Below are positions 1 to 64,000 of a stretch of DNA of 64,000 bases, in pieces. The translations under genes were made by a program, and so were the position numbers. Origin of the DNA: Onthophagus taurus (Eukaryota; Arthropoda; Insecta; Coleoptera; Scarabaeidae). Position 1 is the stretch's first letter. Each line of letters starts with the position of its first letter. The DNA is taken from contig NC_091972.1 of assembly GCF_036711975.1 (NCBI RefSeq), positions 10,111,001 through 10,175,000 of the forward strand. Direction: 5' to 3'. The notes under the pieces are model-generated. The model searched no databases. It saw only the letters and a program-made list of their open reading frames with translations, and was not told the origin of the DNA.

Positions 1-328
1 AGAATCATCCAATACAATTTTACGTGACAACGAAATTAGAACAGTAAGAAAGTCATTAGGTACAATATAAAAGTTTTGAATAAAACTTTATTTTTAGATG
101 TTTAAGAAAATTCATTCTATTTATGCTGACCATGTTTGCAATCCTTTTCACATTCCCGGAGATCAAATAATATCTAAGTAAGTTATTAATTATTAGTACA
201 TGTTTAAAAATGTAATAATACTTCTTTTATTAACATATTTATTGTTATTTGTGTTGTATTTACATATTTTTTTCTGTTTTAGGTCTTTCGATGAACAAAT
301 TAAAATGATTATGCTTGGAACAGCATGA
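1..328 (+). CDS. TRAPPC2L: TRAPPC2L, 3' end only (partial)
   Basis: Last three exons of a trafficking protein particle (TRAPP) complex subunit 2-like gene, a longin-fold subunit of the complexes that tether vesicles and activate Rab1/Rab11-type GTPases at ER-Golgi membranes. Exons by splice signals: 1-43 (donor GTAAGA at 44), 98-177 (donor GTAAGT), 283-328 (stop TGA 326-328). The joined frame reads SSNTILRDNEIRT, then FKKIHSIYADHVCNPFHIPG, then SFDEQIKMIML. This matches the family C-terminus, where human TRAPPC2L has DNEIR...FRKLH...CNPFYNPGDRI. The two introns are about 54 and 105 bp. The 5' part lies outside the window. Identification is from remembered family sequence. Confidence 0.88.
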
Positions 329-363
329 TTTTATTATTTTAAATATAAGCATTAAATATTACT

Positions 364-369
364 AATAAA
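364..369 (+). terminator. Poly(A) signal of TRAPPC2L
   Basis: AATAAA lies 36 bp after the TRAPPC2L stop codon. No stronger signal is seen before the XK-related gene. Confidence 0.6.
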
Positions 370-825
370 ACATATTTGTTAATATATTCATAGTTGTATT
401 TAATAATATGTTAATTTGGTTGCCTATATTATCAGCAAATATATTTAAATTTAATACAAATTCTTATTGGTATTAAACTTTGAAGTTTATTACAACATTT
501 ATTAATATTTTACTAACAATATTTTTTCTGAATTAGATTAGATATTTCTTTTTAATTATATTTAATTGTGTTCAAAGAAATGAGGTTATGACCATGCGCT
601 AACTTTCCACATATGCCATAACCACAATACAAAAATGGCGTACAATAACACAGTTCGTATTGGATCAGTGACCCAATCCAAACATTTATTGCGAGTTTAT
701 TTAACTTAAACCAAGTTGACAAAGTGAAAGTGACTCATAAAATTGTTCCCCGCAAAAAAAGAAACCCTAATAACAATAACGATGTTCAGTAAACTTAAAA
801 TTGCTGTTAATCGGTTAATGTTAAA
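370..825 (+). promoter_or_regulatory. Intergenic gap and presumed promoter/5' leader of the XK-related gene
   Basis: AT-rich spacer of about 455 bp between the TRAPPC2L poly(A) signal and the XK-related start. No clear TATA box is recognised. A short upstream ORF occupies 782-829 (separate entry). Confidence 0.4.
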
Positions 826-829
826 ATGA
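782..829 (+). promoter_or_regulatory. Upstream ORF overlapping the XK-related start codon
   Basis: An ATG at 782 opens a 15-codon frame whose TGA stop (827-829) overlaps the main ATG (826-828) in the arrangement ATGA. Such overlaps can couple termination on the short frame to re-initiation on the main one. It matters only if the transcript starts upstream of 782, which is not known. Confidence 0.35.
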
Positions 830-3800
830 GCGAAAAAATGAGTACGGAAGATTGTACGGTGGTGAGATTTTCCGGTGAACCATCAACGGTTCGTATCGAA
901 AACTTGAAACGCAACAACGATTTCGACAAAACGACATCATCAACAACAGCAACAACGACACCGACGTCTACAGACGGGCAAAAATTCGGCCTTTTCTATG
1001 TGATCTGTATAGCCTTATCGATTGTAACATACGTTTTTGATTTAGTGTTGGCCTGTTTTCTTTTGTATTTTTACACGGTGAACGGGAATGTTGTTTATTT
1101 CGCGTTAACTTTAACGTTTATCGTCGTACCTGCACTTTTTATTACAGCCTTTAGTCTTCGATGGTAAGTCAAATTAACTTATTATTATAATGTTTTTGAT
1201 TTGTAAGAAAATAAAACAATTTTAATAAAGTTACTCTTATAATGTTAAAAATAGTTCTGCACTTGCGTATTAGTATTTTATCATGGCTTAAAAGTAATGC
1301 GCAGGTGTTGCAATTCTGCCGCGCGCATGTTTGGACATACCAAAGAATGTTTGCGCGGCAAATGCGAGACATGCCCCGCTTACTAAAAATGTTCGCAAGC
1401 AGCAAGAATGCCGCGCAATTGCAGAAGAATGCTTGATGTAAATTAGCCAAGAATCTAGCAGCCAGATTAAATGTGGTAACAAATGTCAATATCGTTTGTA
1501 CCTACAGGAAATAGATTGTGAGGAAATATCTGAGGATTTAGTTTTAATATTTATTAAATGGATTGAAGAAGGAGGATTATTTCCAAATCAATTACAAATT
1601 GCAAAAGTGTTTCCAATACACAACAGAAACGAAACAAAATATGAAAACTTTAGGCTAAATACTAGAAGAATTGATCAATAAGTTTTTGGTAAACTTTCTT
1701 GAAAACAAACTGATTCTGCATAACAGCCAGCATGGTTATAGATCAACAACTACTGCAATAATTAACCGGGTACAAGAAATAGTTGAAAAACATGATAACA
1801 ATGAGAAGGTTAAAATAGCTTGCTGCGACTTAAGTAGTACTTTTGATACTGTTAACCACTGTAATCTAATGCGCTAACAACACTTTTATGGCGTAAGAGG
1901 TTTCGTATTGCCTACAGATCTTAGATATTCTACGCATTGCACTTAAGCCAGTCCTATTCTACCCTGTGTTGTCAATACATGAGCCTAGTACATGATCTGG
2001 TCTATGTTAGTTACTTCTCTGTATGTTTATCAATTGGACCGCATTATACATCACTTGATTAAGCGACATTTCATCGTTTTCAGAGATTTTCATGCTGTCT
2101 GGTAGGTAAGGGTGTAATTTATCTTAGAAAAAATGCAGAATACCGAAAGACCTAAAATTATTACCTAAATTACCTATTTGTTTTAAAGGATAAAGCTAAA
2201 CGCCAATCACGTTATACGATTTTAAGTCCGATTTGCATTATACGTCTAAGAACCGACTTAGATACGATTTTTATTGCACTAAAACTAGACTATCACTAGA
2301 ACTAACACAAGACCTAGAACTAGAATCATTCGGGTGTAGCCGTCTGGAGAGACGTGGGACTAAATCCGAATGTTTTTAGTTCTGGGTTTAGTGTTAGTTC
2401 TAATAAAAATTGAAATACAATCACTTCCGGTTTGAAACGTCAACGTCACTTTTGACATATTTGTCATCTTCATTAAAAAGCTTTAAAATGAGTCCAAAGA
2501 TGACGTACTTATCTCAAAAAACAAAAAAGTTAGAATAAAAAACATTAAACCCGAAGTTAGCAACAATGAAGACAGCAATTTAATTTTTAAATATTAATAC
2601 CAACCTTAATTTTTGATTCTTTCTATTACATTTCCGTTTTTGTGACAAATTTTAACTCATTTTATAAAAATTAAGAATATGTCAAAATTGACGTTGACAT
2701 TCTTAACCGGAAGTTGACCGGTTATAACTTCATTAATATTGAAGATAAACATGTCGTGTTTGTACTCATTTTCACAAATATGTCAAAATTGAGGTTGACA
2801 TTTTAAACCTGAAGTTAGTTATCATATAATAGAAGTTTTATAACTGAAGTTAATCTAGTGTTAGTCACTTTTCCGCACTTTCTTTTTATTTTTAACGTGT
2901 TTTTGGGTCATTTCACATTGATTAAAAGTTTCTCAATATTTCTTTTGTTAAAAAAGAGCGTTCTTAAATTTTAACCTGTAAACTTGTAACACTTCGTCCT
3001 TAATTTCATTTTACAACTTTTTAAACTTTAATTTTGTAAGTTAGTAACTAATAATCTGATTTCTGTGATCTTTTTTAACAAAACAAAAAGTAATATTAAG
3101 AAACTTGTTTGTAAAATGGATAAGATGAGGGATGTATTAACATCTCTCATCTTATAAATAGATTACTATTTGTAGAGTCTCTGAAAATGGCCAAGGGCCG
3201 AAACTGGTTAGACTTAAACTTACTTGGTTAGTCATCATTTTGTCTCTAGTTTTAGTGATTAAATTTATGCCACGACTTATAGAAACACCCTGTATGCCCT
3301 CTGTGCTTGTGATAGCTGTCATCAGTGTTCTGTGATAAAAGTTCTGAGAAGTCTTATATTTTTAGAGAGATGAAAACGAAAATCCCATTTTTCTCAACAT
3401 TATTCATTTGCCGCTTAGTCAAGTGATGCACAACGCGGTCCAATTGTAGAGTCATGTTCTATCTCAATGAAAATCCACCGAAGTTAGTTTCGAATTGACT
3501 CCTGGCTCAACCCTGTTCGTGTCTTGTAAACGTATGTCACATTTGTCTTGTATCAATGGTTTTGACAACGAGGGATTCTCATTAAATAAGAACAGGATTA
3601 TTCTTATACTACTTGCATTCGCTTTATTATTATTCGCCTTATTATATTATTATCTTGACCTGCATAACGAGTTATTTTAAGGGTGGCGAACAAATCATTA
3701 AGACTGTAAGTAAGAGCATTAAAATAGTCTGGAAAAAGTGTTTAAGATTTTTTTTATGTTTCCAGAAGGTCTAACACAAGGTGTGGAATACGAAACAAAT

Positions 3801-6800
3801 GTCTAAAATGACACAAAAAGGGATAACAAAACATTTGGAATAGTATATTAAAAAACAAGTTTCGTAAAACACTTTTAAAATGCACGAATTTAAGTTGAAA
3901 AACGAGTGGCGAAACCACGAGTTTTTTAATGAATGAGTGCTTTAGGTCTTATGAAACGTGTTTTTATGCTTTTTTTATAATTCGCGATTTTATCCTCTTT
4001 TTTTAACAAAAATAAAATAAATTTTGACAATGTAGGGAAATAGGTATTTAGCAGTTGGTAACACCATGACACTTGAAAATGGAAATTTGAATTGACAATT
4101 AGAAATTGTCAAAACACAAAATGTATTCATCTGAAAAAAATGTTTTATGTACACTTCCCAAAATAAGAGAAATTGTTCAGAGTTCAATGTCCTCATCATT
4201 GTGGACTTATATTCGATGTTAAGAACGTGTTTAAACATCCATATACAAAAATTGTCACGTTGACAACTAGAAAAATTAATGAACCAATGTTACTAACTTG
4301 AACTGGTTCATCAGATGCTGTAAGGAGCTTAAATTAACGTCGCGAATAACAAAAAATGTATTATCTGGCTTATATTGATAAGATCCGTGAATAGGATCTT
4401 TAAGCAACTTTAAATTTTTTGAGTCACAGATTGACTGAAAAAAGAAGATTAGATTAAAGTTGTTCATTTCTAAGAAAGAAAAAAAAATTGTTTTTTCAAT
4501 GATTCTAAAAGATACTAATTTTAAAAAGGTAATTTCGAATGAAAAGATTTGAACGAGTTTTAATCGAATAAGTTTTCTTTTTATTTTTTCAAGTCGATTT
4601 CACTTCTAAATCTATTTTTAGCCATTACACCTAATTTTGTAACCACTAACGTAAGGTTTAGATTATTCAAGGCTATATCTGAGCCTCGAAAAGAAAATTT
4701 AAACAAATCCTATTAATCTAGTTTATCCTAGCATTCTTTACCAAACTCACACTTACTTATGTTTATTGTTGAATCATATGAATAAAATTTTTCACGAGTT
4801 ATTTTTGTTATATTTTCAACGACACACAAATAAATTGATGTCATTGTATTACAATGTTAAATTGAAAGTGAATGGTACGTTATTATCTCTACCATTCAAT
4901 TAGCAATTATCACTGTTTGTTTTTAAATCAACCCAAAATAAGATTTTGAAATATTTTTTGTTTTATTTTTAGGTACATCGTCGATTATGATGATCCGTCC
5001 TTAGGAAAAGTACCTTTATGGCAATGGACCATTAGAATAATATTTTTATTATTACAAGTATCACCTCTTTTACGATACATCGACACATTGGTTTACGGAA
5101 TTCGAAGTAACATAGCGAAACGCACAACTGGATTAGATCAATGGTACATGGTTTATTACAAACGGATGCTCGACGAAGATACAAACGCTGCTCTTCTTCG
5201 ATTGTTCCATTGTTTCCTGTTTAGCGGGCCTCAAGCGGTTATACAACTTACATTTTTGATTGGAGAAGTATCCAATCGCGACAAAAGACTACTTTTAGAT
5301 ATAGGTAGGTCGCTAATTATTTTTTAAACCATTATATTGTTAATATTCTTTTGAAGCGTTTTTTATATGGAAATCATGTTGTGTGGTTAGTTGGCTCGTT
5401 TGAATAATTACAGGGACGTTTTTAGAAAACATCCGTTTATTTTGTGAACATGTAGGTCACTTATGGTGTAATTACACCGTTATAAACAGGTGATTAAATA
5501 TGCAAAAGTCAAGTGTGGTTATAAACGGTGGAACAGTTTCACGTTGAAGTTTTCATTTAATTTGTTGTTTACCATTTCGGTGACCATGAAGTTGTCACTG
5601 TTCATTATAAACTGGAATATTAAAGTTGTTTGTGTAAGTTATTAACAGGAATTGACGACGTAGGAAATGTTATTGAACTATTTAATATGTAACAATGTGG
5701 GGGAGAATATTAGAAGAAATCTATGGGAATTGAAATTGAAGTTATAATATTTTTAAATATTAAATTTAGTTGTTTTAACTACTTCCGCCTAATCTATGTA
5801 GAGAAACACAAGCACAAGTCATAAAACTACTATACTCTATACTATCTATGTTACATTACACTACAAGATAAACAAACCAACACCTCCATTGGAGAAAGAT
5901 GTAACATATAGGATATAGTTAAATGGACAAAAAATCTATTTGAAGACTTATTTCTCAACTTTTTATGGCAACCTCAGGTTAATTTACATCTAAATTACTT
6001 CCCCTAATGCATTTAAGGTTCGGATTCAAGTTCCAGTCCGAGTTGAATTGAATGGAATAGCTTAATTGAGTTGGGTTGTTTAGGAAATTATTAACTGGAT
6101 TCAATTTAAAAATGTTACAACGAATTTTCAGCCCAAAATATGAGAACATAACATACTATATGAATACTTAAGCAATCTTGTTGAAGGAGAAAACATTGTT
6201 AGCTTTGCCAAAGCTCAAAGAATAAGATAGATGGGACACAACTTAAGAATGAGTGAAACCAGGAAAGCAAAGTTTTTTTATGTGAATTTTTTGTGAATGT
6301 GATGACCAGTAAGCAACCTTTGTAGATCTTTAATAGGCATTGCTTAGAATACAATGGACGCGGAATACAGAATACAATCGAATGGAACAGAGTAGGGGAG
6401 GTCTATGTCCAACAATGGACGCAGATTGCTGCTTGATGATGATGATGAATCCTACCTACAAAAACAGATTGTACAGGTGTTTCAAATTCGATGTCCGGAT
6501 AGGCTATCACAGAAACTCTAAGAGAGTTTACAGTTTCCTGTAAATTACGGTACTATAGCTAAAAAATTAAAAAAAACATATTTCTCCAATCCAAAACAAT
6601 GCAATTCATTAAATATTTCCGTATTAACAGTTGGTGTAATAAACATAATTATTTGTTTTTAAATACCAGAAAATCAATACCCGTAATTTACAGGAAACTG
6701 TAAATTTCATTTCTTCGACGACACTAGATTTCGGCGGCGTATAGAAATTTTATAAAAAAAAGTTTATTTTTAGATTTATTCTAAAACAATAAAAAATAGA

Positions 6801-8226
6801 CCTGTCGAACCCTATATTTATCAGAAAAAAATAACGAATTTAATAAGCGAATAATCAGTGGTTGTTTCCATTAAAAAAAATGAATATTGTCATATCTCAA
6901 AATCTAAAACTGAAAACATTTTTTTGACTACTTCATCAAATTCTCTGTAAAAAAGTGTCCATGTAATGTGTTAGTTATAATACTCCACTTATAATAATAA
7001 CCAAGATAATTGCTGGTTTTACGATATTTTGAAATTTGGCCTCTAGGGGAAAAACATAGGACGATAGCGCTTTGAGGTTTTCGACATTGGAATTTATTTA
7101 AAAAAAGAGATCGAGACATGTAAGCTACTTTTTTTCTAACTCTTACAGTTTCCGAGATAGCCTATTTGGACATCGAATTTGAACCACCCTGTAAAACAGT
7201 GAATATCTTTATCTTCCCGATAAATTTATCGGCCGGATAGTTACCAGATAGATTTATCGTAATGTTGTATAATCGGCCTTAAACGGGAGCATATGACTCG
7301 TTATAAACATTTATTGCAGTATGGGTTGTTAAATGTTATTATTTTAAAAGTTGCATCTCACCTCAAATTATCGATATCATTCACGGAAATATCAATTTGA
7401 TCAATTAATATAAGTTAATGTTTTTAGATTTAACGGTTCTTCAAGCTTGGACAGTTTTAGCAGCCTTAATGTCAATAGGATGGTCTTTAACGTCATATCA
7501 CAGATCCGTAAGATACTCAAGGGATGATAAAGAAAAAATTGGGTGGACCGGCGTCTTTATAGCATTTTGCTGGCATCTAATGAGCGCTTGTAAGAATTTC
7601 AAATTCATTTTTATTAATTTTTTATCAATGCATCTAATTTCCATTTCTTATTATGTACTTATAGTGTCTAGAGTATTGGCCTTGGGTTTATTAGCTTCAG
7701 TATTCCCAATATGGATGGGTGTGATATGCGCGCTTCATTGGGGCATGATGGCCACCTGGTTAGCTCTTGGACAACATCAATCAGCAGCTTGTAGCAACAG
7801 ATGTGAAGAATTATTGTTATCTACAGCCTTAGGACTAGCATATGTGTTAGCATTTATTTCACCAAGGGATGGACCTACTAGATATGTCTATTTGGCTTAT
7901 TATTTAGTATGTTTTATGGAAAATACTGGAGCTTTGGTTGTATGGTTAGTAATTTTTTCAAGTTAATTAATTTAATTGATCGTTTAAATTGTTGTATATG
8001 TTTTTATTATAGGTGTGTTCAACGAAATTCAAATGATAACCCAGAGTTATATTACGGCGCTGTAATAGTTCAAGTTGCATCATTTCTATTGGCGATAGTG
8101 TTTATGTTAATTTACTATAGACATTGTCATCCTTCGACAGCAAATCGATCTAAAGTGTTGCAAATAACCGATCCAGGTTGTTCAGATTACGACCCTAAAT
8201 TGGGTCCAAGACGGTCCTGTTCCTGA
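826..8226 (+). CDS. XK-related protein (XKR family membrane protein)
   Basis: Five exons: 826-1163, 4973-5304, 7428-7589, 7665-7944, 8013-8226. Together they total 1326 nt with every splice phase consistent, giving 441 aa. XKR proteins are multi-pass plasma-membrane proteins; some members scramble phospholipids between leaflets. Visible: a polar Ser/Thr-rich N-terminus (about 50 residues), hydrophobic spans from about residue 55, the segment DDPSLGKVPLWQW after the first junction, the family-like FSGPQAVIQL region in exon 2, SRVLALGLLASVFP in exon 4, and a polar tail ending RRSCS. The first and second introns are large (3.8 and 2.1 kb) and contain transposon debris; the last two are about 70 bp. 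No caspase-type cleavage site was recognised, so activation cannot be inferred. The family is confident, the exact paralogue is not. Confidence 0.85.
1496..1880 (+). mobile_element. Non-LTR retrotransposon reverse transcriptase relic
   Basis: Two neighbouring frames together resemble the start of a jockey/CR1-type reverse transcriptase: an IAKVFPIHNRN block (cf. K...VIPIYK), then HNSQHGYRSTTTAI, then KIACCDLSSTFDTVNH (cf. FLDLSKAFDTVNH). The catalytic first aspartate block is present but mutated, and the frame breaks at about 1680 and 1877. Inactive fragment within an intron. Confidence 0.7.
2270..2410. repeat. Fragment of the pogo-family repeat
   Basis: Alternating CTAGAACTA/TAGTTCTAG-type runs flank a CGGGTGTAGCCGTCTGGAG core. 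The same composite occurs at 44780-44890 inside the large pogo-type element and in part at 60720-60990. No terminal repeats are seen here. Confidence 0.45.
2420..2830. repeat. Short cluster of inverted and direct repeats
   Basis: A unit containing AATATGTCAAAATTGACGTT followed by an ACCGGAAGTTG-like end appears in direct orientation near 2670-2715 and 2775-2820, and inverted near 2425-2475. It resembles a degenerate MITE or rearranged tandem repeat. Confidence 0.45.
5305..7427 (+). other. XK-related intron 2 (2.1 kb)
   Basis: Intron bounded by GTAGGT and AG. It contains a foldback-type element (6474-7191) and otherwise AT-rich sequence without a recognised gene. Confidence 0.7.
6474..7191. 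mobile_element. Deleted copy of a TA-target foldback DNA element
   Basis: The element starts CAGGTGTTTCAAATTCGATG and ends CATCGAATTTGAACCACCCTG, with TA on both sides (6472-6473, 7192-7193). It is the same family as 52755-54171, but the left arm has lost most of its length: after about 52 bp it jumps to the TTTACAGTTTCCTGTAAAT segment. A non-autonomous Tc1/mariner-like superfamily is inferred from the TA duplication. No transposase is present. Confidence 0.75.
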
Positions 8227-9211
8227 TCTTTAGTGTACCTGTAATTCTAATAGTGTATAGTTTTACTTAAAGTAAACCAACAAGAAAAAAAAATAAGAAG
8301 AAAAGATACGGCGGTGATAGAAGAGTGAGATTTTAATTTTTAAGTTTTAAACCCACAAAAGTTTGTATTATTTTGGATATTAATGAAAACGAAAAGCGTC
8401 AAAAATTTTATAGTATACACAGTATTAAGTGAGATGTGATATATCATAATTTATTATTATTTTTGTTTATAAATTTTTAATGGATATGGAAAGTATTTTT
8501 TAAACAATTATTCTTGTAAATAAGGTTAAGGAAATGGAAGTTGTACATTTTTGTTATGTAAATATTTAATGCAATTAAAATAATCTAGTAGACTACGAAT
8601 TCGGGCTTAAGCTTTCAAGGCCTACTATTTTATTGATATTTATTATTCAATAAGAGGTTGAACAGAGAGCATATTTTCTAATTCTAATGCTGAACAGGGT
8701 CAAGGGATTCTCTACAATATAACTTTAAAAATCTTACAAAAATAAGAATCAAAATTAGAAATTAAAGTTGTGCCAATGATTGCACCCCTCACATAGAAAA
8801 CCCTTTTTAGTGTTGGACGTTGCCTTATTATACACTTAACACAAACGAAAAGATGTAATATATTGAGCGGTTAATGCTTTAATTGCGTATATAGTTTATG
8901 AAGCTGTTAAAAATGCCTAAATAAGCATAAAGTTGAACAAAAAAAGATTATAATGAAAAGTACTTAATTAAATTGTTAAGGGTTATTTTTTAAATTGACA
9001 CATGTATTTAAATTTATTAATAATATGAATTGGTGCCAAAAATAAAAAAGTTATATAAAATTATTTTCTTTTTATATTTTTTCAAAAATTTTAACACCAT
9101 CTTTTGGTGGATACACAAAGCTTCAAGTTTACTATTTAAACGTCAAATAAAACTTAAACATAAAAACATAACCTCACAACATTAAAAAAGAAAATATCAA
9201 ATTTTTCAATT
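8227..9211 (+). other. 3' UTR of the XK-related gene and promoter region of IntS7
   Basis: About 985 bp of AT-rich sequence without a coding exon. It must contain the XK-related 3' end and the IntS7 promoter; an AATAAA occurs near 9043, but its use is unknown. Confidence 0.4.
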
Positions 9212-12200
9212 ATGTTAGGTGTTAGAGTGAATATTTTTATAGATAATAGTCTTGGAGAACCCGAACAAGACGCAAATTCCGCATTAACGGAATTAGATAA
9301 AGGATTGAGATCAGGAAAAGTCGGGGAACAATGCGAGGCAATCGTTCGATTTCCGCGTCTTTTCGAAAAATATCCATTTCCGATTCTAATTAACGCGTCT
9401 TTATTAAAATTAGCTGACGTTTTTCGTGTAGGGTAAGGTATTCATAAAAAAAATTAACAATATAATAAATAACATAACCTCAAATTTAGAAATAATTTTT
9501 TACGAATGTGCGTATTGCGAGTTTGCCAGCAAAGTGAGAAGCATTTAGATAAAATTTCCAATGTTGACGAATTCGTTAAACGAATCTTCAGTGTTATACA
9601 CAGTAACGATCCTATAGCTCGAGCTTTAACTTTGAGAACTTTAGGTGCTGTTGCTGGAATTATTCCCGAGAGGCAACAAGTACATCATAGCATAAGAAGC
9701 AGCTTAGATTCACATGATAACGTTGAAATTGAAGCTGCTATTTGTGCCGCCACACAATTTGCAGCTCAATCAAAGTAAAGTTTTTATAAATCATTTAATG
9801 TATAGTTTGTTAAGCTAAATAACTTTTTAGAACATTTGCAATCAGTATGTGCAACAAAATTTCAAATATGATTCAAGGCCAATCAACCCCAGCTAGTATG
9901 AAATTAGAATTGATTCCTATCCTACAATACATGTATCATGACACTCATACAGCAGCGATGGTTAGAAAACTTGCAACAGATCTTCTACCAGGTTATCCCG
10001 CGGAAGATTTCGTCCAGGTTATTTTAACAACACTAACTAAATTAGCTGCAACCACTCTTGTTGATATTCCAAGTCAAGTTGAACTTTTATTGGAGTATTT
10101 ACACGAAGATTCTCGATTTCAAATCAAATCTAGTGTTTTGCAACAATTGTATGAGTTAGCTAAACCAGGTGCTCATCTTTGGCCCCCAGGGGCTGTTGAT
10201 TCAATCATTGATATGGCTTATACAACTGAATCGCCAAGAATATTAAGACTTTCTTTACGTAAGTAATTGAAATAAGTGAATAATTTAAAGAAAATATTTT
10301 TATTTTTTAAAGGTGTTATAAAAGTATTGGTGGAATCTCCTTTAATTTGTGCTCAACATCAAGATCCTGACTCTAAATTAAGGAAATTGTGTTTAAATAT
10401 GTCGCTAAGTTCAAGGATTTGTTTGGCGGTTCAAGCAATTCAAATTTTAACACAAATTTTGTGTTACGGGTAGGTTATAAATTGTTTTTATTATTTGTTA
10501 ATTCAGGTAATGTTAAAATCATTATAGATTTGTTGAAAATTCTCAAGTTTCTGGTACAAATGACGTCATCCAAGCTTTAGAATCATTAATCTTACTGTTA
10601 ACTCAATCTGAAGACAAAAATCAATTGGAATTAAAGTTAACTTTAAAATGCGCCGTTCGTTTGTGTGAATACAAATTGGATTATTGCGAAAAATTTCTTC
10701 AACTACTTGGTTCTAGATTAGGATCAGTTGATAGTGAGTTACTTTTTTCCTTCTCAACTACTAGCCTTGCCAAATCAAGGTCCTTTAACTTAGAAATCGA
10801 TCTTTGATACTGTTCTATGAAAAAAATAGCGGAAAAGTTACTCTAATCACCAGAACTTGGACAGTTTAGGAAACTTGCGCCGCTCTCAGGGTTGCCAGGT
10901 TAGAATGTCCTGAGCCATGTCATAAAAAATCGTGAGATTTGTTTAAAAATCACTCAATTTTAATAATATGTGTTACATATAGGCATAGGATTCAAGTAAA
11001 ATACTTTAGACAACGTTTGTATATAAAAGTGATACAATTAAAAGGAAATAAATTACAGGTTAAGTAAATTCGTAGCACCATCTAGCGGCGAATAGATGTA
11101 ACTAATAGTGAAATTTACAGTAACCTACAATTCGAGTTGAAAATGCTATGATTTTACTTTGATTTTATTAACACTAATTATTATATTATTTTTGTAATAA
11201 AATCATCAGAAGTACATGTCAAATCGTCTTTCGAGGTCTCAGGATAAATCGTGAGCGATTGTGTCCTTCCGCATGCTTTGTTTTTAGAGTCACTTCCTTA
11301 ACTGTTGGAGCCCTGGCGGTTAAGATTGAACTCTAGAATCAATTACTGTTTATTTAACACTATTGCCTTGTTTTTAATCTCATTAGTAATTGAAATACAA
11401 GTTGTAATCGTTTGATTACAAAATCTATTAAAACACTCTACTTACAACTTCATATTTTATTTATAAATATAAAAAAATACATTATAATGTTTATTTGTTG
11501 TGAAATAATTTAAAACACTTTTTGGATTCGGTAACACATAATCTAGAATTAGACTTCTCACACATTAGACGACTGGTACTTTTGACACAGTGGCTATGGC
11601 CAATGCTATAGTTATCGAATCTAAACTGTTTCAGCAGCATGTATTTGTAACTCAGTGCAGCATAATCTATTCTATACAACAACCAAGCACTTACAACGCA
11701 TATATCCAAAGATAAGCAAATATTGAAAAATACCAACCCATGTGCCAAATGCCAGCCATGTATTTATTGTTTATTATTCTTTGCTTTAGCCTCTTTACAG
11801 CACTTGAAAGCTCAATCCCATGCAGAGTACATGTACTACCTAACGGGACAGCTTTATTGTCAAACTATTTTACATTGATTAGTCCTTTTTCTTTATCAAC
11901 TTTGTAATTCAAATGACCCTTTCGTTGCTTTTTTAAAACTTGATCTGTTTCAATGGGACAACCGGCAATTCTATTACTTCGCAACGTTCCAAGATTATGT
12001 ATATTACATCTATATTACATCTATCATAGAGCGGTAGACCAGCAAAATAGTTATCAAAAACTAGCGATGCATTTTCAGAATCATGGAAAGATTTCGACAA
12101 AGCTATTACAACTCCTACTCCAACACCCACATCACTTTCTTCTTGCTGAGTGCATTGATACTTCGATGACGTTGTTTGAATGTGTTAGCTTCCTGGTAAG

Positions 12201-15200
12201 GAATGAAGACTAAAATATAGCCCGATATACCAGCAATCACGAAAACGATGACATTATTTCTTACTTTTTCGATAAATATACTTATTATTATTGAAGTGTA
12301 TGTAACGCATTAGAAGTTTGAACCTTTTTACAGGCATCAGAGAAGCCATTTGTTCTATCCTTGTACCAGAAGCCCCATAATCTTCACAGGAGGGTTGGTT
12401 TATTATACCTATGTACCGAAATGCCGCTTACCTGCCCGGGACCGCCACAAGTCCCTTCACCACGAGCTTCGGGTGCGCTCGGCTTAGCTCGTTTAGCCAG
12501 CGGCATGTCGGATCTCACAACAGCTCTTGACCTTCAGTACGCATTTCCCGTGAACACGACTGTACATATAATAAGATGGATATAAAATCAGTCATTTCCT
12601 TAGCATTTGTACTAATGCATTTACATGTGACTTGAGTGCGGTACAGATTAGTTTGATCAATAACATCATATCGAATTAAATATATTTTGTAAAATACTCA
12701 AGCGAATATCAGTATTGGAAAAAAGTAGAACAACTTAACAATTTATAGGTAAATAACAGTTAAATTGAATAAAAAGCAAAAATTTTTTAGACATTGAGTG
12801 TATTAAATTGTCAATGGTTTTTTTGGATATTTTAAACCATTCATTTTGAAGAGCAGTGAACAATTCCTCAGTATTTTTGTTGAAATTTTATTTCGAATTT
12901 TATCGTCAACTATTTTCTATAGGTTTTCTATAGGATTTAAGTCTAGTGAAAAAACAGAGGAACATCCCCAAACCATCACAGAACCACCTCCATGTTTTAA
13001 TGTTCGCTGCATGTACTTAGAAGTTCGCCTTTTTTCTATTGGACGCCTCACATATTGCACTCCATCACTTTTAAGTAAGTTAAACTAGGATTCATCACTA
13101 AACAATACTTTTTTCCATTCGTTGTATGTCCACTCTTGATGGATGCGTGCAAATAGTAGTCGTGCGGTTTTATTTTTTTTTGTAGAAGTGGTCTTTTCAC
13201 TGGTCTTCGGGCAAATAGTTTATTTTCAATTAAGCTATTGCGTATTGTACGTGTTGATACCTCCAAATTGTGTGTTTTTTGTAACTCCTCATCCTTAATT
13301 TTGGCTGAAGAATAAAATTGGTATGTTTTAGCTGTTCTTACAATTATTTTATCAAGGCATCCATTTCTTTCACGGTTTTACAAACAGCTACACCACGAGG
13401 CATGTTTAAGACTGATCTTATCGAATGTATGTTATCAAAAACTCGTTCTTATTTGCCATATGTTTGTATTTCTTAGCAAATTTGTTTTACTTTTTTCCAA
13501 CCCAAGTTTTATAATTTTATTTTATTTCTAATAAAATAAAGATAGATTTGTGAAATCTTCACTACATAAATTCAATATAATATACACTACTTTGTCAGCA
13601 AAAATCTTCTAAACAGCGTATAATGCATAAATATAAATCACAATTTACTTACCAAATGTATTTCAACTGCAATACAAATGTAACACTTCTAGAATACAAA
13701 ATTTTTAGAGCAAATAAGCTACTGTTCACTAACATGATATACGACTTACAAAAATTTTACACAGGTCTAAACAAGTTGTAGTATATATAATATCATTTGC
13801 TCTCAAACCAATGGTGTGCTGTTTACCCCTACCTAAACAGGGTTGAAACCTCATGGTAACGTTGCCCGATATCGTCAGATTATTATAAGACTTGTTATTT
13901 ATTTAAAGGCGGATCGATAAAGAGTTAAGGGATCTTGATTTTTAACATGCATAGCTATTCGAACAAATATTCAATTTAATTTTAGGTTCATTTTCAATCA
14001 CAATTTGTGAATCTTTAGGAGCTATAGGTAGTTTACAACCTGAAGCTCTCTTAATCTTAATTGAAGACATCCTAAAACACTTATCAACACTTTCAAAAGT
14101 TAATAATCCAACTTCAAAACAATCCCTAACAAAAGTAATGTTGTGCACGTTAATTTTTCAAAGTATGTGCGGTTATAAATGGAGGATGGATGTTGAATTG
14201 GCGATAAAAGAAGTTACGAATAATAACAATATTAATTTATGGGCGAATTATCGTATTGGAAGAGCAGCAATGCGTTATGGGCATCATAAAGCAGCTTTGT
14301 CGATTTTTGAGGATTTAACCGAACAGGTTAGTTCGGAACATTTACATTTCTGGTTGGTTTGTTTAAAGGAAATTTGTACTGCTGAATCGGAATTAATACA
14401 AAATAATCCTGAGGATTGTGATGATGAAGAGAAAACTTTGGTTGATCGATTAAGTTTCGCTGTTGTTCATTATAACAAAGCAATTGCAGCACTTAAGGTC
14501 ACTTAATTAATTTAAAATAAAAATCGTTTAATTTTCATAAATATAATTTTATAGGCGGCCACAACACCATCAAATCATTTACATTTTCAAGCCGAATACA
14601 TGCGCATCCGTTCCGAATTTCTACAATGTTTAATTCAAGTAATTCATACATGCAACATTCTCTGCGTTGTTCCACCCCCAGCGATTGCTTCAACTTTAGC
14701 CCAGACAACGCGAGACGAATTCATGCGACACGGTTATTTAACGAATCAAATGCGGAAATGCGTTAAAGAATTTCAAAATTGCAGTGAAATGTATTGGGGG
14801 TTATATCAAACGGCGTTCGATGCTGATCCATCTACATTAGAAAATTTACAAATGTATACAAAGAAACAAAAAAAAAACTTTAATTCTTTATTATTGATTT
14901 TGTTTAAGATTACAACAAATGTGTGTTCTTTTCGAACAATGCGTTGAAAATATATCCATCAATACAAGCCTTTCTAAACCGGAAATTTTAGATTTTGTTT
15001 CAAAAAATACTCGGTTAGAATGCAAACAATTGATTCAAGGATGTAAAATAGCTACGGAAATTGCGGGTGGGATTTGTAAAAAAGATAGCCCTCAAACTAT
15101 AACACATAAGGTTACTATTTAATATAATTTGAATAATTAATTTAATTATTTATTTATTCTTTTTAAGCATGCAAATATATTGAGAACAATCGCGAATGTT

Positions 15201-15868
15201 CTCTCAAACACAACACTTCCAATTCCGAGATTTTTCTTCCAAATCCTTCAATCAACAACAATAAAACTAAGCGTTTCGCCTCAACCCCGCGTTATGGGCG
15301 AATTTATTAGTATCCAATTCGGATCTCAATTAGCCGTTAAAGTTGAAGGAGTTGTCCAACACGCTCAAAAACCAGGATTATTTCGTAAAGTAGACGGAGT
15401 CGTCGTTAGTATTTCAACTCAATTGCAAACGAACACAAAAAATAAAGATTCAAGCAATGTTTCTGATACAAAAGCTAATTTAGAAACGATTTCAACGGTT
15501 TTACAACAAACTGTTACACCCCACAAAGATTTCTTTACAGCACAATTTCTTCTTGCGTTCCCGAAAGGGGGTCAATATGTACTTTCTATAGAGGCTTCCA
15601 TAGTGGATGAAGTAGGAAACGTTTGGAAAACGGGACCTCGATCGACCTTAACTGTTAAGGTACCAGAAGAAATTAAAAACACTCCAATTTCAATGCCTGG
15701 AATGGCCGGAACTGCTAATGTGTAAGTTTGAAATACAATAAAACCTTGATTTGGGTTTGATATAATTGAGGTTTTAGTGTATTTGATTAATTAATCTTTT
15801 ATGAATACTTTTTTAGTATATTGATGCCTGAAGATAATCATTTTATTAAACCTGGACAAAAAAAATAA
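9212..15868 (+). CDS. IntS7: Integrator complex subunit 7
   Basis: Ten exons: 9212-9432, 9490-9774, 9831-10258, 10313-10469, 10528-10733, 13986-14497, 14555-14853, 14909-15110, 15168-15721, 15817-15868. They sum to 2916 nt (971 aa; human INTS7 has 962). INTS7 is an alpha-helical-repeat scaffold subunit of the nuclear Integrator complex, which cleaves snRNA 3' ends and attenuates paused RNA polymerase II transcripts. Diagnostic stretches: EQCEAIVRFPRLFEKYPFP, VDEFVKRIFSVIHSNDPIAR, SLDSHDNVEIEAA (exons 1-2), NQMRKCVKEF and TAFDADPSTL (exon 7), KVEGVVQHAQKPGLFRK and VWKTGPRSTL (exon 9). Splicing phases agree throughout. Donors after exons 6 and 8 are weak (GTCACT, GTTACT). Intron 5 (3.25 kb) is filled with transposon relics. 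The gene converges on the THAP gene. Confidence 0.95.
11491..12400 (-). pseudogene. piggyBac-like transposase relic
   Basis: Read on the - strand, broken frames give, in order, MASLMPVKRFKLLMRYIHF (about 12340-12280), GVGVGVVIALSK, SLVFDNYFAGLPLYD (about 12060), NRIAGCPIETDQVLKKQRKG (about 11950), and AHGLVFFNICLSLDI (about 11730). These follow the order of PGBD-type transposases (cf. FDNFFTSLPLL and GTIRENRIGGCPL, then a late hydrophobic W-P-xxLFF block). Several stops and frame changes make it inactive. Confidence 0.75.
12775..13403 (-). pseudogene. Tc1/mariner transposase relic
   Basis: On the - strand the relic begins MPRGVAVCKT at 13403 and includes VSTRTIRNSLIENKLFARRP (helix-turn-helix region), a degraded W...FSDES-like block, a MQRTLKHGGGSVMVWG-like block around 13000, and LDLNPIENL near 12940-12920, which carries a catalytic acidic residue motif of the Tc1 family. 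Frameshifts separate the blocks. Confidence 0.75.
15738..15743 (+). terminator. AATAAA inside the last IntS7 intron
   Basis: A canonical poly(A) hexamer lies 17 bp after the exon 9 donor. Use would retain the intron start, where an in-frame TAA follows Val at the exon end, and would replace the last 16 residues. Whether it is used is unknown. Confidence 0.3.
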
Positions 15869-16007
15869 TGAGTGAAGTACTCTTTTTTAATTTATTTTTA
15901 AGTAAATGTATTAATTATTAAATTAAAACATAAAAAAGACGTTAAATGTTTTACATAGGTAAAAAGACTACCCTAAAATCCTCGCCATATTTTCCGTAAT
16001 GAGTGTT

Positions 16008-16013
16008 TTTATT
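16008..16013 (-). terminator. Poly(A) signal of the THAP gene
   Basis: TTTATT on the + strand (AATAAA on the - strand), 8 bp after the THAP stop. It lies about 140 bp from the convergent IntS7 stop, so the two 3' ends probably approach or overlap. Confidence 0.55.
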
Positions 16014-16020
16014 CTTAATG

Positions 16021-16742
16021 TTATTCATCTGATTTAATGATAAGTTCTGGTTTAATAATATTATTTATATCATTTTCTGTTGTTAAGGGATCATAATTAG
16101 TAAGGTTTGGGTGTGAATCTAAATTATTTGATTTGCAATTTGTATTTTTATCAACCAAACCCAAATCCACCAAACATTTTAGACTTAAGCCTGAACTCAC
16201 AAAACAAAAATTGGACTCTAATTTATCAATTCTTTCTTTTTTGATAGAGTTATCCTTATTTTCTATTTTCCTTTCAATATTTGAGTCTCCTTTTGCAATT
16301 TCTCTTTCTTCAAAAAACTGCAAATCATTTGCAAATCTTAACTTTTCTTCCCTCATTGCGTCATCAAATTGTGATTCTTGATTTTGTTCATTTCCGTCCA
16401 ATTTCAAATGAGGAACAACATCATTTTTTAATCGTAATAGCTTTCCCACCTTTAAATAATAATTCCAATTTTCTACATCTTCACTAAGCTAATAACAAAA
16501 AGTAAATATAATCATTCGTTTATTTTTAATAAATAGAATATTTAATTTACATTAAAATGATCTTCACAACAATACAACATCGAACAATGTTTAAGTCGAG
16601 TTATTGCTTTTTTCTCTGTTATATTTACAGCGTTTATCCATCGTAAACGACGTTTTTTAGATACCGTCACAAATAATTTCTTTGGTGCGTTTGATGATGT
16701 GTTACCACATGTTGGTACAAAACAAACTTTGTTATAAACCAT
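16021..16742 (-). CDS. THAP-type zinc finger protein
   Basis: Two exons on the - strand: 16742-16551 and 16488-16021 (intron of 62 bp), giving 219 aa. THAP domains are C2CH zinc-binding DNA-binding domains found in transcription regulators and domesticated P-element-like proteins. The N-terminal domain shows C-x4-C (CFVPTC), a conserved Trp (RLRWINAVN) and C-x2-H (YCCEDHF), and continues across the splice junction as DHFNLSEDVENW. The remaining 140 residues are polar and acidic with no recognised domain and no transposase region. An in-frame ATG at 16760 would add six residues; 16742 (MVYNKVCFVP) is preferred because THAP domains usually start just before the first Cys. Target genes are unknown. 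Confidence 0.8.
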
Positions 16743-17267
16743 TTCGAAACTTTTATACAAAAATAACTAATTAAAAAAAGTTAGGTTAAAAAAATAATTT
16801 TATGTCAATAGAAACTGACATTTCAGAAATCACGCTTTTTGATTGGTTTAAAATATATAGTGAAGTTGGAGCGTATACAGAAAATAATTTATTCTATATC
16901 ATTTCAAACTTTTATTAATTTTATTTTATTCGTTTATTTATATTTTAGTTAACAAAAAAAAAAGCATTAATATCCACTTATAAACATTGTAGGTTAGTAA
17001 CTTTAAATTCTGACAGTTGTTAAACTTAACTGTCATTTTGACATAATTTTAAGGTCATAATTGTTGAATGCTTTATTAAAAATTATTATACGTTTTATAA
17101 AATTAATTAACTTTATTTATTCACGTAAAAAAAATCTACATTCCATCATAATCAAAAAATCAAGATAATTGCTTAAATTACGACGAGAGTTTTACACATA
17201 CATGGAAAATGCTGTAAAATAATAACAGAGAGAACGTTTTTCTTTTGCCTTAACTTAATACAACCAT
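16743..17267. other. Spacer between THAP and NF-YC genes
   Basis: AT-rich, about 525 bp. It must contain the THAP promoter and the NF-YC 3' UTR. No other feature is seen. Confidence 0.4.
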
Positions 17268-17272
17268 TTATT
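17267..17272 (-). terminator. AATAAA overlapping the NF-YC stop codon
   Basis: The NF-YC stop codon TAA is embedded in AATAAA on the - strand (GAATAAATGG). Further TTTATT copies near 17111-17118 are more plausible sites for actual 3' processing. Confidence 0.3.
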
Positions 17273-18627
17273 CTGTTTCTGTTGTTCCATTAGCTTGGGT
17301 GATAAATACTGGTTGACCTGTCGTGCCTTGTTGAGCAATCTAGATATTAAAAAACGCCTTGTTTATATCAACATAACATTAAAATAAAAAATCATACTTG
17401 AACCAATTGAGGTTGAGGCGCTGTTTGAATTGGAGTTGTTTGTATAATTAAGGGTTGGGTTGAATTATTTTGAAGTTGCATACGGATCATTTGTAATTGT
17501 TGAGGTGAAAGTTGTATCTAAAATGATTTTTTTTTATATCTTTCTATAGGTGATTAAGTAAATTTAAAACAAACTGGAATTTGTTGAATTTCCCCACTTG
17601 GTGATATAATTTGCTGCAAAATTTGAATACCTCCATTTGTACTTGATGTTGGTGAAGCTGGTTGGACAGCTGTTTGTTGTATCATAACTGGAGTTTGAGT
17701 TGTACTTGTATTTGTAGCTGTCGTTGCATTCTATTTTTTAATGGAGCTTTTAATAAATATTTATTTAGGTTTATATACATAATTACCTGTTCTATTGCAT
17801 TCACTTGAACAGTTTGAACCTGTTGAGGTTGTACAATTTGAATTGTTCCTTGTGTTGGAGCTGTTGTAGCAGGTGGTGCTGTTGTTTGTGATGGGGAATT
17901 TTGCAATGAAGCATGATGTTGTTGAGCTAATTGGAAATAATAGTGTACTTGATCTGAATTAACTGCTCTTGTTGTTTCTTCTCGGGGTTTACTTGGTTTT
18001 ATATCATCCCTAGGTACTATATCAATTAAAAAATCAAATTGATCAAATTTTGTAATTGCCATTGCTATATCATTTCTCTGTAATTAGTATTAATAATGAG
18101 CTTGGTTTAGAAGGGAAAGTTATTCAATAAAAATTTACTTGTAACGTTCTCCTTTTATTATCCTCAGTATGTATCCATGATCGTAATGTTAATTCGTGAA
18201 TAAATATTTCAGCAGCTTTTGCAAATAACAACGGGGCTTCTGCTGAAATCATTTTAACATCTTCATCGAGCTTCATTATTTTCTTAATGCGTGCTAAAGG
18301 AAGTACTTGTTGTTTTAAGTCCATCTAATTACAAAAAAAATACAAAAATTAAGATTTTTTGCGCATGCGCAATCTCATTTGTTCATATTCTAAATAAATG
18401 ATGAATACTCACATTTCCAATAGATTTGATCTCATCCATAACTTTTGGCCAAAAATGTGTTAAAGCGGCCTGAGCCTCGCTCTGTGTTTGGCATTGTTCT
18501 TCGTTAACATTGGTTTCGGGTTTTTGTTCAACTTCCGTTTCACTGCTTCAAGATAAAGGTTACAAAAACACAAGATACAATAAGAGAGGTTAATTTTCAC
18601 TTACGGACTAACAAAATACACGGACAT
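17268..18627 (-). CDS. NF-YC: Nuclear transcription factor Y subunit gamma
   Basis: Seven exons on the - strand: 18627-18605, 18545-18413, 18324-18139, 18077-17787, 17730-17575, 17517-17398, 17339-17268. They sum to 981 nt with consistent phases, giving 326 aa. NF-YC is the H2A-like histone-fold subunit that pairs with NF-YB; the dimer recruits NF-YA to bind CCAAT boxes in promoters. The core begins [10 protein letters not shown], then [55 protein letters not shown] and FLIDIVPRD, nearly identical to known NF-YC (about residues 40-150). The C-terminal half is Gln/Thr-rich ([10 protein letters not shown]-type blocks), a typical activation region. The start codon is supported by the 23-nt first exon MSVYFVSP joining in frame. 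The upstream region carries CCAAT boxes. Confidence 0.95.
18361..18370. promoter_or_regulatory. GCGCATGCGC palindrome (NRF1-like)
   Basis: A TTGCGCATGCGCAATC context in the NF-YC second intron resembles the NRF-1/ewg binding palindrome. It lies about 260 bp downstream of the start codon. It stands out in AT-rich sequence, but function is unproven. Confidence 0.35.
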
Positions 18628-18710
18628 TCTTCGTGGGTGACTTCCGGATACCTTGAACGGTATTATCCGGCGATGAATGAATGCGTGATGATTTTAAATA
18701 CCACACTCCG

Positions 18711-18767
18711 ATTGGTATATAACGAAAGAACCAATCATTTATGCCCTACAAGAATCAACAATCCAAT
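18711..18767. promoter_or_regulatory. Three CCAAT boxes upstream of NF-YC
   Basis: ATTGG at 18711-18715 (CCAAT on the coding strand) and CCAATC at 18731 and 18763 lie 85-140 bp upstream of the NF-YC start. Their flanks (ACCAATCGG, AACCAATCAT, ATCCAATCAA) approach the NF-Y consensus. Confidence 0.5.
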
Positions 18768-19060
18768 CAACTGCTTTCGACTGACAGATCTAACAATGAA
18801 AACAATAAATGTACCGAATGTTATTCATAGATGGTGTTCAAAAATATTAATTTCAGTTTTATTTATTAATTATTAGAAAATGTGAACATATAAATTAATC
18901 GTTTAATTAATATATAGAATAAAATCTAATTATTTTAGGTATAAATAAAAAAAAATAAGTTATTTTTATTTTTTACAGTTGGCAATAAAAATTTTAAGAT
19001 AAATTATTTAAAAATGATTTATGATAAATAGAAATAATTGTAATAATTCTTCTAATAATT
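18768..19060. other. AT-rich spacer
   Basis: No gene is seen. It marks the end of the NF-YC upstream region and the start of the transposon-rich interval 19.0-22.2 kb. Confidence 0.3.
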
Positions 19061-19290
19061 GTGGACTTGACTAAAGCTTTTGATAGAGTACGATTGGGTG
19101 ACATTATAAACATGATACATAAATTAAATATTGATAATACAACAAAAGTGAAAGTTGGAGACGAATTAACTGAAGATATTTCCACACCAGGAGGAGTCAG
19201 GCAGGGTAACAGTTTCAATCCATTCCTATTCAATCTGCTAATGGGCAATATTATAAAAGAAATGAGAACTATTATATTATTATAAAGGAA
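19061..19290 (+). mobile_element. Non-LTR reverse transcriptase relic
   Basis: The frame reads DLTKAFDRVRLGDIINMIHK, later STPGGVRQGNSFNPFLFNLL. This matches the reverse transcriptase palm blocks (xDxxKAFDxV; GVRQGxxxSPxLFNL) of non-LTR elements. Both blocks are truncated and the YADD block is missing. Inactive. Confidence 0.75.
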
Positions 19291-19471
19291 GTGTTTGGAG
19301 CCACATACTTTCCAAACAGTTATTCTGTGATTGGAGCTTTTATTATATAAACAGATGGCGCCACATGTGGTCCATTTTTAGTATGAAGTTTTTGTTTAGA
19401 GAGTTGCATTTCTATGAAGCTATTTTCTTTGCTTCTACTTCGTCATGACTTCGTCTACGGTTACCTGGAGT

Positions 19472-19685
19472 TGTAAGTAAGTAATTATCATTTTATATCG
19501 CTGCCGCAAACTTTAGTTATCATCCTTAGTTCACTCATACCGTAACAGATGGCGCAAATTGTAAATTAATCTATTTTAATTTTAAAATTAACTTTTATTA
19601 ACCAATAAAATTTATAATACGATTTTGATTATACTTCTTAAACATATACAATCCAATTACTAATTTATATAGTAATATACTTACT
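19472..19685 (+). repeat. First copy of a duplicated segment
   Basis: Sequence from GTAAGTAAGTAATTATCA through AACAGATGGCGCAAATTG to TATATAGTAATATACTTA recurs at 20009-20108 plus 22061-22175, where it is split by the Penelope-like palindrome. This copy lacks the insertion and so marks the empty site. Confidence 0.75.
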
Positions 19686-19694
19686 CTGTTATCA

Positions 19695-19842
19695 CACTAA
19701 GGCCCACTTTTACCACCTCTTGATAAATTTATCTGATAGATAAATCCAACTCTTAGCCAATGAGAGCGCTTAATACCGCCGTAACCATGGTAACTATCCT
19801 CTAGATAGTTTATCAGGAGGATGGTAAAAGTAGGCCTAAGTG
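19695..19842. mobile_element. 148-bp MITE with imperfect terminal inverted repeats
   Basis: Left end CACTAAGGCCCACTTTTACC; right end, read inverted, CACTTAGGCCTACTTTTACC. The arms extend about 45 bp (GATAAATTTATC-like). There is no coding capacity. The target duplication is not clear. Confidence 0.65.
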
Positions 19843-20593
19843 TATTTAAAGTTTTTTTACAGTCATTAACCAGAACCAACACCGTTTTCACGACCTGTCT
19901 GAGAAAAATCGTACTGTCATGTTCTTCGCCCCTTTCTCAAGAAGGATTTTAGCACCCATGTCAAAAGCAAATATTTCTTCTACTTCATCTAGGGATACCT
20001 GGAATTGTAAGTAAGTAATTATTATCATTTTATATCGCAGTCGCAAACCTTAGTTATCATCCTTAGTTCACTTATACCGTAACAGATGGCGCAAATTGTA
20101 AGTGAATAAATGGGATGAAATTCTCCATATTTCTCTAGTAATAAATAAAAACGTAGGAAAAGTAAAAAACTTTTTTGAGAAATAATAATAAAATGTTTAA
20201 TTTTATCAAGTATACATGTTTCGAAACTAATGTTTCATCTTCAGTACCTAAATTTAAAAGAAAATAAGAAACAATTAACAAATGTTAAACGGAACGTGTT
20301 AATACGGTAGGAGAAATCGGACTTTGAAAAAGTGAACTTACTTGGATTAATATACAATAAATGGAAAAATTATTAGGTAGTAGGTGGGGTTTAAAATATA
20401 TCAAGATATCCTTCTACTTTTCAACAGATAAAAAATTATCATAAATAATTTTTTAAAAAATTATAAACAAAAAACCCTTTCAACAATCTAGTCAATCTTG
20501 GAATACAAACATACAATAGGGGTGTGGTTTAAAACCGTTTTATGTCGGTACACGTACGGAATACAGAATGATGAAAAATTCTTTGAAGTAATC

Positions 20594-21104
20594 AGTTAAA
20601 ATTTATGGTATAGGCGGGTGTATTTGTTATCTAATAATTCATTTAATAGAACATTGGTGTTATCCTTGGAATGTTTATAGATCTCATATTCTTCCAGTAA
20701 GTCCAACTTCAAAGATTTAGGTTGGTGATGAATGAGTTCTGTATTGTTAAGATTTATTTTATGATTAGTTTCATTAATATGTTTGAAAATCGCGGAATTT
20801 TTATCTTTATTATGTTCTTTGAAGCGTGTTAATAAATTTCTCCCTGTTTGACCTATATAAATTTTGTTACACTCACTACAGGAAATTTTGTAAACTCCAT
20901 TGAGTAAGTGAAAATGAAATTTGTGTTTATTATTGACGAGGATATTGGAAATTTTAGTGTTGTTTTTAGTGGCTATGTATATGTTATGTTTTTTAGTTAT
21001 GTGGTGTAATTGATTGATTATGGGGTTGTACTTAGATAAAGAAATATATTTAGGTGGCAGTTTGTAGTGAGGATAAATGAATGAGATGATTCTACAAAGT
21101 ACAT
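20594..21104 (-). pseudogene. GIY-YIG endonuclease end of Penelope-like element, left arm
   Basis: Mirror image of the right-arm frame, read on the - strand; it encodes the same GVYKISCSECNKIYIGQTGR block and ends in TAA. It has no upstream reverse transcriptase and no evident start codon, so it is a truncated copy. Confidence 0.75.
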
Positions 21105-21608
21105 AACAATAAAATCATCTCATTCATTTATCCTCACTACAAACTGCCACCTAAATATATTTCTTTATCTAAGTACAACCCCATAATCAATCAATTACAC
21201 CACATAACTAAAAAACATAACATATACATAGCCACTAAAAACAACACTAAAATTTCCAATATCCTCGTCAATAATAAACACAAATTTCATTTTCACTTAC
21301 TCAATGGAGTTTACAAAATTTCCTGTAGTGAGTGTAACAAAATTTATATAGGTCAAACAGGGAGAAATTTATTAACACGCTTCAAAGAACATAATAAAGA
21401 TAAAAATTCCGCGATTTTCAAACATATTAATGAAACTAATCATAAAATAAATCTTAACAATACAGAACTCATTCATCACCAACCTAAATCTTTGAAGTTG
21501 GACTTACTGGAAGAATATGAGATCTATAAACATTCCAAGGATAACACCAATGTTCTATTAAATGAATTATTAGATAACAAATACACCCGCCTATACCATA
21601 AATTTTAA
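21102..21608 (+). pseudogene. GIY-YIG endonuclease end of Penelope-like element, right arm
   Basis: An open frame without ATG runs from the palindrome centre to TAA at 21606-21608 (about 165 codons). It reads FIYPHYKLPPKYISLSKYNP near the centre, then GVYKISCSECNKIYIGQTGR and LLTRFKEHNK. The G-V-Y then Y-I-G spacing, the intervening CxxC pair and the following R...R..EH are those of the GIY-YIG nuclease that Penelope-like elements carry C-terminal to their reverse transcriptase. The nuclease nicks target DNA for retrotransposition. The 5' part is missing. Confidence 0.82.
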
Positions 21609-22192
21609 CTGATTACTTCAAAGAATTTTTCATCATTCTGTATTCCGTACGTGTACCGACATAAAACGGTTTTAAACCACACCCCTATTGTATGTTTGTA
21701 TTCCAAGATTGACTAGATTGTTGAAAGGGTTTTTTGTTTATAATTTTTTAAAAAATTATTTATGATAATTTTTTATCTGTTGAAAAGTAGAAGGATATCT
21801 TGATATATTTTAAACCCCACCTACTACCTAATAATTTTTCCATTTATTGTATATTAATCCAAGTAAGTTCACTTTTTCAAAGTCCGATTTCTCCTACCGT
21901 ATTAACACGTTCCGTTTAACATTTGTTAATTGTTTCTTATTTTCTTTTAAATTTAGGTACTGAAGATGAAACATTAGTTTCGAAACATGTATACTTGATA
22001 AAATTAAACATTTTATTATTATTTCTCAAAAAAGTTTTTTACTTTTCCTACGTTTTTATGTAAGTGAATACTTTAATTTTAAAATTAACTTTTATTAACC
22101 AATAAAATTTATAATACGATTTTTATTAGATTTCTTAAACATATACAATTCAATTATTAATTTATATAGTAATATACTTAAAAATATCTTAA

Positions 22193-23336
22193 TTATTTGA
22201 ATGGTGTGTACTTAATTATCCTGTGAGCTGTTCCATCCCAGCTAGAGTGTAATTCCAAATTACATTTTTGACAGTAAAGATCTCCACCGCAATCTATACA
22301 TCGATATTTAGCATCTTTATTACAAAGAACACACCACGGTAGTTCTTCTTCATATTCTTCCTCGTTTTCGGGACATGGAAGTTTTAATTCATATTTTTTG
22401 TCCAAAGCTACTTCAGCCATTATCTTTAAAAAATTAAATGTTTAAGATTAGAACACAAGTAAATTAAAAGCAACCTTTTTAGTTATTTTGCCAACTTCTT
22501 CTTCTGAATCCGAACTAGAATCATCATGTAAATTACTGATATAAGAATTTTCGTTCGGTCGAACACCTTGTCCTCTTAATGTTGCCAACCTTGCTTCTAA
22601 CTCTTCCTCAGGGTTTTGAGCTAATTCTATATCTCGTTCAGCTGTAAACATCTCTAAATATGCATCTACTTTTTGTTCATCTGTCCTAAAGTCGTTTGCT
22701 AAAATCTAAAATAATATTATTGTAATAAATTAGTGATAATTTTAAAATTTTAATACATACTGCTTTACTAGGTCCTTCAACATAACTATTTTCACCTTTT
22801 AGTGCAGCCAAACGTTGTCTTAATTCAGCTTCTGTAGGAGGTGGTCCTGTACCTTTATCTTTTAAATTTTCCAATCTTTCCAATAATCGTTGATCAATAG
22901 GCGATAAAGTTGATTTTGTGGTTTGATCTTGTTCATTTTTTACAATGCTCACAGGAGTTTGGTGATTATTTTCTAAGGCTTCAAGTCGTCTAAACAACAA
23001 ATTGATTAATTTAAGACATAAATTGATTAAAAACTATATACTTAATAAAAGCGTCTGGTGGTTGAATGTTTTGCTGTGTAGTTGATTGACCCGATGTAAT
23101 TTTCGAATGACAAATTCTACAAACCGAGTATTCACCAGGTCCTTTACTTGGTATTCTACATTTTTGCTTTAAACATTTATTGCAAAACGATAAATTACAA
23201 CTAGCACAGCCCATCTAAGTAGAAAAGATAAAAAAAAGATTAGATCATAACGTTTTTTTATTTATACTTTATATTGGTTATTACTTACTTCTTTATGAAA
23301 GAAATTGAATTTTGTTGAACAGTGATTACAGGACAT
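22193..23336 (-). CDS. ZFYVE19: ZFYVE19/ANCHR, abscission checkpoint regulator
   Basis: Five exons on the - strand: 23336-23289, 23214-23042, 22989-22761, 22705-22475, 22423-22193; 912 nt, 303 aa. ANCHR cooperates with VPS4 and the chromosomal passenger complex to delay cytokinetic abscission when chromatin lies in the midbody. The N-terminus is a FYVE-like zinc finger (MSCNHCSTKFNFFHKE, then MGCASCNLSFCNKCLKQKC and VCRICHSKI). The middle has repeated Leu-rich blocks (QRLLERLENLKDKG, EARLATLRGQGVRP) resembling the MIM-containing region. The C-terminus is a B-box-like zinc domain (WCVLCNKDAKYRCIDCGGDL, YCQKCNLELH). Domain order and length fit the family. The exon 4 donor is GTTGCT, weak. A candidate promoter gap of about 210 bp separates it from mL40. 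Confidence 0.88.
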
Positions 23337-23545
23337 GACTGGAATTTACGTTGAAAACCAATGCAATAATAATAATAAAAGTGAGTGATTCAAGAAATTG
23401 ATTAATTTTATTCTGTTGGTGAAACTGTGAAATGACATTTGACATTTGTATTTAGATTGTATGGCCGGTAGATGGTGTTTTAACAGAAAACTACTTTTTT
23501 TTAATATTATTTTATTAAATCTAAACATTTATGGTACTAAATTTT

Positions 23546-24365
23546 CTATTCCCATTTTTTTGATACATCTTGATAATCACCATCTGGTGCATTATAACCC
23601 TCAATTGGAGGAGTTTCCACTGGTCCAATAAACCCATAGGGAATTAATTGTAAATCAGGCTAAAATTGCAAGGATATAAAATAAACTTTTAAAATATCAC
23701 TAAAACCTTACTTGTATTGCCTCTTGATACAATTCTTCCGATTCTTTTCGCAATTCATCCAAAGCTTTTTGTTGCGAATAAGCAATACGGTCTAACATTT
23801 TTAAGTCTTTCACATATTCTTGTTTTTTAAACTGCGACCATTGCTTTTCTAATAAAATTCTTTCTTCCAAAGTTTCTGCTGTTAAAGCAGGCGATTTACG
23901 ATATCTCTCTCTGTAAAAAAAAAGAAATTAAATAATTAGGAATAAACATGATTATAAATTTTAACTTTTTATGATCAATTATCACCATAGGAATCTCAAG
24001 TTCCTCAATCGGTTTTAATTGCCTCGCATTTTTTTCAAGTTTACGAATTTGTTTCTCAATTCTTTTCTTTTTACGATCATCCCTTGCTTTAATAACGGCG
24101 GGGTCAAGCCTTTTCTTCTTTTTCAAAGGTTCAGCACTAAAAATATATTGATTAAATGGTGTTGTTTTTAATTATTTTTGTATGTAGTTACCAAAGAGCT
24201 GGAGTTGTATGCAAGAAGAGTTTATTTTCTATTTTATATCGGCTTATCAGAACAGGTATTCGACTTGGTTGTTTTAAGGAAAGCCTAAATTAGATTTAAA
24301 TAATTATTACGTTAATTAAGGTGTATTCTTAATAATTACCTGGATAAAGCAGAAATTATACTCAT
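23546..24365 (-). CDS. mRpL40: Mitochondrial large ribosomal subunit protein mL40
   Basis: Five exons on the - strand: 24365-24340, 24284-24192, 24136-23966, 23910-23712, 23659-23546; 603 nt, 200 aa. mL40 is a mitochondrion-specific protein of the large mitoribosomal subunit. The N-terminus (SIISALSRLSLKQPSRIPVL...) is basic, Ser-rich and lacks acidic residues, as expected of a mitochondrial targeting sequence. The core reads AEPLKKKKRLDPAVIKARDD and IRKLEKNARQLKPIEELEIP, then ERILLEKQWSQFKKQE and GPVETPPIEGYNAPDGDY, matching the family in order. It lies between ZFYVE19 and DDX51, all on the same strand but with separate promoters inferred. Confidence 0.9.
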
Positions 24366-24674
24366 TTTTAATAAAAAAAGGAGTTTTATTGGAAAATAGA
24401 AGTTTGAGGTTAGATTTTGTTAGGTGAGCTTACGCCATCTATCGAAGACGAAACAAAACAATTTTTTTAAATCAATTTATTACAATTTCTTAATTATTAA
24501 ACTTAACAAATAATCATGTATATTAATAATTATTGAAAATAACTCGTCTATTTAATATGTAATCAAAAATTTAATTAATTGATGCTAAATCAGTTTAAAG
24601 ATTGCGCCATCTATCGCGAATAAAAAATTTTTTTTTAGGTTAGATTAAAAATAAAGCTAAAATATATTTATTAA
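24366..24674. other. Spacer between mL40 and DDX51
   Basis: About 310 bp. It holds the presumed mL40 promoter and DDX51 3' UTR. Two short CGCCATCTATCG motifs (24434, 24606) are the only repeats noted. Confidence 0.35.
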
Positions 24675-26759
24675 TTATTCATCGTTTATTTTCCTTTTAC
24701 GTTTCACAACTCGTCTAGCAGATTTAATTTTATTCAAACTTTTCTCTTCTTCTTCACCTACAGTTTTTTTAAGTTCATTCAAAGCTTCTTTGTATTTATC
24801 TCCTAAAGCTTCCAAATTATCTTCAGTAATAAAAATCTAAAAGCAGTTTAAATCATTGTTAAATCGAAGTAGTTTTATGTAAATTATTTACCTCTTCTAA
24901 ATTATTTTTATCGGCTTGTTGAAGTAAACTTAAAAACCGATTTAATTGTGGTTTTGGTAGTATTGTAACAGCCATACCAAATTCGCCAGCTCTTGCTGTT
25001 CTTCCTGCTCTGTGAATGTATGTTTTTAAATATTTTGGTGGTGAATACGATATAACACATTGAATCCCGGGTAAATCAATCCCTCTAGCTAATGCATCAG
25101 TACAAACCAAAACATCTATATTTCCTTTTGAAAAATCCTCAATTAAAAATTTTCTGTTTTTAATATCTAGATTGGAAGAAATTTCTTTAATCTTAAGAGT
25201 TCCGTTAAATAATACTTTTAAAAGTATGGATAAACGATGCGTTGCTTCTAAAGAATGAGTGAAAACGATAGTTTTTGTTAAATTATTCGATTTTATAAAT
25301 TCGTATAAAACCAGAGGTTTTAAATTGGTTGGGGAAATAATATATTTTTCTGTTAATTCTTTTGGTGTTGTGTATTTTCCTATAAAATTATCAACAGTAA
25401 CTTTTTTAGTTTCTTCTTCGTTTGCATCATTTTCAACTATTGATGTAAAAAGAATTGGTTCGAATAGTGACAATTTTTGTAATTTTTCTGGATCTTGGGA
25501 TAATGTGGCGGAAAAGAGCAGTTTTTGAGGAGATTTGCGAGTTTTAAATGATAATACATTTAATACTTTAGATGATTGTAGAGAGTTATCTGTTAAAATA
25601 AAAATCAGTGATTACAACATTATCACATACTTATTAACATTGTTATTACCTTCTTGATTAATATGTTTCTCTAAATGATACAACCAATCATTTTGAATAT
25701 TATCCAAAACTCTATCAGCTTCATCAATAACAAGATACTCCAATTCAGTCAAATTAAATCCTGGTGTTTCTTTTAAATGATCAACCAATCTACCAGCAGT
25801 GCAGACAAGTATATCAACTTTACTCATATAACCAAATCCAACATCTATAAACATTTCTATAAATAAAACAAAATTTATTCATTTCAAACCAACTTACTAT
25901 TATGTACTAATTGTTTTTGTTCTTGTTCAAAAACAGATTTTCCTGTAATACACAACACATCCAATTTTGTTCCAACAGTGTACTTTTTAAAACATTTAAA
26001 TACCTGCATGGCCAAATCTAACGTAGGTAAAATAACTAATGCGCGAATTTTTTTAACTGTACGTTTCAATAAAGCTTGAATAACAGGTAAGACGAAAGCT
26101 AAAGTTTTTCCACTTCCCGTAGGTGCAGATACGCAAATATCTTTAGGAATAACTATTGATGATTGTTGAATCGATTTAATAACCCACGGTATAACAGCAG
26201 CTTGAACAGGAAATAAGTATTTAATTCCGTTTAGTTTTAATTGTTTTTTTAATGATTTATCTAAATTCTCAATATGCGAAACTTTATTGGTTAAGTTTTG
26301 TAAATCAACAGAAATTACTATTGGGTTTGATAACCATTTTGGAAGAACTCTTTTCACTTTAGTTTTTTTATCAAATTGTTCACCACCGAGAATTGTAAAA
26401 CCTTCAACATCTTTTGGATCAATTTTTTTTCGCTTTATCGGAGGTTCTATATTCTCTGATTCAATTTCTAAATAATTTTCTTGTTGATTGTTTGAATCTT
26501 CTTCATTAGGAGTTATTTCATTGTTAGGTTTTTCAACAATTTCTTCTTCATCTTTAATTAAATCTTTTTGTATATTTTTTAACTCCTTTTTCTTTTTGAT
26601 CTTTTTTAACAACTTTTTCAGGTTAGCTTCTTCGTTAATAGTGTCTTCTTTATTATCTTCATGTCTAAGATAAATTTGAATAATTAAGTATGAATTAATA
26701 TTCGGTACAGGTATTATTAATATTCGTTATTGTTACCTATTTATTACAAATAAATCCAT
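24675..26759 (-). CDS. DDX51: ATP-dependent RNA helicase DDX51 (Dbp6 family)
   Basis: Five exons on the - strand: 26759-26737, 26664-25898, 25856-25650, 25589-24892, 24836-24675; 1857 nt, 618 aa (human DDX51 666). The family acts in the nucleolus in large ribosomal subunit assembly and 28S rRNA 3' maturation. The N-terminal 100 residues are Lys/Glu-rich, typical of nucleolar proteins. Helicase motifs: FPVQAAVIP (Q-motif area), SAPTGSGKT near residues 186-194 (Walker A), [10 protein letters not shown] near 306-315, FSATLS near 358, then [11 protein letters not shown] and [10 protein letters not shown] in the second RecA domain. The donor within ...NQE|G was chosen because GAAG plus AT keeps the frame (EDNSLQSS). 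The basic C-terminus KRKRKI suits nuclear import. Confidence 0.94.
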
Positions 26760-27084
26760 TTTAATTTTTAGGTTAGAATTTAATGTTGATTTTTTTAAAT
26801 CTCACTTAATTTACTGTTTCATTTGTGTCGAGTTATTAAAGAAAATAGTGGTTTTAGTTAACGTAACATAATCTTATTTATTTAAAAGCTAGATTTAGTA
26901 TAATATTAAAAATAGCAAATTATTTGATATTTGAGGTTATGTTTATGATAACACGTGGGGAAAATAGTGACATAAGAAAACGTCAAACGTCAAAATTTTT
27001 TCTGAATACAGGGTAATACAAAAGTTTAATTTAAGAATGTGTCAAAAATTATTACAAATACTTTATTTTATTTACAGTTAATAA
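26760..27084. other. DDX51 promoter region
   Basis: AT-rich, about 325 bp upstream of DDX51 and before a repeat block. An E-box CACGTG occurs near 26952. Nothing else is seen. Confidence 0.35.
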
Positions 27085-27265
27085 TTACATTAATTGAAAT
27101 CCTTTTTAAAACGCTTATTTATTCTAGAACATGTGAAATTTTAATTTAGAACTGAACTATCGTCCCTGACCTAAATGGTACGTTAACTTTGAATCTTTGA
27201 TCTCTTTTTTAATTCCAAATGCTTTAAACTGCTGTGCTGCTTTTCATTTAAAGCAACTTTTGGAT
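27085..27265 (+). repeat. Left direct repeat flanking satellite array 1
   Basis: Contains GTCCCTGACCTAAATGGTAC and TTTGAATCTTTGATCTCTTT. A diverged copy in the same orientation lies at about 28095-28265. Confidence 0.65.
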
Positions 27266-27289
27266 CAAAATCTGTCAACTCTTTCACTT

Positions 27290-28080
27290 TGGGTCTCAGA
27301 TGCGTAAATATCGAGAAAAATACGAAAATATGAAAATTTCATGAATTTCGTTGTACTACCAGCTGCTAATGGCAACACTCGTGTATCGGAGCGAATTACA
27401 AAAAATTTTTTAGAACAATAGTTGTAGCAAATTTTCTTCTTAACAATATTGCTCTGTTGTACTTTTGCTGTCAGACGCATAGAAATCGAGAAAAATACGA
27501 AAATATGAAAATTTGATGAATTTCGTTGTTTTGACTAGTTGGTAATGCTAACACTTGAGTATTGGAGCAAACTACAAAAAAATTTTTAGAACAATAATTG
27601 TAGCAAATTTTCTTCTTAACAATATTGCTCTATTGCACTTTTACTCTCAGACGCATAGAAATCGAGAAAAATACGAAAATATGAAAATTTGATGAATTTC
27701 GTTGTTTTGACTAGTTGCTAATGCTAACACTTGAGTATCGGAGCAAATTACAAAAAAATTTTTAGAACAATAATTGTAGCAAATTTTCTTGTTAACAATA
27801 TTGCTCTATTACACTTTCGCTGTTAGACGCATAGAAATAGAGAAAAATACAAAAATATGAAAATTTGAGGAATTTTGTTGTTTTGCTAGTTTTCGATGGA
27901 AAATACTCGTGTATCGGAGCAAATTATAAAAAAATGTTAGAACAAGAGTTGTAGCAAATCTTATTCGTAACAATATTTGCTCCAATACTATTGCTCCCTC
28001 TCACTTTTACTCTTAGATGCGCCAATATTGAGATAAATACAAAAATATAAAAATTTGTTGCTTTTCAAGTTATTAATGGT
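27290..28080 (+). repeat. Satellite array 1, about 177-bp monomers
   Basis: About 4.5 tandem units recognised by the recurring start GATGCGTAAATATCGAG and the end AACAATATTGCTCTCTTGC, with starts near 27298, 27475, 27650, 27827 and 28016. It is the same family as array 2 (30340-32290). Confidence 0.85.
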
Positions 28081-28094
28081 ACCACATTTACTAA

Positions 28095-28265
28095 TTACAT
28101 TAAATTAATATTCATTTTAAAATACCTATTTATTCCAGAACACATAACATTTTAATTCAGACCCGAAATGATGTCCCTGACCTAAATGGCACGTTAAATT
28201 TGAATCTTTGATCTCTTTTTTAAGTCCAGTTGCTTTAAGTTATGCTACTTTTATTTAAAGCTTCA
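28095..28265 (+). repeat. Right direct repeat flanking satellite array 1
   Basis: Shares GTCCCTGACCTAAATGGCAC and TTTGAATCTTTGATCTCTTT with 27085-27265, so the satellite block is bracketed by direct repeats. Confidence 0.65.
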
Positions 28266-29390
28266 TTACTTCTTTTTCGCTCAAATACATTCAAAAATTC
28301 TGATACATATCTTTTTACGTGTTATTTTCAACTATTTCGTCAACGATTTCATTTCTACGTAAATACTAAGATTACTGTAGGTGTTTGTGACGTAAATACG
28401 AACGTCCGTTGTCGCTAAACTCGAACCAAATTTCATTCATTCCTTTGGTTTAGTTACGTGACGTCTTTAAATTCGAATTTGCCAACTTCCATTACCGACA
28501 CGATCATCCGGAGACGACACGTGGCGATGTCTTTTCTTATTGACTTCGTCACGTTTTCATTATTTGAAATTGGCATTCGTTTCGAAGATTGCTGTTGTGC
28601 TGTTCGATCTGTTTGCTGCCAACAATTTTCTTATTTGTTTTTATATTTCTCAGAAGGGTTTATTGTTCATCGAATATCAATCTTATGATGAATTATTTGG
28701 ATGCGAATCTATCAACATGTTATTTTAGTCTCAATTAATGTTCAATTTTTGAGACTATGTGGAAACTAACTTAAAATAGGATTGTTTTGGTTCTTGGAAA
28801 ATACAACGATAATAATTTGTTTATAAAATTGTACATAAAATGAGGTTTTAAGAATTGTAGTCAATTTCGTTTAAAATCACATGTCAATAATAACACAGAG
28901 TTATTCTGTGTTAATAATTTGTATGGTTAGAAAATTATGATTTCACTACGAAAGATTTTGGCACGTAAAATCGACTGCGTGAAGGTGAACATAACATTAA
29001 CATTGCACACGATCTAACTTTTATTTAAGTTTAACATTTTGTGGACTAAAAAGGAAACGTTGAATTTGTGCTATGTGGGATGATTCAAGAAAAACAAATT
29101 TGGCTTAGTAATCAAAAAGGATAAATTTGCAAAAAATGTAGTAAAAAAAATAAGAAATAAAAAAGAGGGAGGTTAAGATGAGGCTTGAGCAGTATTCACC
29201 GAATTATAAATAGATTTGGAAGTTGTGACGCGTTAAAACGGGCTTGTAGCCGAGCAACTTTGCCCAAACGACTTCACAACATCTTCAGACGCCGTTCTAT
29301 CTACTAGAAAGCTCGACCGATCTTCAGGGGGGCCGATCCAAAAGGGAACACCGACGAACAAAAATTAAAATAAAATAAAAATAAAAAAAA
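28266..29390 (+). promoter_or_regulatory. Upstream region and 5' leader of the muscle gene
   Basis: About 1.1 kb without a supported coding exon. TTATAAATAG at 29204-29213 reads as a TATA-type element and, on the - strand (CTATTTATAA), fits the MEF2 consensus YTAWWWWTAR. It lies 178-187 bp before the ATG. The transcription start was not determined. Confidence 0.45.
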
Positions 29391-29468
29391 ATGGTTTACG
29401 AAAGTGATTTTTACACGACTAGAAGGCCGTACCGTGCTACACCTTCAATTTCGACTTATACCGTATCG
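29391..29468 (+). CDS. Mf: Initiator exon of the muscle gene
   Basis: 26 codons beginning MVYESDFYTTRRPY and ending STYTVS before donor GTAGGT, phase 0. The ATG follows an A-rich leader (AAAAATGG), a good insect start context. The high Tyr/Arg content matches the later cassettes. Confidence 0.7.
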
Positions 29469-32400
29469 GTAGGTGAACGTTTTTTTGAGTGTGAATCCTT
29501 TTATTTTGCAATTACTAACAAAAAAAAAAGAAATTATTGTTTGAAAAATTTACAAAAATAAAATAAAAGATCTCCAAGTTAATTAAATCTCTCTACATAA
29601 ATTAACTCTTGATTCGATAAATTATTTTTGACGTAAGAATTTGGAAAGATCGTGTTAAGTTTGTTGCGTCGAGCCAAATTTAGTCACGCAAACGTAAAAT
29701 TTTCTCGAATTGTGCGTTCAATGATGCAACATTTGAGACTGAATTTAAATTTTTAGAGGTTCGCCTACGCCAGTTGGCACACGTATTGTTTTAATAAACG
29801 GGATATTGTCGTTTCATCTTTAATCTTAAGCTACTAAAGATTAAATTACAAGCCGTACTTTTAATATCACCCGTTTGTGATTGGAATGTTTTAAAAATAA
29901 CTTTTAATTCAACGCCGAGTAATACGAAATAAATGTAAGATTTTGTTGGCGATCAAACTACATGGAATTGTAGAATGTTTTATAATTATATAATTTTTTC
30001 TTAGCTAAACATTTTGAAGGTTTTAAATCTGTAAATAACAAAAAATGTCTTTTTCTGAATTCACAACAATGTCAACATGTGAAAAGAGCTACTTAAGCTT
30101 ATTGGTTTTGGCATACAATCAAATGTTATGAGATAAATATTCCATTATATTAGATATTTGGAATCTTATTTTTTTCAAAAATTTATCTCAGACTTTTTAT
30201 ATACCTTTTTTATATACATAGTTAGATTAAACGAAATGTTTTAATGATGTTATTGGGTATCAAGGAATTAATTGAATTAGTGTTTATTTCATTGATAATC
30301 AAAGGTCTTAAGAGTTTCAGTTTCTTTGATAAATATCTCAAATACAAGCTAAAAGTACGAAAATATGAAAATTTGATGAAATTCGTTGTTTTACAAAATG
30401 TTGATGATAACATTTGGGAATCGGATCATGTTATAGAAAAACTTTTATAACAAAAGTTATAGCAAATTTTGTTCTCAACAATATTGTTCTCTTGCACTTT
30501 TACCCTTAAATGCGTCAATATCGAGAAAAGTACAAAAATATGAAAATTTGATGAATTTGTTGTTTTTTCAAGTTATAGTAACACTCGGAAATGGGAGCGT
30601 TTTACTAAAAAACGTTTAGAACAATAGTTGTAGCAAATCTTATTCTTAACAATATTGCTCTCTTGCATTATTGTTCTCAGATGCGTAAATATCGAGAAAA
30701 ATACGATAATATGAAAATTTCCTGAATTTCGTTGTTTTACTAGTATGCTAATGGTAACACTTAGAAATCGGAGTATTTTACAAAAAAAATTTTAGGACAA
30801 AAGTTGTAGCAAATTTTATTCTCAACAATATTGCTCTCTTACACTTTTGCTCTCAGATGCGTAAATATCACGAAAATTCCGAAAATATGAAAATTTGCTG
30901 AATTTCGTTGTTTTACTAGTTGTTAATGGTAACACTATGAATTTGGAGCATAATACACGAAAAAATGTAGAACAATAGTTGTAGCAAAATTTATTCTTAA
31001 CAATATTGCTCTCTCGCACATTTGCTCTCAGATGCATAGATATCGAGAAAAATACGAAAATATGAAAATTTGCTGAATTTTGTTGTACTACTAGTTGCTA
31101 ATGGTAACACTTCGGAATTGGAGCATATTACAAAAAAACTTTTGAAACAATAGTTGTAGAAAATTTTAGTCTTAACAATATTGCTCTCTTACACCTTTGC
31201 TCTCAGATGCGTAAATATCGAGAAAAATATGAAAATTTGCTCAATTTCGTTGTTTTACTAGTATGCTAATGGTAACACTTAGAAATCGGACTATTTTACA
31301 AAAACATTTTTAGAACAAAAGTTGTAGCAAATTTCAGTCTCAACAATATTGCTCTCCTATACTTTTGCTTTTAGATGCGTAAATATCACGAAAATTCCGA
31401 AAATATGAAAATTTGCTGAATTTCGTTGTTTTACTAGTTGTTAATGGTAACACTATGAATTTGGAGCATAATACACGAAAAAATGTAGAACAATAGTTGT
31501 AGCAAAAATTTATTCTTAACAATATTGCTCTCTCGCACATTTGCTCTTAGATGCATAGATATCGAGAAAATACGAAAATATGAAAATTTGCTGAATTTTG
31601 TTGTACTACTAGTTGCTAATGGTAACACTTGGGAATTGAAGCATATTACAAAAAAACTTTTGAAACAATAGTTGTAGACAATTTTAGTCTTAACAATATT
31701 GCTCTCTTACACTTTTGCTCTCAGATGCGTAAATATCGAGAAAAATATGAAAATTTGCTCAATTTCGTTCTTTTACTAGTATGCTAATGGTAACACTTAG
31801 AAATCGGACTATTTTACAAAAACATTTTTAGAACAAAAGTTGTAGAAAATTTCATTCTCAACAATATTGCTCTCTTATACTTTTGCTTTTAGATGCGTAA
31901 ATATCACGAAAATTCCGAAAATATGAAAATTTGCTGAATTTCGTTGTTTTACTAGTTGTTAATGGTAACACTATGAATTTGGAGCATAATACACGAAAAA
32001 ATGTAGAACAATAGTTGTAGCAAAATTTATTCTTAACAATATTGTTCTCTTGCACATTTGCTCTCAGATGCGTAAATATTGAAAAAAATACGAAAATATG
32101 AAAATTTGCTGAACTTCGTTGATTAACTAGTTGCTAATGGTAACACTCAGAAATCGGAACATGTTACAAATAAATTTTGAGAACAAAAGTTGTAGCAAAT
32201 TTTATTCTTATCAATATTGCTGTCTTACACTTTTGTTCTTAGATGCGTCAATATTGAGAAAAATACAAAAATATGAAAATTTGATGAATCTAGATATTAA
32301 AGATCTTAAACTAAATGTAACCTAGAACCTCAATTTTTTTTGATATCACCAATTAATATGTTTTAAAGAATGTTTGGAAATAAGAGTTAATATTCATTTT

Positions 32401-35400
32401 AGTTGAAAGTTCCTAGGTATTTTAGTTTCGTGCCCAAAAAGGAATAAACTAAACTAACCTAAAACTTCCAAATTTGTTGATATCTTAAATTAATCTTTTT
32501 TTAAAAGTAGTATTGAGAATTAGGTTACGATTGTTTTGGAGATGTGAGAACAGTTTTTAACCTTCATTTCTGTTTCTGTTTAACGAATCAAGGTACTTTT
32601 ATTTCATTAAAAAAAGAATCGCTGCCATGAATTTTTGAAGGTTCTTGGTTTAGATTTTGCTGTTAAAGCCACGATCTAGACTCTAGACCATCCTGTTTCG
32701 TTCGCGCTATTTGATCAAAAAATCATTGTTTAGTGCTTTTATAGCCACACTTGGAGAAATGTGACTTTGAAAATTTGATTTTCTTTAGTTGACATAATAG
32801 TATTTAAATAATTCCATTTTCTTGCTGGAATGCGCTGCATCTCTGCTCAGAATGCCTCGTCCCATCTAACTGGTATTGACTTTTTAATTTTGATCAGATT
32901 TTTGAATAAATTATTAAGGTTTTGTATTACTCAAGGCGTCGAATCAAAAATGGTTAAATAAACGAAACTTTCCATTCACATATTTTAGATTGATATTTCT
33001 ACTTTGAACTTAATGTTTTCTTATAAAACAATTAAATGATACAAAGTTTACTTGCATCTATTTATTTATTATCGTTTAAGAACCATTTTCAATGAAATGT
33101 TTAGATTTTCAACCTCGACCAAACTGTTCAAGATTTAAAACACATAAACAAACAGATTACTATTTTCGGAATATCTGGAACATGTTCCTCAACAATTTTA
33201 ATGAAACGTCCCAAAATTATTTTAAACTTAACAATTTCCTTTTATTATTTTTCCCCTTGATATTATTTTTTTATTGAAAAAAAAACTAGGCTTGGAATTA
33301 ATTTTTGGGACGAACGGAACTTTTAATCCTTGGATAATCAATTACAGAGACGTGAGATACCATGGGAGAAAGTACCGTTCGTGCCCAGACCGAGCCTAGT
33401 ACCGGATCCGGTGACCGCCTTCGGTCGCAGAAAACCCGAAGAACAACAGCAGGTGGTCCGAAAAATCATCTTATCCCCTCTGGAGAAAGCCCGTATTCGA
33501 CCGAAAACGAATCTAAGCGAATTGAAACCGTACGTTTCTGCCAGGGAACAAACGAAACAACGAGTTTTATCGATGATCAACAAGAAGGAATCGGTTCCCG
33601 GGGAATTACCCGGAAGCGACGCCATGGACGTTGTTTTACCGAAAATACATAAATTAGCTGAAGTACCAAATTTGCCGTATAAACGACAATTACTATCTAG
33701 CTCAATTTATTAAATTCATTTAATTTTGGGTCAATTTTGAACGAAAACAACAAAATTAACGAAAACATATCTTAAAAATAGTCAAACACAAAAATTAGAT
33801 CTTTTATTTTTATTCCTAATTATTCTCAAAGTATTATTTGCATCCAGTGGCATTTTATTAACATTTACGCTTATTTTAGAGGCTAATCCATATTAACTCT
33901 GTAATGATACAAAAATAAATATAACTATTTGGTGTAAATTTGATTAATACCGTTTCTTTGATATTTGCATTAAAAATATCAAAGAAAATTGTTAAAAATG
34001 ATTTTGATTTGACTAATAAAAGCATAAAATTTGTACGTTAAAGAGTTAATATAAAATTTTTCGTGTTTGTGCTTTTATAAATTAAATTTAATGTAAAACG
34101 CCCGTTTATTTTTTGTTGTCACATTTACAATTCGTTTACACTTATAAAATACAAATAGAATTAAAAATACAAATATTTACTTTTATTTTTTTTGTCTGTA
34201 CACATCAGAACACTCCACAATAAAGCGTTGTTTGTGTCGTGGAAATTTACTAGAGTTTTATTTCTGATGATTCATTTCAACACTTCACTTTTTGTGACGT
34301 TTTATGCGATTGAAATAATTTTTTATGAACGTCTTTTTTACGTTTTTGCCCTTTTTTTTGGAAATGTTGTGTTTGTTTATGTCAGATTGCATGTCGAAGA
34401 AGATGTCGTTACCATTATTTCTTATTAATCTCAACCAGAAACCAAAATATTCCTATTGATTTCCCACTACAAGTTTTAGATTTAAGTTTATTTTTCCTTT
34501 AGAATTAAGTTTATGCATATTTTGTTTCGATTATTATATAAAAAAGGTAAGAATTTTGATTTAAAATTAGTTTATTCAAATTAAATGAAAGGTTCTCTGC
34601 TAATTGAGATACAAACGTATTTTTTTACAACATTTTTTGTTCATTTTACATGTCCGGCGTTGAATATTTTTAGTTCTGACCTAAATCGGCCCGCGTCGAG
34701 GTCCGGCAGCTAAATTTAAACCATTTCTTTTTTCGGAACCACTCGATTGTTGTTACTCTTTCAACTCGGTTATTTTTTCTACTTTACTGGTCTCTCGCGT
34801 GAAATTCAATACTTTTTCTTTCATTGTTGGAATAGAATTAAAAATATGTTTCAGTTTCCAACAAAATCCTTGAACTAAACTTACTTTGTAGCTTTTTTTT
34901 TGTAATTTTTTGTACAAACCAAAAAATTAATAACAAGTTTTTTTTCAAATTACACTTTAGACCCCAACTTATTTTATTGTTTGCGATACCCCCATTGGTA
35001 ATCAACGTTCAGCCGAAGAAATGTATTCTTATGCATTCGAAACAAGCACAGAAAGAAAAGAGGTATTTTTTTTTGTTTCTCGTGCCCCTATTTGTACGTT
35101 GAAGTTGAATTTAATTTTCAGAGTGTTATTTCTAGTATGTTTTTATTTGGTTCCGTTTTACCCATTCTAAATATTTAATAGACATTTTTGTTAATTATAC
35201 AGAATGATTTGATGAAACGTTTCAAACAAGAAGAGTTAAGATAAGAATTAAAGTTACCAAATCACTCTGTATACGTTTTTAATGTTTAAGTTTATGATTT
35301 TCCCTGTAATAGAACAAAACTGCGCCTAATTTACTGAAAATTTTATATTATGTATTGTATAAAATTGCAGAATATCCTTCTTTGTTTAGTTTTCACTATT

Positions 35401-38400
35401 TTTGTCAGATGTTTTAAATTAAATTTGTGGTTTTTTCCCTGAAATACAACAAAACTTTACTTATTCAAAATATTACTCAGAGTGACTCCGAAACACATGA
35501 TAGCACTACTTTAGACTTCTAATAACCTCTGAAAGGGTTCAAAAATGAAAAAAATACTGACTAAAATATCAATCCTCCTGTTTTGATATAGAATGTGAGA
35601 ATTTTGAATATAAATCCTTGAAGATCTCACTCATATTGATACTTTCAATACTTACATAATTTGATTGACATGAAACTTCAATTACAATGTCAATTACAAA
35701 TTTTTACTTTTATTAGGGTAGGCAACCCAAATGACATCTGTCAAATATAACAAATCTAAAAAGTCTTTACATATCTCATTTTTTTCAGCGAAATAAGTTC
35801 TAACCGTACTATTTAGTAACATTAAATCCAATAAATCATTCTTTTTACAAGAATGGAAAAAATTATCCTAGTTATACAGGTAAAAATTGGGCGAATATAC
35901 AAGTTTTTTCAGTAAAAATTCTTGGACTGGCGTTTGGATCATGGTTGTAAAGGTTCTTACTCACACAGTACTCAGTTATGCAGGTTCGACTGTAGTTGAA
36001 TTGGCACAAACAACGTTAGTTTGTCTACAAGCAAGTAAATAATGGAAATACAAAATTGCATAACAGTGACTTAATTACTTACTTTCATTCTTAATATGGT
36101 TATGTTCTATTTTTGGGATTCTTTAATCAGCTACTTATGTTGTGTATGTGTATTTATGTTTTTCTTTATTGCACAAAAGATCTAAGAATCTTATTGCGTC
36201 ACATTACCACACTACTTGAACCGAATTCAAAGTAATGTTATTGCCAATCCTTCACTGGTAGAAAAAAGGTGGAATATCAGTTCCCATGACTCTTGGCTAA
36301 ACGACTGCAATGAATGACGGACTTGTTCTGTATTTTCTTTAGTGAAGTTTTTATTGATTTCTGTCTTGACCATAAAGATCATTCCTTTATTAGGGATAAT
36401 TTATCACCTTGGTTTTCTGAGTCTGATATCGATTTTGTCTATTTTTTATTAAAAATAAGCTGATTTCTAAAACATCCTGAGATTATAAGAGAGAGTCTTA
36501 GAGCTTACAAGACTGATAAAACACATTTCTGCAACAAATTTATTTCTCGTGGAATTTCTTCTGCTTTGCATTTCAATATGAGTTTTACAACGAATTTACG
36601 ATCAATAAATTTTAAAATTTTGCATAATGCTTAGATCAAGCGGTTGTAATTTACTTGTGTTTGCAAGAAGTCGCAATATTTTGATGCTTTTTAACTTAGG
36701 ACTGTCGTTATGAGTTAAGCAATCGTCAATGCAATCCAAAAATCAACTGTTTATCCTTTCTACATTTGCGTACCTTTATTTCATACAAAATTTGCAACAT
36801 CGATATTGGATAAAGAATGCGACCACTTATTGTTAGAGCGAGGCAACATTCAATTTCATCCTGTTGGAGGGAAACTATACAAGCTTGAAACTAAAGAGAT
36901 CCTTCTTAGAGTTTCAATTTCGAGCCACTAATAACACTCAATACTTCTGCAGGTTACGATGATTCACAATACAGAAAGATAGGTGTGGAGTAAGATAAAG
37001 GATGAAGCGGATAAAATAAATAAAGGGCAAACAATTTATGATACAATGATAGAGAAATGTACTTTAGAAAAAAAGCAACAAAAAACGGGAAATTGTAAAC
37101 TCTTGTTTTTGATTAATAACATTCCATTAATATTTCATCATCATCGCAACGATTTATATAAATTCTAAATTTTATAAGTGATTAAAAGCGATGTAACTGA
37201 TTATAAATGAAAACGTCATCATTTTCTCTCTGCTAATAATTGTCATCTTTTATGAAAATTTTACAAATTGTTGTATTGTTCTATTTAATTGTCTTAGATG
37301 TTTCATCTTGGATTTAAAGTTTACTGCATTTAACTTAATAATTAAATAATTCTTCTTCATAATTTTACTATATTTTTGAAATTTTACGTTCAAAATACAT
37401 CTTGAGGATTTTCACGGAACGAAAAGACGTTTCATCTTTCTATTCATTCGTTGAGCTGAAACGTTATTTTAATATTTTATTATTTACTTTATGGATTTTG
37501 TAGTTTCTATCTCTCCCAAAACGCAACAAAATCTAAAATTGTAAGAAATATTTGATACTGCAGCTTTGGTTTCTAAAATTCCCAAAAATTTCTGAAAACA
37601 CAAACAACAAAAACATTTAACTACTCAACCGAACAACAAAAAAATACTTTTTAATAAATTAAAAAAAACCTATTTTTTTCCTACTGTTTTCTCTTTCCAA
37701 CAGAGTCCAAGATATTATACGGTTCGTGATGCTCCCGATACTTCTCGTCGTGCCGCTGAACAACAATATTCCTACTCCTATCAATCAACATCGGAAAGGA
37801 GCTCTGGTGATCCTTATTCAAGACCGGTAACACGTTCGTACACTAATACAGAACGAGTTTCTCGTACTTCCGGTGACGGACCAGGTGGATATTCTTCTAC
37901 ATCTGAACGTAGCTCCCGTAGCTACGGAGATGGTCCAGGCGGGTATCATTCCAGCTACAGTTCAACTACAGCCGGAAGATTACCCGGAGGCACTTCTTAT
38001 CGCCATTATTCATATAGAGTTTAAAAAATCAAAATTGTTTATGAATTATGAATCAATTTTGAATTAATTTTTGAATTATTATCGTCCGATGTAGCCTCTA
38101 ACAAGTACTGAAACTAACATAGATGGTTTAATTTAGGGTGTTTTATTTTTGTATGTATACGTTTTTATTTATTTTTCTTTTTGGTTGCCTTCGATGAGAT
38201 TGGTTGTGTTTTTAGAATAGATTGTGATGGGTTGGTCTTATTTTTAGTTGGAAGTTTGGTTTCATGGTCGATTTCTTCTTTATTCTCTCTCTGGTTCATT
38301 AAAAATCTTAAAAGTTTCTAATTTTATTATTAATTATAATTTGAAAATAAGACCATCCTAATTTATTTTTGTAATCGTTTTAGAAACAAAAAAACTTTTT

Positions 38401-41400
38401 TTTATATGTATTTATTCGCTAAAAGTAACGTATTAACAAAACATTATTTTACAGAAAGTTCTTTTTTATTTTTGTTAGATATTATGATATGATACACGTT
38501 ACTTTTTTTAGTAATCTATTTAAGTTTGTACTTTGTACAATATATTCGTTGTTAAAAGTAATTTTCGTTTTATTGTAGTAGATTAGAATTTCGCCGAAAT
38601 CCTTAATTCTTCCGTTTCACAGGATTTCCCATCTACTAACGTTTCCTTTATTTATACTTTTCACGAAAATTTTTAGCAATCGAATAATAGCAAACACAAG
38701 ATTTTTTTAAACAATTTATTCGTGTTTATCATTATTTTTAGTTAACTTTTAGATATTAACTCATTAAAAAATATAAACAATAATAAAAAAACTTTAAACA
38801 GAATTAAAAAGGAAACAGTTTTTTCCCAAACTAACTCATCCTTGTCTTTTTTTCTTTTCGGTGCAGTCGGTTCCATCCAGGCAAGTAAGGATCCTTCCGG
38901 GATTGGGAAAGGTAAGTAAATAACATCAAAAAACTTCATTTAAAACCGATTTGTTTACAAACTTTGATAAATTTATTTTCAAAGTTCACTAAATTTATCT
39001 CTATTTCAATTAAAGTTTGTGTGAAAGGTTATTTAAAGGTCACGGTTTTGTATGCTTCCATACATTGTGATACGGTATTCGGATCTGGGAATTTGCGCTA
39101 TTTTAAAATTAGAACGTTGAAACGATAATATTTGGGTTAGCGTTTCCGCGACTATGCAAAATTGCGAAAACTCGTTCATTTTTTATTTAATTTTACTTTC
39201 AAAATCGGAACGACAAGGTCATTTTCATAAATTTAATTCAGCGTTAATAATATGGTGGGGTGAAAAAGCTTTTTGTTTAGTAAGAAAAAAAGTTTGGATT
39301 TTATTTGGAATGATTGAGGATGATTGATCAGAATTTATTGATTAAAATAAATAAATGGAAAAATGGTGGAGGATTCAGTACTTATACTATTTTTTCAGTT
39401 AAATTACATTTCTAAAAAATTTTAGATAATAAAAATGTGTTGAGATGTCTTAATTACTTGTCTTGTAGTGATGGAACGGAAAGTGATTTTGCAAAAAGCC
39501 GGATACCGGCATATCTATCCAGCCATTATGGTTATAATTTCTGGTGCATTTCTGAAGTGATACCCTATATTGCCACATTATTGTGATATTTGAATAAAAA
39601 TGAAATTAATAAGAAACCTGATAAGATATGTCAAGTTATTTGGATCCAAGATACAAAATGATCTTTTTTTATGCTGATTTAACTAACGAAGCAACTCTAA
39701 AAAGAGCATACTCTAATTAATAATTGGCGATATTTCCACCAGGATCCATCAACAAATTAATTTTATAGCGAATTTTGAAAGTTATTGATGAAAATTGCAA
39801 CATCGAAAATTTTATCAAAACTTCAAATATTGTTTTCTCAAAAACTAAAAGTTATTTTTTAAAACGCGTTGATTCATTGGAAAGAAGACACTTTTATTAA
39901 CACTTTGGGAAATTTTCATACTCATATTCCAAGAAATGGATTTTATACAAATTTTTAAAACATAATCGGTGAAAATTGCAACATCGAAAATTTTATCAAA
40001 ACTTCAAATATTGTTTTCTCAAAAACTAAAAGTTATTTTTCAAAACAGGTTGGTTCATTGGAAAGAGGACACTTTTATTAGCACTTTGGGAAATTTTCAT
40101 ACTCATATTCCAAGAAATGGATTTTATACGAATTTTGAAACTTATCGATGAAAATTGCAACATCGAAAATTTTATCAAAACTTCAAATATTGTTTTCTCA
40201 AAAACTAAAAGTTATTTTTTAAAACGCGTTGATTCATTGGAAAGAAGACACTTTTATTAACACTTTGGGAAATTTTCATACTCATATTCCAAGAAATGGA
40301 TTTTATACGAATTTTTAAAACATAATCGGTGAAAATTGCAAAATTCGAAAAAATTGTCGATCATTTCAAAAATGTATTTCTCAAAAACTAAAAGCGATTT
40401 TTCAAAACGGCTTGTTGCATTAAAAAGAGGATGTTTTAATTAACAATTGGTGATATTTCCACAAGAATCCTTCAAGAAATTAATTTTATAGCGAATTTTG
40501 AAACTTATCGATGAAAATTGCAACATCGAAAATTTTATCAAAACTTCAAATATTGTTTTCTCAAAAACTAAAAGTTATTCTTCAAAACGTGTTGGTTCAT
40601 TGGAAAGAGGACACTTTTATTAACATTTCGGGAAATTTTCATACTCATATTCCAAGAAATCGATTTAATATGAATTTTTAAAACTTAATCGGCGAAAATT
40701 GCAATATTCGAAAAAATTGTTGATCATTTGAAAAATGTATTTCTCAAAAACGAAAAGCGATTTTTCAAAACGGCTTGTTGCATTAAAAAGAGGATACTTT
40801 AATTAATAATTGGTGATATTTCCACAAGGATCCTTCAAGAAATTAATTTTATAGCGAATTTTGAAAATTATCGATGAAAATTGCAATATCGAAAATGTTA
40901 TCAAAACTTCAAATATTGTTTTCTCAAAAACTAAAAGTTATTATTTAAAACGTGTTGGTTCATTGAAAAGAAGACACTTTTATTAACATTTCGGGAAACT
41001 TTCATACTTATAACCCAAGAAATCGATTTTATACGAATTTTTAAAACTTAATCGGCGAAAATTGCAAAATTCGAAAAAATTGTTGATAATTTCAAAAATT
41101 TATTTCTCAAAAACTAAAAGCGATTTTTCAAAACGGCTTGTTGCATTAAAAAGAGGATGTTTTAATTAACAATTGGTGATATTTCCACAAGGATCCTTCA
41201 AGAAATTAATTTTATAGCGAATTTTGAAACTTATCGATGAAAATTGCAACATCGAAAATTTTATCAAAACTTCAAATATTGTTTTCTCAAAAACTAAAAG
41301 TTATTCTTCAAAACGTGTTGGTTCATTGGAAAGAGGACACTTTTATTAACATTTCGGGAAATTTTCATATTCAGATTCCAAGAAATCGATTTTATACGAA

Positions 41401-44400
41401 TTTTTAACACTTAATCGGCGAAAATTACAGAATTCGAAAAAATTGTTCATTTCAAAAATTTATTTCTCAAGAACTAAAAGCGATTTTTCAAAACGGCTTT
41501 TTGCATTAAAAAGAGGATACTTTAATGAATAATCGAAAGTGATAACAGCTACAGTTCTGTTAGTAATGAATGTGATGATGAATTACAAGCGAAGAGAAGA
41601 AAACTAGACGAAACTGCAACAAGAGATTTTATATATCGTATTGGGATTGTTAGAATGAGGTTGCTAAAGACAAACCTGATATAAATAATGTTATATTCAA
41701 TGAAAAAAGTCCTATTGGGGTTGGTAAATATAAATATATAAAAACCTAGTAATAGGTTTTTAATATCTTAACTTTTAGTAATTATTGATCACCATTATTC
41801 TGCTTGAGACTTCAGTCTTCACTCTTCCTCAAATCTTGAGCTGAATGGTGGTGCTCGTCATAAATATTTTTTCATCATCACATCATTTTTTGATGTACTT
41901 AGCCATCTGTACAATTCTTGTCTTACTCAATCAGGATTCCCAAACTCCTGGAAGTGTGGCTATGTTACTCCCATTTTCAAAATAGCTCCAGTTAATACAT
42001 ATAAGTATCTGAGGCATATAAGAATACTAGTGTCAGTGTTACGAAATTATTGGAGAGGCTTATGGTTGAGCAGCTTTAGTCTTATTTAGAGGCGCATTGT
42101 ATATTACCACTTAAACAGTCTGGTTTTAGAAAACAATTTAGTTGTACTACTGCGCCTTTGAATTTGACTGATGATGTGTTCCAGACTTCAGATCAGGACA
42201 AGTCAACTTTTTTGATATTGCTTGATTTCACCAAGGCGTTTGATATACTTGATCACAACTTGCTATTGAAGATCTTAAAGTTTATTGGGTTGGATGTACA
42301 TGCTTTTAAACTGTTTGATAACTATCTTTCTAATAGAATTCAATCCGTTAAGTTGAATTCAGTGATATCTAGTTCTATATTTTGTTCATCAGGTGTTCCA
42401 CAAGGGTCTATTCTTGGTCCAGTTTTGGAGTTTACAAGAGTGGCAAAACGCAACTCCTGCAACAAATTTATTTCTCGTGGAGTTTCTTCTGCTATACATT
42501 TCAATATGAGATTCACAACGAATTTATGATCAAAAACTTTAAAATTTTTGTTAATGCCTAGATAAAGTGGTTGTAATTTACTTGTGTTTGCAGGAAAACG
42601 CAAAATTTTGATGCTCTTTAACTTAAAACTGTCGTTTTGAATTAAGCAATATAATCCAAAAATCAACAGTTAATCCTTTCTGCATTTGCGTCCCTTTATT
42701 TTATACCAAATTTGCAACATCGATACAATATTCTATTTCAAAGCATGAACACTAAAAAGATCCTCTTCCTTCTTAGAGAGTTTCAATTTCGAGCCAATGA
42801 TAACACTCTTTAATCCTGCAGGTTGACGACGATTGAGAATACAGAAAGAAATGTGTGGAGTAAGATAAAGGATAAGGCGGATAAAATAAATACAGTGTAT
42901 TAATTAATTATCGTACCCGTATACACGATTTGCGTATTGCAATACCAATACTGTGATATTGGTTGCATACTTGCAATGATGACGTCGGGTACGATAATTA
43001 ATTAACACACTGTAGGCAAACAATTTATGGCATTATAGATAGAGAAATGCACTTTAGAAAAAAAGTATCAAAAAGTGGAAATAAACTCGGAGTATACGAT
43101 CAACTCGTTTTAAACTCTTATTTTTGATTAATAACACTCCATTAATATTTGATCAATCATCGCAACGATTTATATAAATTCTGTTTTATCACATGGTTTT
43201 ATAAGTGATTAAAAGCGATGTAACTTTTATAATTGAGCTTTTTCGTAATTAATTAAAATGTAAACAAATAAATGTTGTATACACATTATCAATGATTTGT
43301 TTTTCATAGTGACTAAGATTTTATTCTAATAATAAAAATTTAGGTTCATGTCGTACATACGTACGATAGGATCGTGCCTTACGTGGGTCACAAGAGGCTC
43401 ACTGTAGTAACATCAAACCCAATGGTATACAAAGTCCGTCCATCAGTTCTCTACAAGGAATTCGATAGAATCGAAAACAAGTATCGCCCGTACACGTACA
43501 CCTCGGCGTTGAGCGAATATCTCAACTCAGATTCAGCGGTGGTAAGTTAAAAATTTTCCTTAAAGCATTTTCACGACAAAGAAAATCGATTTATTTTAAG
43601 TTAATTTAGTGAAAAACCAAGTTTTTTTTCTAAATCGATTTTTTTTTAATTTAAAAACATCCTTTCACGCGCTTTTAGCAATAAGAAGAGGAAATGATAT
43701 TAAAAAACCTCAGCTTTTCAGCTTTCTTATTATTATTGGTACATCTTGATTGCTTGGGTGGGGTTTTTGTTTGATTAAGAGGAACTAATTTAGAATGCGG
43801 AAATGTTTAGTTTGCTGTACGACCGGGGTTTGGAAAAGACTAAGAAAAACGGGTAAACTTCCAACTCGTTGAAAGGATCAGGGGAGGGACCTTCGCTGGA
43901 GTTCCGCCGCTAATTAACCGCTTTATTTCAATGTTACTCCGTAGTTGGCTCGTTTCAGCTGTGGCTGCTCGCTTTCCTCCTCAGGCTTTCTTGCAAGGCA
44001 TGTTCATTATTTCACCTCATTTTTTTCGCATCAAACGCCGTCTTTTACTTCTTGGCGGACGCAAGGAGCGCCCTTGGCAACACAACTATTAGCTATTTTA
44101 TAACTAGCTAAACGACGACGACGACGGTACGATGTTTTCCTGTTTAAATTAATTATCTTTTAAAAGTTAAGAATAAAATCTTAAATAAAAATTTAAAATT
44201 GATATTAGAAAACAAAATAATAAGAAAAAAAAGGCGATTGATTAATATGAAGAATTTCAATTCAAATATGAATCACCCTGTGTATTTATTTCTCATTTAA
44301 TTTGACCGTGGTTATGTAGGCTAATATAAAGCAAATCTAGGTTAAATCTGTCTAAATATATCACACCGTGAATACTGATACGCGTTCGCATTCAAATTAA

Positions 44401-47400
44401 CCTATAGAGACAGATCTGGAATAGGTATCAACTTGAATTTACACTATACGCATTTCAAATTGGTTTGATTGCAACTAAATTTTCATCTAGAAAAGTTTTT
44501 TTTAACTTTGAGATTACCCAATTTAAATTTTATTGGGGAAATGAAAAATTATAGATTCTACGCACTGCCAAGAAAATTCGGACTCATTTAAAACTCTATT
44601 TTAAAATCAAAACGTGAATCATACGTTCCAATTTTACGACGAAAATACAGTAAAACCTCGATATAACATAGCATAGAATCCAACTCGGGTTATTCCCTAA
44701 CTTGCTTTATTTCATGTTCATAGATAAACTCGTGATATTCCCCGAGTTGTCTATACGATGTATAAATCAAGGACTGCAGTTCTAGTTTAATTGTTCTATT
44801 CGGTGCTAGATTGTTGGATATTTTATAGAACTAAAACTAGAACCAACACTAAACCTAGAACTAGAAATATTTCGGTTTAGCCGTACGTCTCTTAACCCTT
44901 GGTGGCTGACCTGGAGTCTCATAGACGCTGACTGTTCTATTTTCGGTAATATCCCGTCATAAATTTTATTTCTGGTATTTCTAAGGTATTCTTTAATATA
45001 CCTCTTTTTTATTATTTATGGCAGAAGGACTTTTAAAATCCCCAAAATTGTCGAATATAGGTGAGTTGTAGTCTGCAAGACTCACCATCAGTTCGAATGT
45101 AGCTATTTGCCCGGTCATAATGGCTCATAAAGCAGGCTTATTCAAAAAACGTGTTAAACGCGAAATTTGAAGAAACGGTGGAGTAATGAGAGAAGCGCTA
45201 GTGATATAAGTGATAGTAACAAAAACATAATGAATAGTGACTATGATTCAAATTGAAATATTCTATGTCTAAAGACGTAGTCGAGAACCACGAAGAATGC
45301 TTCTATGGGCGAAATAGGTTTCAATGGAAAAAGGAATCTCTGTTACCCAAAAACATCAGCACTCCCAAACACACCTCCTTCACCCGAAAAGATATGGAAT
45401 GTCCTCACAGTTATGAGTAAAGCAAGATTTTCTGTATTATTGGCCAATTTATGACAAACCAGAAGACAGAATCCACCGATCTAGATCTGATTACGCCGCT
45501 GTTATCAGTCACATTTTTAATAAATTCTTTGAAAATTGTCAAAAAAGTTATAAAGTTGGTGTGAACGTGTGCATTGATGATATGCTTCTTGCGTTTAGGG
45601 ACCCAATTGTTGGAGCAAATAGAAATATAACTGCAGATAACTAATATAACTATATACAGGCTATTTCATTAATAATCGGAAATATTTTAACTTGTGTTTA
45701 ACGTGTCAAATAATAACCATTGACCAAAAATAACCTTATTCAAAATCGCGCCGTTTTCAAGATGAAGGTCTTCAAAGTTCCAGAAAAAAAAAGCGTTTGT
45801 TCCATCTTTAAGCTAATCTACTTGTACGATGAAAATAAAATTTGGCATGGCGATTTAGTATTATTACATGCTTCTTATTTTTGGAGATAGTCTGTTGGGT
45901 CCTTATGAATTGCCAGCAAATATGAATGGTAACTCGTATTTGGAGTTTCTGCAAACTTCACTTTTCAACGAGGTAGAAGAACTTCCACTTAACCAAAGTA
46001 GAGATATGTGGTTCATGCAAGATGCATTATCCTCTGATCGTACGAAACTATCTAGATTAGCAATTTTCCCATCGTTGGATTGGCAGGGGTAGTGAATTTT
46101 CGTGGCCGCTTAGAATTCCTGAATTTTTTAATTGTTTAAAGATGGAAAAAACTATTTTTTTCTGGGACTTTGAAGACCTTCAACTCGAAAACAGTGCGAT
46201 TTTGAATAAGGCTATTTTTGGTCAATGGTCATTATTTGACACGTAGTATCTCCAGTTAAAATATTTCCCATTATTAATAAAACAGCCTTTATATACTGTA
46301 TACATATATAAATATAACTGGTTTTCATTAATGCAGTTAATTGATGACCTACGTAATAGGAAACTAACCCATGTTGGTACTCTCAGGAAAAATAACAGAG
46401 TCTGCACGTGTTCTGCATATCGCTGGTCCACAATGAAAATCATGAGAGCAAGAGTAGCTCAAGGTTATGCATTCTCTCTTCTGCGCTATAATGGACTTTC
46501 CTAAACAAAGACCAGTTCCTAATAGTTCCAGTATTCTAGTTCATGATATATTATCTAATCTTTTTTCAGCAATATTTAGGGTTTTGGAAGTAGTTAATAG
46601 TCTTCTGCAAACGCTACATAGTCTTCTATTAGCAGTATCTAGTTATCTCTCAGCAGTATTAAGTGTTATCCAATTTTTGCAATTAATTTTAGTCTTCTAT
46701 TAGTTCTAAAATACTTCTAAAATGTATTATCTGCAAACTGATTTATGTCTTCTGCTAACAGTGTATCTAGTCTTCTACCAGCAATATTTTATATTATGCA
46801 AGCAGTAAGTAATCTTCTGCAAACGCTATGTAGTCTTCTATTAACTGCATTTAGTTCGCTGTTAGCAGAATTTAGCCTTCTGTCAGCGATATCCAGTTTC
46901 TGCAATTAATGTCAAGCAGTTCCTAATCTTCTGAGAGCAAAATATAGTTATCTCCAAGCAGCAGTCTTCTAGATTCTAGTTTCGTCAATCGCTCTTGCTG
47001 AGAAATGTTCTATACACAGCACATTGCAACAAACCCAGAGATACCCGATGGCTTATTTGTATAAAATTCTAGATATCTCTGCGGTAAACGTTTTTATAAT
47101 TGATGTAAAACTATAGGACAAATCGACAAACATGAATTTATGAAAGTTTTGGCAATGTCTCTAGTTTCTAGTTCTAGGTGTAGCGTTAGTTCTAGTTTTA
47201 GTTGTTATTCAGCGTTAGATTGTTGTATATTTTTATTTAGTTAGTAGAACTAACTAATACAGAACGCAACGGTGCGAATAGCTGTTTGTGTACATTAAAA
47301 CAGTTTAAAGTGCAAATTAAAAATTGTTCATATAACGAATTTTTGGTTATAACGGATACTCGAGTTATATCGAGATTTTACTGTACCTTGAAATGAATAC

Positions 47401-50400
47401 GTATTTAATAAACATCGTGACCAAATGCTTTTTTTTGTCGATTTCCATAAAATTCATAGAATTTTTTAATAGATTTTTTCATTCGATCAATAACAATGTA
47501 GCTTTTTAGCTCGAAAATTCAATCAATTTTCATTTAGATAGTAGAAATTTTTGGATTTTTAGATTTCTTAAAAGATAAATCTTTATTTGCAGAGGTATCC
47601 GTATAGTTATATCAGATATCCGTATACATATTCATATACCCCATCTTACTACTATACTATCTATCGTCCGTATTATCCTACGTATTACGTCAATGTAAGT
47701 ATAATGAGGAAATTAAAAAAAAGGCAACGTTCAAAAATGTATAAAATAAATCAATATTAAATTTAAAGAAAATTTTTTGTGCGTTGTCTATGCAAGGAAA
47801 CGTGTATTTTTAAAGGTTTTTTTCGTATTCTTTTTAAAAATACATAAAAACCTTGCTTGTATTAGAAAAAAAATAGATTTTGAAAAATTTGAATTTGAGG
47901 GGTAAAGTAGAATTTTTTACAGAGATATTTGGTTAGACGTCCATACTATTACGATACTATTTACAATAATCCATATTATTATTACTACAATTACTATCCT
48001 ATTTCACGACCTCGTTATTCATCTTTGTATTCTCTAGTAAGTATTATGGAGGATAAAATGAGAAAATCAAATTAATTAAATTAAGAAAAAAATTAAAGAA
48101 ATATTAAAAGGAGAAATTACAAAAAAGAATTTGTCTCATTTCAGAGATACTTATTAGATCGTCCAAATGCAATTGACTCATCGCTCTATCCTTACTTCTA
48201 TTATTATTATTATAAATATCTTTATCCAACCTATCTTCCTAGATATTCGAGATTTTTCTCATCTGTAAGTATTTATTATAAAAAATTAATCACAAAAAAA
48301 CTATTATCATCGCCTGTTTAAATGTTCTTAATCCACCAATAAGAAAATGTTTTGCGCAAAGACACTTTTTACATAACGTATCATATTTTTACAAGAAAAT
48401 ACTTCTAAAGACATTTTAAAAGGTACCTTTAAAAATATATGTTTCCTATGCGGTAAAACAAATAAGAGGCTAAATTGGCTTAAGCAGATTTAAAAGGAAA
48501 ATAAGAAAAAAGAATTTGTTTACAGAACGTAGCTTTCGTTAGACATCCAGAGCTAGACGTCACTTATATTTATAAAACTGGTCCTCCTCTAAGAGAACCG
48601 AGACATGCTCGTGTGAGTACTAAAATTTAAAAACACTGTAATAATACAAATTTAATTAAAAATCTATTTTGGCAAAGACACCAATTGAGATAGAAATGTT
48701 TCATGAAAACAATTTTCTTTAAGAGATAAGCTTTTGATACTTTTTGTTAGAAATATGATATTTATAAAATTGTTAGTCTGTTATAATTTGCTAATTAAAA
48801 TCACGAAATAAGGAACATTTTAAAGTAAATTTAATGAAGATTTAATGTGGCATAAACAATTTCTTTTTTGTCCATAAACGTCATTGTTATGATTTTTTAA
48901 ATCCAACTTTGCATGTTTGACTGTTATAAATTAAAAAAAATCGTATCTCAGGAACGAATGAAGATATCATCATGAAATAAAAAACATTTTAAAGCAAATT
49001 TAATGAAGATTTCATATGCTATAAATAATTTCTTATTTTCCATAAACATCGTTGTTATGATTTTTTAAATCTAACGAACACTGCATATTTGATTATTATA
49101 AATTTTAAGAAAATCGTATCTGAAGAAAGAATGGAGATATCACCATGAAATAAAAAACGTTTTAAAGCAAATTTGTCGAAGATTTAATGTGCCATAAATA
49201 ATTTCTTAGATTTCATAAATATCGTTCTTATGATTTTTTAAATTCAACTCTGCATGTTTGATTGTTATAGATATGAAATATAAATTTTTAAAAAATCGTA
49301 TCTCAAGAACGAATGGAGATATCATCATGAAATAAAAAACATTTTAAAGCAAATTTAATGAAGATTTAATGTGCCATAAATAATTTCTTATTTTCCATAA
49401 ACATGATTGTTATGATTTTTTATATCTAACTCTGCATATTTGATTATTATAAATTTTAAGAAAATCGTATCTGAAGAAGGAATGGAGATATCACCATGAA
49501 ATAAAAAACGTTTTAAAGCAAATTTGATGAAGATTTAATGTGCCATAAATAATTTCTTAGATTTCATAAACATCGTTCTTATGATTTTTTAAATTCAACT
49601 CTGCATGTTTGATTGTTATAGATATGAAATATAAATTTTAAAAAAATCGTATCTCAAGAACGAATGGAGATATCATCATGAAATAAAAAACATTTTAAAG
49701 CAAATTTGATGAAGATTTAATGTGCCATAAATAATTTCTTATTTTCCATAACCATCATTGTTATGATTTTTTATATCTAACTCTGCATATTTGATTATTA
49801 TAAATTTTAAGAAAATCGTATCTGAAGAACGAATGGAGATATCACCATGAAATAAAAAACGTTTTAAAGCAAATTTGATGAAGATTTAAGGTGTCATAAA
49901 TAATTTCTTATTTTCCATAAATTTCTTTGTTATGATTTTTTAAATCCAACTCTGCATGTTTGATTGTGTTAAATTTAAAAAAAATTGTATCTCAAGAACG
50001 AGTGGAGATATCATCATACAATCAAGAACATTTTAAAGCAAATATGATGAAGAGTTAATGTGCCATAAATAATTTCTTATATTCCATAAACGTCGTTGAT
50101 ATGATTTTTTAAATCTAACGCTGCATGTTTCATTGTTATAGATATGAAATATAAATTTAAAAAAATGATATCTCAGGAACGAATGGAGATACAATCATGA
50201 AATAAAAAACATTTTAAAAGAAATTTAATGAAGATATAATGTGCCATAAATAATTTCTTACTTTCCATAAACGTCGTTGTTATGATTTTTTAAATCCAAC
50301 TCTGCACATTTGATTATTACAAATTTAAAAAAATCGTATCTGAGGAACGAATGGAGATATCATCATGAAATAAAACGCAATTTAAAGTATATTTATTTAG

Positions 50401-53400
50401 GATTTAATGTATTGAAGATCATTTCTTTGAATCTTAAAATTTTGGAGTTATGATATTTTGATTGCAACCTTGCACAACTGCAATACAGGTAGTTGATAAA
50501 AAATATAATAATATAAAAATATAATATCTTAGGTTAGCTTACAAATGGAACCAAAAAAATTTAAAAGCTTTAAAAAGTTTTAAACCAAAAAACATAATCT
50601 ATGATCAATTTCTTCCGATCCATTTTCAATATAGAAAGCAAAATATTGTAATTCTTTAATCTCTAAAATTTGATATTTCAGTGTACCATTTAAAATGTCT
50701 AATTATGAATTATTTCTTTCAATTTACTTATAAGTAAATCTTTTTTGGTGTCTTTGTTTTTTTAAATCAATTTTTGAAACAATTTTGAAGACGTTAAAAA
50801 ACTTTTTATAAAAAGATTTTTGTTAAACCAAATTTAATGAAATCAATTTTTGAATTTTTGTTGTTTTTTACGTTATACGCTTTGCAATGTCTACTTACTT
50901 AAAAAAAAAAGCTTTTAATAATAATCAATCGCAAAAAAAATTCAGCAAAAGAAAAATTGTAATCATAAACTAACATGAAACTAAAATTTAAAACAAATCG
51001 AAACAATGAAAACGAGTAGATAATGGAAATTTTGGATTTCCAAGAAAAATCATGTTACTGGTCGTTATATTAGCGAGATTGTTCATTTTTACTCGCACCT
51101 GAGTGGGTCACAGGGCGCCCCAAATGACGAATTTCTCACGTTTTCATACATTTTTAGATCTTCGACGACGAAAAGAGGTTGATCAGAGCTGAGACGGCGT
51201 CTCTTTTGAGGAGAATTCATGCTCCGGTCCCTCGTGTTTCCAAACCGCTAGCACTGCCATATGTTACCAGGTAAGTTAATTTAATTATTTAAAAGTGATA
51301 TTTAATTAATAATAACATTTATCCCAACTTTGTAAGGTAAAGCTTTTTTTAAGTTTAATCTAATTTAAAACACTAAATTAAAGCTTTACATTTGAAAAGT
51401 GAATAATTTTAGTTTGATTTCTCTTTTACTGGAAGAGAAAAAGTGTTCTGTGAGCAATTATTTCCGAGATTAACCTTAATCGTGGAAAAAATTGCATTAA
51501 GCATGAAGATTTATCTTTTCCAGCACTTCCAATTTATCATGTAACTCTCCCGCTTCTAATCCTTAGTACGCTTAACCCTTTGTACCTCCTCTAACGTTAA
51601 ACAGGACTCTAATAGGCAGTATACAATCCGGAAATGTGTAATAGTAACGGAAATTCGTATTGGAAGCATATAATCCATCAACTAGTAGTTAGTGATTTGG
51701 TTTACGGTTCGGTACCCTTTGTATTGACATGAAAGATAATTCGAATTCGTATCAGTTTGAAAACAAATTTTGATGCGTCAATGTATTTTAGACAGATTAT
51801 TAACTTTAAATTTTCGAGCACTTCAGACACGTTCAAGTTGGAAATCGATTACCAAACGTCTTGAAAATTCACCCTCCTTTAAGGGGGAAATTAAGCGGAA
51901 TGTTTTCTCAGCAAACAAAAAAGAAGAAAAACTGAACGAATGAAGTAGATTGAACAATTTATTGCTTAAAAATTTGTACAATAAAATAAAGAATACTTTA
52001 CGAGGTCATTTTCTTAATACTAAATATATTAATTTAAGTCTTATAAATTTGTTTTTCGAGTTAAGTTGATTTATTTTTATCGACCAACGATTTGGGCGAC
52101 TCCAATAACACCTTGCACAACAGGTAAAGCTTCTTTGGTATGTTTAAAAACTTTTTTGACTTTCTTTTCCTTCATAAAAAAATAAATTAATTAAAGAAAT
52201 TTTTAAATAAAATGAAGTTAAATTTACTTACAATTTTTCTCCATCCTTTCCATTTTGCTTCAGTTTGACCACTCAATAAACAGAAAATGACCAAAACGAG
52301 AATAAAAACACGGTAGAAATTCATTTTGTTTTGACGTAGATTAATAAATTCTACGAAATGATAAGAAATAGTTGTATTAACGAGTAAAGTGCGACTGTTT
52401 GATGATTTTCTTTTACGAAGCTTTATATAGTAACGAGACTGAAGAGATAACGGTTGCTAAATCGTTGGAATTTCTTTGGGGAACCCCGACGTTTAATCTC
52501 TTAAAGAGGATACTGGGGAAGTACGCACGGCTACAGACGCTCCAGTATTTTTATTTTTACGTCGTGATATATCTTTTTATCAATCTTATGTGGTTTTATT
52601 TTTATAGTTTCAAGCAAATATTGAAGTTTATTGTATTCAAGTTTTTATATGTGTTTTGTTTAATGTATTTTTTTACAATACACCTTTTTTTACTACTTAA
52701 AGATCGAATTGGAATTACGATTTTCTTTGAAAATGTGTTAAAGTATGAAATGTACAGGGTGGTTCAAATTCGATGTCCGAATAGGCTAACTCGGAAACTA
52801 TAAGAGTTAGAAAAAAAGTAGCTTACATGTCATGATCTCGTTTTTCGAGAAACTGCTAATGCCGAAAACCTCATAGCGCTATCGTCTTTTGTTTTTCCCC
52901 TAAAGGCCAAAATTGAAAATATCGTAAAACCAGCAAGTGCAATTATCTTGGTTATTATTATAGGTGGAGTATTATAACTAAGACATTATATGGACACTTT
53001 TTTATAGAGAATTGGATGACGTAGTCAAAAAAATTTTTTCGGTTTTAGATTTTGAGATATCATCACAATTTTCGTTTTTTTAAATGGAAACAACCACTGA
53101 TTATTCGCTTATTAAATTCGTTATTTTTTTCTGATTACAAAAATATAGGGTTCCACAGGTCTATTTCTTATTGTTTTAGAATAAAGCCAAAAATAAACTT
53201 TTTTTTTAAATTTCCATCTAGTGTCATCGACGAAATTAAATTTACAGTTTCCTGTAAATTATGGTACTATAACTAAAAATTAAAAAAACAAATTTCTGAT
53301 GTTTGAAACAAATAAATTTGTTGAACTATTTAATTTATATATATTTTACACAAAAGTTGGAATAGATTGCATTATTTCACATTTTTTATTAATATTTAAT

Positions 53401-56400
53401 ATTATTATTAAATGACTTAATAAATTATTGATAGATGGCGCTCATATATTTTTCTTTTGAATTCAAATAAACATAGCAACATTTGTTTGTATTCAAAAAG
53501 TGTCACTTTAAAAACCTGTAATAATATTAAATATTAATAAAAAATGTGAACTAATGCAATCTATTCCAACTTTTGTGTAAAACATATATAAATTAAATAG
53601 TTCAACAAATTTATTTGTTTCAAACATCAGAAATTTGTTTTTTTAATTTTTAGTTATAGTACCATAATTTACAGGAAACTGTAAATTTAATTTCGTCGAT
53701 GACACTAGATGGAAATTTAAAAAAAAAGTTTATTTTTGGCTTTATTCTAAAACAATAAGAAATAGACCTGTGGAACCCTATATTTTTGTAATCAGAAAAA
53801 AATAACGAATTTAATAAGCGAATAATCAGTGGTTGTTTCCATTTAAAAAAACGAAAATTGTGATGATATCTCAAAATCTAAAACCGAAAAAATTTTTTTG
53901 ACTACGTCATCCAATTCTCTATAAAAAAGTGTCCATATAATGTCTTAGTTATAATACTCCACCTATAATAATAACCAAGATAATTGCACTTGCTGGTTTT
54001 ACGATATTTTCAATTTTGGCCTCTAGGGGAAAAACAAAAGACGATAGCGCTATGAGGTTTTCGGCATTAGCAGTTTCTCGAAAAACGAGATCATGACATG
54101 TAAGCTACTTTTTTTCTAACTCTTATAGTTTCCGAGTTAGCCTATTCGGACATCGAATTTGAACCACCCTGTACATCTCTAAGTCGATATTTTTGCAGCA
54201 ATATATTCATTATAAATCGAAAACTAGAAATACTAGAACCAAATATTATTAATGAGAATTGGTTATAATGAAACTTTAAAACGTTATACGCGAACATTTA
54301 TAACTCAACTATGATTATTGCCAACTTAACTGATTAACAGTCTGAAACTTTTCAAATTTGACAGATTTAACAATAACATGGTTTTATCTCAAAAATTACA
54401 AGTTGTGAATGAGTATGATATTGTTAAAATTGTGCGTAATACATCACAAAGACAATTTACAAACTATTTTTCTCCAACTATTAGGTAATTACAGTTATAA
54501 ACCGTAAAATCCGCAATTCTCGAAATTGACGGTTTTGTTTACAAATATTTATTGTAACTTGGGAACTAGAAATGCTATTAAAAAATGTTATGGATCAAAA
54601 TTGTTTGTAATAAACCAACCTAATGATATTCAAAAGCACTTATAAGCTAACTATGATTAACACCAATATAACGGATTTAAAATCCTAAGTATTACAAATT
54701 TGACAAATTTTACAAGAAAATTGTTTTTATCTCAAAAATTAAAAAGCTGAACGCGAATAATGTTAATAAATATTGTTAATAGTACGTTATAAAGACTTTA
54801 TGCATAAACGGGGTTATCAAATTTTGCGAATTTTCTTTATAAATTCGAAAATATCGAAATCCCTAAATTGACGTTTTTTTTTATAAAAATATTCGGTACA
54901 GTTAGAGAACCAATAATGCTATGAGAAAATGTTGTAGATGAAAATGATTTGTAATGAACCAACTTAATATTATTCGCAAACAATTATAACCCAACTATAA
55001 TTTTATTATTACCAGCGTAGAAGATTTAAAGCTCGAATAATTTCAAATTCGTTACATTTAACAACAATATGGGTTTTCTTTGGGTTTTGTAAAAATTGTA
55101 GATGAGGATAATGTTATTAAAAATTGTTCATAACACATCACAAAGACTTTACCCATGATCGATTTTTTTCCAACTATTCAGCATTTTTAGTTATAAACCA
55201 TAAATACCAGAAATCTGCAAATCAGCGTTTTGCTTTATATATTCATGTTTGCTCGAAAACTACAAATACTAGGAGAAAATGTTATTGACGCGAATTATTT
55301 ATAATTAACCATTAAAATATTATCAGCACTTATAACTCAACTATGATTATTGCAAACTTAGCGGATTAAAAGTCTGAAACTTTTCAAATTTGACACATTT
55401 AACAATAACATGGTTTTATCTCAAAAATTACAAGTTGTGAATGAGTATGATATTGTTAAAATTGTGTGTAATACATCACAAAGACAATTTACAAACTATT
55501 TTTCTCCAACTATTAGGTAATTACAGTTATAAACCGTAAAATCCGCAATTCTCGAAATTGACGGTTTTGTTTACAAATATTTATTGTAACTTGGGAACTA
55601 GAAATGCTATTAAAAAATGTTATGGATCAAAATTGTTTGTAATAAACCAACCTAATGATATTCAAAAGCACTTATAAGCTAACTATGATTAATACCAATA
55701 TAACGGATTTAAAATCCTAAGTATTACAAATTTGACAAATTTTACAAGAAAATTGTTTTTATCTCAAAAATTAGAAAGCTGAAAGCGAATAATGTTAATA
55801 AATATTGTTATTAGTACGTTATAAAGACTTTATGCATAAACGGGGTTATCAAATTTTGCGAATTTTGTTTATAAATTCGAAAATACCGAAATCCCTAAAT
55901 TGACGTTTTTTTTATAAAAATATTCAGTACAGTTAGAGAACCAATAATGCTATGAGAAAATGTTGTAGATGAAAATGATTTGTAATGAACCAACGTAGAA
56001 GATTTAAAGCTCGAATAATTTCAAATTAGTTACATTTAACAACAATATGGGTTTTCTTTGGGTTTGTAAAAATTGTAGATGAGGATAATGTTATTAAAAA
56101 TTGTTCATAACACATCACAAAGACTTTACCCATGATCGATTTCTTTCCAACTATTCAGCATTTTTAGTTATAAACCATAAATACCAGAAATCTGCAAATC
56201 AGCGTTTTGCTTTATATATTCATTTTTGCTCGAAGACTACAAATACTAGGAGAAAATGTTATTGACGCGAATTATTTATAATTAACCATTAAAATATTAT
56301 CAGCACTTATAACTCAACTATGATTATTGCAAACTTAGCGGATTAAAAGTCTGAAACTTTTCAAATTTGACAGATTTAACAATAACATGGTTTTATCTCA

Positions 56401-59400
56401 AAAATTACAAGTTGTGAATGAGTATGTTATTGTTAAAATTGTGCGTAATACATCACAAAGACATAATTTACAAACTATTTTTCTCCAACTATTAGGTAAT
56501 TACAGTTATAAAACGTAAAATTCACAATTCGCGAAATTGACGGTTTTGGTTACAAATATTTATTGTAACTTGGAAACTAGAAATGCTATTAAAAAATGTT
56601 ATGGATGAAAATTGTTTGTAATAAACCAACCTAATAATATTCAAAAGCACTTATAACCCAACTATGATTAATACCAATATAGCGGATTTAAAATCCTAAG
56701 TATTACAAATTTGACAAATTTGACAAGAAAATGGTTTTTATCTCAAAAATTAAAAACCTGAAAGCGAATAATGTTAATAAATATTGTTAATAGTACGTTA
56801 TAAAGACTTTATGCATAAATGGGGTTATCAAATTTTGCGAATTTTCTTTATAAATTAGAAAATACCGAAATCCCTAAATTGACGTTTTTTTTATAAAAAT
56901 ATTCAGTACAGTTAGAGAACCAAGAATGCTATGAGAAAATGTTGCAGATGAAAATTATTTGTAATGAACCAACATAATATTATTCGAAAAAACAGTTATA
57001 ACCCAACTATAATTTTATTATTACCAGCGTAGAAGATTTAAAGTTCGAATAATTTCAAATTAGTTACATTTAACAACAACATGGGTTTTCTTTGGGTTTG
57101 TAAAAATTGTAGATGAGGGTAATGTTATTAAAAATTGTTCATAACACATCACAAAGACTTTACCCATGATCGATATCTTTCCAACTATTTAGCATTTTTA
57201 GTTATAAACCATAAATACCAGAAATCTGCAAATCAGCGTTTTGCTTTATATATTCATTTTTGCTCGAAAACTACAAATACTAGGAGAAAATGTTATTGAC
57301 GCGAATTATTTATAATTAACCATTAAAAGATTATCAGCACTTATAACTCAACTATGATTATTGCAAACTTAACTGATTAAAAGTCTGAAACTTTTCAAAT
57401 TTGACAGATTTAACAATAACATGGTTTTATCTCAAAAATTACAAGTTGTGAATGAGTATGATATTGTTAAAATTGTGCGTAATACGTCACAAAGACATAA
57501 TTTACAAACTATTTTTCTCCAACTATTAGGTAATTACAATTATAAACCGTAAAATTCACAATTCGCGAAATTGACGGTTTTGGTTACAAATATTTATTGT
57601 AACTTGGAAACTAGAAATGCTATTAAAAAATGTTATGGATCAAAATTGTTTGTAATAAACCAACCTAATGATATTCAAAAGCACTTATAAGTTAACTATG
57701 ATTAATACCAATATAGCGGATTTAAAACCCTAAGTATTATAAATTTGACAAATTTTACAAGAAAATGGTTTTTATCTCAAAAATTAAAAAGCTGAACGCG
57801 AATAATGTTAATAAATATTGTTAATAGTACGTTATAAAGACTTTATGCATAAACGAGGTTATCAAATTTTGCGAATTTTCTTTATAAATTAGAAAATACC
57901 GGAATCCCTAAATTTTGGCGTTTTTTTTTATAAAAATATTCAATACAGTTAGAGAACCAAGAATGCTATGAGAAAATGTTGTAGATGAAAATGATTTGTA
58001 ATGAACCAACTTAATATTATTCGCAAACAGTTATAACCCAACTATAATTTTATTATTACCAGCGTAGAAGATTTAAAGTTCGAATAATATCAAATTAGTT
58101 ACATTTAACAACAACATGGGTTTTCTTTGGGTTTGTAAAAATTGTAGATGAGGATAATGTTATTAAAAATTGTTCATAACACATCACAAAGACTTTACCC
58201 ATGATCGATTTCTTTCCAACTATTCAGCATTTTTAGTTATAAACCATAAATACCAGAAATCTGCAAATCAGCGTTTTGCTTTATATATTCATTTTTGCTC
58301 GAACACTACAAATACTAGGAGAAAATGTTATTGACGCGAATTATTTATAATTAACCATTAAAATATTATCAGCACTTATAACTCAACTATGATTATTGCA
58401 AACTTAGCGGATTAAAAGTCTGAAACTTTTCAAATTTGACAGATTTAACAATAACATGGTTTTATCTCAAAAATTACAAGTTGTGAATGAGTATGATATT
58501 GTTAAAATTGTGCGTAATACATCAGAAAGACATAATCATCAAAGTATTTTTTCCAACTATCAGGTAATTATAGTTATAAACCGTAAAATCCACAATTCTC
58601 GAAATTGACGGTTTTGGTTACAAATATTTATTGTAACTTGGAAACTAGAAATGCTATTAAAAAATGTTATGGGTGAAAATTGTTTGTAATAAACCAACCT
58701 AATAATATTCAAAAGCACTTATAACCCAACTATGATTAATACCAATATAGCGGATTTAAAATCCTAAGTATTACAAATTTGACAAATTTGACAAGAAAAT
58801 GGTTTTTATCTCAAAAATTGAAAACCTGAAAGCGAATAATGTTAATAAATATTGTTAATAGTACGTTATAAAGACTTTATGCATAAACGGGGTTATCAAA
58901 TTTTGCGAATTTTCTTTATAAATTAGAAAATACCGAAATCCCTAAATTGACGTTTTTTTTTATAAAAATATTCAGTACAGTTAGAGAACCAAGAATGCTA
59001 TGAGAAAATGTGGTAGATGAAAATTATTTGTAATGAACCAATATAATATTATTCGAAAACTGTTATAACCCAACTATAATTTTATTATTACCAGCGTAGA
59101 AGATTTAAAGTTCGAATAATTTCATATTAGTTACATTTAACAACATGGGTTGTTCATAACACATCACAAAGGCTTAACCCATAATCAATTTCTTTCCAAC
59201 TATTCAGCATTTGTAGTTATAAACCATAACTACCACAAATCTGCAACTTTCAGACCCACTGTGCCGAACTGTTTAAGAATTACTGTTTAAAACCAATGCA
59301 AACGATTATTTTGTTGTTAAAGGTTTAAGAAAAACATAACACTGATTAGATATTGAATTTATTGGGAATTATAATAAAATAACTTTAATCAATCATGAAC

Positions 59401-60107
59401 CGAAAATTCTTTCTTTTTTTTAGGTACGATGAGTTTCCAGTAAAAACATATTCCGACAGTTACATATATAAAATGATGATGTCATCTCCAAAAGATCCAA
59501 GAGTTGTAGCGTACACTACGTATTACAGCGAACCGGTGAGAAAATATTTTGGTAAGTAAACTTTTGCTACATATTTACCACCATAAAAAATTTTTTCTTT
59601 TCAAAACTTTTTAAATTGCCAAGAAAAAAATAAATGCTAAGTCTTGGAATTCGTTTACGTTGTGAAAGAAGGGAAAAAAAAGGAAAAATAGACCGGTGGT
59701 CGTTATGAAATCAGTCGGGAACCTGAAAAGTTTTCCCAAAATTGGCCAACTTTCAACGCATGGCGGCTCGTTTACTCCAAGTTTCCTTTTTTCTCTCTTC
59801 TTCTTTTTCGTTATCTTCTATTTTAACGCGACCGTTTTGTAATAATAACTAATTTTGACCATCCATCCTTTGGCTTCTTGGAAATATGCTGATGTCCGCC
59901 AACTTTTCCGTTTAATCTTCATAAATAATGATAGAAAAAATAGTTTTCAGATAAGACAAGAAAAAAACAAATTTATTTTTCAAAGTACTTATAAAATATA
60001 ATATGATTTCTTTTATGATCCATTATTTTTATTTAAACTTTTTTTATAATATATCTAAACAATTTTTACAGGACTGCATTCTAAAACTGATCCAAATCGT
60101 CACCTCA
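29391..60107 (+). CDS. Mf: Muscle thick-filament protein gene, myofilin-like, 3' end outside the window
   Basis: A single + strand gene spread over at least 31 kb. Supported exons: 29391-29468 (start), 33348-33713 (stop), 34961-35062, 37704-38024 (stop), 38867-38911, 43344-43541, 47593-47694, 47923-48036, 48145-48264, 48526-48612, 51158-51270, 59424-59551, 60072-60107. All junctions up to 51158 are phase 0, so many combinations stay in frame; two stop-containing exons imply short isoforms. Products are basic and rich in Tyr, Pro and Arg. The start MVYESDFYTTRRPY, the short cassettes and the downstream core suggest an insect muscle structural protein such as myofilin. That name rests on general resemblance and remembered isoform complexity, not on an alignment; other sarcomeric proteins are possible. 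The exon/intron structure is much more certain than the name. Confidence 0.5.
29469..30339 (+). other. Start of the first muscle-gene intron
   Basis: AT-rich. A fragment at 29762 (after TTTTTAG, RFAYASWHTY...) could be an exon but ends quickly and resembles nothing. No other feature. Confidence 0.3.
30340..32290 (+). repeat. Satellite array 2 with 518-bp trimeric higher-order repeat
   Basis: About 11 tandem monomers; ATGCGT-type starts at 30509, 30681, 30857, 31032, 31207, 31375, 31551, 31725, 31893, 32068 and 32243 (168-176 bp apart). Variants recur every third unit: CACGAAAATTCCGAAAATATG-type text at 30857, 31375 and 31893, ATGCATAGATATCGAG at 31032 and 31551, AAATATGAAAATTTGCTCAA at 31207 and 31725. 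The period is therefore 517-519 bp. Short frames inside the array are by-products. Confidence 0.9.
32291..33347 (+). other. Intron segment before the first terminal exon
   Basis: AT-rich, with no supported gene or repeat. Confidence 0.35.
33348..33713 (+). CDS. Mf: Alternative terminal exon A of the muscle gene
   Basis: Begins after CAATTACAG and runs 121 codons to TAA at 33711-33713. It is Pro/Arg/Lys-rich: RREIPWEKVPFVPRPSLVPD at the start, then ILSPLEKARIRPKTNL, SAREQTKQRVLSMINKK and a C-terminal PYKRQLLSSSIY. GC and codon use are clearly richer than the surrounding intron. AATAAA at 33914-33919 follows. Joined to the initiator exon in phase 0 it would give a protein of about 147 aa. No named domain is recognised. 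An internal ATG at 33330 precedes the acceptor in the genomic frame and is not needed. Confidence 0.75.
   Translation, partial: RREIPWEKVPFVPRPSLVPDPVTAFGRRKPEEQQQVVRKIILSPLEKARIRPKTNLSELKPYVSAREQTKQRVLSMINKKESVPGELPGSDAMDVVLPKIHKLAEVPNLPYKRQLLSSSIY
33914..33919 (+). terminator. Poly(A) signal after terminal exon A
   Basis: AATAAA 201 bp downstream of the stop at 33713; supports 33348-33713 being a 3'-terminal exon. Confidence 0.5.
33920..34960 (+). promoter_or_regulatory. Intron segment with candidate MEF2 site and GC-richer patch
   Basis: A patch at about 34675-34830 (CGGCCCGCGTCGAGGTCCGG) is unusually GC-rich for this region. CTAAATTTAA at 34710-34719 fits YTAWWWWTAR. It lies about 240 bp before the next exon and could be an intronic enhancer or alternative promoter; no evidence of use. 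Confidence 0.3.
34961..35062 (+). CDS. Mf: Cassette exon, paralogous to the 5' part of terminal exon B
   Basis: 34 codons, phase 0 on both sides: TPTYFIVCDTPIGNQRSAEE followed by MYSYAFETSTERKE. It aligns residue by residue with the start of exon 37704-38024 (SPRYYTVRDAPDTSRRAAEQ, QYSYSYQSTSERSS), indicating a duplicated exon. Donor GTATTT is weaker than its neighbours. Confidence 0.7.
35063..36528 (+). other. Intron segment
   Basis: AT-rich with no supported coding exon or repeat array. Confidence 0.3.
36529..37170 (+). repeat. Dispersed repeat, copy 1
   Basis: From CTGCAACAAATTTATTTCTC to the AACGATTTATATAAATTCT end. A second copy lies at about 42450-43200 and contains an extra MITE, so this one supplies the empty site. 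The family is not identified; it may be a retroelement 3' end. Confidence 0.7.
37704..38024 (+). CDS. Mf: Alternative terminal exon B of the muscle gene
   Basis: 106 codons after CCAACAG, ending YRHYSYRV and TAA (38022-38024). Low-complexity Ser/Tyr/Gly/Arg-rich, with an internal repeat: TSERSSGD, SGDGPGGYSSTSERSSRSYG, then GDGPGGYHSSYSSTTAG. The 5' 34 codons are paralogous to cassette 34961-35062. Likely an extended, phosphorylatable tail; function is inferred only from composition. Confidence 0.75.
   Translation, partial: SPRYYTVRDAPDTSRRAAEQQYSYSYQSTSERSSGDPYSRPVTRSYTNTERVSRTSGDGPGGYSSTSERSSRSYGDGPGGYHSSYSSTTAGRLPGGTSYRHYSYRV
38025..38866 (+). other. 3' flank of terminal exon B and intron
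   Basis: AT-rich, with no clear canonical AATAAA close to the stop and no gene seen. Confidence 0.3.
38867..38911 (+). CDS. Mf: 15-codon microexon of the muscle gene
   Basis: Acceptor GGTGCAG, donor GTAAGT, exactly 45 nt in phase 0: SVPSRQVRILPGLGK. Basic, with no motif recognised. Strong splice sites and frame fit are the support; it needs transcript data. Confidence 0.55.
38912..39779 (+). other. Intron segment before satellite 3
   Basis: AT-rich with no recognised gene. Confidence 0.3.
39780..41530 (+). repeat. Satellite 3, about 181-bp monomers arranged as 363-bp dimers
   Basis: Monomer starts around GATGAAAATTGCAACATCG at 39785, 39965, 40145, 40328, 40509, 40692, 40870, 41054, 41236 and 41418. 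From 40145 on, type A (GCAACATCGAAAATTTTATC) alternates with type B (GCAAAATTCGAAAAAATTGT). The first three units are all type A. Recurrent TTTCTCAAAAACTAAAAG. Confidence 0.88.
41900..42430 (+). mobile_element. CR1/jockey-type reverse transcriptase relic
   Basis: Frames in order: SWKCGYVTPIFKIAPV (about 41950), a LERLMVEQL-like block, LPLKQSGFRKQFSCTTAPLN, then LILLDFTKAFDILDHNLLLK and SSGVPQGSILGPVL. These are the consecutive reverse-transcriptase blocks of CR1/jockey LINEs. The sequence stops before the YADD block, where it is fused to the dispersed repeat at about 42430. Frameshifts near 42050-42090. Confidence 0.85.
42450..43200 (+). repeat. Dispersed repeat, copy 2
   Basis: Homologous to 36529-37170 over its length, with a 120-bp insertion at 42893-43012. 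It begins immediately after the truncated reverse transcriptase. Confidence 0.7.
42893..43012. mobile_element. 120-bp MITE with TA duplication
   Basis: Ends CAGTGTATTAATTAATTATC and GATAATTAATTAACACACTG; inverted arms of about 27 bp (through GTACCCG/CGGGTAC) flanked by TA at 42891-42892 and 43013-43014. Copy 1 of the surrounding repeat lacks it, confirming insertion. Confidence 0.85.
43344..43541 (+). CDS. Mf: 66-codon cassette exon of the muscle gene
   Basis: Acceptor TTTAG, donor GTAAGT, phase 0 both sides. Reads VHVVHTYDRIVPYVGHKRLT, then NPMVYKVRPSVLYKEFDRIE and YTYTSALSEYLNSDSAV. Codon use is richer in G and C than the introns. Globular-looking but no domain recognised. Confidence 0.75.
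43542..44647 (+). promoter_or_regulatory. Intron with a GC-rich island
   Basis: About 43840-44135 is distinctly GC-rich (GGGAGGGACCTTCGCTGGAG) in an otherwise AT-rich intron, with a CAGCTG E-box at 43956-43961, the type bound by myogenic bHLH factors. No exon with splice sites was found, so an enhancer or internal promoter is possible. Confidence 0.3.
45190..45655 (+). pseudogene. piggyBac-like transposase relic, 5' part
   Basis: Frames give a WPIYDKPEDRIHRSRSDYAA block, then FFENCQKSYKVGVNVCIDDM, LLAFRDPIVGANRNIT and ADNYY. These resemble FF..C..hY.....v.vDE.LvpFRGR and TADNFYTS of piggyBac transposases, with the DE changed to DD. Frameshifted. Continues at about 46310 beyond an insertion. 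Confidence 0.65.
45657..46290 (+). mobile_element. Mariner-like element with long inverted repeats
   Basis: Left end AGGCTATTTCATTAATAATC and right end, inverted, AGGCTGTTTTATTAATAATG. The arms run about 140 bp (to the CTTCAAAGTTCCAGAAAAAA region). The interior (45868-46130) reads NGNSYLEFLQTSLFNEVEEL, RDMWFMQDALSSDRTKL, then after a frameshift WIGRGSEFSWPLRIPEF, the mariner-type MWFQQDGAP..H and WIGRG...WPxRSPD blocks. Defective. Confidence 0.75.
46310..46450 (+). pseudogene. piggyBac-like transposase relic, continuation
   Basis: Reads LIDDLRNRKLTHVGTLRKNN, matching the LL..L...GT(M/L)RKN block that follows TADNFYTS in piggyBac transposases. This shows the mariner-like element landed inside it. 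Confidence 0.65.
46490..46960 (+). repeat. Degenerate tandem repeat rich in TCTTCTATTAGCAGTAT
   Basis: Units of roughly 30-40 bp containing TAGTCTTCT and GCAGTATTTAGT variants recur about a dozen times with heavy divergence. Any open frame here is a by-product. Confidence 0.6.
47593..47694 (+). CDS. Mf: Tyrosine-rich cassette exon 1
   Basis: 34 codons, phase 0: RYPYSYIRYPYTYSYTPSYY then YTIYRPYYPTYYVN. About 45% Tyr. Acceptor TTTGCAG, donor GTAAGT. First of three neighbouring RY-initial exons. Confidence 0.72.
47923..48036 (+). CDS. Mf: Tyrosine-rich cassette exon 2
   Basis: 38 codons, phase 0: starts RYLVRRPYYYDTIYNNPYYY and ends RPRYSSLYSL. Shares RY(L), RPYYY and PRYS with its neighbours. 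Acceptor TTTACAG, donor GTAAGT. Confidence 0.72.
48145..48264 (+). CDS. Mf: Tyrosine-rich cassette exon 3
   Basis: 40 codons, phase 0: starts RYLLDRPNAIDSSLYPYFYY and ends PTYLPRYSRFFSS. Clearly paralogous to cassette 2 (RYL-DRP, PRYS). Acceptor TTTCAG, donor GTAAGT. Confidence 0.72.
48526..48612 (+). CDS. Mf: 29-codon cassette exon of the muscle gene
   Basis: Phase 0: NVAFVRHPELDVTYIYKTGP then PLREPRHAR, donor GTGAGT. Less Tyr-rich than the preceding three. Confidence 0.65.
48660..50400 (+). repeat. Satellite 4, about 169/181-bp monomers forming about 350-bp dimers
   Basis: Recurring GAATGGAGATATCATCATGA at about 48957, 49131, 49311, 49480, 49662, 49831, 50000, 50181 and 50348. Spacing often alternates 180-182 and 169 bp because a GATATGAAATATAA insertion marks every other unit (49271, 49623, 50145). 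Confidence 0.88.
50401..51157 (+). other. Intron segment
   Basis: AT-rich and satellite-edge sequence; no gene seen. Confidence 0.3.
51158..51270 (+). CDS. Mf: Core exon of the muscle gene (first phase-2 junction)
   Basis: 113 nt: IFDDEKRLIRAETASLLRRI, then HAPVPRVSKPLALPYVT, ending AG so that Arg is completed by the next exon. Donor GTAAGT. The change to phase 2 means all exons upstream join a constitutive-looking core here. Confidence 0.75.
51271..51957 (+). other. Intron segment before the nested cecropin gene
   Basis: AT-rich, no gene or repeat seen. Confidence 0.3.
51958..51963 (-). terminator. Candidate poly(A) signal of the cecropin gene
   Basis: TTTATT on the + strand (AATAAA on the - strand), 114 bp past the cecropin stop. 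Another copy at 52070-52075 lies almost on the stop. Confidence 0.4.
52077..52324 (-). CDS. Cecropin-type antimicrobial peptide precursor
   Basis: Two exons on the - strand, 52324-52232 and 52169-52077, each 93 nt, separated by a 62-bp intron (GTAAGT...GAAG); 61 aa. Cecropins are secreted cationic amphipathic helices made by fat body and haemocytes that permeabilise bacterial membranes. Residues 1-23 are a signal peptide (MNFYRVFILVLVIF, ending TEA). The mature part opens KWKGWRKIEKKVKK, the W-K-x-x-K-K-I-E-K pattern of cecropins, followed by a hinge Pro (ALPVVQG) and a hydrophobic helix VIGVAQIV. The final Gly-Arg would allow C-terminal amidation. One intron after the I-E region is typical. 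The gene lies antisense within an intron of the muscle gene. Confidence 0.88.
52359..52487 (-). promoter_or_regulatory. Cecropin promoter: TATA, GATA and kappaB motifs
   Basis: On the coding strand: TATATAAA (52429-52422), a GATA site (AGATAA on + at 52445-52450), and GGGGTTCCCC (52487-52478), which fits the insect kappaB consensus GGGRNYYYYY. A second TGATAAG (+) is at 52359-52365. kappaB plus GATA close to a TATA box is the standard layout of insect immune-inducible promoters responding to Relish/Dif. Confidence 0.7.
52755..54171. mobile_element. 1.4-kb foldback DNA element with about 655-bp arms
   Basis: Ends CAGGGTGGTTCAAATTCGAT and its exact inverse, flanked by TA (52753-52754, 54172-54173). 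The two arms are mirror images about position 53463, with a spacer of about 105 bp. Both arms contain an identical 74-codon frame that is merely mirrored and unlike any transposase. The arms are far less diverged than the copy at 6474-7191. It sits about 270 bp upstream of the cecropin kappaB site. Confidence 0.88.
54200..59230 (+). repeat. Satellite 5, about 345-bp monomers in 1.03-kb trimers
   Basis: About five copies of a higher-order unit: ACAATAACATGGTTTTATCT occurs near 54370, 55404, 56380, 57416 and 58449 (spacings about 1034, 976, 1036, 1033). Within a unit, three diverged monomers start at TTTATCTCAAAAATTACAAG, TTTATCTCAAAAATTAAAAA and TTTCTTTGGGTTTGTAAAAA. One unit (about 55985) lacks some 57 bp. 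Confidence 0.9.
59424..59551 (+). CDS. Mf: Core exon of the muscle gene
   Basis: 128 nt completing Arg and reading YDEFPVKTYSDSYIYKMMMS, SPKDPRVVAYTTYYSEPVRK, YF, then one base of Gly. Acceptor TTTTTAG, donor GTAAGT. Confidence 0.78.
59552..60071 (+). other. Intron between core exons
   Basis: About 520 bp; 59640-59780 is somewhat GC-richer than the rest. No gene seen. Confidence 0.3.
60072..60107 (+). CDS. Mf: Short core exon of the muscle gene
   Basis: 36 nt after TTTACAG, completing Gly and reading LHSKTDPNRHL, then one base before GTAAGT. The next exon is not found in the window. Confidence 0.65.
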
Positions 60108-60656
60108 GTAAGTTTTTGTCTTACTTTTTTGGAGACATCTTCTTTTTTTACACATTTTTTTAAATGTTACGCTTTTTTTTAGCAAATAGTTTATCTAGAT
60201 GCTAAATTATTTTTGTTTACAATTTTTTTAAACGTATTTTTTTCTGTCCTGTCTTTTTCAGTTAAATTTTTTTATGTACATGTTTTAAAAGTAACTATAT
60301 GAAATAAAAATTTCGTTTAGAAAAACTTACTTTTTATATTAATTTAATTTTTATAATTTCAATTTTTTTTTGTGCTTATACCTAAATTCGTCGAGTAGAT
60401 GAACTATATCTATATAATTAAAAATCAGAACATTTTTCATATCAATTTAAAGTTAGATTTTCTATACGATTATTGTTTGATATACTATTTTTAAAACATA
60501 CTGTTTGTGACGTCAATTTTTTTTACTTATTTTTTATTTTAATGCTAATTTGCACATAAAATGCACATAAAACTCAAACATTATATTTTTTACACTTAAC
60601 GTATTCTAATAACTTTATTTATCATATTCAATTTGAATTTCTTTTTTATAATACTA
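60108..60656 (+). other. Intron segment
   Basis: Very AT-rich, no feature seen. Confidence 0.3.
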
Positions 60657-61104
60657 CAGTAAAACCTCGGTATAACGGATTTGTACTGGGAAAGGAGTGT
60701 TATATCAAAAATCTGTAATTTACACCAGAATGTTTCTAGTTTTAGGTCTACTGTTAGTTCTACTTTTAGTTCAAATCAATATATAACAATCTAGTACTGA
60801 ACAACAAGTAAAACTAGAACTAACACTAGACCTATAACAAGAAACTTTCTTGTTCTAGGTCTAGTGTTAGTTCTAGTTTTAGTTCAACAAAAATATGCAA
60901 CATAGTAATATCTGGTGTTAACTAGCTCTACCTAGCAGTTGCTTCTAGTTCTAGGTTTAGGTTTATTTAGGTCTTAGCTTTATCTATGAACATGAAATGG
61001 AGCAACTTGGGGAATAACCCGAGTTGGATTCTATCTATGTATGTATATCTATCTATGAATTAAATAGATAATATTAATAGTCCGTTATATCTGAGGTTTT
61101 ACTG
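60657..61104. mobile_element. 448-bp pogo-type MITE
   Basis: Ends CAGTAAAACCTCGGTATAAC and (inverted) CAGTAAAACCTCAGATATAA with TA at 60655-60656 and 61105-61106. The interior has repeated CTAGTTCTAG-like runs and GGGGAATAACCCGAGTTGGA, which matches, in reverse complement, 44676-44733 in the larger element. Confidence 0.82.
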
Positions 61105-64000
61105 TATTACCAAAATTAAAATCAATTATTAAAGAATGATATCTTTTTCGAATTTGTAACCACATCTATAAAAAAATGATAGAAAACAATTTTTCGTCAC
61201 ATTATTGTCACTTGAATACGACTAACGAACGCGGGAGTTGAACTAGATCAGATTCTGCGCGTGTTCGGAATTGGATAGATTGAAAATGGAATTTTTAAAA
61301 GTATCTGGACGGTTGCCAAAAAATGTTGTTGGTATTTTCATCATTGAGCTGTTGGAATTTATTCTTGAAAAGTAATTTTTGATGCTTGGGGATGAATCGG
61401 AGTCGATCGGGGGAAAATAAAACGTTTGCCTGTTTCCGGTTTACCAAAAACAGGATATTGACCCCAAGGAAAACGTATCAACGGTATACTGCTTATAGCG
61501 GAATCATCCTCGGGGACGTTCTTTTATGGGTTCCTTCCCCTCTCATCTATACGATTTCCGATGTGTATATGTCGTTTACGAGATTTCTTGTCGTTTATAA
61601 AGATTTTTAAGGAATTGTTAACGATAAAATCGATAAAAGTTTATGAAAAGGTCATTTTATTATACTCTTTTTATTTTATTATTTCATTTGGGCTTATTTT
61701 TCGATTATTATTATGAATATAAAGTTTCAATTTGTAAATAAATGAAAATTGAAATTAATATTAAATTCGAGGGTACGATTTTAAACATTTATTCGCTTGT
61801 ATAAACAGCATTTATTATTTGACTTGAAAATCGATAACCGCGATTCCAAAGTAGGTGCTGGTTGAAGCTTCAACTAAACTGGATTTCCAAGTTTTATTGA
61901 AATCCAATTCAGATTCCTACGGGATCCTCCCCTCAATAAATGGATTTGATATCGTACCCATTAAAAAAAGAAAACATTTTACACGATTTTAATTTAATAA
62001 ATTTATATGATTGTTGTGTTATTAGTATAAATAAATTATATGTGAAAGTTCGTATCATTCATTGTTGTGAATCCAGATTGTAATAAAGGTCACTACGTGG
62101 AAGCGGAATTAGCGTTGTGTATTGTTCTTGACACTATACACAACATTCAACAATCATTACAGAATTTAATCTGGAATATAATATATAATTTTAATAAAAT
62201 CAGCTTTTCCAATTATATTGCTATTGTAATTTGCACTAAAAGAATGTTTTTTTAATATTAAGTGAAAGTATTATTTAATATTAAACTCAATACTAGATTA
62301 AATTACTTTTTTTTTGTGCTTTTGATCTAAAATTTGATTTCACCCAAATTGGTGAGAATGAGGCAAAATCCTAACATTGTTCATGGTTTATCAAAACACC
62401 CAAAAGCTTAATTAGCAATTTAATACGTCACTTGCCAAAATAGTGCAAAAATAGCATTTAATTAACGTACATTAATTTCAGGATCTCAAGATCTGCCAAA
62501 GTGACTGTCACTTATAGGTATCTAAAATAGCTGAGGAAGCAAATGTGGAAGAATGTTAAAATGTAACTTGTATGAATGATCACTATAAAATACCACCTTT
62601 TTAGTATTGTAGAGAATACTGAGTTCCGTAACATCATACCTGTGGACCATTAATAAATAAAATTTCATTACAAGAGTGGTACATTTTTGAAATGAAAACA
62701 CATTGCTGAAATAAATTTTATGCAAACAATTATAGATGAATAGAATTTTTCTTTTACACAAACTTACAATTTTGCTTTTGAATAGACATTTTTTCTGATG
62801 ACCTTTCCCCGTACACGAATTGTATCCACATTTTTATTTCACAGTTTTTCATCTTTTGGTGATTATCTTGTTTATTGGATTATCCCAAGTGTCTCGCCGT
62901 CTTCCTCTCTCTCTCCTCTCCCTTATTTTCTTGCCAAACATTCTCGTTTCATCAACTGAGTCTCTTTTCTATAAAATAGATCAAAGCCTCAATATTTCAC
63001 TCTTTCCTTATGTCATCATTCCTAATTGTGTCTCTCTTCGTCACCCTCTTTTCTCTTCTCAGATATTTCACCTTTACAGCTTGCAATCTACTCTTTTCCA
63101 TTTTCGTTAGCTTTTCATTTCTTGTTATGATATCTTGCTAAATGTTAAAAATCAAAGAAGCTGTAATTTCAGCCTTAACTTTTTTAACTCCAATTTAAAT
63201 TAACCAACAAGATACAATATTGGATCCAAGAATTAAGAAATTTGGATTCTATTCAGAAAATAAGTATTCGGTGGCAAAAGAAACTCTTTGTGGCAGAGTT
63301 TGTAAAAAACATTTAATTAAGTATCTCGTCTTTATCAAGGTCCTCTTCATTGTGAGCAGATATGAAAGACCAGCTCAAACGTCGAGGGGAGGTACAAATA
63401 TAAGATTAATTGCACTTGGAATAAAAGAGACAATGATCCATAAACCTGGTAGGGGTAACGAAAAGTTTTATATCCATGATATCCTACTTTTGTTACCTCT
63501 GAACTAAGTTTTTCAAACGCCAGCTTCAAGCCCTAAGTGTTTTAAAAAAGAACGCTGCTTACTACTACCAAGCTTACTTCTCGTCTTGTTCTTTTCCGAT
63601 ATGGATATTAGTCAGTTTTTCTTTATATCAATTTTTCCTCTGGAAATGTCTATAAAGCAACTGAGGCAACGATTCGTCTCATCGACACACTGATGAATTA
63701 ATAGGGCTGAGATAGGAGTCAAGCGCACTTCGTTGCATGTGGATGGTGATATAGTGTGCTTATAATCAGTTGAATCAAATTCGAATTTACCCGTAAGACA
63801 TTTTGGAAAATTTTAGCTAGCTAGCTACTTTGCCAAACATTCTGTGATACTTGACACTGTTTTGAAAACCACTTAATCCCCGTCATTGAGACACCTAATG
63901 GTTTAACCTCTCAATTTCTATTCTATATTATTGACAGGACTCTACTTCTAAGTGTGCCAGTGCAGATATTATTGGTTTAAGGCAAATTTTAATTTCTTTC
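61105..64000 (+). other. Terminal 2.9 kb, presumed intron of the muscle gene
   Basis: Several open frames exist (for example 61386-61610, 62820-63110, 63220-63507), but none has splice-supported continuation, family resemblance or coding-like composition. A pyrimidine-rich stretch at 62880-63110 makes a hydrophobic pseudo-frame. No exon is supported. Confidence 0.35.

Follow-up and report, generated by a model that had tools for sequence, protein, structure and literature searches.

Is an antimicrobial peptide gene that sits antisense in an intron of another gene functionally tied to that gene, or is it an ordinary gene in an ordinary place? This question is raised by the stretch of DNA analysed here (64,000 nucleotides, called the window below), for which the first-pass annotation described a complete cecropin gene, apparently the only copy, nested in a large intron of a muscle gene on the other strand, with the possibility that infection-induced antisense transcription interferes with the host gene or that the muscle locus exposes the cecropin gene in muscle. 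The explanation that probably accounts best for the whole is that of an intact, ordinary beetle-type cecropin gene, one of two linked paralogues, which would be switched by infection from its own promoter and would be placed neutrally in a predicted intron. The coordinates of the features are collected in Table 1.

Table 1 Features of the cecropin gene and of the predicted host gene (positions in the window)
Feature	Positions	Strand	Remarks
Cecropin coding exon 1	52232–52324	-	23-residue signal peptide and residues 1–8 of the mature peptide
Cecropin intron	52170–52231	-	62 bases, GT-AG, phase 0; position as in the second copy
Cecropin coding exon 2	52077–52169	-	Final 30 residues of the mature peptide, Gly-Arg end, stop codon
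AATAAA polyadenylation signal	52070–52075	-	Directly after the stop; another at 51963
Initiator-like CAGTCGCA	52390–52397	-	Common to both copies
TATA box block TCGTTACTATATAAA	52422–52436	-	TATATAAA at -105
TTATC, GATA-type motif read on the other strand	52446–52450	-	At -126
KappaB-type site GGGGTTCCCC	52478–52487	-	-163 from the ATG; aligns with GGGGAATCCT of the second copy
Candidate first host coding exon (MVYESDFYTTRRPYRATPSISTYTVS)	29391–29468	+	Ends in phase 0; score 6.9, ninth in the candidate list
Candidate alternative terminal host exon	33348–33713	+	Phase-0 start, stop-bearing; weak acceptor (-2.9)
Candidate alternative terminal host exon	37704–38024	+	Phase-0 start, stop-bearing
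Predicted host exon 5' of the host intron (IFDDEKRLIRAETASLLRRIHAPVPRVSKPLALPYVT)	51158–51270	+	Score 11.3 (donor 8.8, acceptor 1.0); starts in phase 0, ends in phase 2
Predicted host intron containing the cecropin gene	51271–59423	+	
Predicted host exon 3' of the host intron (YDEFPVKTYSDSYIYKMMMSSPKDPRVVAYTTYYSEPVRKYF)	59424–59551	+	Acceptor 8.2; donor 5.1 (after 59551)
Candidate next host exon (GLHSKTDPNRHL)	60072–60107	+	Continues the frame of the preceding exon (end 59551); acceptor (-0.2) and donor (1.9) both weak

The cecropin gene is located on the minus strand and consists of two 93-base exons, with the ATG at 52324 and the stop at 52077. Its intact reading frame and its intron can be observed directly: the spliced exons encode a precursor of 61 residues (MNFYRVFILVLVIFCLLSGQTEA followed by KWKGWRKIEKKVKKVFKHTKEALPVVQGVIGVAQIVGR), and without splicing the first frame continues past the exon into intron sequence and ends after 45 residues. 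The mature peptide, KWKGWRKIEKKVKKVFKHTKEALPVVQGVIGVAQIVGR, comprises 38 residues, is cationic and amphipathic, and ends with Gly-Arg; the cleavage site after Ala-23 was placed by analogy with the oxysterlins, and the signal peptide, a hydrophobic stretch, was judged from the sequence. As far as the sequence goes, the product thus has the make-up of a cecropin-type secreted precursor, with a signal peptide of about 23 residues and a cysteine-free mature peptide of about 35–39 residues. The mean hydrophobicity of the tail (0.66) is near the oxysterlin values, and the helical moment of residues 1–21, with a helix assumed, is 0.59, a value reached in 11 of 5000 shuffles; on the same assumption, a cationic amphipathic N-terminal helix is followed by a hydrophobic C-terminal tail.

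Oxysterlins 1 and 3 are cecropins of dung beetles, with MIC values on E. coli of 6.25 and 3.12 µg/mL, respectively (PMC5706684, the source of the oxysterlin sequences, signal-peptide site and MIC values used here). The mature peptide from the window is identical to each of them at 26 of 38 positions, and the Smith-Waterman scores are 137 (oxysterlin 1) and 134 (oxysterlin 3), whereas 1000 shuffles for each gave 43 at most. The length of the signal peptide (23 residues) and of the mature peptide (38–39 residues) is alike, and so are the motifs W-R-K-x-E-K near the start, K-E-A-L-P-V in the middle and V-G-R near the end. The peptides differ in that the window peptide begins with KWKGW instead of GSKRW, carries one terminal Arg instead of two, and has a net charge of +9 as compared to +7 and +8 for the oxysterlins. 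The spliced precursor and its similarity to the oxysterlins bear out the annotation as a cecropin with an intact signal peptide and a Gly-Arg end; judged by these comparisons, the cecropin call is right and can be narrowed to the beetle (oxysterlin) type.

Nesting of this gene on the opposite strand of a host intron is likely, but it is a predicted arrangement. The antisense position in a large intron that was claimed initially agrees with plus-strand exons of compatible frame on both sides of the cecropin gene, and it stands at the level of a prediction. The exons at 51158–51270 and 59424–59551 join in frame (AG+G, giving Arg, as read by eye), a good donor (8.8) and a good acceptor (8.2) face each other, and the G+C content is 51% in the 51158 exon (computed to 51271) versus 27% in the predicted host intron. 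Together with the phase-0 end of the candidate start exon, the phase-0 starts at 33348, 37704 and 51158 fit a single gene with alternative 3' parts.

It is conceivable, although unlikely, that this gene model is wrong, in which case the two flanking exons would belong to different transcripts or be no exons at all, and the cecropin gene would be intergenic. The host exons were taken from a relaxed splice-site scan. Of the seven candidate exons that it gave in the host region, those at 37704, 51158 and 59424 are entered in Table 1, those at 38867–38911, 63360–63448 and 64922–65092 were set aside as unsettled, and the seventh is at 70059–70196. An earlier scan with stricter settings had picked up no host exon, and it recovered one exon of INTS7, which served as the control. 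The host exons are predictions, and a comparison of the joined prediction with the genome yielded three matching places, all of them its own exons. In a control on 189 kb of reversed sequence, three scores exceeded 11 (12.8, 15.1 and 11.5; minimum exon 30 rather than 24 bases). As these overlap with the scores of the 51158 exon (11.3) and of the 59424 exon (15.3 with an alternative donor after 59535), exon scores alone do not prove the host exons. The ends of the stop-bearing candidates at 33713 and 38024 would also suit separate transcripts. Nevertheless, the in-frame join, the facing splice sites and the high G+C content of the 51158 exon argue for the nested arrangement, which we retain as the likely one.

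The description of the predicted host as a muscle gene was not confirmed, and the evidence speaks neither for nor against this label. In Pfam, none of the host exon peptides tested had a match above the cut-off (the sole weak row was Pilin_GH, with 13.7 bits vs a cut-off of 28.9); the PDB and a peptide text search gave no match either, and the candidate start exon was also without a match in the text search. Myofilin was rejected as the host, all three Pfam Myofilin matches being on contig C11, and paramyosin or mini-paramyosin is not supported, with eight Myosin_tail matches on contigs C5 (five) and C1 (three) and none on C7. On the plus strand of contig C7, at 10181059–10182219, exons are found for a protein rich in Ala, Glu, Lys and Arg with a Glu-rich end, and these possibly form the 3' end of the host gene.

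The predicted intron further contains repetitive DNA. A palindrome of about 1.4 kb (52750–54179, 95.5% by self-comparison), is probably a foldback transposable element; part of each arm has a relative (87%) at 6681–7193. A tandem array with units of about 1,034 bases extends from about 54200 to 59145, with 96% matches over 55989–59145 and an internal periodicity of about 344 bases that is weaker (about 67%). A dust-filtered comparison of the predicted intron with the 189 kb (E ≤ 1e-8) showed a second cecropin gene as the sole match over 51900–52720.

This second copy, itself a direct observation, is intact and located on contig C7 at 10269648–10269408, on the same strand and about 106 kb from the window gene. 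The impression that only one copy is present thus holds for the window and not for the genome, and the argument built on a solitary gene fails. A genome search with the window precursor gave four matches, namely its own two exons and two at C7 10269411–10269648, and a search with the second-copy protein returned the same two genes plus one match with an E value of 3.3 that was taken as chance. As these protein searches score the best candidates only, the genome has at least two copies; in a tblastn search of the 189 kb no third cecropin copy was found, the remaining matches having E values of 0.17 or higher. A coding scan of the DNA between the two genes indicated Glu-rich exons near 70–71 kb, minus-strand exons near 104–112 kb that by eye resemble a seven-helix receptor, and plus-strand exons near 138–140 kb. 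Because of these other predicted exons in between, the two cecropins constitute a loose pair rather than a tandem cluster.

The second copy resembles the window gene in its exon structure, with two 93-base exons separated by a 55-base intron of the same position and phase, and in its promoter blocks. It differs in that it is placed beyond the predicted host gene and in that its mature peptide is nearly oxysterlin 1 (37 of 38 residues identical). By this similarity a beetle is the most likely source of the DNA; telomere repeats were uninformative on this point, with no (TCAGG)6 and two overlapping (TTAGG)6 matches at a single place on contig C3. The precursors of the two copies share 40 of 61 residues and the mature parts 27 of 38. 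The 61 aligned codons give a dN of 0.24 and a dS of 1.27, the latter derived from 40.8 synonymous sites and close to saturation; the resulting ratio of about 0.19 points, with a wide error, to selection that is purifying on average. On chromosome 2 of Tribolium castaneum there are likewise a few linked beetle cecropin-like genes, but there the gene closely homologous to the Acalolepta cecropin has been described as a pseudogene, and its two linked relatives carry proline- and tyrosine-rich C-terminal extensions (PMC2375007).

The blocks that the two promoters have in common are also seen directly. Upstream of the second copy, GGGGAATCCT is present at -160, GGGGTATCCC at -132, TTATC at -115 and TATAAA at -97, and the distance from TTATC to the TATA box is similar in both genes. 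Among 189 kb on both strands, the pattern TCGTTACTATA[AT]AAA occurs solely at the two cecropin genes, and CAGTCGCA occurs at three places in the 189 kb, two of which are the cecropin genes. The 10-mer GGGGTTCCCC is the only one of its kind in the same 189 kb, both strands included, whereas the loose kappaB patterns GGGRNYYYYY and GGGRNNYYYY are found 34 and 82 times, respectively. Since GGGRNYYYYY is not rare, one loose kappaB site proves little, and the arrangement common to both promoters appears to be the better evidence. Of the full immune-type promoter that had been proposed, the kappaB-type, GATA-type and TATA motifs are indeed present, but the match to GGGRNYYYYY does not by itself set the site apart. 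Rel and GATA factors act jointly on the promoters of insect antimicrobial genes. Such joint action is stated for the moricin promoter of Manduca (PMC5457402).

The retained promoter blocks also bear on the idea that the gene in the window has been silenced or is decaying and that, of the two paralogues, only the one near-identical to oxysterlin 1 is functional. The larger distance of the window peptide from oxysterlin 1 (26 vs 37 identical residues out of 38) would be in agreement with this, but the window gene has no stop or frameshift, the dN/dS value between the copies is low, and the charge and amphipathicity of its peptide are retained or raised, which together make decay improbable. The locus adds a well-preserved cecropin gene pair in an animal that is most probably a beetle, next to the three beetle species with functional cecropin genes that are named as examples in PMC6929098. 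One member being near-identical to oxysterlin 1 and the other diverged and more cationic, the pair lends itself well to a comparison of function following gene duplication.

How such a gene would operate can be envisaged as follows. From its present position inside the predicted intron of an unrelated plus-strand gene, the window gene is most likely turned on during infection by a Rel/NF-kappaB factor and a GATA factor acting on its own promoter. The precursor would be secreted and cleaved after Ala-23, its C-terminus would probably be amidated via the Gly-Arg end, and bacterial membranes may then be disrupted by the cationic amphipathic helix together with the hydrophobic tail. The intron location itself is most likely a neutral product of duplication or rearrangement.

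Embedded genes are common: about 6% of the genes of D. melanogaster are nested, frequently on the opposite strand (PMC3786989), and in two mosquitoes about 87% of the embedded genes are in introns (PMC3689595). Cecropin genes, in turn, can be clustered or dispersed (PMC6929098). Since nested genes are common and cecropin genes vary in their distribution, nothing special has to be invoked for the intron location, and the arrangement seems an ordinary one. A comparable case is 2mit, which like the window gene is a two-exon protein-coding gene on the opposite strand within an intron, in this instance of tim2 of Drosophila; its product has 1141 residues and is no immune peptide, and the nesting is reported in the honey bee too (PMC3786989). 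Among the literature matches listed, none concerned a cecropin nested in an intron, which is no claim of absence from print.

Antisense interference and exposure of the gene in muscle are possible but unsupported. A regulatory role of the cecropin gene towards its host, by which antisense transcription upon infection reduces the host transcript or alters its splicing, or transcription of the host keeps the cecropin gene silent where the host is expressed, is suggested by the opposite strands and by predicted host transcription across the entire cecropin gene. However, judged by its motifs, the cecropin unit spans a short stretch of about 0.45 kb, it lies about 0.8 kb from the closest predicted host exon and overlaps none, coupling has no measured support, and just 20–34% of nested pairs are conserved among Drosophilidae (PMC3786989), so that we regard such a role as very improbable. 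Likewise very improbable is that cecropin and host form an antisense pair conserved in beetles, with the output of the host altered when infection drives transcription of the cecropin gene. If such a pair existed, immunity would be tied to the tissue of the host gene. The position in the intron would be of importance only if it were conserved or if the cecropin gene and its host influenced each other.

That the peptide belongs to another family of linear antimicrobials, such as the moricins or stomoxyns, is hardly credible, for even though the whole precursor scores higher for Moricin (18.3 bits) than for Cecropin (15.7 bits) in Pfam, and oxysterlin 3 itself scores higher for Stomoxyn (18.6 bits) than for Cecropin (13.8 bits), the mature peptide alone has Cecropin as its top match (17.8 bits, E 0.0028), with Moricin absent, and shares the aforementioned identity with named beetle cecropins. 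A better match to a non-cecropin family, which had been put forward as grounds for rejecting the cecropin call, was thus found only as a leaning of the whole precursor below the cut-off. This Moricin score leans on the signal peptide, since the mature peptide has no Moricin match; the signal peptide alone gave 17.5 bits for Fungus-induced and 12.1 bits for Moricin.

Neither the cut-off for Cecropin (PF00272, 25 bits) nor that for Moricin (PF06451, 27.6 bits) was reached by the window peptide or precursor. Since the named oxysterlins 1 (14.6 bits) and 3 also fail the Cecropin cut-off, this Pfam model is insensitive to beetle cecropins. The second copy behaves similarly, with 13.9 bits for Cecropin in its mature part and, for its whole precursor, no Cecropin match and sub-cut-off scores for Fungus-induced (20.6 bits) and Moricin (13.6 bits). 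A search of the genome for the Cecropin family gave nothing, and 14 control genomes were all negative too. Of the published cecropin signature of 18 positions, compiled for flies, moths, mosquitoes and nematodes (quoted in PMC6929098), the window peptide has 15, a number that falls short of the signature and that 28 of 5000 shuffles attain; with 14, oxysterlins 1 and 3 fall short likewise. The best PDB match of the window peptide is the 36-residue 'K cecropin-like peptide' 2mmm (E 0.015), the sole other match being a kinase (E 1.3).

Elsewhere in the window, Pfam matches identify an XK-related gene (811–8226), Integrator subunit 7 (9164–15725), exons for an ANCHR-like B-box and a helicase (22193–26726) and a reverse-transcriptase fragment (42080–42529). 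At 20596–21608, two near-identical frames of 172 residues lie face to face on opposite strands, the plus-strand one matching GIY-YIG, and this pair is probably an inverted duplication of a mobile element.
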